Source: Prochlorococcus sp. MIT 1314
GTDB lineage: Bacteria; Cyanobacteriota; Cyanobacteriia; PCC-6307; Cyanobiaceae
NCBI RefSeq assembly: GCF_034093315.1
Contig: NZ_CP139300.1
Span: 992,001-1,056,000 of the forward strand
Direction of reading: 5' to 3'
DNA: 64,000 bases
Both the position numbers and the translations under genes were made by a program. Below the pieces are notes generated by a model, which worked only from the letters and a program-made list of their open reading frames with translations, searched no databases and had not been told where the DNA came from. This document shows, piece after piece, positions 1 to 64,000 of the stretch (positions are counted from its first letter, which is position 1; each line of letters starts with the position of its first letter).

Positions 1-1
1 C

Positions 2-622
2 ATCAATAATATAGAACTCCTTTTGGTTGAATGGATAGATATGCAAAACCTTGATCAAAAAAAACTTGGAAAAGGATTGGGAGAAATGCACTTGAATTCA
101 AGTGAATCTAATCCAAAAATCTTTGGGTATCCGATTGAGGGTTTTATTGGGATAACAGAACAAAAGAAAGGATGGGAAAATAATTGGATAGATTGTTTTC
201 TAAACTTACGAATAATACCTCAATTATCAATTCTTAAATCAAATTTCTTAGACAAAGAAACCATAAATAAAGTCAAAGAAAAAATTAAATCAGAATTGTT
301 GAATCATAAACCAACAAATACGCTTGTTCATGGTGACTTATGGTCAGGAAATGTAGGAACAGAACAAAGTGGAAGGGGAGTAATATTTGACCCAGCATCT
401 TGGTGGGCAGATAATGAAGTAGATATAGCTATGACAAAATTATTTGGAGGTTTTAGAAAAGAATTTTATGAAGAATATCATAAAATTTTTCCGATGAAAA
501 AAGGTTTTGAAAAAAGAATTATTATTTATAATTTTTATCACATATTGAACCACGCCAATATGTTTGGAGGGTCATACTTTAATCAAGTAAAAGATTACGT
601 AAAAGCAATACTTAATATGTAA
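2..622 (+). CDS. Fructosamine kinase family protein, 3' part only
   Basis: The reading frame is open from the first bases of the window, so this is the C-terminal part of a longer gene whose start lies upstream. It carries the phosphotransferase catalytic loop VHGDLWSGNVG and a following FDPASWWADNEVDIAM segment. These match the Brenner-type HGD loop and metal-binding Asp of the fructosamine-3-kinase/APH fold. Family members phosphorylate ketoamine adducts on glycated protein or free amines and so reverse glycation. The gene ends a few bases before the stop of a convergent gene. The family call is firm; the actual substrate cannot be read from the sequence. Confidence 0.85.
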   Translation: MNNIELLLVEWIDMQNLDQKKLGKGLGEMHLNSSESNPKIFGYPIEGFIGITEQKKGWENNWIDCFLNLRIIPQLSILKSNFLDKETINKVKEKIKSELLNHKPTNTLVHGDLWSGNVGTEQSGRGVIFDPASWWADNEVDIAMTKLFGGFRKEFYEEYHKIFPMKKGFEKRIIIYNFYHILNHANMFGGSYFNQVKDYVKAILNM

Positions 623-629
623 ACTTCAA

Positions 630-1001
630 CTATCCTAAGTAAGTCTTTTTTAGGTTTTGCACCTTATCAAAAACTGCTTCACGATTTTCACTGGTGCGAA
701 GATTCTGCCAGCTCCATTGACCAACGACAACAACTCCTAGTAATTCAAGTAAGCCGGGAAGAATCGGGAAAAAGTTAATCGTGTCAATAACAACTTTAAT
801 TATTATCTGAGCAATAACGACAACAGCAATAATGCCCGCTGCTTTACCGTATTTTCCCATTTGGGTCCAATCAACATTTCCTAGTGTTTCGTTGACTTTG
901 CCCATTACATCAGAGTACTTCTCTGAAAAACTTTTAGTGTCGGCGTTTGTATCGGAGCCAGAGTCTTGATTTGACTCGGAAGTGTTGTCACTCATGAACA
1001 T
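630..1001 (-). CDS. CAAD-domain (CURT1-like) thylakoid membrane protein
   Basis: A 123-residue protein with an acidic, Ser/Asp-rich N-terminus, two adjacent hydrophobic segments (about residues 55-75 and 80-100) and a short amphipathic C-terminal helix. This is the layout of the cyanobacterial CAAD / plant CURT1 family, which shapes thylakoid membranes; the domain is also found attached to some cyanobacterial aminoacyl-tRNA synthetases. Here it stands alone. Two ATG codons two codons apart (1001 and 995) could both serve as start. Function in membrane curvature is inferred from family. Confidence 0.8.
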   Translation of the reverse strand: MFMSDNTSESNQDSGSDTNADTKSFSEKYSDVMGKVNETLGNVDWTQMGKYGKAAGIIAVVVIAQIIIKVVIDTINFFPILPGLLELLGVVVVGQWSWQNLRTSENREAVFDKVQNLKKTYLG

Positions 1002-1292
1002 TCAGGCTGCAAATTATATATATGGCCAAACAGTATCGGAAAAAACGCCGGTTGACTACCTTTTTGTTGTGCAAAATTCCGAACCGAAACATTTTGTATT
1101 TTTTAGATGTGTTGGCATACAAAGTTTTTGTAGATATTTAAACTTAAAATTGATTTATAAAAACTTCACATTATTAACTAGTCCTAACAAAAACATTAAT
1201 AAATTCGAGTAATAGTAAAAAATTAAAAGGCTAAAATTTTTATTTAAATTAATATATTTCTATAGCTTATTTTGCAAAATTTAAGAATAGAT

Positions 1293-2438
1293 ATGTCCAA
1301 AGATATCAAATTTAATTCCCTAAACAAAGATGAACAAGAAAGGTATCAAAAACATTTAAGACTCAAAGAAATAGGTTATGAGGGGCAACTAGATCTAAAA
1401 AACAGCTCAGTATTATGTATAGGAGCAGGCGGACTTGGTTCTCCTGTTTTGCTTCATCTAGCGGCAATAGGAATTGGAAAAATTGGAATATTAGATAACG
1501 ATTACGTTGAGAAGTCTAATCTTCAAAGACAGATAATTCATGAAACAAATACTATTGGCAAGCTTAAGATTGATTCTGCCCGAGAAAGAATAGAAAAATT
1601 TAATCCTAATTCTGAATTATTAACATTTGCGGAGAGAATTAACCCTAATAATGCCTTGGAAATAATTCGAGAATTTGATGTTATTTGTGATTGCTCAGAT
1701 AACTTTGGCACTAGATATTTGATAAATGATGCATGCCTCATACTAAATAAACCTCTAGTCTTTGGAAGTGTACAAGGCTTTGAAGGGCAAGTGAGTGTTT
1801 TTAACTTACATAAAGATAGTCCTAATTTAAGAGATTTACTTCCAGAATCACCTGCAAAAAATGCTGTCCCTAGTTGTGCAGAATATGGAGTTGTAGCTGT
1901 TTCAACAGGATTAATAGGAATTCTTCAAGTGAATGAGATTATCAAAATTATTTTAAAAAAAGGTGAAATTTTAGATGGGAAAATTTTGGTTCTTGATCTA
2001 TTTAATATGAACATGAAAAAATTACATCTAAAAAGTGATCAGGTAAATAAGCGAATAAAAAATCTTAATCAGTTTATGGACTTTTATAGCGATGATGAAT
2101 GTTTTGAGAAAAATAATGAAATCAACAGAATCAAAGCTAATGATTTCAATAACTTATACAAAGTAAACCCCAACAAGATTCTTTTAATTGACGTTAGGGA
2201 AAATGAAGAATTCTCTACTTCTTCAATAGAAGGTTCTGTATCAATCCCCCTAAGTCATTTGAACCAAGCTTCTGAGCTAGAATTTATTCAAAAAGAAAGT
2301 TTAATAAAAGAAGTTTTTACTATATGTAAATCGGGGAAACGTTCTGAAAAAGCTTCAAAAATCTTGTCTAGATTCAAAATTCAATCGAGATCAATTGAGG
2401 GTGGTATTGAAAAAGTAAAAAAAATATTATGCAATTAA
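1293..2438 (+). CDS. moeB: MoeB/ThiF-family adenylyltransferase with C-terminal rhodanese domain
   Basis: An E1-like adenylating domain (about residues 1-245) contains the nucleotide-binding GAGGLGSPV motif and the SNLQRQ segment. A rhodanese domain (about 285-381) follows, with the active-site loop CKSGKRS. Such proteins adenylate the C-terminal Gly-Gly of a small sulfur carrier (MoaD, ThiS) and transfer sulfur. The ATG at 1293 is preferred over a TTG seven codons upstream. The usual zinc CxxC pairs are not visible: the segment where the first pair is expected reads SPNLRD, and only one Cys remains in VPSCAEYG. The family call is firm; which carrier it serves (molybdopterin or thiamine) is open. 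Confidence 0.85.
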   Translation: MSKDIKFNSLNKDEQERYQKHLRLKEIGYEGQLDLKNSSVLCIGAGGLGSPVLLHLAAIGIGKIGILDNDYVEKSNLQRQIIHETNTIGKLKIDSARERIEKFNPNSELLTFAERINPNNALEIIREFDVICDCSDNFGTRYLINDACLILNKPLVFGSVQGFEGQVSVFNLHKDSPNLRDLLPESPAKNAVPSCAEYGVVAVSTGLIGILQVNEIIKIILKKGEILDGKILVLDLFNMNMKKLHLKSDQVNKRIKNLNQFMDFYSDDECFEKNNEINRIKANDFNNLYKVNPNKILLIDVRENEEFSTSSIEGSVSIPLSHLNQASELEFIQKESLIKEVFTICKSGKRSEKASKILSRFKIQSRSIEGGIEKVKKILCN

Positions 2439-2454
2439 TATTTCGTCATAATAT

Positions 2455-3615
2455 TTAGTAATCTACACCTCTTTTTAAATCAACTCCAACATTTGCATAA
2501 TGCTTATGACAGACCATTTCAGAGTAAATATCCGCGAGTTCAAAGTATGAAGGTTCATTTTTACATCTCCCAGTAATAACTACTTCTGTCTCTGCCGGTT
2601 TTTTTAAGAGCGTTTGATGTATTGATTCGACTGGCAGCAGCTCTAAATCAACAGTTGGATTCAATTCATCCAAAATAATAGTTTTATACAAGCCACTCAA
2701 AATAGCAGCTTTAGCAATTTCCCATGCTCTTTCAGCCTCAACATAATCAATTGGTTGTTGCTGACCTCTCCATACGATCGCATCTCTGCCTGAGCGCAAA
2801 TGATCTACCAAATGTGGGTAACTTTCTCTCAAAGCCTCTATAGCCGCATCTTCGGTATAACCATTACCACCTTTTAACCACTGTAATATTAAAACTCTAT
2901 GACTTTTATCTTGAGATATTCCTTTACCAATAGCTTGAAGAGCCTTTCCAAGAGCACTTGTAGATTTACCTTTTCCTTCTCCTGTGTAAATCTCAATTCC
3001 ACCATTACATCTCCTTTGTGCGGTGAGTATTGACAAGTCTCCTGTTAAACGTGATCTCATTTCTGAATGGAGTTGAGATATTCTTACCAAAGAGGGAGGG
3101 GCTGCCCTTCCTGTAATAATTATTTCCAGTCCATCAGGACGATTTTGAAGAGAATCAACTACTTCCTTGATATCAAGCATTCCTAAATCAAGAACTGGAT
3201 TTAATTCATCTAGTACAACTACGGAATAAAGCGAACTAGCAATAGCTCCTTTGGCAATATTCCAACCTCTTTCAGCCTCGCCAATATCAAACTTTGTAAC
3301 TTGGTCAGCGGTAAAGTATTCTGATCTTCCCGTCCTTACATGGTCAATCAAGTGTGGAAAGCCTCTTTGCAAGGCCTCTATAGCCGAATCCTCATCATAT
3401 GGCCTCTCAGGACCTTTTAAGAATCTTAGAAGTAGAACTCTTGACTGTCTTTTTTCGCATATTCCTAACCCTATTGTCCTGAGCACAACACCCAAAGCTG
3501 CCTGACTTTTACCTTTACCTTCCCCATCATAAATATGTAATTGACCTTTTGATCTCTCTTGACTGTCACTTGCTGTGACAATTCCAATGCCTCTATTTCT
3601 ACTTGTATTCGTCAA
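2455..3615 (-). CDS. cobO: Tandem-duplicated ATP:corrinoid adenosyltransferase (CobA/BtuR/CobO type)
   Basis: The 386-residue protein consists of two similar P-loop domains (about residues 20-200 and 205-386). Each has its own GEGKGKS Walker A motif and a VVLDELNP or IILDELNP motif, as in the CobA/BtuR family that transfers the adenosyl group to cob(I)alamin precursors. Family members are usually about 180-200 residues, so this is an internal duplication in one chain. Both P-loops look intact. Prochlorococcus is known to make a cobalamin-type corrinoid (pseudocobalamin), so the role in cobalamin biosynthesis fits. No other cob genes are adjacent. Confidence 0.85.
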   Translation of the reverse strand: MTNTSRNRGIGIVTASDSQERSKGQLHIYDGEGKGKSQAALGVVLRTIGLGICEKRQSRVLLLRFLKGPERPYDEDSAIEALQRGFPHLIDHVRTGRSEYFTADQVTKFDIGEAERGWNIAKGAIASSLYSVVVLDELNPVLDLGMLDIKEVVDSLQNRPDGLEIIITGRAAPPSLVRISQLHSEMRSRLTGDLSILTAQRRCNGGIEIYTGEGKGKSTSALGKALQAIGKGISQDKSHRVLILQWLKGGNGYTEDAAIEALRESYPHLVDHLRSGRDAIVWRGQQQPIDYVEAERAWEIAKAAILSGLYKTIILDELNPTVDLELLPVESIHQTLLKKPAETEVVITGRCKNEPSYFELADIYSEMVCHKHYANVGVDLKRGVDY

Positions 3616-3723
3616 TTGAACAAGATTAATTAATTTAATCTAAGATATAGTTAAAGATATTATTAAAAATTTAATAATAAATTCAACCTATTCATAGGTA
3701 ATTTGAATTTTAAAGTAATTAGC

Positions 3724-4548
3724 ATGTTCAATCAACTAGAATTTCTCTCTGATGAACAAAATGACAAGCTTTATACAATTAGAAAATATATTAAGAATCT
3801 TAATAGCGTTTGTATTGCTTATTCGGGGGGTGTAGACAGTACATTAGTAGCATCATTAGCATTCGAGCAATTAGGTAGCAAAGCCATTGCAATTACTGGC
3901 GTTTCTCCTGCATTAGCCAATACACTTCGTGAAGAAGCAAGGAGTCAAGCAAAATGGATTGGAGTGAAGCATTTAGAAATTAAAACATCAGAATTAGACC
4001 AAAAAAGTTACAGTAAAAACCCTAAGGACAGGTGCTTTGCATGTAAAAAAGAGCTTCATAAACATACAACCTACTTGTCTAAAAAACTTAATTACAAGAT
4101 CGTTTTAGATGGGGTCAATCTGGATGATCTAAAAGATTACAGGCCAGGTATAGAAGCCTCAAAAAAAGCAGGAGTTGTTTCTCCACTTGCAAAATTTAAA
4201 TTTTCAAAACAAGACATTAGGGATATATCAAGAGCATTAGGTTTTCCTTGGTGGGATAAACCTGCACAACCTTGCTTATCCTCAAGATTTCCTTATGGTC
4301 ATGAAATAACTAGTGAGAGACTAAAAATGGTTGAGAAAGCAGAAGAATATCTTAAAAAAGGTGGTTTATCAGAGGTTAGAGTTAGATGTCAGGGTTCAAC
4401 TGCAAGAATAGAAATTCCCCAAGATGAATTAAAACATTTTTTTAACAAATATAATTTTAGTGAATTAGTTCAATATTTTTCTAATTTAGGGTTTAATTGC
4501 ACTAGCTTAGATCTTGAAGGACTAATAAGCGGAAAATTAAATAGATAA
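3724..4548 (+). CDS. larE: LarE-like ATP-dependent sacrificial sulfur transferase
   Basis: A PP-loop ATPase with the SGGVDSTLVA motif near residue 35 and the LarE-type segment PAQPCLSSRFPYG, whose Cys occupies the sacrificial sulfur-donor position in LarE. In lactobacilli LarE builds the nickel pincer cofactor of lactate racemase. In cyanobacteria the partner is not defined, and no larB or larC lies nearby. The ATG at 3724 is chosen over a TTG seven codons upstream. It is convergent with speH, with an 8-base gap. Other PP-loop sulfur enzymes are less likely given the Cys motif. Confidence 0.8.
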   Translation: MFNQLEFLSDEQNDKLYTIRKYIKNLNSVCIAYSGGVDSTLVASLAFEQLGSKAIAITGVSPALANTLREEARSQAKWIGVKHLEIKTSELDQKSYSKNPKDRCFACKKELHKHTTYLSKKLNYKIVLDGVNLDDLKDYRPGIEASKKAGVVSPLAKFKFSKQDIRDISRALGFPWWDKPAQPCLSSRFPYGHEITSERLKMVEKAEEYLKKGGLSEVRVRCQGSTARIEIPQDELKHFFNKYNFSELVQYFSNLGFNCTSLDLEGLISGKLNR

Positions 4549-4556
4549 ATATTGCA

Positions 4557-4991
4557 TTAAACAACCGTTCTCATCTGTTTAAGAACTGCTACAGGTGGAT
4601 TACGTTCAATAATACGCATGGAATGTTCTTCGGCCTGCAAAGCTTCAATCAAATATTGACTAGCAAGTTCTGGCAACATATTTTGACCACATGTAAAGAT
4701 ATCGACGGCAGAATAATTAGATTCAGGCCAAGTATGTATTGAAATGTGGGATTCAGCCAGTAATGCAATTGCAGTAACCCCCTGAGGATCGAATTTATTA
4801 CTTATCAAATTCAGAACTGTTGCCTTTGCCAATTTGGCAGCTCTATTTAATGTACAGCGCAAAAAAGATTCGTCATTTAATTTTTCGTAATCACATCTAT
4901 AAAGTTCCAACAAAAGGTGTTTACTTTTATGACTTAATTTGTGGTCATTACTAAACGAACCTAAAATTTGATTTTTTTTGTAGACTTCCAT
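4557..4991 (-). CDS. speH: S-adenosylmethionine decarboxylase proenzyme
   Basis: A 144-residue small prokaryotic-type AdoMet decarboxylase. The self-cleavage site is in ESHISIHTWPES: the Ser after Glu becomes the pyruvoyl cofactor. The following SAVDIFTCG segment supplies the conserved catalytic Cys. The enzyme makes decarboxylated AdoMet, the aminopropyl donor for spermidine. The N-terminal 35 residues are more variable, but the ATG at 4991 is the only good start. Transcribed in the same direction as recF, 50 bases downstream of its stop. Confidence 0.9.
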   Translation of the reverse strand: MEVYKKNQILGSFSNDHKLSHKSKHLLLELYRCDYEKLNDESFLRCTLNRAAKLAKATVLNLISNKFDPQGVTAIALLAESHISIHTWPESNYSAVDIFTCGQNMLPELASQYLIEALQAEEHSMRIIERNPPVAVLKQMRTVV

Positions 4992-5042
4992 TAAAGAAAT
5001 TTATATAAATACAAGATTAGCTAAAAATAGCTACTTTGAAAA

Positions 5043-6134
5043 TTATAAGTGAATCATTTGCGAAGAGCCTAAGAAAGACTGATTAAATTTGTCTAGATGT
5101 GTGGCACTTATAAAACATTGACTATCTTTGCCAACAGAATTTAATAACAAATTTTGCCTAGTTATATCTAGTTCCGCCAAAACATCATCCAAAATAAGTA
5201 TTGGAGGGACATTTAATGTTTTAGTTAATAAATCTAGTTCAGCCATTTTTAAAGCCAAGATAAAAGTTCTTTGCTGACCAGATGAACCATATTTTCTAAC
5301 TGAAATATTATTAATTAGAAATTCAATATCATCACGATGAGGTCCAAAATTACATTTACCAGTCAATGCTTCGATTGAACGCTGATTTAATAGTTGTTCT
5401 GCTATTTTCTTACTAATAAATTCTTCTTCTTCTTCTTCTGGACTTATATTTTGTATTCCAGAAAGATAATTTATATCTATTTGCTCTTTAGATTTACTTA
5501 AATAATTATGCCAATATTCAACATATGGTTTTATTTTTAATAGAGCCCTTCTTCTGCGCCTAAAAATCCTTGTACCTATTATTGACATTTGAATATCAAA
5601 GCTTTCAACAATGTCTGAATATTGATAATTTGGTAAACTTTCTGAACGCCAAAAATGACTTCTTTGTTTTAAAAGCCTGTTAAATCTATTTATCAGGTCT
5701 AAATATACTGGTTCAAGCTGAGATACTACTTTATCAATCCATGTTCTTCGAAAACTAGGTTCACTTCTAACAATATCTATGTCATTAGAACAAAAACATA
5801 CGCTCCGAATATAATTCTTTATTTCACTCTGCTTTTTCAAGATCGATTCATTGACATAAATTCTTTTAGGGCCTTTTCGGAATAAATTCAACTTTAAATC
5901 ATCTTTAAAATCTATTTGTCCTATGACAACAGCCATATCACTATCATTTTCTATTAGATCTTTATCACTGAATGCTCTGTTTGATTTTAATTGACTTAAG
6001 AATTCAACCGATTCAAGTAAATTTGACTTACCAATACCATTACAACCAAGAACAATTGCTCTTTGCTCTATGAGATCAATTTCAAAACTTTTATGGTTCC
6101 GAAAATTTTTAATTTTTAATTTATTTAGAAAAAT
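5043..6134 (-). CDS. recF: RecF DNA repair/recombination protein, non-canonical start
   Basis: RecF loads RecA at gapped DNA with RecO and RecR. The N-terminal Walker A motif GCNGIGKSNLLES, the signature SSGQQRTF and the Walker B ILILDDVLAELD are all present in one uninterrupted frame. The first ATG in frame (5936) lies after the P-loop, so it cannot be the true start. Going back, the frame stays open to 6207 without any ATG, GTG or TTG. Homology-like sequence (IFLNKLKIKNFRNHK) begins at an ATT at 6134, giving 363 residues, the usual RecF length. An ATG at 6151 in the neighbouring frame would join recF if one base were gained in the A8 run between them (6134-6141). Start annotation is therefore uncertain; product is not. 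Confidence 0.8.
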   Translation of the reverse strand: MFLNKLKIKNFRNHKSFEIDLIEQRAIVLGCNGIGKSNLLESVEFLSQLKSNRAFSDKDLIENDSDMAVVIGQIDFKDDLKLNLFRKGPKRIYVNESILKKQSEIKNYIRSVCFCSNDIDIVRSEPSFRRTWIDKVVSQLEPVYLDLINRFNRLLKQRSHFWRSESLPNYQYSDIVESFDIQMSIIGTRIFRRRRRALLKIKPYVEYWHNYLSKSKEQIDINYLSGIQNISPEEEEEEFISKKIAEQLLNQRSIEALTGKCNFGPHRDDIEFLINNISVRKYGSSGQQRTFILALKMAELDLLTKTLNVPPILILDDVLAELDITRQNLLLNSVGKDSQCFISATHLDKFNQSFLGSSQMIHL

Positions 6135-6211
6135 TTTTTTTGTGCACTCATTAATTAAATTAGCTAACTTTAAATTATTTAGATTTTCTTTAAAGAAATT
6201 GAAAAATTAAA

Positions 6212-6285
6212 GGGCATGTAGCTCAGTTGGATAGAGCATCAGATTCCGGTTCTGAGAGTCGGGGGTTCGAATCCCTCCATGCTCG
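6212..6285 (+). tRNA. tRNA-Arg (CCG)
   Basis: A 74-nt cloverleaf. The acceptor stem GGGCATG pairs with CATGCTC with one G-U pair. The anticodon stem TCAGA/TCTGA encloses the loop TTCCGGT, giving anticodon CCG (reads CGG), and the T loop is GTTCGAATC. It lies divergently in front of recF and convergent to the GNAT gene. Confidence 0.95.
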
Positions 6286-6296
6286 TAAAATTATTT

Positions 6297-6743
6297 TTAA
6301 AGTTTAAGTCCCATTACTCTTATTCCGTTTGGATCTAGTATGAATCCAATTTCTTCTAAACTTTTAAATGAAGATACTGGAGCCTGCACAGAAATACTGC
6401 ATCCAGGCATTTCTCTATTTATTTTCTCAAGAGTGACTTGAAGCAATATTGAATAATAAAGTTGCTGATTATTACCTGGAGCTGCACTTAAATTCCATAA
6501 GTTAGCATTCAATCCCCTGTCAGATGTAACCCTTACAAAGCCATATAATTTGTTTTTTAATTCACTCTGTATTGTGAAAAAGAAATTACTTTTCTGAATG
6601 GCATCAGAAAGAGGTTTTATTGGAAATGTCTCACAACCACAATTAGCTAAAAGTTTGTTAACTTCTCTAGCTGATGGAATCTGAGAAGAGTTAACAAAAT
6701 AACCTTCTGGAAGAATAAGTTTTTTTTTAGAAAAATATTGCAA
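6297..6743 (-). CDS. GNAT-like acetyltransferase family protein
   Basis: A 148-residue protein with a central LYGFVRVTSDRGLNANLWNL stretch and a later IGFILDPNGIRVMGL end. This looks like the beta4-beta7 part of a GNAT fold, although the acetyl-CoA pyrophosphate loop is poorly conserved. It starts 3 bases after the ppc stop and is probably cotranscribed with it. The substrate is unknown. Assignment rests on fold-like pattern only. Confidence 0.5.
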   Translation of the reverse strand: MQYFSKKKLILPEGYFVNSSQIPSAREVNKLLANCGCETFPIKPLSDAIQKSNFFFTIQSELKNKLYGFVRVTSDRGLNANLWNLSAAPGNNQQLYYSILLQVTLEKINREMPGCSISVQAPVSSFKSLEEIGFILDPNGIRVMGLKL

Positions 6744-6746
6744 TAA

Positions 6747-9716
6747 TCAACCTGTATTTCTCATGCCAGCTGCTATCCCATTAATAGTTAAAAGTGCCCC
6801 CCTCAGTAGTTCACTTCTACTATAAGCTCTTCTAGATTCATCTTTGTCAATAAGAAACTCGCTAATTGGGGGTTGTCTGGTTTGATCTCTAAGTCTTCTG
6901 AGAAGTGACACTTGCAAAAATCCCAATGGAATTATTGTCTTATTTCTCAAGCTTACTGATGATTTTAAGTCTCTATCAGATTCAAGGAGCTTATTTTTAC
7001 CAGTAATTTCAAGTATTAAAGATTTTGTAAGATTATATTCTTGAGAAATTACTTCAAAAATATCATCAAAAGAATCTTTATTTGCTTTACTTCCTAGAGT
7101 GTCAACATAATATCTAGCTACTTCCAGATCTACCTTAGATAAAGTCATTTCTACCTTGGATATAAGCATCCTGAAGAATGGCCATCTTTGATGCAGAACT
7201 CTTAATAATTCGATTTGTTGTGGGTCTGAATTTAATTCTGATGATAATGCAGTACCTACTCCAAACCAGCTTGGCAAAAGAAATCTACTTTGTGTCCAAC
7301 CAAATACCCATGGAATAGCTCTTAAACTTGACAAATCTTTTGCCCCCTTTTTTCTTCTGGCAGGCCTGCTAGATATCTGTAATTTACTTATTTCTTCTAT
7401 TGGCGTAACCTCTTGAAAGAAATTCAACAAATCAGGATTTTCATGTACTAATTTTCTGTAGTGAGTCCTAGATGTTTCTGCCAGCCTAGACATTAATTGG
7501 TTCCATTCTGGAGTTGCGTCAAGACTGTTATTTACCAAACTATTTTGAATGACCGCTGTAGTAACAGTTTCAAGATTGTATAAAGCCAGTTCTGGAAGAC
7601 TATATTTAGAAGCTAACACTTCACCTTGTTCTGTTATTTTTATTCGCCCTTTTAAAGTACCGCTTGGTTGAGCCAATATTGCCTGATAAGCCGGTCCTCC
7701 CCCTCTACCTACAGAACCGCCTCTTCCATGAAAAAGTCTTAGCAATATGTTATTTCTACTTGCAAGATTTTGAAGAGCTATTTGGGCTCTATGAATTTCC
7801 CAATTACTAGAAACAAACCCCGAATCTTTATTGCTATCAGAATATCCAAGCATTAATTCTTGAAGAGGTCTAAAAGATTCTCCACTTTTTGGCAATAATG
7901 ATCTATAAAAATCTAATTTAAACAAATTTTCCATTACTTCTGGTGCTCTTTTAAGATCTTCAACAGTTTCAAAAAGAGGAACGACTAATAATTTTGACTT
8001 TTGTGAATTTTGATCAATAAGTCCCATTTCTTTTGCCAGCAAAAGAACTTCAAGTAAATCAGACGCACTATGACTCATTGAAATGACATAAGAATGACAA
8101 ATACGACTACCAAATTCTTGCTGGAGTCTCTTAACCATTTTAAAAACTGAAAAGGTTTCTTCTGTAGTTTTTGTCCAGTTGACATCAGAGGGAATTAAAG
8201 GCCTTTTGGTATTTAATTCGTCTATGAGCCATTTCATTTTCTCTGGCTCAGACATTTGATCATATTGCACAGATAAATCAAGATAATTTGTAAGCTCTTG
8301 TATAGCGTCACTATGCCTTGTACTTTCTTGACGAATATCTAAACTTGCTAAAGAAAAACCAAAAATATGAACCTGTGTAAGTAATGTATTAACTGCCTCG
8401 CAAGTTAAATCTGTACTAATCAGGCTATTTTTAATTAGTTCGAGGTCATAGGTAAATTCGTTTACTGATTTATAATATAAGTTTTCAATTTTATCTATAT
8501 CTTTATTATCCATTTCTCCCTCTAAGTCAAATTTCCACCCATTTTCAGCTAATAAATTATTCCTTTCTTGTGTTAACCTTAATTTTTCTAAAATATAACT
8601 TAATTTCAATCTATAAGGTTCTGATCTGTATCTTGTCGCCCTGGCTTCATAAATTTCTGGGAACTTAACCCTATCTGTTTCCAATGACTCTAATAAAGAA
8701 GAACTTACTTGACTCCATTGCATTGAAACACTTAATTGATCTCTAAGATTAGATGTTGCAATAATATATCTTTCCAACATCAACTGCCTTTGGTAGCAAG
8801 CAGTTCTCCATGTTATCTCTGGAGTAACCGATGGATTACCATCCCTATCGGAGCCGACCCAAGAACCGAAGTTACAAAAAGATTCAGAAGGCATCTGAAC
8901 ATCTGGATAATTTTCGGTGAGTGCTTCAGCGATTCTACCTCTCAATTGAGGCATTGCATTAAATAAAACTTGCTGAAAATAATGCAAAGCATAATCCACT
9001 TCGTCTAAAACTGAAGGTTTAAATTGATGCAATTCATCTGTTCTCCACCATAGTCTTACTTCCTCTTTTAATTGAGTTTTTAGAGAATTTTTTTCTTCTT
9101 TTGTTAAAAATTGCTCAACCTGTATTTTTTTCAACAAATTTGCAACTCTGGTTTGCTTATGCCTAATCGTATGTCTTACTATCTCGGTCGGATGTGCAGT
9201 AAAAACTAAACGAATATCCATTTCCTGCAATAATGCCTCTAGTTTTCCTGGAGGTACATTTAATTTTCTCAGCCTATAAAATAATTCTCTAAAAGTTACT
9301 GGAGCATTTTGTCTGGCCAATGCTGGGGCAAAAGGATCTAGATTATCTGGCGATTTTTGAACATTCTTATTGGTAAAGCTTTGAATATATCTATCTTCCT
9401 CCACTCTTTGTTCCAAAATATTCACTAGTTGAAAATATAATGAAAACGCCCTTGCTGCTGCTATGGATTCTGCCAAATCCATAGAATTTACAATATCAAC
9501 TATTTCATTTTTAAAAGTTTTTGAACTATCACAATCCATTCGTTTTGAATAACTCAATTCTTTAAGCTGTATTAGTCTCTCTGCTTGATCATCAGGGCAT
9601 TCTTCTCTGAGCACAGATTCCCATAAATCCTCTATTAAAAGACGATTTTTATCAAGTGGATCATTGTTACTTATCAGATCCACGTTATTATTTTTTATCT
9701 GTTGAAAGGAATTCAT
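6747..9716 (-). CDS. ppc: Phosphoenolpyruvate carboxylase
   Basis: At 989 residues it is a normal-length cyanobacterial PEP carboxylase, which carboxylates PEP to oxaloacetate to replenish the truncated TCA pathway. The catalytic His segment [13 protein letters not shown], the [16 protein letters not shown] motif, [11 protein letters not shown], the Gly-rich [13 protein letters not shown] loop and the C-terminal GMRNTG are all present. It sits in a minus-strand run with gshA upstream (53-base gap) and the GNAT gene downstream (3 bases). Confidence 0.98.
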
Positions 9717-9769
9717 ATTATTATTATGTCACAAGTAAAAAAGTTCAGATCAAATGTTTATTTAAATCA

Positions 9770-10888
9770 TTAAACATCCTCTTCTTCACTCTTAATCATA
9801 TCTTCGATAGCAATTTTCATTATCTGATCAATAGAAAGACCGTTTTTATATTGATTTATCCATTTCATAGATTGATTACCTTCGTCAAGCACTTTATAGA
9901 TAGGTTTCAAAAGATGTTTCATACTAAATTTTTCTGCGGTGGATGATAAATCTGATAATAAATTTTTAATCCAATCTCTACAAATAATTTTTTTTCCATC
10001 TTGCCAGTGAATTAACTGTGAATTCAGACTTTCTTTAGCAGCATTAATTTCATTCTGATCACATATTTCTGATAATTCATCGATAGAAAATACACTAGCA
10101 GTCAAAGGATCTAAAGTATCCATATTATCAAAAAGATTTAAAATCCTTAGTTCTAGCATGGCTGTTATCCCTAATAGCAAATTAATATCATGAACAAAAT
10201 CACAAATTCTTAATTCCAATCGATCAAGAATTAAAGGCCTTTGGGGACCATTTGGTCGGATTGAAGACCAAAAATGCCTAATATTTTGCATATTTTTATT
10301 AGCTATATTTTCTTCGATCCAATCGACATAGCTATTATGATTTACAAAAAAAGGTACTTTACTTGGTGTTTTGGGAAACTGAATCCATCTCTGAGAATGA
10401 TTTTCCGTAATTTTATTATTTAAAAAAGGTGAGCTAGCACTTATTGAGAGATACAAAGCGGCTTCAGATCTTATCAGTCTTATGGCAGCAAAAAGCTTAT
10501 CTAAGTTATCTATTCCTATATTTATGTGGACACTTGAGGTTGCGATAGAGATTCCATAATTATCTTGTATAAATTGATGATAAACATTTTCAATATCAGA
10601 TCTTTGAAATTGAATATCGTGTTTAAAACAAAGCGTGGATGAAGGAATAATTGTTAAACCTTTATTGTTTAGCCATTGTCTTAAATTTTTTCTTGGAGTT
10701 CTTAATTTCTCGTATAAAAACTTATAGTCTTTTTCAGGTGTTGTTATATATTCAACATTCCTATTATCTGGCTCTTTCACAAAATTAGAAAAATGTTTTT
10801 CAATATCAGCGGAAACACCAATATGAGAATTTAAAGAACCTGTGAAAAGTTCAACCTCAAACCCCTTATAAAGATTATTGTTAATCAT
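9770..10888 (-). CDS. gshA: Glutamate-cysteine ligase, cyanobacterial type
   Basis: A 372-residue protein resembling the cyanobacterial GCL group (FEVELFTG near the N-terminus, SSVHINIGID in the middle, LDRLELRICDF later). It makes gamma-glutamylcysteine, the first step to glutathione. The ATG follows the TAA of trpE with no intervening base, so the two are surely cotranscribed. It is related to the GCS2/EgtA-like fold rather than E. coli GshA. No gshB lies nearby. Confidence 0.8.
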   Translation of the reverse strand: MINNNLYKGFEVELFTGSLNSHIGVSADIEKHFSNFVKEPDNRNVEYITTPEKDYKFLYEKLRTPRKNLRQWLNNKGLTIIPSSTLCFKHDIQFQRSDIENVYHQFIQDNYGISIATSSVHINIGIDNLDKLFAAIRLIRSEAALYLSISASSPFLNNKITENHSQRWIQFPKTPSKVPFFVNHNSYVDWIEENIANKNMQNIRHFWSSIRPNGPQRPLILDRLELRICDFVHDINLLLGITAMLELRILNLFDNMDTLDPLTASVFSIDELSEICDQNEINAAKESLNSQLIHWQDGKKIICRDWIKNLLSDLSSTAEKFSMKHLLKPIYKVLDEGNQSMKWINQYKNGLSIDQIMKIAIEDMIKSEEEDV

Positions 10889-12409
10889 TTAATTATCCAA
10901 ACAGGCTAATGCTTTTAGTATCCCCTTTGCTTTATTGATTGTCTCTTGATATTCATTTTCAGGAAAAGAATCAGCAACTATTCCAGCACCAGCTTGCACT
11001 GAAATATCATATTTTCCATCTTTTGAGGGTTTAACGATCATAGTTCTTATTGTTATTGCCGTATTTAATGCACCATTAATATCAATCGATCCGTAAACAC
11101 CAGCATAAGGTCCTCTAGCATCTTTTTCAAAGTATTTTATCAATTGCATAGCTCTTATTTTTGGTGCACCAGTTACAGTTCCAGCGGGAAAACATGCCTT
11201 TAGTAAATCCCATACATCAGTATTTTTTTTTAAGATTCCCTCAACTTCACTAACTATATGCATAACATGTGAATATTTCTCAATAACCATTAAATCTTTG
11301 ACCTCCACGGTACCAATTTCACAAACTCTTCCAAGATCATTTCTTCCAAGATCTATTAGCATTACATGCTCAGCTATCTCTTTTGGATCTTTTAATAAAT
11401 CTTTTTCTAATTTAAGATCTTGCTGATGATCAATACCTCTAGGTCTTGTACCAGCTATTGGTCTCAAGTTTGCAACAATCTGATTATCTTTATTCTTTTC
11501 AGCTTTAACCATTACTTCAGGACTGGAACCAATAAGATACCATGAGCCAAAATCAAAAAATGACATATATGGAGAGGGATTAACCATCCTCAAACTTCTA
11601 TATAAATTAAAAGGTTCATTATTGACTTTAGTGTGAAATCTCTGACTTATAACTATTTGGAAGATATCTCCTTTTCTTATATATTCTTTTGCAGAGAGAA
11701 CTGCATCCTCAAAATCTTTTTTCTTCCAATTACTTTTAAGATCTAAATTCAAATTCTCATTTTCATTCCAATCTAAGAACTCACTTTCTTTTAGAGGAAC
11801 TTTCATTAAATTTCTAGTTTTCTGAAGTTTAGAAATTGCGTTTAGATAAACTTCTTCAATAGAAAATTCTTTTAAAGAACTTGTATCTGCGTAGACCACT
11901 GCGGTTATGCATCTTTTAATTTGATCAAAAATAACTAACTGATCAAAAAACATCCAAGAGCCATAAGGAATATTCTTTTCTTGAATTTCATTTATTGGAA
12001 CGCTTGGTTCTATTCGATTAATTAATTCATAACCCCAAGAACCATATAATTGTCCAATTGATGGAAAGTTATCAAGCATGGATGATTTATATTCCTTTGT
12101 CCAATTTCTTAAAATATCAAAGGGATCACCTTTATAAATTTCCTTTTTTCCATTATTCCAAGTTTTAACTATTTCTTCTCGATAAGAAATTGCTTCCCAA
12201 AGAGGTTTAGTAGCAACAATACTCCATCTTCCCAAATTCTCTCCGCCTTCTACAGATTCAAGAAAAACACCATGAGAATCTTTATCTGATAATTTTAACC
12301 AAGTCGATAATGGAGTCTCTAAATCTGCTGGCCAAGTTTGGGTGATAGGTATAAAATTTTTACCTTCTTTGTGTGCCTTTAAAAAACTATCTTTCTGTGA
12401 GCTGATCAT
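10889..12409 (-). CDS. trpE: Anthranilate synthase component I
   Basis: A chorismate-binding enzyme of 506 residues. The N-terminal half has the FLESVEGGENLGRWS segment, where the tryptophan feedback site lies. The catalytic half has GDIFQIVISQRF, IAGTRPRG, EHVMLIDLGRNDLG and AGTVTGAPKIRAM. It converts chorismate plus ammonia or glutamine to anthranilate with TrpG, which is not in this window. It is directly joined to gshA. Confidence 0.95.
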   Translation of the reverse strand: MISSQKDSFLKAHKEGKNFIPITQTWPADLETPLSTWLKLSDKDSHGVFLESVEGGENLGRWSIVATKPLWEAISYREEIVKTWNNGKKEIYKGDPFDILRNWTKEYKSSMLDNFPSIGQLYGSWGYELINRIEPSVPINEIQEKNIPYGSWMFFDQLVIFDQIKRCITAVVYADTSSLKEFSIEEVYLNAISKLQKTRNLMKVPLKESEFLDWNENENLNLDLKSNWKKKDFEDAVLSAKEYIRKGDIFQIVISQRFHTKVNNEPFNLYRSLRMVNPSPYMSFFDFGSWYLIGSSPEVMVKAEKNKDNQIVANLRPIAGTRPRGIDHQQDLKLEKDLLKDPKEIAEHVMLIDLGRNDLGRVCEIGTVEVKDLMVIEKYSHVMHIVSEVEGILKKNTDVWDLLKACFPAGTVTGAPKIRAMQLIKYFEKDARGPYAGVYGSIDINGALNTAITIRTMIVKPSKDGKYDISVQAGAGIVADSFPENEYQETINKAKGILKALACLDN

Positions 12410-12468
12410 ACTAATAATGTCAACCCAAATTATAATTATATTCGTCTTTTATATCAACTTTGAGAAAT

Positions 12469-12891
12469 TTAATCAAAAGTATTCTTAGTTGTAAATTTCA
12501 ACCCAGCTGGATTAGGATTCTCACCTATTCTCCTTGGGTTATGGCCAACTTTTTCTCTACCCTCATTTACTTTCTCAGGGAAAACACCATCTTTTGGATG
12601 TAAGAATTCAATATCACCACCCGGGAAGATTCTGTAGATTTTGAAGTCCTCAATTCTTGGTTTGAAAGCTCGTAATTGTGTACCTAGTGCAAGACATTGT
12701 TCTTTTCTTGCAAAGTACATTAAATTATCACCTTCGTGCATAATAGCAGCACCACCAGTGGGTAATTCAAATGCTTGTTCTTTTGAACTATTCCATACAA
12801 TTGCATATTTTTCTTCTGTTTCTGCTGAGTTTAATAAACCCCCAGTACTTCCTATATGCTTTGGAAATTGACCAACTAAAGTTTCCGTCAT
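12469..12891 (-). CDS. psaD: Photosystem I subunit II (PsaD)
   Basis: A 140-residue stromal/cytoplasmic extrinsic subunit that docks ferredoxin and stabilises PsaC. Typical PsaD segments are visible: [40 protein letters not shown], and the C-terminal [16 protein letters not shown]. It has its own promoter space upstream (about 110 bases), which includes a strong hairpin that may insulate it from the upstream kinase gene. Confidence 0.97.
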
Positions 12892-12963
12892 CCTAGATTT
12901 TGAGTTATTTATAATAAGAAATTAGCATTCATATTTTACAAAATTCAAAATTTGCAAGAAAGT

Positions 12964-12989
12964 TTCTACATTATTTAATAAATGTAGAA
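12964..12989. terminator. Hairpin terminator between histidine kinase gene and psaD
   Basis: TTCTACATT (12964-12972) pairs perfectly with AATGTAGAA (12981-12989) around an 8-base loop. A GTTTTTT run follows on the plus side, and a weaker ACTTTCTT follows on the minus side. It lies 14 bases beyond the stop of the minus-strand kinase gene and 70 bases before psaD, so it could end the mrp-rodA-kinase transcript and also block antisense reading. Confidence 0.5.
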
Positions 12990-13002
12990 GTTTTTTGTCC
13001 TT

Positions 13003-14367
13003 TCATTTTGAATCTGAAATCGGGAAAAATACTGTCAAACCTGTATCACGCCTTTGTGTAACACGCCCTCCTAAGCTAGCCAATAACTTTTGAGTTGCAT
13101 TTTGACTTAATTGTAAACTACCCGTTTGAGGGTTCCAATTTAAAACAGGACCTATATCAGAACCATTTTCCTTTTTTAATATTTCTTTTTGATTACTATC
13201 TAATTTTTGTACTTTTAGTTGAAGTTTGAGTTTTTGGCCGGCTGGTCTTAATTCTAAAATCAATGTACTACCCTCTTTCAATCCTCTAGTATTCTTATCA
13301 ATTAATCCCCTTAACATTAATTCTAATTTTTCAGAATCACTCAAAATTTGCGGAAGTTGACTAGGGATATCGATCTTTAAAGAAATGCCACGTCGATTTA
13401 ATTGTTTATGCCATAGTGGAGCAAGTTTTTTAAAAATTTCAGCTAAATTAATTTTTACCAAGTTATTTAACGTAGAAACTTCATTACTTACTAATTCTGC
13501 AGCATTAAAAATTAAACCGAACCTATCAATTTGTTCATTACATTCATTATCTATTTGAATTAAACGATTTCTCATTGATTCATCCATATTATATTTTTTT
13601 AAAGTAGAACTTATTAGGGTTCTTATAGTGGCTAAAGGAGTTCTTACTTCATGAGAAATTGCACTTAACAATTTTGCTTCAGTTATTTGTATATTTTTTA
13701 TATCGTTTTCCAAAGAATTGTATATATTATGGTTTGATCCCAAGCTTGCCAATTTTGCCGATAATATTGGCCAAAAAATTTTCTCAAATTGATTATTAAT
13801 ATTAAGATTACCTAAATTATTTATTGCATTAAGGAATCTATCTCCTTCTTCATAATTTTCTTGTTTTAATTTCGCATGCATTAATTCAATTGAAATTTTT
13901 AAGCTTTCTTTGTCACATTTCATTAATAGGATTTTCTTATCTTTTTCTCCTGCAATTGATAAAATGCATTGAAAATTTGGAGTAATTATCATTAAAAAAG
14001 GTTCATAACCATCCTTCTGACTGAGATTCAAAACTTTATAATTACTGACAAAATCAAGATCTTTTTTAATCTTAGTTGAATTATTGGGTGGCAAAAAACC
14101 TGCATTATCTTTTTGAAAGTATGGAAATCCCAACGGTGACCACACCCAACCATGAAGTTGATTGAAAATTTTTTTATCATTAAGAGCTGGCAAAGGAGAA
14201 GCAACCCAAACGCCTCCAAGTTTGTAATTTTGAGAAAGAAAATCTTTTTGAATAACTTCTAAAGCAGCCCACCACATTCTTCTAGAGGTAACATCATCAA
14301 CATGTATAGTGTGAACTCCTTTAATCAAAAGGTCTTGAATTTCTTTTATAGTAATTTGTGATTTCAT
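13003..14367 (-). CDS. Sensor histidine kinase with degenerate ATPase domain
   Basis: A 454-residue soluble protein with no clear membrane segment. The N-terminal ~200 residues form an unassigned sensory region. A HisKA dimerisation helix follows with the phospho-acceptor motif LSAISHEVRTPLATI near residue 240. In the C-terminal HATPase region the N box is expected around MLRGLIDKN, but the usual N-A and glycine-box (DxGxG, GxGLG) motifs are not recognisable. The ATG at 14367 overlaps the rodA TGA (TGATG), indicating translational coupling. It resembles the cyanobacterial kinases of this size but I do not assign it to a named Hik. Confidence 0.75.
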   Translation of the reverse strand: MKSQITIKEIQDLLIKGVHTIHVDDVTSRRMWWAALEVIQKDFLSQNYKLGGVWVASPLPALNDKKIFNQLHGWVWSPLGFPYFQKDNAGFLPPNNSTKIKKDLDFVSNYKVLNLSQKDGYEPFLMIITPNFQCILSIAGEKDKKILLMKCDKESLKISIELMHAKLKQENYEEGDRFLNAINNLGNLNINNQFEKIFWPILSAKLASLGSNHNIYNSLENDIKNIQITEAKLLSAISHEVRTPLATIRTLISSTLKKYNMDESMRNRLIQIDNECNEQIDRFGLIFNAAELVSNEVSTLNNLVKINLAEIFKKLAPLWHKQLNRRGISLKIDIPSQLPQILSDSEKLELMLRGLIDKNTRGLKEGSTLILELRPAGQKLKLQLKVQKLDSNQKEILKKENGSDIGPVLNWNPQTGSLQLSQNATQKLLASLGGRVTQRRDTGLTVFFPISDSK

Positions 14368-15635
14368 CAACTTCTTAAAGATCTAGAACGTTTGAATATA
14401 GATAAGACAAATCCAAGAGATATAAAATTAATAACCAAAGATGTTCTACCATAACTCATAAAAGGAAGAGGTATGCCAGTAACTGGTCCTAAGCCAATGG
14501 TCATAAATAAGTTAATAATTATTTGGAATAAAAAAGTTGCAGCGATCCCAATAACTATTAGAGATTCAAAATCAGTTCTAGCATTTTTTGCAATGTTAAT
14601 AAGTTTTTTAATCAAACTAAAAAATAAAAATAAAACTATTATGCATCCCAAAAAACCCAACTCTTCACCTAGAGCACTGAATATAAAATCAGTATGTTGT
14701 TCGGGTATAAATTGCAAATTAGTCAACTTACCTTGTAACAAACCAGTCCCAAAAAAACCTCCCGAACCAATTGCAATTTTACTCTGTAACAAATGATATC
14801 CACCACCTAATGGATCTCTATTAGGATCTAAAAATAAAACTAATCGATCTTTTTGATATTCTTTAAGGCCATTTTGCCACAAAATTGGTGTCAATTTTGC
14901 CCCCAATAAATGAAAAAATATAGCAACAACAGAAAAAATAATTTTCTTTTTCGAAGATCTATAAGCAAGATATCCTATAAATGGAATCCAGAAAATAAGA
15001 ACAGTTGGTAAAATTAAATACAATATAGAAGTAACAATAAATAAAACTAATATCAAAATCCACTCTATTGGCATTTGCGACCAATACAGCATCACACCTG
15101 TAAAAACAAATAAAACCAAAGAAGTGCCTAAGTCTGGTTGAAAGAAAATTAATAACCAAGGAATAATAACTACTAATAAGGGCAATAATAAATCTTTTAT
15201 TGTTGAAATTGTTTTTTTGTCGAGAACTAAAGCAAGAGTTAATACAGTACTCAATTTAGCTACTTCTGAAGGTTGAAAGGAAAAAATTCCAAAGCTTAGC
15301 CATCTTTGAGCTCCAGAAACTGAGATCCCCAAAAAATAAATTAGAAATAAGCATATTAAAGTACACAAATAGAATGGTATCAAATACTTTCTAAGTCTCT
15401 CTAAAGGTATATGAGAAATAAAAAATGCCAAAAAATAACCTAAAATACCAGTTAAGATGTGACTTAAATAATTAGATACTAAAAAATCACCCTGAATACT
15501 TTTTATTAAAAAACCTGAAATAATAACTAAAAATAGGGGGATCAAAAGTAGAGGAGACAATAAAAATCGTTTACTAAACTTATCTTTTTTTCGAAAAAAT
15601 CCTCTCTTATTTAATAAAAAAATACCCCTAAACAT
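14367..15635 (-). CDS. rodA: Rod shape-determining protein RodA (SEDS peptidoglycan polymerase)
   Basis: A 422-residue SEDS family membrane protein with about ten hydrophobic segments. SEDS signatures include QPDLGTSLVLF, KSKIAIGSGG-like QSKIAIGSGGFFGTGL, and PLPFMSYGRTSLV near the C-terminus. It polymerises glycan strands with a class B PBP during elongation, acting with the MreBCD proteins encoded at 54.6-57 kb. The ATG at 15635 is preferred over the TTG just before it; the mrp stop is 3 bases upstream. Confidence 0.9.
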   Translation of the reverse strand: MFRGIFLLNKRGFFRKKDKFSKRFLLSPLLLIPLFLVIISGFLIKSIQGDFLVSNYLSHILTGILGYFLAFFISHIPLERLRKYLIPFYLCTLICLFLIYFLGISVSGAQRWLSFGIFSFQPSEVAKLSTVLTLALVLDKKTISTIKDLLLPLLVVIIPWLLIFFQPDLGTSLVLFVFTGVMLYWSQMPIEWILILVLFIVTSILYLILPTVLIFWIPFIGYLAYRSSKKKIIFSVVAIFFHLLGAKLTPILWQNGLKEYQKDRLVLFLDPNRDPLGGGYHLLQSKIAIGSGGFFGTGLLQGKLTNLQFIPEQHTDFIFSALGEELGFLGCIIVLFLFFSLIKKLINIAKNARTDFESLIVIGIAATFLFQIIINLFMTIGLGPVTGIPLPFMSYGRTSLVINFISLGFVLSIFKRSRSLRS

Positions 15636-15638
15636 CAA

Positions 15639-16709
15639 CTATTTATTAACAAATTGATTTTTAATTAATTGAGCTAAATTCTCAAATTCAATAGAACTTT
15701 CTTTATTTGGCTGGCTTATTGAAATTGGTATTCCTTTATTGCTGTCATCCACAAGAGGAATTTCAATAGGAATTTGAGCTAATAAGGGTAAATCATTTTC
15801 TTTAGCTAATGTTTGACCACCACCTTTACCAAAAATTTCATATTTTTTACTTGGCATATCTGGCGGAATAAATACTGACATATTTTCTACAATTCCCAAT
15901 AAGGGTACACCAAGTTGTTTAAACATTGCTAATCCCCGCCTTGCATCTTGCAAAGATACTTGTTGTGGAGTAGTAACGACAATAGCTCCAGAAATAGGCA
16001 CGGATTGAGAAAGAGAAATTTGAGCATCTCCTGTTCCTGGAGGTAAGTCAATAACCAAAAAATCAAGATTATTCCATTCAACTTGGTAAAGAAATTGACG
16101 GATAATGCTATTTAGCATTGGTCCTCTCCATATAACTGGCTGACCTTCTTCTATAAGAAAACCCATTGATACTAATGAAATTCCATATTTATTTATTGGT
16201 ATTAATCTTTGATCATTACCACTACCCTCTGTAACCTTAGGATTCTGTTCAGCAACACCCATCATTGAGGGAGTATTAGGTCCATATATATCCGCATCCA
16301 GTAAACCAGTTTTTAATCCTAATTTAGCTAAAGAACAAGCAAGATTAACTGCAATCGTACTTTTTCCAACTCCACCTTTGCCGCTGCTAACAGCGATGAT
16401 ATGTCGAATGCCGTCAATCCGCTGCAACGCAGGCCCATCACTAACAGTGTTGGATTCTGTTTTGGAAAGATTATTATCTATCTCTATTTGAACATCGTTA
16501 ATATCTTCAAAATCAAGTAGTATTTTTCGAACCTCGTTTACAATTCTATCTCTCTGAGAATTTGCGAATGATGGCAATGATAGTGTTACGATTACTCTTG
16601 GTGTGGTTACTCGTACGTTTTTGATCCAAGCTAATTCAATTACATTTTTCTTTGATCCAGCATCTAGAACCTTTTGTAAAGCTAAATTCGCATCTTCTAT
16701 TGTGGTCAT
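15639..16709 (-). CDS. mrp: Mrp/ApbC-family iron-sulfur carrier P-loop ATPase
   Basis: A DUF59/MIP18-like N-terminal domain (about 1-85) is followed by a Mrp/NBP35 ATPase domain. That domain has the deviant Walker A motif SSGKGGVGKSTIAVNLA, the DADIYGPNTPSM segment and LVIDLPPGTGD. Family members carry or deliver Fe-S clusters, which matters for photosystem I and ferredoxins. It is the first gene of a tight minus-strand unit with rodA and the histidine kinase. No CxxC pair is conspicuous in the C-terminal part. Confidence 0.9.
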   Translation of the reverse strand: MTTIEDANLALQKVLDAGSKKNVIELAWIKNVRVTTPRVIVTLSLPSFANSQRDRIVNEVRKILLDFEDINDVQIEIDNNLSKTESNTVSDGPALQRIDGIRHIIAVSSGKGGVGKSTIAVNLACSLAKLGLKTGLLDADIYGPNTPSMMGVAEQNPKVTEGSGNDQRLIPINKYGISLVSMGFLIEEGQPVIWRGPMLNSIIRQFLYQVEWNNLDFLVIDLPPGTGDAQISLSQSVPISGAIVVTTPQQVSLQDARRGLAMFKQLGVPLLGIVENMSVFIPPDMPSKKYEIFGKGGGQTLAKENDLPLLAQIPIEIPLVDDSNKGIPISISQPNKESSIEFENLAQLIKNQFVNK

Positions 16710-16867
16710 TAAATTTTTAAATATTTTGACAAGGTAGTCGACAGTTTAAAAGATTAAGAACTATGTCGAACTATCAAATAATAAGAAATAAGCCCCCCTT
16801 AAGAGAAATTATAAAGGGAAACTTATAATTAACCAAAAAACTTTTTTCTTCAATATTTACTAAATAT

Positions 16868-17896
16868 ATGTTCAAAGAACCTCCTAAAAACTCTAGAGAA
16901 GACACTAAAAATCTCTTATTAACTCTACAAGACAAGATTTGTTCCGGACTTGAAAATGTTGATGGCAAAGGAAAATTCACCGAAGAATCTTGGCTAAGAG
17001 ACGAAGGAGGCGGTGGGAGATCAAGAGTATTGAAAAACGGTTCTATTTTTGAGCAAGCAGGAGTAAACTTCTCTGAAGTACAGGGAAAAGAATTACCTCA
17101 ATCAATCATCTCTCAGAGGCCAGAAGCAAAAGGTCATGAATGGTTTGCGACAGGAACCTCTATGGTATTGCATCCTGAGAATCCTTATATTCCTACAGTT
17201 CATCTAAATTATCGGTATTTTGAAGCTGGTCCTGTTTGGTGGTTTGGCGGAGGTGCAGACTTAACTCCTTTTTATCCTTATCTTTCTGATGTGAGAAATT
17301 TTCATAAAGAGCATAAAAAAGCTTGTGAAAAAGTTGATAAAGATTTACATAAAGTTTTCAAACCATGGTGTGATGAATATTTCTTCTTGAAGCACAGAAA
17401 TGAATCTAGAGGCATAGGAGGTATTTTTTATGATTATCAAGATGGTTCAGGCAATATTTATAGAGGAAATAATCACAATGGAGAGGCATCAAAAGCTTCA
17501 AAAAATATTGGCAAACCTAATTTAAATTGGGATAATTTATTTTCATTAGCCGAAAACTGTGGACAGGCATTCCTGCCTTCATATCTGCCCATTATTGAAA
17601 AAAGAGTTAATCAAACATATACATCTAAGGAAAGAGAATTTCAGTTATATAGAAGAGGTAGATATGTAGAATTCAATTTAGTTTGGGATAGAGGTACGAT
17701 TTTTGGATTACAAACAAACGGTAGAACTGAATCCATACTAATGTCATTGCCACCTTTAGCCAGATGGGAATATGGATATAAAGCTAAAAAGGGTTCTCGA
17801 GAGGAATTTCTAACGTCAATTTTCACAAAGCCCCAAGATTGGTTAAATGATAAAGATTTAGAAAAATTCTGTATGGAAAATAATATTTTTGATTAA
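16868..17896 (+). CDS. hemF: Oxygen-dependent coproporphyrinogen III oxidase
   Basis: A 342-residue HemF with characteristic [31 protein letters not shown] and [14 protein letters not shown] segments. It decarboxylates coproporphyrinogen III to protoporphyrinogen IX in heme and chlorophyll synthesis using O2. The ATG at 16868 sits 2-3 residues before conserved-type sequence. About 160 bases of non-coding sequence upstream probably carry its promoter. Confidence 0.97.
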
Positions 17897-17903
17897 ACCA
17901 TTA

Positions 17904-17928
17904 TCAAACTCCTTATGAGTTGATTTTA
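17904..17928 (+). terminator. Likely hemF terminator (shared convergent region)
   Basis: AACTC (17907-17911) and GAGTT (17917-17921) form a stem around CTTAT, extendable by two pairs with one bulge, followed by TTTT. A larger alternative pairing AAACTCCT (17906-17913) with AGGAGTTT (17932-17939) reaches into the stop region of the convergent gene. It is 8 bases after the hemF stop. Confidence 0.5.
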
Positions 17929-18483
17929 AATAGGAGTTTTAAATAAAGAACCGTCACTTTTTAATTGAAGTTTTTCTCCAAGTTCATTTTCTAAAGAGAT
18001 TAATTCATCCCTATGCGCTCTTAAGCGCATTAAAGTTGAATCATTTTCATTTTCATTAATCAATCTTAATTCAAATTTTTCCTCTCTTGCTGATTTTTTA
18101 AAATAAACCATACCAGACACAGGTCCACCAACTAATCCTAAAAGGATAGGCCACCAACCTAATTCAGGATATATTTGAATAATTACTAATCCCAAAGCGC
18201 AAGATCCAAAACCGCCAAGAAAACCTAAAAAAATTGCTAAAAATTTACTAGAAACAACTTGTCCCTTAAATATTAAAATTCTTTGTTCAAAATCTCCTCC
18301 CGTTTGCTTCCATCCCCTTAAATTCAGCCATTCATATAAACCATTCAAAACCTTAACTGGTTTTTGAGAAGATGAAATCTCAACTATCGTTGTTCTATCT
18401 TTACTTGAAGCTCTAAGAAAGAAAAATAATCCTATAGCGAGAAGAATTGTCAGTAGTAATGTTGAATTTAAGGAATAGGACAT
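17926..18483 (-). CDS. Cytochrome b6f cofactor-assembly protein, CCB2/CCB4-like
   Basis: A 185-residue membrane protein with an N-terminal hydrophobic helix (about 7-24) and a pair of membrane segments (about 78-100 and 107-126). A GGFGSCALGL motif sits between them and the tail is charged. This pattern fits the cyanobacterial 'cofactor assembly of complex C subunit B' family, which helps attach heme c(i) covalently to cytochrome b6. The specific role is inferred from the family. Convergent to hemF. Confidence 0.65.
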   Translation of the reverse strand: MSYSLNSTLLLTILLAIGLFFFLRASSKDRTTIVEISSSQKPVKVLNGLYEWLNLRGWKQTGGDFEQRILIFKGQVVSSKFLAIFLGFLGGFGSCALGLVIIQIYPELGWWPILLGLVGGPVSGMVYFKKSAREEKFELRLINENENDSTLMRLRAHRDELISLENELGEKLQLKSDGSLFKTPI

Positions 18484-18641
18484 TAAATGAATTTCTTTAT
18501 AATTACTCGAGAATAAAAATTAAAGTTACATCATATTATAATTTTTTAGATTTATTCTGTAAAATAAATTTATTAGATAAAAAAACTTAATTAAGTGAAT
18601 ATCTAAGAAATATCGCAAATCTTATATGGCTCTAAATACTT

Positions 18642-19283
18642 ATGAATATGAGTAGTAAAAATATAAATATTGATTTTCTATATAATGATTTAAACGAAGA
18701 TTTATATAAACTTTATAGAAATTCATCCTACCTAGCTATTGATACTGAAGCAATGGGTTTGATTCATGGAAGAGATAGATTGTGTTTAGTACAAATATGT
18801 AATGAATTTAAAAAAACATCTTGTATAAAAATCGAACTTAATACTAATTCTTCTCCTCATTTAAAAGCACTGCTTGAAAATGAAAAAATTACTAAAATCT
18901 TCCACTATGCAAGATTTGATTTAGCAGCACTAAAATGCAATCTTGGAATTAATACAAAAAATATTTTTTGTACAAAAATTGCTAGTAAGTTGGCAAGAAC
19001 ATATACAAATAAACATGGCTTAAAAGATTTAATAAATGAATTATTAGGTATAGAATTAGACAAAAGCGCACAAAGTAGTGATTGGGGTAGCAATGAAGAT
19101 TTAACGATCAATCAATTAGATTATGCAGCAAATGATGTTAGATATTTAATTGAAGCCATGCATAAATTAAAAGTTATCTTACAGAGAGAAAATAGATATG
19201 AGTTAGCGAAAAAGTGTTTCAAAACAGTATCTGTGCATGCTGACTTAGACATTTTAAGATTTTCAAATATATTTGAACATTAA
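18642..19283 (+). CDS. rnd: RNase D-like 3'-5' exonuclease
   Basis: A 213-residue DEDDy exonuclease domain without the HRDC domains of E. coli RNase D. The motifs are AIDTEAMGL (Exo I, D and E), FHYARFDLAAL (Exo II, D) and YAANDVRYLIE (Exo III, with Y and D). It likely trims 3' ends of tRNAs or other small RNAs. The start is ATG at 18642, with a second ATG at 18648. It ends 2 bases before the stop of a convergent small gene. Confidence 0.85.
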   Translation: MNMSSKNINIDFLYNDLNEDLYKLYRNSSYLAIDTEAMGLIHGRDRLCLVQICNEFKKTSCIKIELNTNSSPHLKALLENEKITKIFHYARFDLAALKCNLGINTKNIFCTKIASKLARTYTNKHGLKDLINELLGIELDKSAQSSDWGSNEDLTINQLDYAANDVRYLIEAMHKLKVILQRENRYELAKKCFKTVSVHADLDILRFSNIFEH

Positions 19284-19285
19284 AA

Positions 19286-19552
19286 TCAATCTTCAGTTAA
19301 AAAATTATCTTCACCATCAAGAGTTTCCATAAGCTTATCAAGTATCCTTGATGAACTTAATTTATCCTCTGCATTTTTTTCACAACTTTCTAAGAGATTT
19401 TGCGCAACTTGTATTTTTTCTTGAATAGTTTTAGAGCCTTCTTTTGCAATTTGAATTTCTACTTTCTTCTTAGCAGAAGATAAGCTTATACTCATAAGCT
19501 TCGCAATCTCTGCACAAATTTTCAGATATTGCCTATCATTTATTGGATACAT
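19286..19552 (-). CDS. Conserved-looking small protein, function unknown
   Basis: An 88-residue charged, probably helical protein with no membrane segment, Cys motif or recognisable catalytic residues. It starts at an ATG 30 bases downstream of the glycosyltransferase-like gene in the same direction, so it may belong to that unit. Composition and helix-forming repeats (AKKKVEIQIAKEGSKTIQEK) look like real coding sequence. I do not recognise the family. Confidence 0.6.
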   Translation of the reverse strand: MYPINDRQYLKICAEIAKLMSISLSSAKKKVEIQIAKEGSKTIQEKIQVAQNLLESCEKNAEDKLSSSRILDKLMETLDGEDNFLTED

Positions 19553-19582
19553 AAAAAAAATTTAAAACGCAAGTGCCATTTA

Positions 19583-20812
19583 CTAAGATAACAAATGAAA
19601 GATTATAGAATCTACAATTTTCTTGCTAGCGCCAGATTGGCCCATTCTTTTTTTTCCAATTTTCGCTTGCTCCAATCTATAAACTTTTTTTCTCAACAGT
19701 AACCTTAAACGTTTTAAAAGAATTTTTTTATTCTTGCAAACTAAAACACTACCTCCTAATAATCGAGATTGCCTTTTTGCAAATGATTTTGTGAATTGTG
19801 GCCCTGATCCTGGAAGAGAAAGAGATGGAATCCCTAGGCCAGCAATTTGTTCTGTAGCAGTTCCTGCATTAGACAAGCCAACATCTGCCATGGAGGCCCA
19901 TAAATCGAATTGGCCTTTTCCAATCAATATATATTGTTCTCTCTTTTTCCATACTGAATCTTCATGAATCAAAAATTTGACTTTACTCTGTTTTTTAAAA
20001 CCATGTTTGTTTAAATAACTTTGAATGTTAATCAAATTAGCATTAATACTCAAAGGCAAAAGTATTACCAAATCCTTAGGTAAATTAAAATCTTGCAAAC
20101 AATCCAGAAAATTATCAAGATTCTTTAATGCTTCTGGGTATCTACTTCCAATTAACAAAATTATCCTTTTGAAAGCAATAATATTTGATATCTTTTCATT
20201 TTTTTTAGATACAAAGTCCATCATTGGATTACCCAAATATTTTGCAGGAATATTTTTTTTATTCAAATTATTAGCTGTGATTTTATCTCTCATAATTAAA
20301 TTTTTACATCTTGGAGATGTCATTAAAAACATTTCCCATGGGTCCCATTCCGAACCCTTCAACTTATGATAAACATCGCTTAAAGCCCAACCCGGTCTAC
20401 TACTCCACGTGTGATCACTTTTGGGAGTCCCAACAAAACTGAATTCACATTCTGAACACCAAGCAAAAAATAATGGTAGAAAATCTCCCACTGCAATAAT
20501 TTTGCAGTTATGTTTTGACTTTCGTTTTACAATTAAAAAATTTCTTAAATTATCAATTAAAAATCCTGAAAACAAATCAAGTACAAATCCCTTCAGGCTT
20601 TGATTACTAAAACCTCCACTAGGCAGCTCTTTTAAATATCCTATTTTACGAAAATTCTTTGATTGTAAGGAATTAAATACATCTCCATTTCCTACTAAAG
20701 GCAAAACTTCAATATTTTTATTTTTTATTTTTTTTAATAATCTTTTGATTATTTCTAATGCAATTACATCTTCTCCATGGCCATTGCATATAAATAATAG
20801 AGAATGAGTCAC
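19583..20812 (-). CDS. Lipid-A-disaccharide synthase-related protein
   Basis: About 409 residues from the GTG at 20812 (Met-Thr-His-Ser-Leu-Leu). The N-terminal LLFICNGHGEDVIALEI motif is that of the cyanobacterial and plant 'lipid-A-disaccharide synthase-related' group of GT-B proteins. The C-terminal half has GLSNAGTATEQIAGLGIPSLSLPGSGP, the nucleotide-sugar site. The frame remains open upstream, but that extension is the antisense of tRNA-Cys and should not be counted as protein. The true substrate is unknown; it is probably not LpxB itself. Confidence 0.8.
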   Translation of the reverse strand: MTHSLLFICNGHGEDVIALEIIKRLLKKIKNKNIEVLPLVGNGDVFNSLQSKNFRKIGYLKELPSGGFSNQSLKGFVLDLFSGFLIDNLRNFLIVKRKSKHNCKIIAVGDFLPLFFAWCSECEFSFVGTPKSDHTWSSRPGWALSDVYHKLKGSEWDPWEMFLMTSPRCKNLIMRDKITANNLNKKNIPAKYLGNPMMDFVSKKNEKISNIIAFKRIILLIGSRYPEALKNLDNFLDCLQDFNLPKDLVILLPLSINANLINIQSYLNKHGFKKQSKVKFLIHEDSVWKKREQYILIGKGQFDLWASMADVGLSNAGTATEQIAGLGIPSLSLPGSGPQFTKSFAKRQSRLLGGSVLVCKNKKILLKRLRLLLRKKVYRLEQAKIGKKRMGQSGASKKIVDSIIFHLLS

Positions 20813-20854
20813 CTTACTGTTAAGATCAGTAAAAGATTCAATTGAATCTTTTTC

Positions 20855-20925
20855 GGCGGCATGGCCAAGTGGTAAGGCAGAGGATTGCAAATCCTTTATC
20901 CCCAGTTCGAATCTGGGTGCCGCCT
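20855..20925 (+). tRNA. tRNA-Cys (GCA)
   Basis: A 71-nt cloverleaf with acceptor GGCGGCA/TGCCGCC, discriminator U, anticodon loop TTGCAAA (anticodon GCA) and T arm CCCAG-TTCGAAT-CTGGG. A T-run follows at once. It is divergent to the gene on its left and flanks an accessory stretch on its right that carries a second copy of its 3' end (21840-21866). Confidence 0.95.
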
Positions 20926-20932
20926 TTTTTAA
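20906..20932 (+). repeat. att-like direct repeat, copy 1 (inside tRNA-Cys 3' end)
   Basis: This 27-base block spans the T loop, acceptor strand and first bases after tRNA-Cys. It matches 21840-21866 at 24 of 27 positions, including 14 identical bases at the start (TTCGAATCTGGGTG). tRNA 3' ends are the classic target of tyrosine-recombinase elements, which leave such a duplication at the far end of the insertion. Confidence 0.6.
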
Positions 20933-21011
20933 ATTAGTAAATAATTTCGCTGTAAAGCGTTCCAAGCACAAGAGTTTATTGTAGCGATTATTAATACTCA
21001 AGACGTTTAAA

Positions 21012-21113
21012 AATGGGCAGTAAGTTACCTAATAAATTATCAGGTTTTTTGATCCTTTGATATGCCTATATGCTTGAAAGTATGATATCTTCAATCGAGA
21101 ATTTATTAAACAA
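21012..21113 (-). pseudogene. Decayed fourth unit of the repeat protein
   Basis: Directly after the stop of the repeat ORF, the same frame reads LFNKFSIEDIILSSI, then TAG, then AYQR, before losing similarity. It is thus a broken extra unit, and the ancestral ORF was probably longer. Loss began with the TAA at 21114-21116 and the internal TAG, or both arose after the array lost function. Confidence 0.6.
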
Positions 21114-21421
21114 TTACTTTCCTATTTGTGAACCCACACCTTGCTTGAGTTCCTTTTGATATGCCTCTTTGCTTGAGAGTAAGATCTCGTTAATCGAGAA
21201 TTTATTAAATAATGACTTTCCTATTTGTGAACCCAAACCTTTGTTATTGAGTTCCTTTTGATATGCCTCTTTGCTTGAGAGTAAGATCTCGTTAATCGAG
21301 AATTTATTAAATAATGACTTCCCTATTTGTGAAACTACATCTTTATTATTGAGTTCCTTTTGATATGCCTCTTTAGTTGAGAGTAAGATCTCGTTAATCG
21401 AGAATTTATTTAACAATGACA
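21012..21421 (-). repeat. Tandem repeat array, about 100-base units, four copies (one decayed)
   Basis: Units of 99-102 bases repeat in tandem. Equivalent points (the CCTATTTGTG motif) lie at 21121, 21220, 21322 and about 21423. Copies 2 and 3 are nearly identical over most of their length; the copy nearest tRNA-Cys is degraded. Each intact copy contains the dyad TCTCG-TTAAT-CGAGA (21185-21199, 21287-21301, 21389-21403). Three copies are in frame as a protein. Confidence 0.85.
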
Positions 21422-21422
21422 T
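21114..21422 (-). CDS. Repeat protein of three ~34-residue units, function unknown
   Basis: A 102-residue protein built almost only from three copies of a 33-35 residue unit, with core LFNKFSINEILLSSKEAYQK and ending SQIGK. All sequence variation between copies keeps the frame open, and the unit length is a multiple of three, which argues for protein coding. The unit is soluble and probably helical (about half charged or polar). The stop falls exactly at a unit boundary. Past it a fourth unit can still be read with one internal TAG and then drifts away, so the gene looks shortened. There is no good ribosome site in front of the ATG. I do not recognise the family. Confidence 0.45.
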   Translation of the reverse strand: MSLLNKFSINEILLSTKEAYQKELNNKDVVSQIGKSLFNKFSINEILLSSKEAYQKELNNKGLGSQIGKSLFNKFSINEILLSSKEAYQKELKQGVGSQIGK

Positions 21423-21497
21423 TCTTATTTGTGAAAATTGCTTTGTAGATGATCACTTAAGTTCTCAATTCTTTTATAACGCATAGCAACTTAGACT

Positions 21498-21635
21498 TCA
21501 ACTGTGTGAGATCTTTTTTAAAAATCTATATACCTGACTTTGGCAATTATCTTCATTGCGTTCTCTTCCAAAACTCTTTTCATGATAATTGCATCTGCAC
21601 TGTATTTTCTTCAATCTTTTGTATTCCTGATTCAA
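21498..21635 (-). CDS. Possible 45-residue small protein with a strong ribosome site
   Basis: A TTG at 21635 is preceded at 5-base spacing by GGAGG, an unusually good Shine-Dalgarno for this genome. It opens a 46-codon frame rich in Lys, Arg, Glu and Cys (starts LNQEYKRLKKIQCRCNYHEK when the start codon is read literally; ends LKKISHS). No stops occur in a strongly AT-rich stretch. A second, shorter 24-codon ATG frame overlaps it. It lies between the repeat array and the GC-rich inverted repeats of the tRNA-Cys island. No family is recognised. Confidence 0.4.
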   Translation of the reverse strand: MNQEYKRLKKIQCRCNYHEKSFGRERNEDNCQSQVYRFLKKISHS

Positions 21636-21643
21636 GGTTTCCT

Positions 21644-21660
21644 CCCCTATTCATTAGGGG
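21644..21660. repeat. GC-rich perfect hairpin in tRNA-Cys island
   Basis: CCCCTA (21644-21649) pairs with TAGGGG (21655-21660) around TTCAT. The stem is GC-rich in an AT-rich background and lies just upstream of the possible small gene on the minus strand. On the minus strand its left arm overlaps the ribosome-site sequence. Confidence 0.5.
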
Positions 21661-21689
21661 GACACTTTAGAGATACCAGTTAATATCAT

Positions 21690-21777
21690 TTACCGCCCGA
21701 AATTCCTTACGAATACGTTAATTAAGAGCAAAAATAAGCACTAAGAATAACCCTTATGGGCGGTAAGCGGGCGGTAA
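21690..21777. repeat. Inverted repeat with 10-bp perfect arms
   Basis: TTACCGCCCG (21690-21699) is the exact reverse complement of CGGGCGGTAA (21768-21777), with about 68 bases between. The right arm is preceded by another copy of GGGCGGTAAG (21758-21767, direct repeat at 21769-21778). The GC content is far above the surroundings. Possible recombinase arm sites or a remnant of a mobile element; function not shown. Confidence 0.6.
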
Positions 21778-21839
21778 GTTTTTAATTTGTATCGCTGAAA
21801 AAGTAGTTATAGTTTCAATTCTAAGTATTCATACCCTAA

Positions 21840-21866
21840 TTCGAATCTGGGTGGCGCCTTCCTTAA
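21840..21866 (+). repeat. att-like direct repeat, copy 2 (orphan tRNA-Cys 3' fragment)
   Basis: A partial copy of the tRNA-Cys 3' end lying 934 bases from the original (24 of 27 identical), in the same orientation, with no tRNA 5' half attached. It marks the right border of the 20.93-21.84 kb stretch. The mismatch in the acceptor strand and two in the trailing T-run suggest an old event. Confidence 0.6.
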
Positions 21867-21998
21867 TTTGTTTAAGCATTTAATTATAAAGTTTTAGAAA
21901 AACCTCAATTTTAAGTAAAGGGTAAACAATTTCAATTATTTATTGATATGTAGAAAATAATATTTTATTCATTATTTTCGATATAAATCTAAACTATT

Positions 21999-22166
21999 TT
22001 AGTAATCATTATCTGCCACACACATTCCTAAACATCTGATGCCATTTGATGCTGTCCTTTTGCAATGATTACATAAAATAAAATCTTTATTTGAAGAAAG
22101 CTTAACTTTTGAACTATTTTGAACCTTTAAACTTATTAACTCTTTTTTTGAATCAAATAGAGCCAT
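21999..22166 (-). CDS. Small protein with two Cys pairs (possible zinc ribbon)
   Basis: 55 residues from the ATG at 22166 (MALFDSKKELISLK...). It has CNHC and, ten residues later, CLGMC, a spacing that could bind one zinc ion. The start lies inside the end of the upstream gene (14-base overlap), which suggests translational coupling. A longer version from an upstream TTG adds 11 residues and is less likely. Function unknown. Confidence 0.6.
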   Translation of the reverse strand: MALFDSKKELISLKVQNSSKVKLSSNKDFILCNHCKRTASNGIRCLGMCVADNDY

Positions 22167-22797
22167 TCTTAGAGTCATCACTTGAGTCGATACTAACAAC
22201 TAGTGAAGCATTTGTGTTGGAAGAGGGGATATCCATAATTTTTACAGTTTCTTTAGGCTCATCAATAATTTGATTTTCTTCAACGCTTTCATCAACTGCA
22301 CATGCTTCAAGAGCTTCTCGAAGTAGTGAATCAAAAGTTGCTCCTGGCAATCTATGTCTAGCAACCTCAAGAAAAGTTCTCGGTAAAGATTCAGAAGCGG
22401 CATCTCTCAAAGCAGGATTATTTTTTCTATGTTCTTGTTCTTCTTCTATGGATTTAATAAACCTAAGTGTTACATCTCTTTTGGTAGATGCTTTTATCAG
22501 CGTGTCATTTTCAGGATTGCTAATATTAGGCTCATTTTCAAGATCGCTAAGTCTTTTTTCCAAACTATTTAAAACTTCATTAGCTTCTTTGCTGATATGA
22601 GCTAATTGACCATCGGACAAATTAGGTAAATCAGCCACAAAAACCTTCCCATGATCCCTAAGTGTCAAAAAAGTAGGTCTTGGACCTTGAGACTGTCTAC
22701 CACCAAAATCAGAATTATTACCTATTGGTCTTTTTGGAGGTGTAGGACCCGCTGAACTACGTCTACGTGTAATTCTTTTATTATTTGCAAAAGGCAT
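22153..22797 (-). CDS. Conserved-type cyanobacterial protein, function unknown
   Basis: 214 residues. A basic, Pro/Arg-rich N-terminal tail (RRRSSAGPTPPKRP) precedes a central PRPTFLTLRDHGKVFVADLP segment and helical, acidic regions, ending in a low-complexity Ser/Asp tail. No membrane segment or catalytic motif. The structured middle suggests a real conserved domain and the basic tail could bind nucleic acid, but that is only inference. Confidence 0.65.
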   Translation of the reverse strand: MPFANNKRITRRRSSAGPTPPKRPIGNNSDFGGRQSQGPRPTFLTLRDHGKVFVADLPNLSDGQLAHISKEANEVLNSLEKRLSDLENEPNISNPENDTLIKASTKRDVTLRFIKSIEEEQEHRKNNPALRDAASESLPRTFLEVARHRLPGATFDSLLREALEACAVDESVEENQIIDEPKETVKIMDIPSSNTNASLVVSIDSSDDSKNGSI

Positions 22798-22931
22798 TGA
22801 ATTAAAGGTTAAATCTTAATACTTAAACTTCCGATATAACTCGGCGGTGATTTTATTATATTACATCTAACTTTTTCATTTGTGTATAAAAAAAATTTTT
22901 TAAACTTCAATCAAAATAGATGAACAAAAAA

Positions 22932-23975
22932 TTAAGTTAAAATTTCAGGCAAAAATTTACTAATTTTTGAATCGTTTTTGTACACTATCTTTCCAATCTC
23001 CCAACTATCGATATCATGATCTTTACAAATATTTAATATTGAATTTTTAAATTGTTTATCAATTATTAAACAAAATCCGACTCCAAGATTGAAAGTATTC
23101 CAAAAGTCTTTTTCAGGAATCTTCCCTTCTTTTTTTAGAAATCTAAATAAAAATGGTATATCCCAAGAATTGGTATCGATATAAGGTATAAAATCAGAAG
23201 GAATGCATCTTGGTAGATTCTCTGGAATTCCTCCACCAGTAATATGAGACATTGCCTTAATTTCTATCTTTTCAGATAATATTTGGTCAATAACATTATT
23301 GTAAATTGTTGTAGGTTTCAATAACTCATCATAAAAATTTAAGTTTGAAACTTTTTCATATTCTTTCTCAATTTGATTATTATTTTGAATTATTTTTCTT
23401 ACTAAACTAAAGCCGTTACTATGTACTCCATTACTTTCTAACGCAATTATTAAATCATTTTCTGATACTTTATTACCATTAATAAGTTTGTCCTCCTCAA
23501 CTATTCCCACACAGAATCCTGCCAAATCATACTTATTCTTTGAATAGAATCCAGGCATTTCAGCAGTTTCTCCACCTAGTAATGAACATTTATTTTGTCC
23601 ACAAGCATAGGAAATGCCTTTAACAACCTGCAATAATTGTTTTTTATCAAGCCTACCAGTAGCAATATAATCAAGAAAAAATAAAGGTTTTGCACCGCTA
23701 GTAATAATATCATTCATGCACATAGCAACCAAATCAATTCCAACCTCAAAGTGGAAGTTTTTATTTTGGGCTAATTCTAATTTTGTTCCAACACCATCAG
23801 TGCCTGAAACCAGGACTGGTTTTTTAAAAGTATCGATAGGAACTCTAAATAAACCTCCGAACCCACCAATACCTTCAATCACATTAGATGTATGCGTTTT
23901 TTCCACTGCCTGTTTAATTTCGCCAACAAATTCTCGCCCAGCTTCTACATCAACACCTGATGTTTTATAATCCAT
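22932..23975 (-). CDS. purM: Phosphoribosylformylglycinamidine cyclo-ligase (AIR synthetase)
   Basis: A 347-residue PurM. The DYKTSGVDVEAG start, the VSGTDGVGTKLELA and DLVAMCMNDI motifs, LLGGETAEMPGFY and GLVxG-like AGFCVGIVEED are all in place. It closes the imidazole ring of purines using ATP. It is divergent from panC-cmk with about 100 bases between the two start codons. Confidence 0.97.
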   Translation of the reverse strand: MDYKTSGVDVEAGREFVGEIKQAVEKTHTSNVIEGIGGFGGLFRVPIDTFKKPVLVSGTDGVGTKLELAQNKNFHFEVGIDLVAMCMNDIITSGAKPLFFLDYIATGRLDKKQLLQVVKGISYACGQNKCSLLGGETAEMPGFYSKNKYDLAGFCVGIVEEDKLINGNKVSENDLIIALESNGVHSNGFSLVRKIIQNNNQIEKEYEKVSNLNFYDELLKPTTIYNNVIDQILSEKIEIKAMSHITGGGIPENLPRCIPSDFIPYIDTNSWDIPFLFRFLKKEGKIPEKDFWNTFNLGVGFCLIIDKQFKNSILNICKDHDIDSWEIGKIVYKNDSKISKFLPEILT

Positions 23976-24072
23976 GAAATAAAAATGATAGACTTTCCTT
24001 ATATAGATATTCCTCCTAAGATTGCTTTTGTCCAGTAATTAATTATCAAATAGATTTATTTTTTAAAACAAA

Positions 24073-25605
24073 GTGAAGAAAGTAATCATAAGGAAAAATG
24101 AAGAAATAGAGAATTGGAGGAGAAATATAAATAGTGATATTAACTTCATTCCAACAATGGGTAATCTCCATAATGGGCATACAAAACTAATATCAACAGC
24201 AAAAAAAGACAATTCCAACGTTAATTTAGTAAGTATTTTTATTAATCCACTTCAATTTGATAACAAATCAGATTTAGAAAATTATCCTAAAACAATTGAC
24301 AACGATATTAAAATCGCCTTTTCACATGGAGCAGATGCCATCTTCATCCCAAGTAATGAAGATATATATCCACCGAATAATAAGAATATTAAATTCCTTA
24401 AAGCTTCTATAGAGTTATCTTCGGCATTATGTGGATTGAATCGAATTGGACATTTTGATGGCGTTTGTACTGTAATTTATAGATTATTGAATCTTGTCAA
24501 GCCAAAAAACCTTTATTTAGGCGAAAAAGATTGGCAACAACTAGTAATATTAAAGAATCTTGTCATAACAAAGAAATTAAATATAGCTATTAAATCTATT
24601 CCTACTCAGAGAGATTTTGATGGAATTCCTTTGAGTTCTCGTAATGTACATCTATCAAAAAACGAAAGAGAATTAGTTCGATTGTTTTCAAATCACTTAT
24701 TACTAGCGAAAAAGAAATTTAAACAGGAAAAAAAAATTAATATAAAAGAAATAATTAAAAAGCTTTCAGCAGAAAAAATTTCAATTGAATATTTAGAACA
24801 TTTGCACCCTTATACCCTTAAAAACACAGAAGATGAGGATAATATTTCAATTCTGGCTGGTGCGATAAGATGTGGAGAGACAAGATTAATTGATCACGTT
24901 TTTCTAATGAAAAGAAGCCCAATTATTGCAATTGATGGACCTGCCGGGTCAGGTAAAAGTACTGTTACAAAGTTAATAGCGAAGAAACTTAAACTTTTAT
25001 ATTTAGATACTGGAGCAATGTATAGGGCATTGAGTTGGCTTTTAATAAAAGAAAATATTGATTATAAAAAAGAACAAGAATTGAATAATATTCTTAAAGA
25101 TATATCTATTATTTTCAAATCAAATGCAAATGCACATCAGGATGTTTTTATTAATAACTACTGCGTTACTGAAGAAATTCGGTCGCAAGAAATAAGTGCC
25201 ATAGTCTCTAAAATATCCTCACTTAAAGAAGTTAGAAAATTCTTAGTAGAAGAACAAAGAAAAATTGGAGAATCAGGCGGACTTGTAGCTGAGGGCAGAG
25301 ATATAGGAACTACTGTCTTCCCTGATGCAGAACTTAAAATATTTTTAACTGCAAGCATTGATGAAAGAGCAAAAAGAAGAAAGTCTGACAAACAAAGTAA
25401 AGACTCCCAAGATATAGACCTTAAAACATTAAAGGAGCTTATCAAGAAAAGAGATTTTGAAGATTCTAATAGGGAAATCTCACCTCTAAAAAAAGCGAAT
25501 GACGCAATAGAAATTCTTTCAGATGGATATTCAATAAATGCAATAGTAGATAAAATTATTTATCTTTACAATGAAAAGATTCCTAAAGAGATCCAGAGCC
25601 AATAA
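24073..25605 (+). CDS. panC/cmk: Bifunctional pantoate-beta-alanine ligase / cytidylate kinase
   Basis: A fusion of 510 residues starting at GTG. The PanC part (about 1-275) has FIPTMGNLHNGH, VSIFINPLQF and FDGVCTV. The Cmk part (about 283-505) starts at PIIAIDGPAGSGKSTVTKL and has LDTGAMYRAL and AEGRDIGTTVFPDAELKIFL. It makes pantothenate for CoA and phosphorylates (d)CMP. This fusion is typical of cyanobacteria. It ends 2 bases before the convergent phosphatase gene. Confidence 0.97.
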   Translation: MKKVIIRKNEEIENWRRNINSDINFIPTMGNLHNGHTKLISTAKKDNSNVNLVSIFINPLQFDNKSDLENYPKTIDNDIKIAFSHGADAIFIPSNEDIYPPNNKNIKFLKASIELSSALCGLNRIGHFDGVCTVIYRLLNLVKPKNLYLGEKDWQQLVILKNLVITKKLNIAIKSIPTQRDFDGIPLSSRNVHLSKNERELVRLFSNHLLLAKKKFKQEKKINIKEIIKKLSAEKISIEYLEHLHPYTLKNTEDEDNISILAGAIRCGETRLIDHVFLMKRSPIIAIDGPAGSGKSTVTKLIAKKLKLLYLDTGAMYRALSWLLIKENIDYKKEQELNNILKDISIIFKSNANAHQDVFINNYCVTEEIRSQEISAIVSKISSLKEVRKFLVEEQRKIGESGGLVAEGRDIGTTVFPDAELKIFLTASIDERAKRRKSDKQSKDSQDIDLKTLKELIKKRDFEDSNREISPLKKANDAIEILSDGYSINAIVDKIIYLYNEKIPKEIQSQ

Positions 25606-25607
25606 AT

Positions 25608-26081
25608 TTAAGAAATACTTTTCAAGAAGCCACTGACAGAGTCTTCTAAAATATCAAGGACATGATCAAATCCCTCATCACCTCCAAAATATGGGTCAGG
25701 AACTTCTTGCTCATTGAAAACTAATCTAAAATTTTGTATTTTTTTTATTGATGCAAAATCAGTTGAACATGTTCGATTCTTAAGATCTTGTATATTTCGA
25801 AAATTTGAATCGTCCATAGCAAGAATATAGTTAAATTCCTCAAAATCTTTACTAGTAATTTGACGAGCCCTACTTAAAATATTTATATCTCTTCTTTCTG
25901 CAGCAATTCTCATTCTCGAGTCAGCCTTTTTTCCTATATGCCAACTCCCAGTTCCAGCAGAATCTACAATAAAGCCATTTGTTAATCCTTTCTTTTGAAG
26001 TAAATTTATAAAAATAGCTTCTGCGGCAGGAGACCTACAAATGTTTCCCAAACATACAAAAAGAACAGCAATTTTTTTCAT
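25608..26081 (-). CDS. Low-molecular-weight protein tyrosine phosphatase
   Basis: 157 residues. The P-loop CLGNICRSP near residue 10 (Cys nucleophile and Arg) and the general-acid Asp in VPDPYFGG define the LMW-PTP fold. It removes phosphate from Tyr or related phosphoesters; in bacteria this often touches polysaccharide export, but no such genes are nearby. It is 34 bases downstream of pebB in the same direction. Confidence 0.9.
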   Translation of the reverse strand: MKKIAVLFVCLGNICRSPAAEAIFINLLQKKGLTNGFIVDSAGTGSWHIGKKADSRMRIAAERRDINILSRARQITSKDFEEFNYILAMDDSNFRNIQDLKNRTCSTDFASIKKIQNFRLVFNEQEVPDPYFGGDEGFDHVLDILEDSVSGFLKSIS

Positions 26082-26115
26082 ATGATTTCAAATTTTTATA
26101 AAAATTATAAGACGT

Positions 26116-26877
26116 TTAAGTAGTAAATAAGACTTCTTTAATTAAAGACTCAGTAAATTCCTTGCCAAACAAACTCGACAACATTGGCCTTGCTGGATCG
26201 TTGTCTCTTCTATATTTCAAATAATTATTCTGACCATTTATTAATTCTTTTTGCAGTTCAATATTGGCTTCATTGCTTTCAAAAAGAATTTCCAAATACA
26301 AATTAAGATATTCCTTAAATGCGGTATAAAGCTGATTAGCAATTAAAAAGTCACTCCTTTCTTCTTTTGGTAATTTTGACCAGATTACTCCAGGAGAGAA
26401 GAATCTAGCTACATCTGCAGACATTTTTTCAGCTAATGGGAGTGATGAATGACAACGAGTTTTGAGTTTTATAAGTTTTTCTAATAACTCATTATTGTAT
26501 TGATTTTGTATTTTTAATGAAGGCTGGAAATCTAATACTAGTAAATGACTATTAGGTAGAGAAACAAAATCTACTCCAAAAAATGGGACGTTATAAATAG
26601 TATTAGGAATAATTAAAAAATTTAAAACAGAATAATTTGGACTATTAATACAAACTGCTCTTGCGAATTTAATTCTTTTTTTATGCGTTACACCCCAAGT
26701 AGAAAGATTCACATTTTTTTTTGATTTTTTTGAACCATAAGTTGAATCTTGATAAGCATATTCGGAGGGTATTATTTTTTCTAAACAGTTATATTTACTT
26801 AAATTATTAGTTAAATATTTTAGAAAATTATGCCATCTCCAATCTGGTCTATAAAAAATAGTATCTTGTATTAACAT
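26116..26877 (-). CDS. pebB: Phycoerythrobilin:ferredoxin oxidoreductase
   Basis: A 253-residue ferredoxin-dependent bilin reductase. The [21 protein letters not shown] segment contains the catalytic Asp region of the family. It reduces 15,16-dihydrobiliverdin to 3Z-phycoerythrobilin. The ATG directly abuts the pebA TGA. The order ho1-pebA-pebB, together with the PebB-like N-terminus, separates it from PcyA. Confidence 0.9.
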
Positions 26878-27588
26878 TCAACGAATAATCTCATTATTTA
26901 ATGTAAAGAGAAATTTATTAATAAATTTTTTTGTCCATTTTTCTCCAAAAAAAGATTTAAACAATTTATCTGCCGGGTCTTTTTCGAAACTGTACTTATC
27001 ATATTTAATTTGATTAATCTTTATTTCTTCTGCATTTAAAAATTGATTAACAGGATTCAATTTATACATGTTCAAATAATTATTTACAAATAAATGAAAT
27101 ATATTATTTAAATCTCTATCAAGATTTAATTTATTTCCTCTACATATAATTACCCATGGGGAAAAATACTTTTTTGAATCATAGATATTCTTCATTGTAT
27201 TATTATCAAATTCAGAATATTTTTTCTTAATACTACCTAAACTTGAACAATATTTTTCAAGATACTTGCCTTCTTGAATTAACGGTTGATAATCAAGTAT
27301 TGCTAATAACTTTTGAGAAGTTCCAAACCATAAAATATCAACTCCTAAGATAGGCACTTCACTATCGAAATTTGGATATGCCACGGTATTAAACACTTGC
27401 AGTTTTTTGCCACCATCTAATCTAGTTATTCGCCACTTTCTATATTCAGGAGTTGAAAACAGCCAATTTTTAATAATATATTTTGAGTCTTCATTGTGAT
27501 GTTCTTTGAATTCGCTAGATATTTCCACTTCATGACCATTTAATTCATCAATATTGGCTTTAAGGAAATCAACTAATGAATCAAACAT
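26878..27588 (-). CDS. pebA: 15,16-dihydrobiliverdin:ferredoxin oxidoreductase
   Basis: A 236-residue bilin reductase with [10 protein letters not shown] and [10 protein letters not shown], the PebA counterpart of the catalytic core. It reduces biliverdin IXalpha at C15-C16 and hands the product to PebB. The gap to ho1 is 6 bases and to pebB is 0, so the three form one operon. Confidence 0.9.
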
Positions 27589-27594
27589 AAATTA

Positions 27595-28305
27595 CTAGGT
27601 CTCGGTGCTTCCTTTCCTAACTTTTTTTGTAATATAATTGAATACAATCTTGCCTAAAACAGCAATCAAGTTACCTTCAAGCTCCTTAAACATTTTCATA
27701 TTGTAAGTAAAAGCTTGATTAGCTTCATCAATAATTTGATCAGCAATATTTTGATTTATCGGAAGTTGATTCAAAGTAAGGGAATATTCTTCCTTGAATT
27801 TCTTTTCATCCGCAATTAATTCAAACTCGTAAAAATTTAAACCATCATTTCCCTTCAAATTTAATGCTTTTTTGGCGATCCTTTTCAAAATTTGCCCCCC
27901 AGATAAATCTCCTATATAACGTGTATAGTGGTGACCAACCAATAGCTCTGGTGAATTTTTTGCGACCTCACGGATTCTTTCAACGTATTCTTTTGCTGAT
28001 TGAGAAATATTAATTTCATTCTTCCAGTTATCACCAAAATAAAATTTAAGATCATTTTCAAGAGTTTCTTTCCTGAATAATGATTTAAAACCAATAGGTT
28101 TTATTACCGGATGATCCTCATGGACCAATCTTTCAATTTCTTCTTCCATGGCTTCATAAACAAAATATAAATCACTAATTAATTTTCTATAAGATTTTTT
28201 TTCAACAACTCCTTTTAAAAAACAAGCCACAAAGCCAGTATTTTCTGCCATAGTGTGGGATTTTTTTGTCCCTTCTCTTAATTGTCCTGCAAGAGCGACT
28301 GCCAT
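27595..28305 (-). CDS. ho1: Heme oxygenase
   Basis: A 236-residue HemO/HO-1 family protein. The proximal heme His is in KKSHTMAENTGF near residue 17, and YTRYIGDLSGGQILKRIAKK is the distal-helix signature with its Gly-rich kink. It opens heme to biliverdin using reduced ferredoxin, feeding PebA. It is the first gene of the ho1-pebA-pebB unit. Confidence 0.97.
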   Translation of the reverse strand: MAVALAGQLREGTKKSHTMAENTGFVACFLKGVVEKKSYRKLISDLYFVYEAMEEEIERLVHEDHPVIKPIGFKSLFRKETLENDLKFYFGDNWKNEINISQSAKEYVERIREVAKNSPELLVGHHYTRYIGDLSGGQILKRIAKKALNLKGNDGLNFYEFELIADEKKFKEEYSLTLNQLPINQNIADQIIDEANQAFTYNMKMFKELEGNLIAVLGKIVFNYITKKVRKGSTET

Positions 28306-28362
28306 ATATTTTGAATTATTTTTGTAAGTGTATTTAATCTACAAGGAAAATACATAAAACAG

Positions 28363-28794
28363 CTAATTTTTGTTACCAGCGGATGTTGTAGAGAATAACT
28401 TATAAAGTTCCTTACAAACCAAAAAAAGATTATCTTTTTGTTCCTTTTGCGGTAGATGAGTGCCAGTCATTTCCCAATCACCGATGGTAGCCACTCTCCA
28501 TCTCTCGGAGGGAACAATCATCCCTCGCATTATTATTCCTAACAATTTGGGGACTCTGTCATTTTTATCATTTTCAATTCTTAATTGTAAGAGTATTGCT
28601 CTACATTCAATAAGAGGGCTCCAACCAGGGAAATGAAACGCAAAATCAATAGTATCTTGCATGGATTCATTATTAGAATTGTCCCAGGGACTAAAGTTTA
28701 CGCTGGCATCAGGAAAATATTTCCGAAACAAAGCTGCAGTAGAAGCAATTTTATTAGCTATTTCAACATTACTTACATTTGAACTCGCATTCAT
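28363..28794 (-). CDS. Conserved-type cyanobacterial protein, function unknown
   Basis: 143 residues from the ATG at 28794 (MNASSNVSNVEIA). A longer frame runs to a TTG at 28890 but its extra part looks less protein-like. It contains SPWDNSNNESMQDTIDFAFHFPGWSP and a later VPSERWRVATIGDWEMTG; no membrane segment or known catalytic motif. It lies 58 bases upstream of the bilin operon in the same direction, so it might be cotranscribed with ho1. Confidence 0.6.
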   Translation of the reverse strand: MNASSNVSNVEIANKIASTAALFRKYFPDASVNFSPWDNSNNESMQDTIDFAFHFPGWSPLIECRAILLQLRIENDKNDRVPKLLGIIMRGMIVPSERWRVATIGDWEMTGTHLPQKEQKDNLFLVCKELYKLFSTTSAGNKN

Positions 28795-29006
28795 AAATAG
28801 CTGAGTATTTTTTTTGAAAATGACATAATTTTCTTTAACTTGCTTATTAACTACTTTTTCTTTTAATAAAGATGTTGAAATGCTGATCAATAAAGTATTC
28901 TCAATTCACATTTGAATAATAAATTTCTAGCTTTTAAAGAAAATAACTCATCGCAAATTACAATACGAAGAACTTCAATGATTTATCTTTTATTAATTGA
29001 ATTGCT

Positions 29007-30431
29007 ATGCCAAAATTTGAAAAATTAACTTTACCTAATGAAGGCGAGATAATAACTTTTAATCAAGGCAAACCTAATGTTCCTAATAATCCCATTGTCC
29101 CTTTTATCAGAGGTGATGGTACTGGAGTTGATATTTGGCCAGCTACTCAAATTGTTCTTGATTCAGCGATTAAAAAAAGTTATGGGGATGAAAGAAAAAT
29201 TCATTGGTTTAAAGTCTATGCAGGCGATGAAGCTTGTGAAATTTATGGAACATATAACTATCTCCCTCAAGATACTATTGAAGCAATCAGACACTTCGGT
29301 GTAGCCATCAAAGGTCCTTTAACGACACCCATCGGAGGAGGCATTAGATCTCTGAATGTTGCATTAAGACAAATCTTTGATTTATATAGCTGTGTTAGAC
29401 CATGCAGATATTATTCAGGAACTCCAAGCCCTCACAAAAATCCCCAAAATTTAGACGTTATTGTTTATAGAGAAAATACTGAAGATATCTACATGGGAAT
29501 TGAATGGGAAGCCGAAGATAGTAATTGTCTTGAATTAATTAATCACTTAAATAACATTGTCATACCAAAAAGTAAAAATTTAAAAAATAGATCCATACCA
29601 AACGGATCAGGAATTGGAATAAAACCAGTTAGTAAATTTGGTAGCCAAAGGCATATTAGAAAGGCTATTGAACATGCCAAAAGATTATCAGGAGATAAAA
29701 GGCATGTGACTCTTGTACATAAAGGGAATATTATGAAATATACCGAAGGTGCCTTTAGAGATTGGGGATATGAATTAGCAGTCAATGAATTTAGAGAAGA
29801 TTGCATTACAGAAAGAGAAAGCTGGATTTTAGACAATATTCAGAAAAATCCAGAAATTACAATTGAAAATAATGCTCGAAAAGTCGAACCAGGTTTTGAC
29901 AAGCTTACAAATAACAAAAAAGCATTTATTTGCGAAGAAATTAAAGAAGTTATTGCGTCAATCTCAAATTCTCATGGAGATGGGAAATGGAGAGAACTTA
30001 TTCTTGTTGATGATCGGATAGCTGACAGTATATTTCAACAAATTCAAACTAGACCTCAAGAATATTCAATTCTTGCGACACTAAACCTCAATGGGGACTA
30101 TGTTTCTGATGCAGCTGCAGCAATTGTTGGTGGCCTAGGTATGGCTCCTGGTGCAAATATTGGAGATAATGCAGCAATTTTCGAAGCCACGCACGGTACT
30201 GCGCCAAAACATGCAGGCTTAAATAAGATCAATCCAGGATCAGTAATTCTTAGTGGTGTAATGATGCTTGAATATTTTGGTTGGGATGAAGCAGCCAACT
30301 TAATTACTAATGGTTTGAGTAAGGCAATAGAGCAAAAAAAAGTTACCTATGATCTAGCACGTTTAATGGAACCGAAAGTAGAACCCTTATCCTGCAGCAG
30401 TTTTGCTGAAGAAATTATCTCAAACTTCTAA
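29007..30431 (+). CDS. icd: NADP-dependent isocitrate dehydrogenase
   Basis: 474 residues, similar in length to other cyanobacterial Icd. The IPNGSGIGIKPVSKFGSQR region, GPLTTPIGGGIRSLNVALRQ and the ATHGTAPKHAGLNKINPGS segment give the substrate and cofactor sites. It makes 2-oxoglutarate, the carbon skeleton for ammonium assimilation and the signal read by NtcA and PII. It has about 115 bases of upstream intergenic space. Confidence 0.98.
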   Translation: MPKFEKLTLPNEGEIITFNQGKPNVPNNPIVPFIRGDGTGVDIWPATQIVLDSAIKKSYGDERKIHWFKVYAGDEACEIYGTYNYLPQDTIEAIRHFGVAIKGPLTTPIGGGIRSLNVALRQIFDLYSCVRPCRYYSGTPSPHKNPQNLDVIVYRENTEDIYMGIEWEAEDSNCLELINHLNNIVIPKSKNLKNRSIPNGSGIGIKPVSKFGSQRHIRKAIEHAKRLSGDKRHVTLVHKGNIMKYTEGAFRDWGYELAVNEFREDCITERESWILDNIQKNPEITIENNARKVEPGFDKLTNNKKAFICEEIKEVIASISNSHGDGKWRELILVDDRIADSIFQQIQTRPQEYSILATLNLNGDYVSDAAAAIVGGLGMAPGANIGDNAAIFEATHGTAPKHAGLNKINPGSVILSGVMMLEYFGWDEAANLITNGLSKAIEQKKVTYDLARLMEPKVEPLSCSSFAEEIISNF

Positions 30432-30433
30432 TT

Positions 30434-31783
30434 TTAAAAATTATTTTTATTTTCAAAAACTTTCCAAATATTCACCAGTGAATCTTTAGTGCCAATGTTT
30501 CCAGGATGTGTAACAATTGGAAGTTTTTCGTCATTTTTTAGGTTATAAGTCACCACTGAAATGCCTGTTAAAATCTGTCCCTCAAGATAAACATAATCTG
30601 CATTAAGTCCATTACTAAGAATGACATTTGTTGTAATTCCTCCTTTTGAAATTAAATATCCTATTTCATACTTCAAATCTGCGACTAATTCAGCCATAAA
30701 AAGAGCAAGTGCATTATAAAAATTAAATTGTTCAGAATAATTTAAAGACATAAATTTTCTTGAAGTAAACAATACAGGAGTTTTTCCTTTCTGAAAAGAA
30801 AATCTAATTTCTTTCAAAAATTTATTTTTAAACAAATTCCTTCGCTTCTGATTATTCTCTGATGAAGTGATTTTAAAGAATTCAAAAACATCTAATTCAA
30901 TTGGATTGCAATTACTGCTCTCTAATAAATTTTTTAATTGAATTGTTGAAAGTTCCACATAAGATCCAACAATTATCAGTCCTGGAAGAAAACTCTTTTC
31001 TCTATTTCTTATCCTTAAATTCGAGAAGAATGTCTCAACCTGAGGGACGCTTTTTTTCTCAGAAATTGAACTTATAAAACTTGCTGCAGTTCGAAAAAGG
31101 AATTTTTTTTGTTTAGTTAATTTTTTAATTACTAAAGAAAATTTTTTTAGTTGAGAATAATTTTCTACATCTACAATTACATGTTTATTATTCTGCAAGT
31201 TCTTTAGTGTTTGAAAAACAATGTTATTCTCTTCATCATTTAGAATTTCGATATCTGACAATAAAAGATTTCGAATATCTTCAATATTTATTTGCGATTT
31301 ACTCTTCTGAAATAAAAGATTCTTGACATTACTTGTCTCATATCCAAATATTTTATCTCTTGCGAAAATTGTTTGATTAATAGGAGTTTTATCAACAAAG
31401 TGTGATCCATTAATTGTTAATCTTTTCCCCTCAATAAAAGCTGGAATATGAAAGGTAGCATCAAAAGGACCTAAGCAACTATTTAGTACACTTGGTTCTA
31501 AAAAGTTATGTCCGCGGAGAGTAGAGTCTCCTCTACTTATAATAATAATTTCTTCTTCACAAGCTTGATAAGCTATAACGGTCTTAAGATTTTTGCAAAT
31601 TTCCTCTATTGTTAATTTCGCATCACTTTCCGATAGTGACCTTGTATTAGCCAAAATAAAAAATAAATTAGATTTAGATTCAAAACCTTTGACTAAAGTT
31701 GCGCAGTCCCACTTAAGAAGCAATAAGCAATCATGAACAGTTTGAGAGCCTGTTGGATCATCATCAATAACAACAAATTTCAT
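30434..31783 (-). CDS. Four-carbon acid sugar kinase family protein (DUF1537)
   Basis: A 449-residue two-domain kinase. The N-terminal VVIDDDPTGSQTVHD motif and SRGDSTLRGH segment, plus the C-terminal Gly-rich YLISKGGITTNVIL, match the OtnK/DUF1537 fold that phosphorylates acid sugars such as 3-oxo-tetronate and D-erythronate. The partners found with it elsewhere (OtnC, OtnI, dehydrogenase) are absent. It is 13 bases downstream of an aldose-epimerase-like gene, so the pair may handle a sugar or its by-product. The substrate is open. Confidence 0.8.
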   Translation of the reverse strand: MKFVVIDDDPTGSQTVHDCLLLLKWDCATLVKGFESKSNLFFILANTRSLSESDAKLTIEEICKNLKTVIAYQACEEEIIIISRGDSTLRGHNFLEPSVLNSCLGPFDATFHIPAFIEGKRLTINGSHFVDKTPINQTIFARDKIFGYETSNVKNLLFQKSKSQINIEDIRNLLLSDIEILNDEENNIVFQTLKNLQNNKHVIVDVENYSQLKKFSLVIKKLTKQKKFLFRTAASFISSISEKKSVPQVETFFSNLRIRNREKSFLPGLIIVGSYVELSTIQLKNLLESSNCNPIELDVFEFFKITSSENNQKRRNLFKNKFLKEIRFSFQKGKTPVLFTSRKFMSLNYSEQFNFYNALALFMAELVADLKYEIGYLISKGGITTNVILSNGLNADYVYLEGQILTGISVVTYNLKNDEKLPIVTHPGNIGTKDSLVNIWKVFENKNNF

Positions 31784-31796
31784 AAGTATTGCATAA

Positions 31797-32651
31797 TTAC
31801 TTAAGAGATTTTATTTGTATTGAGGCATTAAACCTTTGACTATCATTTGAAGGAATCATAATGTTTCTGAATCCATCAACAAAAGAATTTCGAGGACTAG
31901 TCCAAGGTTCGAGACATATCATTCTTCTTGGAGGATCACTCCAAATAACACCTAAATCAAAAGGGTATGGATGATTTAAAGTTACCTGTCTTTTAAAAAT
32001 TTTATCCCGAAAAGAGCTCCTACCGGAGGTATACATAAGTAGATCAACGCCTAAATTAATATTACTTAACTCATCCAAAGTATTACTAATAATGTTTTTT
32101 GCTTGATTCTGACAATTACGTGGATTATCAATAAACTCTAAATTTTTGAAATCTGAAACATTAAAATAAGGATGCAATCCAAAATTCATAGGCATTGCAG
32201 TTTCTGTTTTATTTTGAATAGTAATTTCAAATTCTAAACAGTTCATCTTTAAGGTAACTTCTATTCTTAGTTCGAAATCGTAAGGATAATATTTTTTGGT
32301 TTGTTTAGATTCATTTAAAAATAAACATAAAGATTTTTTATTTTCACTTAAGGAGTATTGCCATTGCAAATCCCTAGCGAAACCATGTTGTGTTAATTGC
32401 AGATAATCACTTCCAAATAGTGAACTAGAGGTATTGAGATTTCCACAAATTGGAAACAAGATGGGAATGCCTCCCCTAATACTTTTTGTCTTATCCATAA
32501 ATCTTTTTTCATCGAAATAAAGTATCTCTTTACCATTCGAAACCCAATTTGTAATAACACCTCCTCTTTTAGGACAAAATTTAATATAGTTTTTTTGATC
32601 TAATTGAAAAACAAAAATTCCTTGGTCTTTATTAGATAATTGAATTTGCAA
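31797..32651 (-). CDS. Aldose 1-epimerase-like (galactose mutarotase superfamily) protein
   Basis: 284 residues with GGIPILFPICGN, LTQHGFARDLQWQ and a later GLHPYFNVSDF; the two His residues at these spots are typical catalytic positions of this fold. It is closer to the hexose-6-phosphate mutarotase (YeaD) group than GalM. Probably cotranscribed with the alpha/beta hydrolase (8-base gap) and the DUF1537 kinase. Confidence 0.8.
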   Translation of the reverse strand: MQIQLSNKDQGIFVFQLDQKNYIKFCPKRGGVITNWVSNGKEILYFDEKRFMDKTKSIRGGIPILFPICGNLNTSSSLFGSDYLQLTQHGFARDLQWQYSLSENKKSLCLFLNESKQTKKYYPYDFELRIEVTLKMNCLEFEITIQNKTETAMPMNFGLHPYFNVSDFKNLEFIDNPRNCQNQAKNIISNTLDELSNINLGVDLLMYTSGRSSFRDKIFKRQVTLNHPYPFDLGVIWSDPPRRMICLEPWTSPRNSFVDGFRNIMIPSNDSQRFNASIQIKSLK

Positions 32652-32659
32652 AATTTTAC

Positions 32660-33559
32660 TTAAATAGAATCAACCCAATCCAAAATATGCTGATTAACTA
32701 ATTCAGGTATTTCATCATGAGGACAATGTCCCGCATCAAGAATGATTTCTTTTGTATTCTTAGGTGTAAATTTTTTATATAGATTTCTTTTTTTTGGAGT
32801 ATTCATCCAAGGATCTTTGCCTCCCCAGAGCAGTAATAATGGTGAATCGAGTTTTGCGAATAACTTATCCAACGGCAATCCTTGGGGACCTGAGGGGTTA
32901 AATACACTTCTGAAAACATTAAAAGCTCCATAATCTAGCGAAGGCTTTCTTATTGATTCAACTAAAAAATCATCAACATTTTTTTTATCAACATATACCT
33001 GTTTCAAAGTTTTTTTAATATTTTTTGGATTTCTCATATTCTCAAAAATCAAACGTTGAAAAACAACATTTTTTAAAAAAATGCCCGCAACTGTTTCTAT
33101 TGAAGTTTGCAACATGTTTTTCTTAATAGTTTTTTCTTCACTAAAATATCCAGCAGCATTAATTAATATCACTCCTGCATTAAGTTCATTTAATTCTGAA
33201 CCAGCTGCTAATGCTGCATAACCACCTAATGAATTTCCAACAACAATTGTAGGTTTTTTTATTTTCTCTTTTACGTAAGCTACAACCTGATCTTTCCATA
33301 AAGATCCTGAGTATTCAACATCTTGAGGCTTAGGACTTTTTCCAAAACCAAGTAAATCCATTGCATGAACTTCATATTTATTGCTCAAAGAAGGGATATT
33401 AAATCTCCAATGATCCGTAGAAGCTCCAAAACCATGAATTAATAAAATTGCACATTCTTTGGCGGTTTTCTCAGGCTTAGCTGAAACAGTATGTATTGGG
33501 TAATTTAAAAAATTCCAGTCATAATTAACATCACTATCTATTGGTACTGATTTTTTCAT
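32660..33559 (-). CDS. Alpha/beta hydrolase
   Basis: 299 residues. LLIHGFGASTDHWR (oxyanion region), VVGNSLGGYAALAAG (nucleophile elbow GNSLG), LLWGGKDPW (acid region) and DAGHCPHDEIP (catalytic His) complete a Ser-Asp-His triad. It is paralogous to the gene at 61.1 kb. Substrate unknown; membership of an epimerase-kinase cluster is noted. There is no signal peptide. Confidence 0.85.
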   Translation of the reverse strand: MKKSVPIDSDVNYDWNFLNYPIHTVSAKPEKTAKECAILLIHGFGASTDHWRFNIPSLSNKYEVHAMDLLGFGKSPKPQDVEYSGSLWKDQVVAYVKEKIKKPTIVVGNSLGGYAALAAGSELNELNAGVILINAAGYFSEEKTIKKNMLQTSIETVAGIFLKNVVFQRLIFENMRNPKNIKKTLKQVYVDKKNVDDFLVESIRKPSLDYGAFNVFRSVFNPSGPQGLPLDKLFAKLDSPLLLLWGGKDPWMNTPKKRNLYKKFTPKNTKEIILDAGHCPHDEIPELVNQHILDWVDSI

Positions 33560-33601
33560 TCATCAAATTTATATTTTAGGTAATTCTAATAAAATTATTT
33601 C

Positions 33602-34969
33602 CTAAAGAAGACCCATAGGATCAGCTGCAACATCATCTGAAATTTTATTCCCCCCACCAGGTGTCTTATCTTTTAGAACAATTCTTAAGAGAACAGGAGC
33701 AAGAAATGTCGTACCAATCACCATTAATAAAATTGCTGCTTCAAGAGACGGTGTGAGAAGACCAGCACTTGTACCAAGCCCAAGGAATATTAGACCAACT
33801 TCTCCTCTAGGCATCATACCCAAACCTACTACTAATCTATTTGTAGGTTTATCACTTGAAAATACCCATCCGGCTGCAATTTTTCCAATTATTGCAACAA
33901 CTAATAAAAATCCTGCAACTATTAAAGCTGATCTACTCGTTGGATCAAGTGGATTAATAACTGATAAATCCATTCCAGCTCCTACTAACACAAAGAAAAT
34001 CGTTGCGAATAATGATACTAAAGGTAATACGGATTGTTGAATTGCATGATTATTCTTAGAACTACTAAGAATCAATCCAGCCGCAAAAGCCCCTAAAGCA
34101 GCTTCTAATCCAATGGCTGTTGCAACAAAGCAACACAACACAAGTATCACAAAGGACGCAACCACTACCGCGCCAGGAGCTTTTAATCTATCTAATAGCC
34201 AATCAAAACCTGGTGCAGCTGTTCGACTTAATGCAATAGCAGCAATAACAAATACTACAGCTGCGGCAACTAATTTAACGATAGGAGCAATTTCTAAAGA
34301 ACCTCCTGCAGCAAGAGCTACAACAACTGCGAGAATAACAATACCCAAAATATCGTCTAGAACCGCTGCACCAATAACAATCTGACCTTCTCTAGTTTTC
34401 AAATATCCTAATTCACCGAAAACACTAGCAGTTATTCCTATACTTGTTGCCGTCATAGATGCTCCAGCAAAAACTGCTGGAATTAGATCTACTTGAAAAA
34501 TAAGCATTAATCCAAGAGTTCCAAAAGCAAAAGGTAAAATGACCCCAGCCATTGCAACCGTAAAAGCCTGAGCGCCGACAGCTACGAGTTCCTCTAACTC
34601 ACTTTCTAATCCTGTTAAAAATAAAAGGGCGTATAATCCAAGTGTTGCTACTGCTTGAAGAGATGGAAAACTTTCGAAATAAACATCTGGTACTGCTTCT
34701 GGAGGAATTGAAGCTAATGAACTAATAACATTGACAAGTCCTTCATTTAGTTCAGTTCCGGCTGAGGGTGGAATTAATAGATGGAATCCTGATGCTCCTA
34801 TTACAACCCCTGCAAGAAGCTCACCTACAATCGTTGGTAAACTTAGCCTTACTAATACTTCTGCTAATGCTCTTGCAGCTAAAAATATCAAAAGAAATCT
34901 TATAACTCCTATCAACGTTTCAGCGACTTCTAAATCATGTGCACTTAATTCCGCAAACAAAGAATACAT
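33602..34969 (-). CDS. CPA2-type cation/proton antiporter
   Basis: 455 residues with 12-13 hydrophobic segments. Characteristic segments are LPTIVGELLAGVVIGASGFH, FLTGLESELEEL, ASMTATSIGITASVFGELG, and IGAAVLDDILGIVILAVV with the DD pair of the antiporter core. It likely exchanges Na+ or K+ for H+. There is no C-terminal TrkA-N domain, so it is not full KefB/C. It faces glgP across about 150 bases. Confidence 0.9.
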   Translation of the reverse strand: MYSLFAELSAHDLEVAETLIGVIRFLLIFLAARALAEVLVRLSLPTIVGELLAGVVIGASGFHLLIPPSAGTELNEGLVNVISSLASIPPEAVPDVYFESFPSLQAVATLGLYALLFLTGLESELEELVAVGAQAFTVAMAGVILPFAFGTLGLMLIFQVDLIPAVFAGASMTATSIGITASVFGELGYLKTREGQIVIGAAVLDDILGIVILAVVVALAAGGSLEIAPIVKLVAAAVVFVIAAIALSRTAAPGFDWLLDRLKAPGAVVVASFVILVLCCFVATAIGLEAALGAFAAGLILSSSKNNHAIQQSVLPLVSLFATIFFVLVGAGMDLSVINPLDPTSRSALIVAGFLLVVAIIGKIAAGWVFSSDKPTNRLVVGLGMMPRGEVGLIFLGLGTSAGLLTPSLEAAILLMVIGTTFLAPVLLRIVLKDKTPGGGNKISDDVAADPMGLL

Positions 34970-34984
34970 ATGAGATGCAAAAAA

Positions 34985-35015
34985 AAATAAACTACCTAAT
35001 TGGAAGATAGTTTAT
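34985..35015. promoter_or_regulatory. Intergenic hairpin between divergent antiporter and glgP
   Basis: AATAAACTA (34985-34993) pairs with TAGTTTATT (35007-35015), 9 bp around a 13-base loop. It starts 16 bases in front of the antiporter start and is 109 bases before glgP. It may be an operator or a 5' UTR structure; it has no U-tract in either direction of use. Confidence 0.3.
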
Positions 35016-35123
35016 TGAGGGCCCACTTTAAGAAATATGTAAAAAAAAAGCAAAAATACTCAACAAGTGTGGATCTGAAGTTACAACAAAGAAATTTTCA
35101 AAAAAATGGCTATTGTCTGATAT

Positions 35124-37670
35124 ATGGCCAATACAATGAATCCTAACGAACCCTTTGATCTGCGCTTGCCTACACCAGGCTGCTACTTAGATCCTGAGAA
35201 AGCTGGAATGGATTCTGATGCTGTTTTTCAAGGAATGACAGCACATCTTTTCTATACACTTGGAAAATTAGCTACTTCTGCAAGTCCTCACGACTTTTAT
35301 ATGGCTTTAAGTTACGCAGTTAAAGATAGGCTAATGACAAGATATTTAGCGAGTCAGGAAGTTATAAGAAAAAAACCACAAAAAACTGTAGCTTACTTAT
35401 CAGCAGAATTCTTAATAGGCCCTCAATTAAGTAATAACCTTCTCAACCTAGGCATAACTCAAGAAGCAGAAAATGCTTTAAAAAGATTTGGAATTGAATC
35501 ATTGTCAACCATTCTTGAAGTAGAAGAAGAGCCTGGACTAGGTAATGGTGGACTTGGCAGACTTGCTGCATGTTATATGGAATCATTAGCATCCCTTCAA
35601 GTTCCCGCAGTTGGTTATGGTATTCGCTATGAATTTGGCATATTTAATCAGTTAATTAGAGATGGTTGGCAAGTTGAAGTGACTGATAAATGGCTCAAAG
35701 GTGGATGGCCATGGGAACTTCCACAACCTGATGAATCATGTTTTGTTGGTTTTGGAGGAAGAACCGAAAATTATAGAGATAATAAAGGAAATTTTAGATC
35801 AAGATGGATACCTTCAGAACATGCCATTGGAGTACCACATGATGTTCCCGTCTTAGGATACAGAGTAAATACATGTGACAGACTAAGATTATGGAGAGCG
35901 GATGCAACAGAAAGTTTTGACTTTTATGCCTTCAATATTGGTGATTATTATGGCGCAGTAGAAGAAAAAGTTGCATCTGAAACTCTTTCAAAAGTTCTAT
36001 ATCCAAACGATGGCACTGATGAAGGTAGAAGATTAAGACTCAAACAACAACACTTTTTTGTAAGTTGTTCTCTTCAAGATATGTTAAGAAGCCTTGAAAA
36101 AAGATCTATATCAATAACAGAATTTCCTCAACATTGGACAGTCCAATTAAATGATACTCATCCTGCTATTGCAGTAGCAGAATTAATGCGACTTCTTATT
36201 GATCAATATCATGTAGGTTGGGATCAGGCTTGGAGCATAACAACCTCCTCAGTTGCTTATACCAACCACACTTTGCTTCCAGAGGCTTTAGAAAAATGGG
36301 ATCTAGGATTATTTAATGATCTCCTTCCAAGGCATCTTGAAATTATTTATGAAATTAATTGGCGATTTCTACAGCAACTAAGACTACGTTATCCCGGTGA
36401 TGACAAAATCCTTCAAAAGCTCTCAATAATTGATGAAGAGGGCTCTAAATCTGTAAGAATGGCGCACTTGGCTACAATTGGCGCTCATCATATAAACGGT
36501 GTAGCCGCTCTTCACTCAGATCTAATAAAAAGACAGCTTCTACCTGAATTTGCAAAACTATGGCCTGAAAAATTTACAAATGTCACTAATGGAGTTACTC
36601 CAAGAAGATGGGTTGCTCTCTCAAATCCTTCTTTGTCTAGCCTTCTAGAGAAAGAAGTAGGTGCTGATTGGATAACCAACATGGAACTTCTCAAAAAGTT
36701 AGAGTCAAAAAAAGATGACGACAATTTTTTACAACAATTTGAAGAAACTAAGTTAAATGGGAAGCGAAAATTAGCAAGTTTTATCCATTCAAAAACAGGG
36801 ATACTTGTTGATCCGTCCAGTTTATTTGATGTTCAAGTAAAAAGAATTCATCAATATAAAAGGCAACATTTAAACGCATTACAAATCATTGCCCAATATC
36901 TAAGAATCAAAAATGGAACGAACAATTATGAAGTCCCAAGAACCATAATATTTGGAGGTAAAGCCGCGCCGGGTTACTTTATGGCAAAACTAATGATTAG
37001 ATTCATTAATGGTATTGCTGATGTAGTTAATTCAGATCCAGATATGGATGGTCTATTAAGAGTTGTTTTTTTACCTGACTATAATGTCAAGCTTGGTGAA
37101 ATAGTTTATCCTGCAACAGATCTTTCAGAACAAATTTCAACTGCTGGAAAAGAAGCATCTGGGACTGGGAATATGAAATTTGCCATGAATGGAGCATTGA
37201 CTATTGGAACTCTAGATGGAGCTAATGTGGAATTAAGAGATCTTGTTAAAAAAGAGAATTTCTTTCTTTTTGGAAAAACTGAAAGTGAAATTATGGATTT
37301 AAAAAATAATAATTACTTGCCTAAAACTTTTATTGATCAATCTCCAGAACTAAAAGAAGTAATACGTTTAATTGAGATTGGAAACTTTAGTAATGGGGAT
37401 AAAGAATTATTTAAACCTCTTTTAAATAGCTTGACTTGTCATGATCCATTCTTTGTTATGGCTGACTTCGCAGATTATTTAAATAAACAGGATGAAGTCA
37501 GTAGATGTTGGAATAATAAAAAATCCTGGAATAAAATGGCATTGTTAAATACCGCAAGATCAGGATATTTTTCATCAGATAGATCTATTAGAGAGTACTG
37601 CAAATCCATTTGGAAAGTCTCTCCAATGCCAGTAGAGATTACTTGTGATGTGGAAGAACTATCTAATTAA
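35124..37670 (+). CDS. glgP: Glycogen (alpha-glucan) phosphorylase
   Basis: 848 residues. Recognisable segments are VAYLSAEFLIGPQLSNNL, EPGLGNGGLGRLAACYMESL, VQLNDTHPAIAVAELMRLL and the pyridoxal phosphate site EASGTGNMKFAMNGALTIG. It releases glucose-1-phosphate from glycogen, a key night-time carbon source. Its last 8 bases overlap a convergent gene. Confidence 0.98.
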   Translation: MANTMNPNEPFDLRLPTPGCYLDPEKAGMDSDAVFQGMTAHLFYTLGKLATSASPHDFYMALSYAVKDRLMTRYLASQEVIRKKPQKTVAYLSAEFLIGPQLSNNLLNLGITQEAENALKRFGIESLSTILEVEEEPGLGNGGLGRLAACYMESLASLQVPAVGYGIRYEFGIFNQLIRDGWQVEVTDKWLKGGWPWELPQPDESCFVGFGGRTENYRDNKGNFRSRWIPSEHAIGVPHDVPVLGYRVNTCDRLRLWRADATESFDFYAFNIGDYYGAVEEKVASETLSKVLYPNDGTDEGRRLRLKQQHFFVSCSLQDMLRSLEKRSISITEFPQHWTVQLNDTHPAIAVAELMRLLIDQYHVGWDQAWSITTSSVAYTNHTLLPEALEKWDLGLFNDLLPRHLEIIYEINWRFLQQLRLRYPGDDKILQKLSIIDEEGSKSVRMAHLATIGAHHINGVAALHSDLIKRQLLPEFAKLWPEKFTNVTNGVTPRRWVALSNPSLSSLLEKEVGADWITNMELLKKLESKKDDDNFLQQFEETKLNGKRKLASFIHSKTGILVDPSSLFDVQVKRIHQYKRQHLNALQIIAQYLRIKNGTNNYEVPRTIIFGGKAAPGYFMAKLMIRFINGIADVVNSDPDMDGLLRVVFLPDYNVKLGEIVYPATDLSEQISTAGKEASGTGNMKFAMNGALTIGTLDGANVELRDLVKKENFFLFGKTESEIMDLKNNNYLPKTFIDQSPELKEVIRLIEIGNFSNGDKELFKPLLNSLTCHDPFFVMADFADYLNKQDEVSRCWNNKKSWNKMALLNTARSGYFSSDRSIREYCKSIWKVSPMPVEITCDVEELSN

Positions 37671-38118
37671 TATTTTTCTTATCTGGAAAATCTGGAGTTT
37701 GATGAAATAATCTATTCAAAATCAATCTATCCACATTTAATGGATCTGGTGCTATTTCCTTTGCAATTTCTTTAAATTCTAGTTCAATACTATTTGAAAT
37801 TTTGGCATCAAAAATTCTTTCCATTAATGCTTCAATTGAATATAAATGTGCATTAACACTTTCAAGTTCATCTAAAGCTTCAGTAATTTCTATATCAGAA
37901 ATTTCTTTTTCTTCTGAACTTTTATCAACACTGAATTCTCTTTCAGATAATTTTCTCTGCAATTGATTAGTAACCTTATTACAAAGAGTTCTAAAAGATT
38001 GAAGTGATGCCCAATTCAACTCTTGTTGCTGCTTAAAAGTAGGAAATTCTCTAATAAGACGATCATGCTCTTTATAAAATCTCTGGCAATCTGAGCATTG
38101 ACATGGTTCTTCAGTCAA
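37663..38118 (-). CDS. Conserved-type cyanobacterial protein, function unknown
   Basis: 151 residues. An N-terminal CQCSDC motif (Cys 6, 8 and 11) is followed by a long helical, acidic region with a possible coiled-coil (EITEALDELESVNAHLYSIE). It overlaps the end of glgP on the other strand by 8 bases and is 31 bases downstream of another unknown gene. No recognised domain. Confidence 0.6.
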   Translation of the reverse strand: MTEEPCQCSDCQRFYKEHDRLIREFPTFKQQQELNWASLQSFRTLCNKVTNQLQRKLSEREFSVDKSSEEKEISDIEITEALDELESVNAHLYSIEALMERIFDAKISNSIELEFKEIAKEIAPDPLNVDRLILNRLFHQTPDFPDKKNIN

Positions 38119-38149
38119 AAGTAAAAAAAACTCTTTTCATATCATCTCA

Positions 38150-38482
38150 CTATTTGGGCATCATTGTAGGACCATCAAGTAATTCGTCATTTTCATCAAG
38201 TGTATCTGGACTATCTGGCAACGGGATCTCAATACTCGTAACTAAATTGATAACGTCTCTTAATCTCATAGAATCAGCAAACCATCCCATTGCTTGTTCA
38301 GCGTCTCCTCTCTTTTCAGCATCATTTGCTTGGTCTTCATGCGCTTCTGCCAATAAAGCAAGCCAGCATAAACACCTTGCTTGAACTATTGAAAGATCTA
38401 AATCATTAGGTTGGGATTTAGAAATACGTTCGTGTTCTTGTTGAATTAATAGCTTTAAACGCATATCATGCAACTTAGCCAT
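38150..38482 (-). CDS. Conserved-type cyanobacterial protein, function unknown
   Basis: 110 residues, mostly helical, with a hydrophobic Trp-rich middle (RCLCWLALLAEAHEDQAN) and an acidic C-terminus. No membrane segment strong enough to call. It shares direction with the downstream gene and may be transcribed with it. Family not recognised. Confidence 0.6.
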   Translation of the reverse strand: MAKLHDMRLKLLIQQEHERISKSQPNDLDLSIVQARCLCWLALLAEAHEDQANDAEKRGDAEQAMGWFADSMRLRDVINLVTSIEIPLPDSPDTLDENDELLDGPTMMPK

Positions 38483-38560
38483 AAAAGATTTATTACTAAC
38501 TATACGCTAGCTAGAGAGTAGCAAGTTTGCACATATACTACATATAGATTATTACTTTAA

Positions 38561-38634
<74 letters not shown>

Positions 38635-38671
38635 AATAGATGATTTTTGGAGTAATAAGCATTATGCTAGA

Positions 38672-39052
38672 TGAAAGCAGGAGAGGCAATCGCAAAAAAG
38701 TTTTGTTTTGTTTCCAAAATAAAACTTTTTTGAGGAAAGTCCGGGCTCCCACGTGGTCAGGCTTGCTGGGTAATTCCCAGTGCGGGTAACCGTGAGGATA
38801 GTGCCACAGAAACATACCGCCTAATACTTATGTATGGCAAGGGTGCAAGGGTGCGGTAAGAGCGCACCAGCAACATTGAGAAGTGTTGGCTAGGTAAACC
38901 CCGGCTGGGAGCAAGGTTTAGTAGATTTACGACCATTACACGATCTACTTAAAAGCGCCGCTTGAGACTGCGAAGTAATTCCAGCCCTAGATAGATGATT
39001 GCCCATCTTATTTAAGGTGAACAGAACCCGGCTTATGACCTGCTTTCTAATT
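38672..39052 (+). ncRNA. rnpB: RNase P RNA
   Basis: The ends pair as helix P1: GAAAGCAGG (38673-38681) with CCTGCTTTC (39039-39047). Within lie the conserved GAGGAAAGTCCGGGC block (from about 38732), the GGGTAACCGTGAGGATAGTGCCACAGAAA core and the 3' block GAACAGAACCCGGCTTATG. It is the ribozyme that matures tRNA 5' ends. Boundaries are accurate to a few bases. A weak TATAAT-like CATTAT lies just upstream. The rnc start codon follows about 20 bases after the 3' end. Confidence 0.95.
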
Positions 39053-39072
39053 GTCTTGACGATTTCAATAAA

Positions 39073-39822
39073 ATGACAAATATAATTGATGCTAAAAGAA
39101 TCAATCAAATAATTACTTTTTCAAAATCTTTAAAAATTAAATCAAAAAGATTTTCTGACATTATTAGCACACAAAATATTTCAGCAATTCAGAATTTAAA
39201 TCAAGCATTAACCCATTCTTCATATGACACAATAAAAAATTACGAAAAATTAGAATTCTTTGGAGATGCAGTACTAAGATTAGCTGCATCGAATTTTATT
39301 GAAAAAAAATATCCTCAAATGAGTGTAGGAGAAAGATCAGAGCTAAGAGCTCAAATTGTAAGTGATGACTGGTTAACTAAATTAGGGAAAAAAATTGACA
39401 TAGAAAAAGTAATAATTAAAGGGCCCAAAGCTCTTGGTGATGAAAACTCAAAAAACACAATTATAGGAGAAGCGACCGAAGCCTTGATCGGTGCTATTTA
39501 TAAGTGCTTTAATTCGATTCAGGAAGTAAATCTATGGCTAGATGATATTTGGGAGAAAGATTCAGAAATATTGTTAATAGCGCCATACAAATACAACGCC
39601 AAGTCAGTATTGCAAGAGTGGTGTCAAAGGGAAGGTTTTGATTTACCACTATATAAAACAATTGAAATCTCAAAAAAAAATGGAGATCCAAAAAGATTTT
39701 TTTGCGACATATTTATCAAAAGCTTAAAAGAATCGTCTGCATTTGGTAAATCTCGTAAACAGGCCGAAAAAAATGCAGCTAGAGTTTTGATAGAAAAATT
39801 TATAACTATAGGTAAGATCTGA
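39073..39822 (+). CDS. rnc: Ribonuclease III
   Basis: 249 residues. ALTHSSYD and the signature NYEKLEFFGDAVL carry the acidic catalytic residues. A dsRNA-binding domain ends the protein (KSVLQEWCQREG ... GKSRKQAEKNAARVLIEKF). It cleaves double-stranded RNA in rRNA and mRNA processing. It begins about 20 bases downstream of rnpB, so the two may share a transcript. Confidence 0.95.
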   Translation: MTNIIDAKRINQIITFSKSLKIKSKRFSDIISTQNISAIQNLNQALTHSSYDTIKNYEKLEFFGDAVLRLAASNFIEKKYPQMSVGERSELRAQIVSDDWLTKLGKKIDIEKVIIKGPKALGDENSKNTIIGEATEALIGAIYKCFNSIQEVNLWLDDIWEKDSEILLIAPYKYNAKSVLQEWCQREGFDLPLYKTIEISKKNGDPKRFFCDIFIKSLKESSAFGKSRKQAEKNAARVLIEKFITIGKI

Positions 39823-39825
39823 TTT

Positions 39826-40011
39826 TTAGACTATTTCTAAATTAGTTAATTTGAAAGTGATGAGTTTATCCCAATTACCACCTTCAAAAAGAACAGCTGC
39901 CCTATTTTTTGTAACTCTCTGGACAAAACCTTTATATCCTCTATATATGGAATCTGTATCTTTTACAACAACTAAAGAACCAGGGAGTATAGGCTTTGTT
40001 GATAATGCCAT
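39826..40011 (-). CDS. ndhS: NDH-1 subunit NdhS
   Basis: A 61-residue SH3-like protein. [20 protein letters not shown] and [18 protein letters not shown] match the NdhS/CRR31 family, the ferredoxin-binding subunit of cyanobacterial NDH-1 in cyclic electron flow. The stop is 3 bases after the convergent rnc stop. It faces rimM with a 24-base spacer. Confidence 0.85.
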
Positions 40012-40035
40012 AAAAAACTTTATTTACTACAATAT

Positions 40036-40566
40036 ATGATAAAAAATAATAAGTGGTTAGTTGTTGGTTTAATAACATCATGTCATGGAATTAATGGACA
40101 AGTAAAAGTTAAATCTCTAAGTGATTTTGAAGAAAGATTTTTAATACCCGGTGAAAGATGGTTACAAAAAGAAAAAGAATCCCCTATAAAAATAGAACTT
40201 ACTTCGGGTTATAAACAGCCTGGTAAAAAAACATTCATTATTAAATTTCAAGGAATAAGTTCTAGAAATCATGCTGAGCAACTTAAGAAATATAAAATTC
40301 TAGTAAAAGCTGATCAACTTCCTAAGTTAAATAAAGAAGAATTTCACTTGCTAGAACTTGTGAATTTACAAGTTAAAACTATAGAAAATAAAGTAATCGG
40401 GAAAGTTATTAATTTAGAAAATGAGAAAAATAATTTACTTGTTATTGAACTATTTAACAATCATAAAAAAGTTTTGATTCCATTTGTTGATGAAATAGTA
40501 CCATTAGTAGATATAAAAAATAATTTTCTGATAATCAATCCCCCCAAGGGACTTTTAGAGCTATAA
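40036..40566 (+). CDS. rimM: Ribosome maturation factor RimM
   Basis: 176 residues. The N-terminal [22 protein letters not shown] is typical, and the PRC-barrel domain in the C-terminal half ends with LVVIELF...[14 protein letters not shown]. It helps assemble the 30S head. The spacer from ndhS is 24 bases. Confidence 0.95.
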
Positions 40567-40594
40567 ATTTAAAAAAAAATACATAAGATACTAA

Positions 40595-42490
40595 TCATTC
40601 CACAGTTACACTCTTAGCTAAATTTCTTGGTTGATCGACGTCAAGTCCTCTATGAGCTGCAATATGGTAACTCAATAATTGCAAAGGCACTATATTAAGT
40701 AAAGGTGAAACCCATTCATTGTATGAAGGAATTTTCATTAAATAATCAAATATTTCCGTTCCATTGCATTCAGGAGCAATACCAATCAAATATGAGTCTC
40801 TAGCCTTTGCTTCTTGAGCATTACTGATAACTTTATCAAAAACTTCACCAGGAGAGGCAATAGAGATGACAGGTACTTTTTTATCTAATAAAGCTATTGG
40901 ACCATGTTTCATTTCGCCAGCTGGATATCCAGCGGCATGAATATAACTAATTTCTTTTAATTTTAAAGCCCCTTCAAGAGCAATAGGGTAATTTATCCCT
41001 CTTCCTAAAAATATAACATCTTTAATATTAAAAAAATCATGCGCTAACTTTTCTGAAGATTTATTATGAGCCTCTAAGAGATCTTCTATTAATGGAGGCA
41101 GTTTTATAAGTTCTTTTATTAACTTATCTATTGCATCTGAACTTTGACTACCTTTAATTTGCGCAAATTTTATAGCTAATCCATAAAAAGAAAGTAATTG
41201 TGCAAAAAAAGTTTTTGTTGCTGCAACTCCCACTTCTATTCCTGCACAAATATCAATTATATTTGAAACCTGCCTTCCTATTGAGCTTTCTTTTCTATTT
41301 GTAATTGCGATAAGATTTGGTTTAAATTTTTTATCTTCAATTGAAGATCTTCTTTTAATTTCCATATCGATAGCTGCAATTGTGTCGGCAGTTTCTCCAG
41401 ATTGAGTGACACCAATAGTTAATGTATTTGGTAACAATGGTGGTGGTGAATATCGAAACTCACTTGCATAAAATACATTGGTAGGAATACCTGAAAATTG
41501 TTCTAATAAAAATCTTCCCACCATTGCAGCATGTTTACTTGTACCACAAGCTATAATTTCAATTCTCTCAATTGATTCAAAAAACTTTGTATCAAAGGGA
41601 TATTTGACTTGATATTGGCCATCTTCTACGTTTTTAATTAAATAACTTTCCAACCAATTTTTTGCAGTTCGAGGCTGATCATATATCTCTTTTAACATAT
41701 AGTGTTTGAAATGCATCTTATCCATGATTTGCTCTGAGACTTTTAAAGAAACAGGATTTCGATATTGTCTCTCGTTGTTTGAATCATATATTTCTATTCC
41801 AAGAGGGGTTAATAAAGCTATTTCCTCATCCTCCATAGGCAGAATAATGTTTGTAAAATTTGCGATAGCTGGTGTATCACTTGCACAAATATATTCTCCT
41901 TCACCCAAACCAATAATCAAAGGGGCCCTTCTTCTTGCAACTACTAAAGAAGTAGGGGCACCAGCCCATAAGACTGCAAATGCATAAGATCCTTCTAAAT
42001 CACTTATTACATTTCTCACAGCTACCAATAATGTTGAACCATTATTTTCAAGATTAAGTTTACTTAACGTATTTAATTCCCTTTCAATTAGATGAGGAAT
42101 AACCTCAGTATCTGTATCCGAATTAAAAATAATACCCTCTTTCTCTAATTTATTTTTTAATTCTTGGAAATTTTCAATAATACCATTTTGAACAACTGCT
42201 ATAGATCCTGTACTATCGATGTGAGGATGGGCATTTTTAACTTCAGGTTTTCCATGAGTTGCCCAACGAGTATGACCTATACCTACAGTTCCATGAATAT
42301 TAGTATCATGAAGATTACTTATTAAATTCTTAAGTTTTCCCTCTGCTTTGTTACAAGTAATAGAATTTGTTTCGGAATTAATAACTGCAATACCCGCAGA
42401 GTCATAGCCTCTATATTCTAGTTTTTCTAAACCATTCATTAATAATGGTAAAGCTTTTTTATAACCAGTTACAGCGACTATTCCACACAT
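40595..42490 (-). CDS. glmS: Glutamine-fructose-6-phosphate aminotransferase (isomerizing)
   Basis: 631 residues from the ATG at 42490, which puts the catalytic Cys directly after the start Met (MCGIVAVTG), as required once Met is removed. The class II glutaminase domain (GHTRWATHGKP) is followed by two SIS domains (ACGTSKHAAMVGRFLLE; GRGINYPIALEGALKLKEISY). It makes glucosamine-6-phosphate for cell-wall synthesis. A TTG six codons earlier in the frame is not the true start. Confidence 0.97.
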   Translation of the reverse strand: MCGIVAVTGYKKALPLLMNGLEKLEYRGYDSAGIAVINSETNSITCNKAEGKLKNLISNLHDTNIHGTVGIGHTRWATHGKPEVKNAHPHIDSTGSIAVVQNGIIENFQELKNKLEKEGIIFNSDTDTEVIPHLIERELNTLSKLNLENNGSTLLVAVRNVISDLEGSYAFAVLWAGAPTSLVVARRRAPLIIGLGEGEYICASDTPAIANFTNIILPMEDEEIALLTPLGIEIYDSNNERQYRNPVSLKVSEQIMDKMHFKHYMLKEIYDQPRTAKNWLESYLIKNVEDGQYQVKYPFDTKFFESIERIEIIACGTSKHAAMVGRFLLEQFSGIPTNVFYASEFRYSPPPLLPNTLTIGVTQSGETADTIAAIDMEIKRRSSIEDKKFKPNLIAITNRKESSIGRQVSNIIDICAGIEVGVAATKTFFAQLLSFYGLAIKFAQIKGSQSSDAIDKLIKELIKLPPLIEDLLEAHNKSSEKLAHDFFNIKDVIFLGRGINYPIALEGALKLKEISYIHAAGYPAGEMKHGPIALLDKKVPVISIASPGEVFDKVISNAQEAKARDSYLIGIAPECNGTEIFDYLMKIPSYNEWVSPLLNIVPLQLLSYHIAAHRGLDVDQPRNLAKSVTVE

Positions 42491-42497
42491 ACGGTAA

Positions 42498-42524
42498 TTT
42501 TTTTTCAATTATATTGAAAAAAAA
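42498..42524 (-). promoter_or_regulatory. 12-bp perfect A/T hairpin just upstream of glmS
   Basis: Eight T, then CAAT, a 3-base loop, ATTG and eight A form a 12-bp perfect stem (42498-42509 with 42513-42524). It ends 7 bases before the glmS ATG, so it would sit on the ribosome-binding region if transcribed. It lacks the order of a terminator (A-run first, U-run last) and so is probably not one for psaC. Confidence 0.45.
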
Positions 42525-42570
42525 TGAGTATTTATTAAAACATGGACTGTCTTAAAACTGCACTATAAAG

Positions 42571-42816
<246 letters not shown>

Positions 42817-42949
42817 TTAAAAATTGTCTTTTGAACCTCGTTATATAATACTATTGTCTTACAAAGAAATTAAAAAAATTAAGATATGCTTCACTCTTGT
42901 TAACTCTAGGGCATAAAATCTTATAGATACTTAGTAAATTACATAAACT

Positions 42950-43189
42950 ATGTCACAAGAAATCCTCGAAAAGGTCTGTTCAATTGTTTCAGAGCAATTA
43001 AGCGTTGAAGCAGGAGAAGTAAAATCAGATTCAAACTTCCAAAATGATTTAGGTGCAGATTCTCTAGATACCGTTGAATTAGTTATGGCTTTAGAGGAAG
43101 CATTTGATATCGAAATTCCTGATGAAGCAGCTGAAGGAATCGCAACAGTTGGCGATGCAGTGAAATTCATTGAAGAAAAAAAAGGTTAA
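42950..43189 (+). CDS. acpP: Acyl carrier protein
   Basis: 79 residues, acidic, with the phosphopantetheine Ser in [17 protein letters not shown]. It carries fatty-acid intermediates. The gap to fabF is 6 bases, indicating an operon. Confidence 0.98.
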
Positions 43190-43195
43190 TCAAGG

Positions 43196-44440
43196 ATGCC
43201 AAATTTCCATCGAGTAGTTATTACTGGAATCGGAGCAGTAACTCCAATTGGTAACAACATTGATGAATATTTACTCAGTCTTCAAAAAGGGATTAGTGGG
43301 GTCTCAGGGATTACTCTCTTTGATCCCGCACAACATCCTTGCAAATTTGCAGCAGAAGTGAAAAATCTTCAATCTGAAAATTATATTGAAGCAAAAGAAT
43401 CCAAAAGGTGGGATCGTTTTTCCCAGTTTGGAGTTATTGCTGCAAAGCAAGCCTTTAATGATTCTGGACTTGAAATTACTGAAGCTAATGCATCAAGAAT
43501 TGGAGTAATAATTGGCTCTGGTGTTGGAGGCTTACTCACTATGGAAACTCAAGCTCAAATACTGAGTCAAAGAGGACCAAAAAGAGTAAGTCCATTTACA
43601 GTCCCAATGATGATTCCAAACATGGCAACTGGACTAGCTGCCATTGCTTTAGGTGCGAAAGGACCAAGTTCCTCTGTTTCTACTGCTTGCGCTGCCGGTT
43701 CGAATGCAATTGGGGATTCATTTAGATTACTTCAACTTGGGAAAGCAGATGCAATGATCTGTGGAGGGGCAGAAGCAAGTATTACACCTCTAGGAGTGGC
43801 TGGTTTTGCTAGTGCCAAAGCTCTTTCTTTCAGAAATGAAAGTCCCGAAACAGCGAGTAGACCTTTTGATGCAGAAAGAGACGGATTTGTTATTGGAGAG
43901 GGATCTGGAATTCTTGTTTTAGAAACTTTAGAAAATGCAAAAAAAAGAGATGCAAGAATTTATGCAGAAATTATTGGATATGGAACAACATGTGATGCGC
44001 ATCATATTACTGCGCCCTCTCCAGGAGGGATTGGAGGAGCAGAAGCCATCAGACTAGCAATTGAAGAAAGTTCTCTAAGCCTAGACAAAGTCGATTACAT
44101 AAATGCTCATGGAACGAGTACATCAGCTAATGACAAAAATGAAACTTCTGCAATTAAATCGATATTTAGAGACAGATCTTACCTTATTCCTGTAAGCTCT
44201 ACTAAGTCGATGACTGGTCATCTCCTAGGAGGTTCAGGAGGTATAGAAGCAGTAGCTTGTATACTTTCTTTGACACATAATTTTATCCCTCCTACAATTA
44301 ACTACGTCAATCCAGATCCTGATTGTGATCTTGATTATGTACCAAATAATGCAAGAGAAGCTCAAGTAGGGGCCGCTCTTTCTAATTCCTTCGGCTTTGG
44401 TGGTCATAATGTTTGCCTTGCTTTTAGCAAAATGAACTAA
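43196..44440 (+). CDS. fabF: 3-oxoacyl-[ACP] synthase II
   Basis: 414 residues. The active site is Cys in [13 protein letters not shown], with His in [12 protein letters not shown] and in [13 protein letters not shown]. It elongates fatty acids and controls the temperature-dependent acyl length. It is 6 bases after acpP and upstream of tkt. Confidence 0.97.
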
Positions 44441-44483
44441 TGACAACCAATTCTTTATTTCCAACTTATTTTATTTTAAAACA

Positions 44484-46490
44484 ATGGTCGCTGCATCTGT
44501 TTCATTAGAATCTCTCTGTGTAAATAGTATAAGGATGCTTGCTGTAGATGCAGTAAATAAATCGAATAGTGGACATCCTGGGTTACCAATGGGATGTGCA
44601 CCTATGGGTTATGCACTATGGCAAAACATACTTAATCACAACCCAAATAATCCACAATGGTTTAATAGAGATCGTTTTGTATTGTCAGCTGGTCATGGCT
44701 GTATGTTGTTGTATTCTTTGCTTCATCTGACAGGATACAAATCAGTTTCGATAGAAGATATTAAAGAATTTAGACAATGGGGATCAAAAACTCCTGGGCA
44801 TCCAGAAACATTCGAAACTGAAGGGGTTGAAGTTACAGCTGGGCCGCTAGGTGCAGGCATTTCTAATGCTGTTGGTTTAGCAATCGCTGAAACTCACTTA
44901 GCCGCTAAATTCAACAAGCCAGATTGCAATATTGTAGATCACTATACTTACGTGATAATGGGTGATGGCTGTAATCAAGAAGGTATCGCATCAGAGGCTT
45001 GCTCATTAGCTGGTCATCTTAAGCTTGGTAAATTAATTGCACTCTATGACGATAATCAAATTACAATTGATGGACGCACCGATGTTTCTTTCACTGAAGA
45101 TGTTTTAAAAAGATACGAAGCTTATGGATGGCATGTACAACATGTTGCAGATGGGAATCATGATGTTAAAGGAATAACTGAAGCTATCGAAAAAGCAAAA
45201 TTAGTTACAGACAAACCTTCAATAATAAAAATTTCTACCACAATAGGTTATGGATCACCTAATAAATCAGATACCGCTGGTATTCATGGGGCAGCGGTTG
45301 GAGAAGAAGAAGCTGCATTAACTAGAGAGTTTTTAAATTGGGAATATCCTCCATTTGAAATACCAAATGAAGTATATGAACATTTTAGAAAAGCAATAAC
45401 AAAAGGTGAAGATCTAGAGAAGAAATGGGAATCGAAATTTGGAGATTATCAAGCAAAATATCCGTCTGAAGGGGCTGAGTTAAAGAGAATGTTAAACGGC
45501 CAATTACCTGAGAATTGGGATAAAGATCTCCCTTCTTATACCCCTAATGATAAAGGTTTAGCAACCAGAAAACATTCACAAATATGTTTAGGTGCCCTAG
45601 GTCCTAACCTACCTGAATTAATTGGTGGATCAGCAGATTTAACTCACTCTAACTACACAGATATTAAAGGAGAAACTGGATCATTCCAAGCTTATAGCCC
45701 TGAAAAAAGATATTTACATTTTGGTGTACGTGAACATGCTATGGCAGCTGTACTTAATGGTATTGCCTATCACAATAGTGGTCTAATACCTTATGGGGGC
45801 ACCTTCCTTGTTTTCGCCGATTATATGAGAGGTTCAATGCGACTTTCAGCACTTAGTGAATTAGGGGTTATCTATGTTTTAACCCACGATTCAATTGGTG
45901 TAGGTGAAGATGGTCCAACACATCAACCTATTGAAACCATACCTTCTCTTCGTGCTATGCCTAACATGCTAGTTTTCAGACCAGGTGATGGGAATGAGAC
46001 GAGTGGGGCCTATAAACTTGCTATTCAAAATCGAAAAAGACCTTCTGCCCTTTGTTTAAGTAGACAAGGTATGCCAAACCAAGAAAATACTTCGATCGAT
46101 AAAGTTGCTTTAGGAGGATATATAGTTTCTGATTGCGATGGCACACCAGATCTAATATTTATTGGTACTGGAAGCGAACTAAATCTTTGCATTGAAGCAA
46201 GTAAGGAAATTTCAAAATTAGGTAAAAAAACTCGAGTTGTCTCTATGCCATGCGTAGAACTTTTCGAAGAACAAGAAGAATCTTACAAAGAAAGTGTTTT
46301 ACCTAGTAGTGTTACTAAGCGTGTTGTAGTAGAAGCTGCCCATTCATTTGGTTGGCATAAATATACAGGTTTTAATGGGATTTGTATTACTATGGACAGA
46401 TTTGGCGCATCAGCACCTGGCGGCGAGTGTATGAAAAATTTTGGATTTACAGTTGAAAACGTCGTTAATAAGACAAAAGAAATTCTATAA
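44484..46490 (+). CDS. tkt: Transketolase
   Basis: 668 residues. The N-terminal [17 protein letters not shown], the thiamine site [15 protein letters not shown], the transketolase segment [14 protein letters not shown] and [11 protein letters not shown] are present. It is a Calvin cycle and pentose phosphate enzyme using thiamine diphosphate. It follows fabF at 43 bases. Confidence 0.98.
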
Positions 46491-46504
46491 ATATTACTTG
46501 ATAA

Positions 46505-47875
46505 CTAAACTGAAGTATTACATCCTTCAAGTTTATCTTTTAGTTGATCAAGAGATTCATCTGAAATTTTTGAATTCATTGGACAATGTTTAGGTCCACA
46601 CATTGAACAAAACTCAGCCTTTTTAAATATTTCTTCAGGTAATGTTTCATCATGGTATTGCTTTGCTCTTTCTGGATCTAATGAGAGTTCAAATTGTTTA
46701 TTCCAATCAAAGTTATACCTTGCATGACTAAGTTCATCATCTCTATCACGAGCTCCAGCTCTATGCCTCGCTATATCTGCAGCATGAGCAGCTATCTTAT
46801 AAGCAATTAATCCTTCGCGTACATCTTCTGCATTTGGGAGACCTAAATGTTCTTTTGGGGTTACATAACATAACATAGAAGTCCCATACCAACCAGCCAT
46901 CGCCGCTCCAATAGCACTTGATATATGGTCATAACCAGGAGATATATCTGTTACTAATGGACCAAGTACATAAAAGGGAGCTTCTGAACATTCTTCCATT
47001 TGCTTTCTCACATTAAACTCAATTTGGTCCATAGGTACATGGCCAGGGCCCTCAACCATTACTTGAACATTATGTCCCCATGCTCTTCGAGTTAACTCGC
47101 CTAAAGTCTTCAATTCTGCTAACTGTGCATCATCAGAAGCATCATGCAAACATCCAGGCCTGAGGGAATCTCCTAGAGAGAAAGTACAATCATATTTCTT
47201 AAAAATCTCGCAAATATCATCAAACCTTGTATAAAGAGGGTTTTGCTTAAAATGATGTAACATCCACTGAGCTAAAATACCTCCTCCTCTACTTACAATT
47301 CCAGTAATTCTTCCTTTGACTTTTGGCAAATGCTCTATTAGTAATCCAGCATGAATAGTTTGATAATCTACGCCCTGCTGGCAATGTTTTTCAATAATAT
47401 GAAGAAAATCATCTTCAGTTAGTCTATCTATTGACCCATGCACACTTTCTAAAGCTTGATAAACAGGAACTGTTCCTATGGGAACAGGAGATTCGTGAAT
47501 AATTGCCTCCCGCACTTCATCTAAATTCACTCCTCCTGTAGAAAGATCCATAACCGTATCAGCCCCGTATTTAACAGCTAGCCTTAGCTTCTCTACTTCT
47601 TCATTGATATCACTTGCATTAGGGGAAGCTCCAATGTTTGCATTAACTTTACATCTAGAAGCAATACCTATAGACATTGGCTCAAGATTCAAATGATTAA
47701 TATTAGCTGGAATGATTAATCTTCCTCTAGCGACTTCTTCCATTATTAAAGACGCAGGTAGATTCTCCTTTTTAGCAACAAAATTCATTTCTTCAGTAAT
47801 ATATCCGTTCCTCGCAAAATTCATCTGAGTTACATTATCTTTTCCAAGGCGAGGCTTAATCCAAGAACTTCTCAT
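46505..47875 (-). CDS. thiC: Phosphomethylpyrimidine synthase (thiamine biosynthesis)
   Basis: 456 residues. The C-terminal [11 protein letters not shown] carries the CxxCxxxxC radical-SAM cluster. It forms HMP phosphate from AIR. A TPP riboswitch in the 5' leader (47924-48000) explains regulation. It is convergent to tkt, a thiamine diphosphate enzyme, with a 14-base gap. Confidence 0.98.
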
Positions 47876-47923
47876 GATTTATAAATTTTTAAAGTGTTAT
47901 TACTAAAGTTTGATCAAATTTCC

Positions 47924-48000
47924 ACTTCCCTGCATCAGGATTAATGATTCAGGTTCAAAGGGTATGATCTCAGCTAAGTTAAATTTCTTAGCACCCCTAG
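47924..48000 (-). promoter_or_regulatory. TPP riboswitch (THI element)
   Basis: Reading the minus strand, CTAGGGGTGCTAAGAAATTT begins P2, followed by GCTGAGA and ACCCTTTGAACCTGA, and then by GATGCAGGGAAGTGG. These are the conserved blocks of the TPP aptamer in the right order. It lies about 50 bases before the thiC start, so it most likely acts on thiC translation or transcript elongation. Confidence 0.93.
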
Positions 48001-48070
48001 TATTAATCTTATTAATAGCTCTTTTCTAAAAAATAGTCATCACATATTACGTAAAAATAAATAAAATATC

Positions 48071-48286
48071 TTATTTAACTTTTTGAAAAGACTTTATCTT
48101 TTTAAAAATGTTTTTCCTATCCAATCTTCGTCTTAAATCTTTCTCCAAAATAATTGAAATCCCCATTAAGCCAATAGGTAAATAAAAAATCTTCTTAGAA
48201 TTTCCCCTCAATATAAATCCTAAAGCAGATATAAGGATCATCAAAGGAGCCACAAAAGATAAAATAAAAGTTTGATTAATTTTCAT
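48071..48286 (-). CDS. Small membrane protein, function unknown
   Basis: 71 residues with two hydrophobic helices (about 7-28 and 33-48) and a strongly basic tail (EKDLRRRLDRKNIFKKIK). It sits between the M20 peptidase (3-base gap upstream) and the thiC leader, transcribed with the peptidase. No family recognised. Confidence 0.6.
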   Translation of the reverse strand: MKINQTFILSFVAPLMILISALGFILRGNSKKIFYLPIGLMGISIILEKDLRRRLDRKNIFKKIKSFQKVK

Positions 48287-48289
48287 TTA

Positions 48290-49456
48290 TTAATTTTCAT
48301 TGTTTAATTCTACTATGGATTCTGTTATCACTTTGATTCCAACCGCAATAGCTCTTTCATCTGGATCAAATTTGGAACTATGTAGTGGAGCGCATCCATT
48401 GGAATTGGAAACACCAAGCCTAAACATAGCCCCAGGGATATCATTCAAGAATTCAGCGAAATCTTCAGCACCTAATGAGGATTTTTGTAATTCGATAACA
48501 TTTCCTTGACCCAAAACCTTAATTCCCGAATCTCTGAGTACTCTATTAACTTCAGAATTATTGTTAACTGGTGGAGTAATTTCTCTAAATATTACTTTTG
48601 CATCCGCTCCGCAACTATTAGCTAAAGAAGAGATATTTTCATTGAGCCAAGTACCAATATTCTTAAATAACTGAAGATTAGTGCATCTAACCGTACCAAT
48701 TAAATTAACCTTTTCTGCAAGGATATTGAATGCATTTCCACCACTTATTTTACCAAAAGTTATTACTACAGGATCTAAAGGATCTAACTTCCGTGTTATT
48801 GATTCTTGAATTCCCGAGATAACTTTAGAAGCCACCCAAATAGCATCAACTCCTTCATGAGGTCGAGCACCATGGCCTGATTTTCCTTTAATCTCTACCT
48901 TAAGTTCTCCGGCCGCTGCAGTTAAACTTCCCTCTTTAATCCCAATAGTCCCTACAGGTAAATCAGGGTAGACATGAACCCCCAAAATATGGGTTAAACC
49001 ATTAGTTGCACCATCCTTAATCATCCATCTTGCTCCACTCGCAATTTCTTCAGCAGGCTGAAAAATTATCCTAGTCCCAAATTTAAGTTTTAAGTCCTTA
49101 ACAATTTTTGCTACACCCAATCCAATCGTTATATGTAAATCGTGACCACACGCATGCATAACACCATCTACTTTTGACGCAAAACTTAATTTAGTTTCCT
49201 CAAATATTGGTAAAGCATCCATATCCACTCTTAAGCCTATAATACCTTTGTCTAAGGGACCAAAATCAGCTATAACTCCAGTCCTACCTATGGATTCTCT
49301 TACATTCCAACCAATATTTTTTAAATAACCACTTATTAAAATCGCTGTTTGATTTTCAAGTCCACTTAATTCAGGATGTGCATGTATATGTCTTCTTAAA
49401 TTAATTAATTCATCATTAAAGGAATCAATTTTTTTTGAAAAGTGATCTTTATTCAT
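48290..49456 (-). CDS. M20 family amidohydrolase (hippurate hydrolase-like)
   Basis: 388 residues. RRHIHAHPELSGLE, the metal-binding VMHACGHDLHITIGLG segment and the FQPAEE motif are those of the amidohydrolase (HipO/AbgB-like) group. It cleaves N-acyl amino acids or similar amides. The substrate is unknown. It follows the TPR gene at 3 bases. Confidence 0.88.
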   Translation of the reverse strand: MNKDHFSKKIDSFNDELINLRRHIHAHPELSGLENQTAILISGYLKNIGWNVRESIGRTGVIADFGPLDKGIIGLRVDMDALPIFEETKLSFASKVDGVMHACGHDLHITIGLGVAKIVKDLKLKFGTRIIFQPAEEIASGARWMIKDGATNGLTHILGVHVYPDLPVGTIGIKEGSLTAAAGELKVEIKGKSGHGARPHEGVDAIWVASKVISGIQESITRKLDPLDPVVITFGKISGGNAFNILAEKVNLIGTVRCTNLQLFKNIGTWLNENISSLANSCGADAKVIFREITPPVNNNSEVNRVLRDSGIKVLGQGNVIELQKSSLGAEDFAEFLNDIPGAMFRLGVSNSNGCAPLHSSKFDPDERAIAVGIKVITESIVELNNEN

Positions 49457-49459
49457 TAC

Positions 49460-50257
49460 TTATTTTAAATCGATAAAGTTCATTAAATCTTTAGTTGGTT
49501 TTGGAGGCCATCTTCTTACTTGTTTTAACCATTCCTCATCACTATACCTAGGATCTAATTCAGTTACTGCTATCCAATTACTCTCTGCTTTACCAGATTC
49601 ACCCTTGGACCAACTCAAAGCTGTTAAAGCCGCCCTAGCATCTACAAAAGTTGGATAACGTCTAATTAATTTTTTTAATTCTTCTTCAGATTTATCAATA
49701 TTCCCCAACTGAAAATCTACTAGCGCCATACTTGACCTTGCCATCGCAAATCCAGGATTATATAAAGCAGCTTTTGAAAATAAATCTCTTGCTTTTTCCC
49801 AATGTGATATAGAGCCTTCAACATTAGCCAAATTATATAATGCAGAGAAATTTTTACTATCTTGCGAAATAACAAACATATAATCTTTTTTAGCTTGCGC
49901 CCATAGACCTAATGCTTCCTCTGCTATACCTCTGTTAATGTAAGGATCTATTTCACTGGGATTTAAACTTATTGCCTTATTTTGGTCATCTATTGATCCT
50001 TCGACATCTCCTAAGACAAGTCTTACATTTCCTCTATTGCTGAAACCTGCAGCATCATCAGGATAAGAATCTAGATATCGATTCCATTCTTGTAAAGCGA
50101 AATTAAATTTTCCGACTGAACTTAAATCTAATGCATTTTTAAACAAATCCTCTCTCAAAGAAGATGAATAGCATGGTGCAATATAAAAAATATTGACAAA
50201 AACAAAAATTAATAAAAACCAAACCTTAACTTTTTTAAAAGTTATCATTTTTTGCAT
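49460..50257 (-). CDS. Tetratricopeptide repeat protein, possibly exported
   Basis: About 265 residues. An N-terminal hydrophobic helix (residues about 12-30, ending near CYSSS) looks like a signal peptide or anchor. Four to five TPR-like repeats follow (for example [20 protein letters not shown] and [20 protein letters not shown]). It starts inside the ruvB end (about 23 bases, or 14 with the ATG at 50248). TPR proteins scaffold complexes; in cyanobacteria several aid photosystem assembly, but no specific role is shown. Confidence 0.75.
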
Positions 50258-51293
50258 CAATGTACTTTTTACCTAAAGCAGTAAGCAATCTTCCTCGAGG
50301 AGTTCTAGTTAGGAAACCAATTTGGATTAAATATGGCTCAACTACAAATTCTAACATTGAAGAATCATCACCCAAACCCGCTGCGATTGAATCAAGGCCA
50401 GTGGGAATATTATTGTTTTGGTTTAAAAAAGATAAATATTGTCTATCTAGAGAATCCAATCCAGTTTCATCTATTTGGTAAGAATTTAAAGCTTTTTTTA
50501 TTAAATTAACAGAGATAACATTAGTTTTTTGAACAACTTGAGCATAATCTCTAACTCGTCTTAATAATCTCAAAGCAATTCTTGGAGTCCCTCTAGATAT
50601 CTTTGCTAAATCATAAGATGCTTGATCATCTAAATTAAGGTTTATTAATAGGGAGAAATTAACAATTATTTGTTTTAATTCATCATATGTATAAAATTCA
50701 ATTTTCTGAGATATCCCAAATCTATCTCTTAGAGGTGGACTAATTGAAGCTAATTTTGTTGTCGCACCAATTAAAGTAAACCTTGGAAGATTAATTGTTC
50801 TACAACGTGCTCCTCTATTAGCTCCCATCGTTAAATCTAATCTAAAATCCTCCATTGCAGAATATAACAACTCTTCAGTTAACCTATTTAAGCGATGTAT
50901 CTCATCGATAAATAAAACTTCACCTTCTTTTAATCCAAGTAGTAACCCTACAATATCTCTAGGTCTTTCAATTGCGGGTGCAGTAGCTATCCTACATTTT
51001 GTATTCATTTCATGAGCTATTAAAAAAGCCAGGGTAGTCTTACCTAAGCCAGGCTGTCCATATAAAAGAATATGCTCCAAAGGTTCTTTTCTATAAATTG
51101 ATGCATCTATAGCTATTCTTAAAGAAGACTTAAGTTGTTCTTGGCCAATAAATTCTTGCAAAGTATTAGGCCGAGCTAAGTTCAGGTTGTTATTTCTTTT
51201 TTCTTCTGGAATGATTTTTGAATCAACTAGCCTCAGCTCTTTTTTACGAAGAGAAAAGTCATTATCGCCTATATTGGAGGAAATTATTGCCAT
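50235..51293 (-). CDS. ruvB: Holliday junction DNA helicase RuvB
   Basis: 352 residues. Walker [14 protein letters not shown], Walker [12 protein letters not shown], the sensor region [18 protein letters not shown] and RTPRGR at the C-terminus are present. It drives branch migration with RuvA. It is divergent from smpB. Confidence 0.97.
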
Positions 51294-51345
51294 AATGAAA
51301 GGTTAATTGCAATTGTTCTGAGTAGAAAGATTTTTTACAACTAAA

Positions 51346-51840
51346 ATGGCAAAAAATTCAAACAAAGTTCAAAAAAATAATAAAAAAGAAATTAATTTTA
51401 AACGTCTAGCTGAGAATAGATATGCAAAATTCCAATATGCAATATCTGAAACAATCGAAGCTGGAATTGAACTTTTAGGGACAGAAGTAAAATCTATTAG
51501 AAACGGAAAAGCAAATTTAAGAGATGGATACTGTTCATTTAGAGATGGTGAGATTTTATTATTAAATGTTCACATTTCACCACACAAAAATGTAGGGTCT
51601 TTCTTTAATCATGATCCATTAAGAAATAGAAAGTTGCTTCTACATAAAAAAGAAATAATTAAACTGAAATCGAATACTGAAAAAAAAGGAATGACTATAA
51701 TTCCATTATCTCTTTATTTAAAAGGCTCTTGGATTAAGCTAACTATTGGAGTGGGTAAAGGGAAAAAATTACATGACAAACGACAAAATGAAAAACAAAA
51801 AAGTATGAAAAAAGAAATCAACTCTGCACTAAAAAGATAA
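51346..51840 (+). CDS. smpB: SsrA-binding protein SmpB
   Basis: 164 residues. [25 protein letters not shown] and [23 protein letters not shown] are the tmRNA-binding motifs. It delivers tmRNA to stalled ribosomes. No ssrA (tmRNA) gene is evident in this window. Confidence 0.97.
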
Positions 51841-51863
51841 AAAATTTTGCAAACTGATTAAAA

Positions 51864-52112
51864 CTATGAATCTAAACTTACTGTACTTGGAGGAGGAGAA
51901 GGATCTGGATCTGCAATTAGCATATGCTGTAAAACAGTTTCAGGCCTCTCACTATCTCTCCAGCGAATTTTGTAAGCAGGCATTTTTGTACCTCTGCTTG
52001 TAGTTTGCTCTACTGGCTCCATAACCCATCCTCTTCTTGATCGGCCTTGAGGATTTCTTTTCACTACTGAATCCGCGTGTTTGAAACGGAAACCAACACG
52101 TTCACCACTCAT
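51864..52112 (-). CDS. Small basic cyanobacterial protein, function unknown
   Basis: 82 residues. The N-terminal half is basic (RFKHADSVVKRNPQGRSRRGW) and is followed by AYKIRWRDSERPETVLQHML and a Pro/Asp/Ser tail. No membrane segment. It is 29 bases downstream of lysS in the same direction. It looks like a compact conserved domain; function unknown. Confidence 0.65.
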   Translation of the reverse strand: MSGERVGFRFKHADSVVKRNPQGRSRRGWVMEPVEQTTSRGTKMPAYKIRWRDSERPETVLQHMLIADPDPSPPPSTVSLDS

Positions 52113-52141
52113 TTAAAAAATTTCGTATTGGATTAATTTAT

Positions 52142-53680
52142 TTATTTTACTTCATTTAAGGGTAATTTTTCATTTTTATTCGAAGTTATTTCTGGTTTTA
52201 ATAATGGGAAAGGGATTACATCTCTAATTGATGGACTATTAGTAATTAACATAATAAGTCTATCAATACCTATGCCTAATCCTCCAGTAGGAGGCATGCC
52301 AATCTCTAAAGCATTTAAAAAATCCTCATCTATACAATGAGCCTCAAAATCTCCTTCATCTCTAAGAGATTGCTGTAATTCCATTCTTTCTCTTTGATCT
52401 ACTGGATCAATCAACTCACTAAAAGCATTTGCAAGCTCTCGACCACTAATGAATAATTCAAATCTCTGAACCATTTCTTTATTATCAAGATGAGGCCTAG
52501 CTAGAGGAGAAATTTCAACAGGATAATCAATAACAAAAGTGGGCTGTATAAGATGTGACTCTACTTTTTGCTCGAAGACCTCATTTAAAAGTCTTCCCAT
52601 AGTATTTACTTTTATAGGCAATTGAACATTTATACCTTTAACAGCTTGTTTTGCGGCTTGAAAGTCTCCACTGAAAGAATCAAAATCAATCCCTGTGTAT
52701 TTCTTGACTATATCTTTCATGGATATCCTTGACCAAGGTTTAGAAAAATCAATTTCTTTATTTTGATAATTTATAACTAAAGAGCCACATAAATCGGTAA
52801 CGATATCTTTAATCAGTTCTTCTGTTAGATCCATCATATCGACATAATTAGAAAACGCTTGATAAATTTCAACTGAAGTAAATTCTGGATTATGCTTTGT
52901 ACTTATACCTTCATTACGGAAGATTCTTCCTAATTCATAAACTTTCTCAAATCCTCCAACAACCATTCTTTTTAGATGTAATTCTGTAGCTATTCTTAGA
53001 TAAAGTGGAATATCTAATGTATTGTGATGAGTAATAAATGGTCTTGCTTCAGCTCCACCGGCTTCAGACTGAAGAATTGGAGTCTCAATCTCTAAAAAGT
53101 TTCTTTTATCAAGCCATTGCCTTATAAAACTTATACATTTTGCTCGGGTTTTAAATACATTTTTAGAGTGAGGATTAACTATTAAATCTAGATAACGTTG
53201 TCTATATCTTTTTTCAATATCAGTCAATCCATGCCATTTATCTGGTAAAGGCTGTAATGATTTGGATAACATTTCCCATTTTTCTACTTTAATTGAAAGT
53301 TCACCTTTATTAGTTTTTTTAATAGTTCCGCATACCCCTATCCAGTCACCAATATCGACTATTTCCTTAAGATCTTCAAAAGATAGCAATTTTTGCTTTT
53401 CTAAATTTAAATCAATAATCCTTTTATCTAAATAAAGCTGAATCTGACCTTCTTGATCGCTTATTGTAAAAAAGGCAATCTTACCCATTACCCTTTTTGC
53501 CATCACTCTCCCAGCAATAGAAACATTGAATTCTTCCTCTTGACCATTTTCTAGATAATCAAATTTTTGGATAAGAAATTGTGTAGTATGTGAAACTAAA
53601 AAATTTTCTGCGTAAGAAGCAAATCCTTTACTGACTAATGTATTAGCTTTCTGTAAGCGTGCTTCTCTGATTTCAGACAA
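52142..53680 (-). CDS. lysS: Lysyl-tRNA synthetase (class II)
   Basis: 512 residues. An OB-fold anticodon-binding domain is followed by a class II core: the motif 2 region [17 protein letters not shown] and motif 3 [12 protein letters not shown]. It charges tRNA-Lys. It lies 49 bases after the rpaB stop. Confidence 0.98.
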
Positions 53681-53729
53681 AATTTATTTTATATATTTGT
53701 TTTATTTAATTAAATTATCAGACTAAGGC

Positions 53730-54476
53730 TCAACTTGCCAAAGATGTTGCCGTTTCACCAACTCTCTGAGAAGCATAACCGATACCTCGAACAGTTAAAA
53801 TTAGTTCTGGATTTCTTGGATCAGGTTCTAATTTCCCTCTTAATCTTGCTACGTATACATCTACAACTCTTAAATCTGCAGCTCTCCTAGGAGGATAACC
53901 CCATAACTGTTCTAAAATTTCCGCTCTTGGAACCACTTTACCAGGCTCGTCAAATAATAATTCTAGAAGGCTAAATTCAGTATAAGTCAGGCTAATTCTT
54001 TCACCGGCTCTAGAAACTTGTCTTCTATTAGTGTCAACAACTAAACTTCCAAATTTCATAACTCCCTTACCAGATGGAACTTCTTTCGCTTCTGTAACCG
54101 ATACAGTAGGTCCCATTCTTCTCAAAATAGTCACTATCCTAGCTTCTAACTCTTTTGGGCTAAATGGTTTAGATAAGTAATCATCAGCCCCTAAATCCAA
54201 ACCTGCAACTCTCTCTGAAATCGCCTCTAATGCAGTTAAAAATATTATTGGTACAACTGATTCAGCCCTAATTCTTCGACAAACTGCAAATCCGTCCATT
54301 TTTGGGAGCATTACATCAAGAACTATCAAATCTGGTGAATCTCTATGAAAAGATTCAAGAGCTTCTTCACCATTAGTGGCTGAATAAACCTGATATCCTG
54401 CTAGTTGAAGTCTTGTAACTAATACCTTCAAAACTGCGGGTTCATCATCAACAACTAAAATTCTTGCTTTTGACAT
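53730..54476 (-). CDS. rpaB: OmpR-family response regulator, RpaB-like
   Basis: 248 residues. The receiver domain has the phospho-acceptor Asp in LIVLDVMLPKMDG and the acidic pocket ILVVDDE. The winged-helix DNA-binding domain ends with RAADLRVVDVYVARLRGKLE and LTVRGIGYASQR. The Asn/Arg pattern and the ELEARIVTILRRMG linker are closer to RpaB (ycf27) than RpaA, but I cannot align them formally. RpaB represses high-light genes in cyanobacteria. RpaA is the main alternative. Confidence 0.78.
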   Translation of the reverse strand: MSKARILVVDDEPAVLKVLVTRLQLAGYQVYSATNGEEALESFHRDSPDLIVLDVMLPKMDGFAVCRRIRAESVVPIIFLTALEAISERVAGLDLGADDYLSKPFSPKELEARIVTILRRMGPTVSVTEAKEVPSGKGVMKFGSLVVDTNRRQVSRAGERISLTYTEFSLLELLFDEPGKVVPRAEILEQLWGYPPRRAADLRVVDVYVARLRGKLEPDPRNPELILTVRGIGYASQRVGETATSLAS

Positions 54477-54633
54477 AGTTAAAAAAGATTTCCAGATATT
54501 TCAAAGCAAATATATATTGCATTGAATTTGTATTCTAACAATTAAAAATATAACATTAAGAAGCCTCAAAGAGATATTCCATAGTTTTCCAGAATTTTAA
54601 AGAATTTAAAAATATGAGTTTTTCGAACAATTT

Positions 54634-55173
54634 TTACTTCTTTGCCAAATTAATTATTGCGCCTTTCTCTCCAGAAGATTTTAAAAGTCTCAAAAGTTGG
54701 GAACAAATTAAAGGAGCAAAAAAACCTGTAAGAAAAACATCAGCTAATATGTTTTGCACACTCGGGATAAAAAGTAAAAAAGTACTATCTGAGAAATTTG
54801 CAACCAAAATCTGCAGAAAATATAACATCCCACATAAAAAACTTCCAAAAGAACAAATTAAACCATACCTCAAATGTCCAACCAAACTATCACTTTGAAT
54901 TTTTATTCTCCCAAACCAAATTCCACATAAAATTAAACCTGGTATTTGAGTAAAACTACTATCCAGAGTTACAGAATCTAAAACAAGACCTAAAAACAAA
55001 CCAAATATTAATCCATTGATTGATCCATTAATCATTGACCATGGCAACAACCAAAATAAAGGCCAATATGGCTGGATTCCCAAAAATCCCAGCCAATTTG
55101 GGTGCCATAAAAAAATAATTGGGATAAAAATAAAGCAAATTATGGATAATTTTTTTGTGGAAAATTTATTCAT
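54634..55173 (-). CDS. mreD: Rod shape-determining protein MreD
   Basis: About 179 residues, with five to six hydrophobic segments and a long basic N-terminus. The ATG at 55173 overlaps the mreC TAA as TAATG, which favours it over a start 10 codons upstream within mreC. It is part of the elongasome with MreC, RodA and a class B PBP. Identification rests on topology and position after mreC. Confidence 0.8.
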   Translation of the reverse strand: MNKFSTKKLSIICFIFIPIIFLWHPNWLGFLGIQPYWPLFWLLPWSMINGSINGLIFGLFLGLVLDSVTLDSSFTQIPGLILCGIWFGRIKIQSDSLVGHLRYGLICSFGSFLCGMLYFLQILVANFSDSTFLLFIPSVQNILADVFLTGFFAPLICSQLLRLLKSSGEKGAIINLAKK

Positions 55174-55922
55174 TAAATTTTTACTTTTAAAATTTGTACC
55201 CAATCTATTACTTGAGGTTTTGCCAAAAGTAATATTTTTGCCGTTTGTTTAGATTTAAATGGCTCGTCTACAGATTGGACAATTCCAATAGGGATATTTG
55301 GAGGTAATAAAGTACTGGCAGGAGAAGATGACACAAAATCTCCAATTTTTATATCTGCATCTTTTGAATAAAGTATTAAGCTTGGATAATTATCTCCTAT
55401 ACCGACCAATAATCCATTCATTTGAATTCGATCCACCCATACAGCTACCTTACTTTCTGGTGAAGTTAATAAAGTTACAGACGAAGTAAATAATGAAGTA
55501 CTATTTACTCTTCCTAATAATCCACCTGGGCCAACAACAGTACTACCAATTTTCACTCCATCTCTTGAACCTTTGTTAAGTATTATTTGTCTCCACCAAC
55601 TGCCTATTTTTCTCGATATAACTGCAGCTGAAATATTATCATTACTAAACGAAGCCTGAAGAGATAAAATTTCTCGCAATCTTATATTATCCTTTTTGAG
55701 AAGATTTAATTTTATTAGAGATTCTTGGTCTATACTTTTAAGAATAACTTCCCTTTGAAATTGACCTGGCCAAAAAGGCTTTGAAATAAAATAATAAAAA
55801 TCTTTGTAAATAGAGCCCTTAGATATTCTTAAAAAAACTAAAACTAAAAAACTTATAAACAATATCCAATAATTCTTTTTATGCCACCAACGACTATTAG
55901 AAATTCGTCGGATATCTAACAT
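55173..55922 (-). CDS. mreC: Rod shape-determining protein MreC
   Basis: 249 residues. A single N-terminal membrane helix (about 17-35), then a helix region, and the beta domain with VISRKIGSWWRQIILNKGSRDGV and VVGPGGLLGRVNSTS. It links MreB with cell-wall synthases. It starts 4 bases after the mreB stop. Confidence 0.92.
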   Translation of the reverse strand: MLDIRRISNSRWWHKKNYWILFISFLVLVFLRISKGSIYKDFYYFISKPFWPGQFQREVILKSIDQESLIKLNLLKKDNIRLREILSLQASFSNDNISAAVISRKIGSWWRQIILNKGSRDGVKIGSTVVGPGGLLGRVNSTSLFTSSVTLLTSPESKVAVWVDRIQMNGLLVGIGDNYPSLILYSKDADIKIGDFVSSSPASTLLPPNIPIGIVQSVDEPFKSKQTAKILLLAKPQVIDWVQILKVKI

Positions 55923-55926
55923 AATA

Positions 55927-56979
55927 TTAATCTCTTATAGCGTTCCTTATAAAGTCTGGAGTATCAACAACTCTTTTAAGTTTTTTAAAATCATCCAAAA
56001 CCTCCCCACAACCATTAACTACACATAGCAGTGGGTTTTCTGCTATGTGAGTAAAAATACCTGTTTCATCGCTCAATAAATCATTAATACCTCTTACTAA
56101 TGCTCCACCTCCTGCAAGCATAATTCCCCTATCAACAATATCTGCAGCAAGTTCAGGGGGGGTGCGCTCTAAAGTTCTTTTTACAGCTTCAACTATTTTG
56201 CTAAGTGTATCAGCCATGGCTTCTCTAATTTCTCCTGATGTCAAAGTTACTGACCTCGGCAAACCAGATAAAAGATGCAAACCTCTCACTTCTAAAGTAG
56301 TTTTATCAAAATCATCATCTGGAAATGCAGATCCAATTTTGATCTTAATATCTTCTGCAGTTCTCTCTCCAACAACTAAATTGTGGACTTTTTTAAGATA
56401 TAGGGCAATTGATTCGTTTATTTCGTCGCCAGCTATTCGAACAGATTCACTTAAAACAGTTCCTCCCAAACTTAATACTGCAACCTCAGTAGTACCACCA
56501 CCAATATCAACAATCATAGTTCCAATTGGCTCAGTAACTGGTAATGAAGCTCCTATTGCTGCTGCAACAGGTTCATCGATTAAATGAACTTCTCTAGCTC
56601 CAGCCAATCCGGCTTCTCTTACTGCTCTTCGCTCAACACTGGTCACTCCACTTGGAATACCAATAACTATTCTTGGGGCTACTATACCCTTGCCTTCGTT
56701 ACATTTTTGTATAAATGTTTTTATCATTTGCTCTGCCGCATCAAAATCTGCGATAACCCCATCTCTTAGTGGTCTTACAGCTCTTATATTGCCAGGTGTT
56801 CTTCCAAGCATCAACTTTGCTTCTTTACCAACAGCCAAGGGGACTCCTTCTTCTAAATCCATTGCAACCACTGAAGGCTCTTGTAAAACAACCCCCTTAC
56901 CTGATACATGTATAAGAGTATTGGCTGTTCCCAAATCTATGCCAATGTCTCTAGAAAATTTAAATCTGTTAAAAATCAC
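55927..56979 (-). CDS. mreB: Rod shape-determining protein MreB (actin homologue)
   Basis: 350 residues, GTG start. The actin-fold ATP motifs [49 protein letters not shown] and [17 protein letters not shown] are present. It is the first gene of mreBCD. About 130 bases separate it from the divergent ssb. Confidence 0.97.
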
Positions 56980-57112
56980 AATAAGAATTCTTTTTTTTTA
57001 AATAATATATCTATTTTTTATTAAGCTCTAACAATTCTTTCATTTAGTTATGAATAGCACGCAAAACTTTGAGCAGAAACTGAAAATATGAGTAGTATTA
57101 AAAAAAAAAATT

Positions 57113-57484
57113 ATGGAAATTAACACAATTAACCTTGTTGGGAGAGCGGGTAGAGAACCAGATGTCCGATATTTTGAATCCGGGAGTATTGTAGCGAATT
57201 TCACTCTTGCAGTGAACAGAAGAAGTAGAGATGAAGAGCCAGACTGGTTTAATTTAGAAATATGGGGCAAACAAGCTCAAATAGCAGCAGATTACGTTAA
57301 GAAAGGATCTTTAATTGGAATTACAGGAAGCTTTAAAATTGATAGTTGGAAAGATAAAAATACTGGGGAAGATAGATATAAACCAGTTGTTAGAGTTGAT
57401 AGATTAAACTTGCTAAGCTCGCGAAAAGATTCTGAAAATAACCAATATTCAAACAACAGCAATTCCAGCGAAATCCCTTTTTAG
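57113..57484 (+). CDS. ssb: Single-stranded DNA-binding protein
   Basis: 123 residues. The OB fold starts EINTINLVGRAGREPDVRY and continues through ANFTLAVNRRSRD and WFNLEIWGKQAQIA. A short tail ends in EIPF, the acidic-tip type that recruits repair proteins. The C-terminal linker is short relative to E. coli SSB. It overlaps the convergent DedA gene by 4 bases. Confidence 0.95.
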   Translation: MEINTINLVGRAGREPDVRYFESGSIVANFTLAVNRRSRDEEPDWFNLEIWGKQAQIAADYVKKGSLIGITGSFKIDSWKDKNTGEDRYKPVVRVDRLNLLSSRKDSENNQYSNNSNSSEIPF

Positions 57485-58140
57485 GCTCTATTTCTTTTAA
57501 TAAATCTAATAAGTAGCTTTATTAAAAAATACAAAAAAATTAAAATTAAAATTGGCTTCACAACATATTTTATTTGATCTAAATAAGTTTCAATGATTGG
57601 ATAATTTTCACCAAATAAATAACCTGCGTAGGTGAGAAGTGCGACCCATATTAAGCTACCTGATGTAGTCCAAATCAAAAATTTTCTTAAAGGCATAAGC
57701 TCTATGCCGGCAGGAACAGAAATTAAAGTTCTTATACCTGGGACTAATCTACCCCAAAAAACTAAAGAAACACCGTATTTGTCAAACCACCTTTTACTTT
57801 TAGCTAAATCTTTCGAAGAAATACCTAAATATTTTCCTTTTTTATCAAGAAAGTTTGAAATTTTTTTTTCATTTAAAAACCTTCCTAAGTAATACCAAGG
57901 CAAAGATCCTAAAATCGTTCCAAATAAACCCCAAAAAACTAAAACATAAAAATTTAATTTTTGTTGGAAAACAAAAAATCCCCCCAATGGCATTATTATT
58001 TCCGAAGGGATTGGAGGTATTATATTTTCTAAAAACATAGCCAAACATATAGTAAGGTATGCAATTATTGAATTCTTTTCAACAGCCAAACTAATATAGT
58101 CAGGAATTGAAGTAAGAAAATTTAGAAAAATTAAACTCAA
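57481..58140 (-). CDS. DedA family membrane protein
   Basis: 219 residues with about five hydrophobic segments. The family features are FLENIIPPIPSEIIMPLGGF, GSLPWYYLGRFL and the FDKYGVSLVFWGRLVPGIRTLISVPAG segment, including the conserved Arg. DedA proteins are undecaprenyl-phosphate or lipid flippases in several bacteria; specificity here is unknown. It precedes the ahcY stop by few bases on the same strand. Confidence 0.9.
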   Translation of the reverse strand: MSLIFLNFLTSIPDYISLAVEKNSIIAYLTICLAMFLENIIPPIPSEIIMPLGGFFVFQQKLNFYVLVFWGLFGTILGSLPWYYLGRFLNEKKISNFLDKKGKYLGISSKDLAKSKRWFDKYGVSLVFWGRLVPGIRTLISVPAGIELMPLRKFLIWTTSGSLIWVALLTYAGYLFGENYPIIETYLDQIKYVVKPILILIFLYFLIKLLIRFIKRNRA

Positions 58141-58142
58141 AC

Positions 58143-59561
58143 TTAATATCTATAAAGTTCTGGTTTATAAGGTCCATCAACAGAAACATTAATATAATCA
58201 GCCTGTTCTTTGGTTAATTTTGTTAATTTTGCACCTATTTTATCCAAATGTAACCTAGCCACCATTTCATCTAAATGCTTAGGTAAAACATAAACCTCTT
58301 TAGCATATTGTTCTGACTTATTGAAAAGTTCAATTTGAGCTAGGACCTGATTAGTAAAAGAATTACTCATAACAAAACTTGGATGACCTGTGGCACAACC
58401 CAAGTTGACTAATCTACCTTCCGCTAAAAGAATAATTTTGTTTCCACTCGGTAAAGTTATGTGATCAACCTGGGGCTTAATATTTTCCCAAGGATAATTC
58501 TTTAATGAAGCTACATCAATTTCATTATCAAAATGTCCAATATTACAAACAATAGCCTCATCCTTCATCTTTACTAGATTTTCGTGTGTTATTACTTGAT
58601 AGTTACCAGTAGCCGTAACAAATATATCTATGTCTTCAACAACGTCATTTAAGGTGACAACGCTATAACCTTCCATAGCTGCTTGAAGAGCACAAATAGG
58701 ATCAACTTCGGCAACTTTTACAATAGCTCCAAGTCCTCTCAATGACTGTGCTGACCCTTTACCTACATCGCCAAAGCCCATTACTAAGGCAACCTTACCG
58801 GCAATCATCACATCAGTCGCACGCTTAATGCTATCAACTAGAGATTCTCGGCATCCATATAAATTATCAAATTTGCTTTTAGTTACTGAATCATTAACGT
58901 TAATAGCAGGAAAAGGTAAAGCATTTTGCTTTTGTAATTGATAAAGTCTTGCCACACCAGTGGTAGTTTCCTCAGTAACACCAATAATATTACTCTTAAT
59001 TCTGGAGTAGAAACTACTGTCAATTTGCAATTTAGTCTTAATAGAGTTGAATAAAGCAATTTCTTCTTCATTAGTAGGATTATCTAGAACAGACAAATCT
59101 TTTTCTGCCTTACTACCAAGTATCAACAAACCAGTGGCATCTCCTCCATCATCAAGAATCATATTTGGAGAATCCGAACCCCAATCAAGTATGTAGTGCG
59201 TATACTGCCAGTATTCATCAAGAGTCTCACCTTTTTTGGCATATACAGAGATTGCTTGGTCTGCAATAGCTGCAGCTGCATGATCCTGGGTAGAAAAAAT
59301 ATTGCATGAAGCCCATTTCACTTCTGCACCAAGCTCAACAAGAGTTTCTATTAATACTGCTGTTTGAATTGTCATATGAAGACTTCCAGCTATTTTTGCA
59401 CCTTTGAGTGGCTTTTCAGATTGATATTTATCTCTAAGTGCCATTAATCCTGGCATTTCTGTTTCGGCGATTTTAATTTCTTTACGTCCAAAATCTGATA
59501 ACGAAATATCAGCAATTACGTATTTAGGGATAGAAGTTTTAACTGAATTGGAGATAACCAT
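58143..59561 (-). CDS. ahcY: Adenosylhomocysteinase
   Basis: 472 residues. The NAD site [18 protein letters not shown] is unmistakable, with the substrate region [21 protein letters not shown] at the N-terminus and the C-terminal [17 protein letters not shown]. It splits S-adenosylhomocysteine to adenosine and homocysteine, keeping methyl transfer going. The gap to DedA is 2 bases. Confidence 0.98.
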
Positions 59562-59600
59562 ATCTAATAAATTCTTTTTCCATTAAACTATAAATGATTT

Positions 59601-60050
59601 TTGCGTAATTTTGTGTTTGTTGAGAATTTAACAGAGACTTTAAATTTAGGAGAAAAACTCTCGCAAAAATTAAATCCAGAATCAATTGTTTTGTTACAAG
59701 GTCCAATAGGGGCAGGTAAAACCTCTTTTGTGCAAGGCATTGCCAAAGGGTTATCTATCTTAGAGGACATTACAAGCCCGACATTTGCTCTATCGCATCA
59801 CTACAATTCTGGAAAAATTCCGCTAATTCATCTTGATTTATACAGGTTAGAAAATATTTCTTCAGCAAAAGAAGTTTTTTTTTCTGAAGAACAAGAGGCA
59901 TTACAAAGCAAAGCTATTCTAGTTATTGAATGGCCAGAATTAATAGAACCACTTATTGAAAATTTCTGGAAAATAAAAATAAGTTATGCAAAAAATTGTG
60001 GAAGGCACTACGAGATAAGGGATCCTAAAAATTTATTAACCTTTTCATAA
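59601..60050 (+). CDS. tsaE: tRNA threonylcarbamoyladenosine ATPase TsaE
   Basis: 149 residues. The P-loop LLQGPIGAGKTSFVQGIAKGL and a later PLIHLDLYRLE motif identify TsaE, an ATPase in the t6A tRNA-modification complex. Only TTG (59601) or GTG (59613) starts are available; no ATG in frame. Its 3' end overlaps the convergent sugar kinase by 43 bases. Confidence 0.92.
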   Translation: MRNFVFVENLTETLNLGEKLSQKLNPESIVLLQGPIGAGKTSFVQGIAKGLSILEDITSPTFALSHHYNSGKIPLIHLDLYRLENISSAKEVFFSEEQEALQSKAILVIEWPELIEPLIENFWKIKISYAKNCGRHYEIRDPKNLLTFS

Positions 60051-61006
60051 TCTGGCTGTTGGTCGATTGCACCTTCCCCAAGACAAGTTAATAATCCACA
60101 AACACTTGCGAATTTGAGACAATCTTCTATTTCTAATTTATTTAAAGGATAGCCAGTAGAAATTAATTTTGAAATTAAGCCAGCGACAAAAGCATCACCT
60201 GCACCAGTTGTATCGATAATTTTTTGTGAATCAGGAATTAAAGTGGTTCCTTGCAATCCATTTATATACCATTCAACAGGATTCTTACCATCAGTTATTA
60301 TTACATCTGGCTTTTTTGACATTTGTTGAGATATCAATAAAGGATTTTCATGCTCAAAAAACAAAGTCCCTTCTTCCTTAGCAAGTTTTAAAACATGCGA
60401 ATGATTTAAAAATTTTTTAATTAAATTAATTCTCTCTTTTTTACTAATTTCTGATGAAAACCGTGAATAATCCCAAAAGACTTCTCTCCAATTCAAATCA
60501 ATAATTATTTTGACTTCAAATTTATTGGCCAGTTCTAGAAGAAAAAAAATAGTCTCTGCAGATGCTGGAGATGATAATACATTTGTGCCAGTAACCAAAT
60601 ATTTGGTTTCTATGAAAATTTTCTCCAAATTTGGCAGTTCTTTTTCCATTAATTTCTTACTAAGAGCTTCGTCAGCGAAGCGCGAATTAGAGCTTGGTTC
60701 AAATCCTGAAAAAAAACGATCTCCAAATTGATCTCTATCTACATTGACCACGCGAGTAGATAAATCATTATCTAATTGCAAGAAATCTAAAACAACCTCC
60801 AGTTCGTTAAATTTAGTAATAAATTTTTTCCCAAAATCATCACTTCCTAAACGTCCAATAAATATTGAATCAATTTTTAATTTTCTTAATGCACAAGCAA
60901 CATTAGCCGGTGCACCTCCCAAAAAATCTGTAAATCCTTGATTTGACTTATTCCTGATCCTATCTATTAAAGCCTCTCCAATACATACGACACTAGTCTT
61001 TTTCAT
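60008..61006 (-). CDS. PfkB family carbohydrate kinase (fructokinase-like)
   Basis: 332 residues. The N-terminal FLGGAPANVACALRKLKIDS and VFIGRLGSDDFGKKF, and the C-terminal DTTGAGDAFVAGLISKL with the catalytic Asp, define a PfkB/ribokinase fold. The GGAPANVA sequence suits fructokinases. No sugar transporter is nearby; a role in internal sugar metabolism (for example sucrose breakdown) is possible. Confidence 0.88.
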   Translation of the reverse strand: MKKTSVVCIGEALIDRIRNKSNQGFTDFLGGAPANVACALRKLKIDSIFIGRLGSDDFGKKFITKFNELEVVLDFLQLDNDLSTRVVNVDRDQFGDRFFSGFEPSSNSRFADEALSKKLMEKELPNLEKIFIETKYLVTGTNVLSSPASAETIFFLLELANKFEVKIIIDLNWREVFWDYSRFSSEISKKERINLIKKFLNHSHVLKLAKEEGTLFFEHENPLLISQQMSKKPDVIITDGKNPVEWYINGLQGTTLIPDSQKIIDTTGAGDAFVAGLISKLISTGYPLNKLEIEDCLKFASVCGLLTCLGEGAIDQQPDYEKVNKFLGSLIS

Positions 61007-61097
61007 AAAAATAAAACCCTTTTCCTTACCTAAGAATAATTAATCAAAAACAAATAATTTTTTTTTGAATTAAAGTTTAATTAATAGCTTTTTTGTA

Positions 61098-62012
61098 GTG
61101 TCTTTTAATAAATCTGAAAATTGGAACTGGAGAAACTGGGAAATTTCATGGTCCTTATCAAAAAAATCTACTTGCGAAAATAATATAAATATTTTGTTAA
61201 TACATGGATTTGGGGCATCAAAAAAACATTGGAGACATAATCAAGATTTTCTTGGCAAAAGTTTTAATTGTTATGCAATTGACTTACTAGGATTCGGAGA
61301 AAGCAGTCAGCCTAGTGCTCTATTAAATTACGAACCTTGTAAAGAAAATTCAATTAAATATTCATTTGATTTATGGAGTAACCAAATATCAACATTTTGT
61401 TCGGAAGTAATAAAATCTCCTGTTTACCTAGTAGGGAACTCAATTGGTGGTGTTATTGCATTGAAAGCTGCTGAAATTCTTAAAAATGATTGTAAAGGTG
61501 TAATTTTAATTGATTGTGCGCAAAGAACTATGGATGATAAACGCTTGAAAAAAAGTGATATTTTGATGAATTTACTCAGGCCAGTATTAAAAACATTAGT
61601 TAGGCAAAGAATAATTAGTAATACACTTTTTACAAGAGCTGCTAATCCAAAAGTTATAAAGAAAATACTTGAACAAGCTTACCCCTCAGGAAAAAATATT
61701 GATGAAGAATTAATTGAAATACTTTATAAACCCTCTCAAAGAACAAACTCTAAAGAGGCATTTCGAGGCTTTATTAACTTATTTGATGACTATCTTGCTA
61801 CAGACCTTTTCGATAAAGTTGGTACCCCAATCCAATTAATTTGGGGAGAAAAAGATCCTTGGGAATCTTTAAATGAGGCAAAAGAGTGGAAGAAAAAATT
61901 TAGGAATATTAAAAGATTAGATATTATAAATGGTGCAGGTCATTGCCCTCATGATGAGGAACCTGAAGAAACAAATAAGTTAATATGTGAATTTCTTCAA
62001 GAAACAAAATAA
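61098..62012 (+). CDS. Alpha/beta hydrolase (paralogue of the 32.7-kb gene)
   Basis: 304 residues, GTG start. LLIHGFGASKKHWRHN, YLVGNSIGGVIALKAAE (nucleophile elbow GNSIG), LIWGEKDPWESL and NGAGHCPHDEEPE (His) give the Ser-Asp-His triad. The order and sequence around these motifs closely match the protein at 32660-33559. Substrate not known. It overlaps the convergent sigma gene by 16 bases. Confidence 0.85.
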   Translation: MSFNKSENWNWRNWEISWSLSKKSTCENNINILLIHGFGASKKHWRHNQDFLGKSFNCYAIDLLGFGESSQPSALLNYEPCKENSIKYSFDLWSNQISTFCSEVIKSPVYLVGNSIGGVIALKAAEILKNDCKGVILIDCAQRTMDDKRLKKSDILMNLLRPVLKTLVRQRIISNTLFTRAANPKVIKKILEQAYPSGKNIDEELIEILYKPSQRTNSKEAFRGFINLFDDYLATDLFDKVGTPIQLIWGEKDPWESLNEAKEWKKKFRNIKRLDIINGAGHCPHDEEPEETNKLICEFLQETK

Positions 62013-62998
62013 GCTTCTACATTATCACTAAGTCTTCTCAGTCCTCTTAATCCATCTCGCTCTAGGTTTCTTACTCGATCTCTACTAATCCCTAGTACCC
62101 TCCCTATACCTGTCAGAGACATGGGCTCATCACCGTCCATCCCATATCTCATTCTTAAAACCCTACATTGCAGATCTGGTAATTGATGCAAAAGAGAATG
62201 AAGATCTCCTCTCATACAATCCATTTCTATTTGTTCGTCTGGTAAGTCCTCACCGCCTGCTAATAAATCTAATAAAACAGTGTCTTCGCCATCACCAACT
62301 TTTGTTTCAAGACTAACTGGCTGCCCAGCTTTGCACATCAAATCTTTAACATCATCTTCAGGAAGCTCTACATATTTCGCAAGTTCACTTACTGTTGGAG
62401 TTCTAGACATTTCTTGACTCAACTCTCTTTGCCCTTTTTTCAACTTATTAAGCATTTCAGTTATGTGAATTGGTAGCCTTATTGCCCGACTTTTTTCAGC
62501 TATTGCTCTAGTAATACCTTGTCTAATCCACCAGTATGCGTATGTTGAAAACTTGTAGCCTCTGGCTGGATCAAATTTTTCTACACCTCTTACCAGTCCT
62601 ATTGTTCCCTCTTGGATTAAATCTAATAATTCCATATTTCTTTTAGTATATTTTTTCGCAACACTTACTACCAACCTTAAATTAGCTGCAACCATTCTTT
62701 CTTTAGCCCTTTGTCCAGCTCTCAATCTTTTTCTTATTATGGGAGTAGCTAAATTTAATTTGTTTGATAATTCCTCAATACTTGGCTTATCTCCTGTTAA
62801 TTCAATCAATTCCAATTCTGCTCTTTCGACTTGCATATATTCTTGGACTTGCCTCCCAAGAGTAATTTCTTGCTCATGAGATAATAGGGGAACTCTACCA
62901 ATATCCCTCAAATAAGATCTAACAAGGTCAACATCGTTACTAGCTTTTAAACTTGATATTGTCACTAATTTATTCTCACTTAATGTTTCTGAAGGCAT
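61997..62998 (-). CDS. RNA polymerase group-2 sigma factor (RpoD family)
   Basis: 333 residues from the ATG at 62998. DLVRSYLRDIGRVPLLS is region 1.2, AKKYTKRNMELLDLIQEGTIGLVRGVEKFDP with YKFSTYAYWWIRQGITRAIA is region 2, and LTGIGRVLGISRDRVRNLERDGLRGLRRL is region 4. It lacks the long region 1.1 extension of the primary sigma, so it is probably a non-essential group-2 factor. The longer frame from a TTG adds 11 residues. Confidence 0.92.
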   Translation of the reverse strand: MPSETLSENKLVTISSLKASNDVDLVRSYLRDIGRVPLLSHEQEITLGRQVQEYMQVERAELELIELTGDKPSIEELSNKLNLATPIIRKRLRAGQRAKERMVAANLRLVVSVAKKYTKRNMELLDLIQEGTIGLVRGVEKFDPARGYKFSTYAYWWIRQGITRAIAEKSRAIRLPIHITEMLNKLKKGQRELSQEMSRTPTVSELAKYVELPEDDVKDLMCKAGQPVSLETKVGDGEDTVLLDLLAGGEDLPDEQIEMDCMRGDLHSLLHQLPDLQCRVLRMRYGMDGDEPMSLTGIGRVLGISRDRVRNLERDGLRGLRRLSDNVEAYFVS

Positions 62999-63098
62999 GA
63001 AAGTTGAATGTTGTTTTGTAAACAATACCATTAAGAAATGTAAAGTTAAACAAATAAATCCACATTTTTACAAAAATGAGAATAAATACCTAGTGAAT

Positions 63099-64000
63099 TT
63101 AGACTAATGAAGAGTGTAATAACCATTTTGCAGTGCTTAAATAAATAAATACACCTGCAATATCAGTGACAGTTGTTATGAAAGGAGAGGACATTAAGGC
63201 TGGATCCAATCTCATTCTGTCAAACAACAAAGGTAAAATAGCACCTGTTGTAGCAGCTAAGGTTGTTATGGATATTAAACTTATTCCTACTGCAGAAGCT
63301 ATTAAAGGACCTTCTCCTTGCCACCAAGCGAAGGGGAAAACTACCAGCATCATCAAAATTCCTAGAAGAGCTCCTGTTATTGCCTCCTTAATTACTGACT
63401 TAATTGCACCAAGAGACTTCAATTTTTGAGTACTTAAACCTCTAATAATAACCGTTGAACTTTGAGCGCCAACATTTCCTCCAGTACCTGTAAGCAGCGG
63501 AATAAATGCAGCCAATAAAACTATTTCTTTTAATATTTGATCATTCATGGCTATAACTTTTGTCGTCAAACCATTTGCCAAAACCAAAATTAACAACCAC
63601 AAAATTCTTCTACGAGCTATCGTAAACAAACTACTTTGGAAATAATCATCTTCATCTCCAGGTTGAACTGCCCCCGCAGCATAAATATCTCTTGTTGCTT
63701 CTTGCTCTATGACATCAATTAAATCATCGACAGTTACTATCCCAACAAGTCTCTTTTCTTTATCAACAACTGGAAGTGCTAAAAAATCATACCTTTGTAT
63801 TGCTCTTGCGACCTCTTCTTGATTCGTATTTGTAGAAATATTAACTACATCTCTTGTCATAACATCTCCAATTGGCTTAGAAGGATCGGCAGTGACAAGG
63901 TCTCTCAAAGAAAGAATGCCCGTTAAATGCCTTTCTTTGTCCGTAACATATAAACTATAAATTGTTTCTGTAAATGGAGCTCTTTTTCTGACTAATGAAA
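63099..64000 (-). CDS. mgtE: Magnesium transporter MgtE, 5' part outside the window
   Basis: The frame continues to the window edge, so the N-terminal domain is missing. What is visible is a CBS pair (ETIYSLYVTDKERHLTGILS ... RLVGIVTVDDLIDVI) and then a membrane domain with about five helices, including TGTGGNVGAQSSTVIIRGLS, the pore motif of MgtE. The CBS pair gates the channel by cytosolic Mg2+. The stop is at 63099. Confidence 0.93.
   Translation of the reverse strand, partial: SLVRKRAPFTETIYSLYVTDKERHLTGILSLRDLVTADPSKPIGDVMTRDVVNISTNTNQEEVARAIQRYDFLALPVVDKEKRLVGIVTVDDLIDVIEQEATRDIYAAGAVQPGDEDDYFQSSLFTIARRRILWLLILVLANGLTTKVIAMNDQILKEIVLLAAFIPLLTGTGGNVGAQSSTVIIRGLSTQKLKSLGAIKSVIKEAITGALLGILMMLVVFPFAWWQGEGPLIASAVGISLISITTLAATTGAILPLLFDRMRLDPALMSSPFITTVTDIAGVFIYLSTAKWLLHSSLV

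Follow-up and report, generated by a model that had tools for sequence, protein, structure and literature searches.

The DNA analysed here, referred to as the window, is a stretch of 64,000 nucleotides from Prochlorococcus sp. MIT 1314, whose genome (G000) consists of 1,704,447 bases in one contig. An intact tRNA-Cys gene in the window is followed by a segment of about 934 bp that ends in a second copy of the tRNA 3′ end. The features of the locus, with window coordinates and strand, were as follows.

19583-21001, minus strand: gene for a lipid-A-disaccharide synthase-related protein (TIGR03492); the frame runs antisense through the tRNA-Cys and has its apparent start within the left end of the element
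20855-20925, plus strand: tRNA-Cys (gca), intact, the putative integration target (ARAGORN)
20906-20924, plus strand: attL core, the 19-mer TTCGAATCTGGGTGCCGCC that forms the tRNA-Cys 3′ end (motif search)
20925-21858, plus strand: integrated mini-element, about 934 bp from core to core, without a detected integrase
20926-21007, minus strand: left end, 82 gap-free columns across 27 left ends; its antisense frame joins the flanking core gene (putative N-terminus)
21015-21025, plus strand: putative left arm site 90 nt from the tRNA end, paired in relatives but here a single degenerate copy, GGGCAGTAAGT
21046-21450, minus strand: array of four 102-bp repeats (cargo), 80-100% identical to the reference copy
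21114-21422, minus strand: 102-aa ORF built of 34-residue repeats, belonging to a variable-copy small protein family
21498-21635, minus strand: 45-aa open frame, probable remnant of a small cargo ORF
21610-21858, plus strand: right end; aligns over 253 bp with that of the integrase-bearing element L371 at 86% identity
21689-21699, minus strand: putative third arm site, inverted, TTTACCGCCCG
21758-21779, plus strand: putative right arm sites, a direct 11-bp pair GGGCGGTAAGC GGGCGGTAAGT whose start precedes the end of the far core by 101 nt
21840-21858, plus strand: attR core, 18/19 match to the tRNA-Cys 3′ end (motif search)
21859-22152, plus strand: flank between the element and the next gene, 294 bp (mostly 357-369 bp at insert-free sites)
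22153-22797, minus strand: conserved far-side gene with no family above the cut-off, which served as an anchor

Most structural claims of an initial annotation of this locus held. It had reported that the tRNA-Cys 3′ end at 20906-20932 is repeated in the same direction at 21840-21866, with 24/27 positions and all of the first 14 identical and no tRNA 5′ half at the second copy, and this was confirmed. When TTCGAATCTGGGTGCCGCC was searched on both strands with up to 5 mismatches, only two sites were found in the 64-kb window, so the core repeat was not attributed to chance. The tandem array with a decayed copy was recovered as the four repeats listed above, and the flanking genes, described as core genes, were indeed kept in relatives. 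The possible 45-residue gene remained an open frame; it had no match in the family search and, judged by eye, resembled a decayed version of a small ORF found in other elements, which is its likely origin. The GC-rich inverted repeats were also present and are now read as putative arm sites (the direct pair at 21758-21779 and the inverted copy at 21689-21699).

Occupancy of the tRNA-Cys site was then compared among relatives. A 2-kb query matched 133 of 151 genomes, own genome included, and 100 regions were taken for spacing measurement. Nine regions without a measurable pair were left out of the count; L125, L126, L127 and L133 were excluded as loci other than tRNA-Cys, L041, L100 and L129 as truncated by contig ends, and L040 and L120, which were too short, were replaced by the longer L134 and L135. 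Spacing between the end of the tRNA and the conserved gene at 22153 was 350-399 bp in 62 of 92 sites (91 relatives plus the window), 250-260 bp in 2 and 407-4461 bp in 28. Both states that the initial annotation had proposed looking for at this site, nothing or a larger element, were thus found. The spacing was about 2.05 kb in L134 and about 10.7 kb in L135, the cargo of which was, by eye, of sugar or cell-surface type. ‘Insert-free’ here means only that there is no extra insert beyond the common spacing; G107, for example, is insert-free yet bears an old left end.

The far 19-mer (up to 4 mismatches) was present in 12 loci, the window among them. In nine of these the outermost core copy lay 358-367 bp from the gene, which is the insert-free spacing; the exceptions were the window (294 bp), L038 (314 bp) and L037 (258 bp). 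One locus, L039, held two tandem elements, the second just 190 bp long. Among relatives the site was therefore found without an extra insert, with a different insert at the identical position, with inserts in tandem, or with ends-only forms of 190-197 bp. Variable occupancy and core duplication are directly evident from these data, and together with the constant outer flank they very probably reflect site-specific integration, whose prediction they match, with the recombination itself being inferred.

The inserts shared approximately 100-140 bp on the left and 100-250 bp on the right, and their interiors were unrelated. Within the shared ends, paired 11-bp repeats were located mostly 88-99 nt past the tRNA on the left and, on the right, 98-102 nt ahead of the end of the far core. 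The sequence of the repeat differed among elements and agreed across the two ends of the same element. Twenty-four two-ended segments of 190-2269 bp were available, and 21 of these were tested for arm matching, leaving out L299 (a near-duplicate of L293) and two segments under 250 bp. In the scan that contributed seven of the 24, left arms were a condition of detection, and this introduces no bias into the comparison of left with right. Agreement between left and right arms at the variable positions was 8.05/10, compared to 4.31 ± 0.50 when ends were reassigned among elements (0/20,000 permutations; n = 21). The elements are related, so their independence is overstated by this test. The arm score exceeded all 400 control windows for 20/21 left and 17/21 right ends. 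Low agreement was seen for L091 (1/10, mismatched arms), L009 (3/10) and the window element, which reached only 5/10 because its left pair is degenerate. No clear right arm pair was found in L009, L116 or L304.

Twelve further loci were read by script, and the same pair was found at both ends in four (L261, L263, L264 and L265, three of them already among the 24), a left pair only in L262 and L266, and none under that pattern in the other six. The exact arm pattern occurred 10 times in 151 genomes, always at tRNA-Cys elements and always in the forward direction, against 2 occurrences for the reversed control. Deeper in the right end, an inverted third arm of the element's own type (at least 8/9) was present in 29/33 elements, compared to 12.9% of cross pairs. 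A contig scan for the tRNA-Cys 3′ end plus arms returned 36 stretches, 35 from Prochlorococcus and 1 from Synechococcaceae, many being, judged by length, duplicate contigs of genomes already compared. Arm types varied between strains and also within one strain (G060); GGTAGGAAAGT, for instance, is an arm sequence distinct from the GGGCGGTAAGT type. For the types GGTAGGTGAGT, GGTCGGCAAGT and GGACAGCAAGT, no integrase-bearing partner was present among the elements retrieved. No RNA structure was predicted in the left end. While the shared ends and the matching of arms are plain in the alignments, the identification of the paired 11-mers as integrase arm sites is an inference without binding data, albeit a likely one, as end-to-end matching is what it would predict. 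It is also conceivable that the matching arose by recombination between repeats.

Larger elements with a candidate integrase were found at the same tRNA. Outside the genus, a 12.76-kb tRNA-Cys element in G161 encodes a serine recombinase and has a 388-aa ORF; this ORF matched no Pfam family above the cut-off and no PHROG. Matches to this integrase (E ≤ 0.001, fragments counted) were present in 8/266 genomes of the genus and 34/330 of the family. Twenty integrase-match regions were examined in addition to L321. In total, 12 tRNA-Cys elements, including L321, combined an intact tRNA with a far copy matching at 19/19, and their full sizes were 6.6-12.8 kb. L375 and L381 had the far core, with the tRNA absent from the stretch examined, and seven other regions had neither. 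In 12/12 full elements the integrase frame began 151-472 bp from the far core and read toward the tRNA, the start codon not being fixed in some of them. The tandem arms agreed between ends in 11/12, with a mean of 18.1/20 for an element's own ends versus 14.2/20 for cross comparisons. The one miss was L379, which had no left match.

The assignment of this ORF rested on several lines of modest evidence. Among 18 family members, phrog_1 (integrase) matched two, the best being L385 (E = 4.8e-12), and none gave an integrase match in Pfam or NCBIfam. Alignment of the family profile to other integrases by hhalign was weak (E = 4e-4, probability 35%), and a PDB sequence search with the integrase profile returned one meaningless match (E = 0.71). 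Candidate catalytic residues, assigned by eye, were kept as R290 (18/18), K319 (17/18), R398 (18/18) and Y436 (18/18). The histidine of HxxR was replaced by T or K in 18/18, and the later His/Trp position was not conserved either. Based on the one strong PHROG match, the weak profile match and the retention of four candidate catalytic residues (R, K, R, Y) without the histidine of HxxR, the ORF is likely a divergent tyrosine integrase; that it is active and recombines these sites is inferred. The catalytic-residue check slightly lowered our confidence in the overall explanation given below. A small serine recombinase motif was seen in 4/12 full elements, of which Pfam confirmed one (L321), and that of L370 was recognized by eye.

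Conventional recombinases gave no comparable association. The 51 PF00589-type recombinases of these genomes, unsorted as to tycheposon or other type, were compared with 128 distinct tRNA-Cys loci, and the lowest E was 0.14. The PF00589 loci (50 retrieved) showed no such arms, apart from one chance-like match (L174) under a looser pattern. A picocyanobacterial integrase that adjoins tRNA-Phe or tRNA-Cys, is separate from the tycheposon integrases and lies close to a small serine recombinase has been described, with its mechanism stated to be not yet known (PMC10187409). The integrase of the full elements probably belongs to this type, judging by tRNA association, host range and the absence of HMM matches, without a sequence comparison. 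As a separate observation, integrase-bearing loci at other tRNAs (L176, L177 and L178) had repeated motifs at both ends, by eye.

The nearest full element to the window element was L371 (7131 bp, G382, same genus), which has GGGCGGTAAGT pairs at both ends and hence the arm type of the window. The two aligned over the right 253 bp at 86% (86-88% across the right end), the left 142 bp at 72% and an interior 81 bp at 85%. When both ends were compared, the window element, L304, L037 and L067 were closest to L371, and L294 and L010 to L369, all above shuffled sequences (0.50-0.70). For other minis, similarity to the nearest full element was moderate (L370 for L261, L290 and L128) or near the shuffle background. 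A full-size relative with the same ends was therefore demonstrated, and from the shared arm type and end identity the window element was taken to be an integrase-less relative of L371. Against the criteria of the tRNA-Cys family, it met those of 3′-end integration with core duplication and of ends homologous to an integrase-bearing element, and did not meet that of an integrase. It is thus most likely an integrase-less derivative of a tRNA-Cys integrative element rather than a full member.

The initial annotation had seen no integrase, and this held for the window element and was extended to the whole of G000, in which the integrase search gave no match. No integrase remnant was detected in the 24 two-ended minis, and the 26 genomes with a spacing of at least 500 bp included none of the 8 genus genomes that matched the integrase. 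These absences are not final, as draft assemblies make up most of the integrase-bearing genomes and many of those with minis. Since minis occur in genomes without a detected integrase, helper-dependent movement (trans-mobilisation) was inferred, with loss of the integrase after arrival as the main rival. The window copy itself is probably immobile at present, given a degenerate left arm, one core mismatch and no integrase detected in the genome. A sibling of it in G077 lacks the right end and far core. The earlier reading of an eroded or minimal integrated element was supported, with more structure than first seen, and in all likelihood it is not simply an isolated relic but part of an integrase-less population with matched ends. 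The proposed link to tycheposons had to be corrected: the closest integrase-bearing elements are not of tycheposon type, as far as PMC10187409 separates the two.

The suggestion of searching for the att-like sequences in viruses was also followed, and no helper element was found. Of the 3 viral contigs that contained the 19-mer core, two encoded a tRNA-Cys themselves, and the third was unrelated and phage-like, with no tRNA-Cys in the stretch examined; no viral contig had the core plus arms. The arm pattern alone matched 6 viral contigs, and four inspected around the match gave no convincing context. A helper search of viral contigs with the L177 integrase yielded one distant locus (22% identity), the new integrase family had no relative among viral contigs, and the phage collection gave no match by integrase or by element. 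No excised circle, excision or transfer of the element was seen.

The cargo of the window element, the 34-residue-repeat family, had a DNA match in 42/151 genomes at E ≤ 0.001 (own genome counted), 29 of the 42 being below 1e-40. The same cargo was found in apparent elements at tRNA-Asn (L125) and tRNA-Ser (L126). The ends of those two elements bear other repeated motifs.

The left end overlaps a core gene. The 472-aa ORF at 19583-21001 (minus strand) matched TIGR03492 (E = 4e-140, residues 69-467), and its frame was unbroken from the left end via the tRNA to a conserved motif in 151/154 loci. The exceptions were L227, where the sequence departs near a contig end, and L378 and L334, which were out of frame; some sites in this set were counted twice, and four more loci had insufficient upstream sequence. 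Outward from the tRNA, the frame was open for at least 23 codons in 128/128 loci. A start codon lay 23-28 codons out in 112/112 (search range 21 to 28), a position that also fitted 20/20 greedy clusters under 75% identity. Among 45 insert loci, the gene frame was open for at least 20 codons in all 45, the other antisense frames in 10 and 3, and the sense frames in 28, 0 and 6. The pN/pS of the gene frame was 0.52 for inserts and 0.41 for insert-free sites, versus 0.91-1.49 for four other frames; one sense frame that has its wobble columns in common with the gene frame was also low (0.69 and 0.38). Outside the genus, two other recurring N-terminal types were seen, one in L321 and L382 and the other in L377 and L384, and L379, L380, L383 and L388 were in frame with N-termini unlike the others.

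That the left-end frame is open and constrained is thus established. An open frame on the strand opposite a tRNA gene is often spurious; frame-keeping and constraint make that unlikely here, although there is no protein evidence. The left end is accordingly thought likely to be retained in part as the N-terminus (first 23-25 codons) of the core protein, its translation being inferred, and if it supplies these codons then integration would swap the N-terminus. An earlier view that protein-binding sites alone accounted for left-end conservation was revised after the coding test.

The favoured explanation, which is considered likely with integrase-arm-core working, helper dependence and N-terminus swap all included, is that the 934-bp stretch is a non-autonomous integrative element of a tRNA-Cys-specific family with integrase-bearing members of 6.6-12.8 kb. 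In full-size members, a divergent tyrosine integrase would be encoded close to the inner side of the far end and read toward the interior. This enzyme is predicted to bind the paired 11-bp arm sites of both ends and the inverted third site of the right end, and to recombine the 19-bp core with the tRNA-Cys 3′ end, which would restore the tRNA-Cys and leave a duplicate core at the far end. Minis would retain only ends and cargo and be mobile only with an externally supplied integrase of matching arm type. The left end would supply the first 23-25 codons of the antisense TIGR03492 gene, such that its N-terminus is replaced and not cut off. Recombination of these sites by the ORF, its use of the 11-mers as arm sites, movement in trans and N-terminal translation are all inferred from sequence alone.

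A bolder reading, which may equally well prove right or wrong, is that the Prochlorococcus tRNA-Cys is a docking port at which cassette ends serve both as integrase address, written in the paired 11-bp arm sites of several types that agree between the two ends, and as start module for the overlapping core gene, integrase-less cassettes use a matching helper, and each arrival swaps the N-terminus of a core lipid-A-type protein and repairs the tRNA. If true, integration would double as a switch that diversifies a host protein.

The most serious alternative is that the minis are decayed autonomous elements, which lost their own integrase by internal deletion after integration and never moved in trans. 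This remains possible. Decay of the window copy is seen in its degenerate left arm and 18/19 core, its G077 sibling lacks the right end and far core, and the ends-only forms of 190-197 bp, with one shared arm pair, resemble deletions between arms. However, cargo differs among the minis, several of which have intact arms and 19/19 cores, and the repeat-array cargo also occurs in the apparent elements at tRNA-Asn and tRNA-Ser. The lack of any integrase remnant in the 24 two-ended minis also speaks against decay, though loss after arrival is still not excluded.

Two other explanations appear very unlikely. A resident chromosomal recombinase could be the mover, such as the 389-aa tyrosine recombinase fixed beside a hemH-like gene, which had a match (E ≤ 0.001) in 192/201 family genomes and was the sole PF00589-scan match counted for the mini-bearing G060 and G137. 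This enzyme is family-wide, whereas in the family sample left-end matches below 1e-8 did not extend beyond one genus, and one conserved enzyme leaves the differences in arm type, between strains and within G060, unexplained; moreover, a dedicated putative integrase with matching arms exists. Alternatively, the repeats could stem from plain duplication or homologous recombination between strains, without site-specific recombination. Such exchange could replace cargo between common ends, and the left end is conserved partly since it is apparently coding. Against this, different inserts end at the same 19-bp core, the outer flank is constant in 9/12 loci, and the integrase occupies a constant place in full elements.

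Within the open-access literature and databases searched, the att core, the arm architecture, the occurrence of integrase-less minis where the integrase is undetected and the N-terminus-supplying left end appear to be new. How the integrase type of PMC10187409 mobilises its elements was stated there to be not yet known; the present data provide a core for it, together with candidate arm sites and their arrangement. The tRNA-Cys inserts in the compared genomes are mostly integrase-less and in genomes without a detected integrase, and helper-dependent movement can therefore be tested by pairing arm type with integrase. An element-borne N-terminus, if true, would be unusual, as a tRNA-targeting element would also be rewriting an overlapping core protein.

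Among known systems, the elements of PMC10187409 are similar in being found in a subset of Prochlorococcus and Synechococcus genomes, at tRNA-Cys, in a variable island, with an integrase missed by PHROG HMMs and a small serine recombinase nearby. They differ in that the window element has no integrase, and the passages of PMC10187409 that bear on it give no att core or arm sites. Tycheposons are 4-200 kb in size, encode a tyrosine recombinase and use 7 tRNA genes (PMC10872708). The window element shares with them insertion at a Prochlorococcus tRNA gene, but at 934 bp and without a tyrosine recombinase it does not meet the other two criteria. MITEs and CALINs (PMC11389934) similarly retain ends, lack a recombinase and are expected to move by means of a helper; in the window family, by contrast, a single att site lies in a single tRNA gene, and the place of transposon inverted repeats or attC sites is taken by direct repeats resembling integrase arms. 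The additive flexible islands at tRNA-Lys of Methylopumilus, 330 bp-42 kb (PMC10872708), resemble it in their very small members and in serial inserts that are marked by the final 20 nt of the tRNA gene, but the relevant passages of PMC10872708 contain no arm sites or integrase pairing. Finally, some ICEs, such as SXT in prfC, integrate within a protein gene and contribute its 5′ end. Integration at the tRNA-Cys would likewise replace the start of a host protein gene, with the difference that a tRNA gene serves as the att site here and is overlapped by the protein gene from the opposite strand.

The smallest elements at tRNA-Cys consisted of ends only, at 197 bp (locus L289) and 190 bp (L010/L039), with a single arm pair common to both ends. 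From the sequence alone, these forms look like possible products of recombination between left and right arms, which would have deleted the cargo. In the L091 element (genome G029), the arm type at one end was unlike that at the other, and this element may be a chimera. A much longer insert was present at another tRNA-Cys locus.

L135 (genome G071), 6100-16900: 10.7-kb insert at tRNA-Cys

By eye, its cargo comprised glycosyltransferase, sugar and methyltransferase-like genes; no match to an integrase was found in this insert. Separately, many genomes had a second site to which the left-end model matched weakly but recurrently (L244-L249), with no tRNA within the stretches examined around these matches.

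The cargo of the window element encodes a member of a small protein family with relatives in L187-L215.

21114-21422, minus strand: 34-residue-repeat small protein

The repeat units across the family are near-identical, with about 1-4 per protein. Copy number differs from strain to strain. Apparent elements at tRNA-Cys, tRNA-Asn and tRNA-Ser carry members of the family, as do further loci.

The resident recombinase adjoins a hemH-like gene (by eye).

L260:2338-3507, minus strand (MIT 1314 contig C1, 1667837-1669006): 389-aa tyrosine recombinase

It was matched at E <= 0.001 in 192 of the 201 family genomes; we infer, from sequence alone, that this recombinase is fixed in the chromosome, where its role is unknown.

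Inspection by eye of three integrase-bearing loci at tRNA-Ser and tRNA-Asn (L176, L177 and L178) revealed repeated 11-13-bp motifs at both ends, the sequence being particular to each locus (GGTGTGGCGAA, ACACATGTAAAA and TTACTAGTCCAT, respectively). Matched arm sites may therefore be general.
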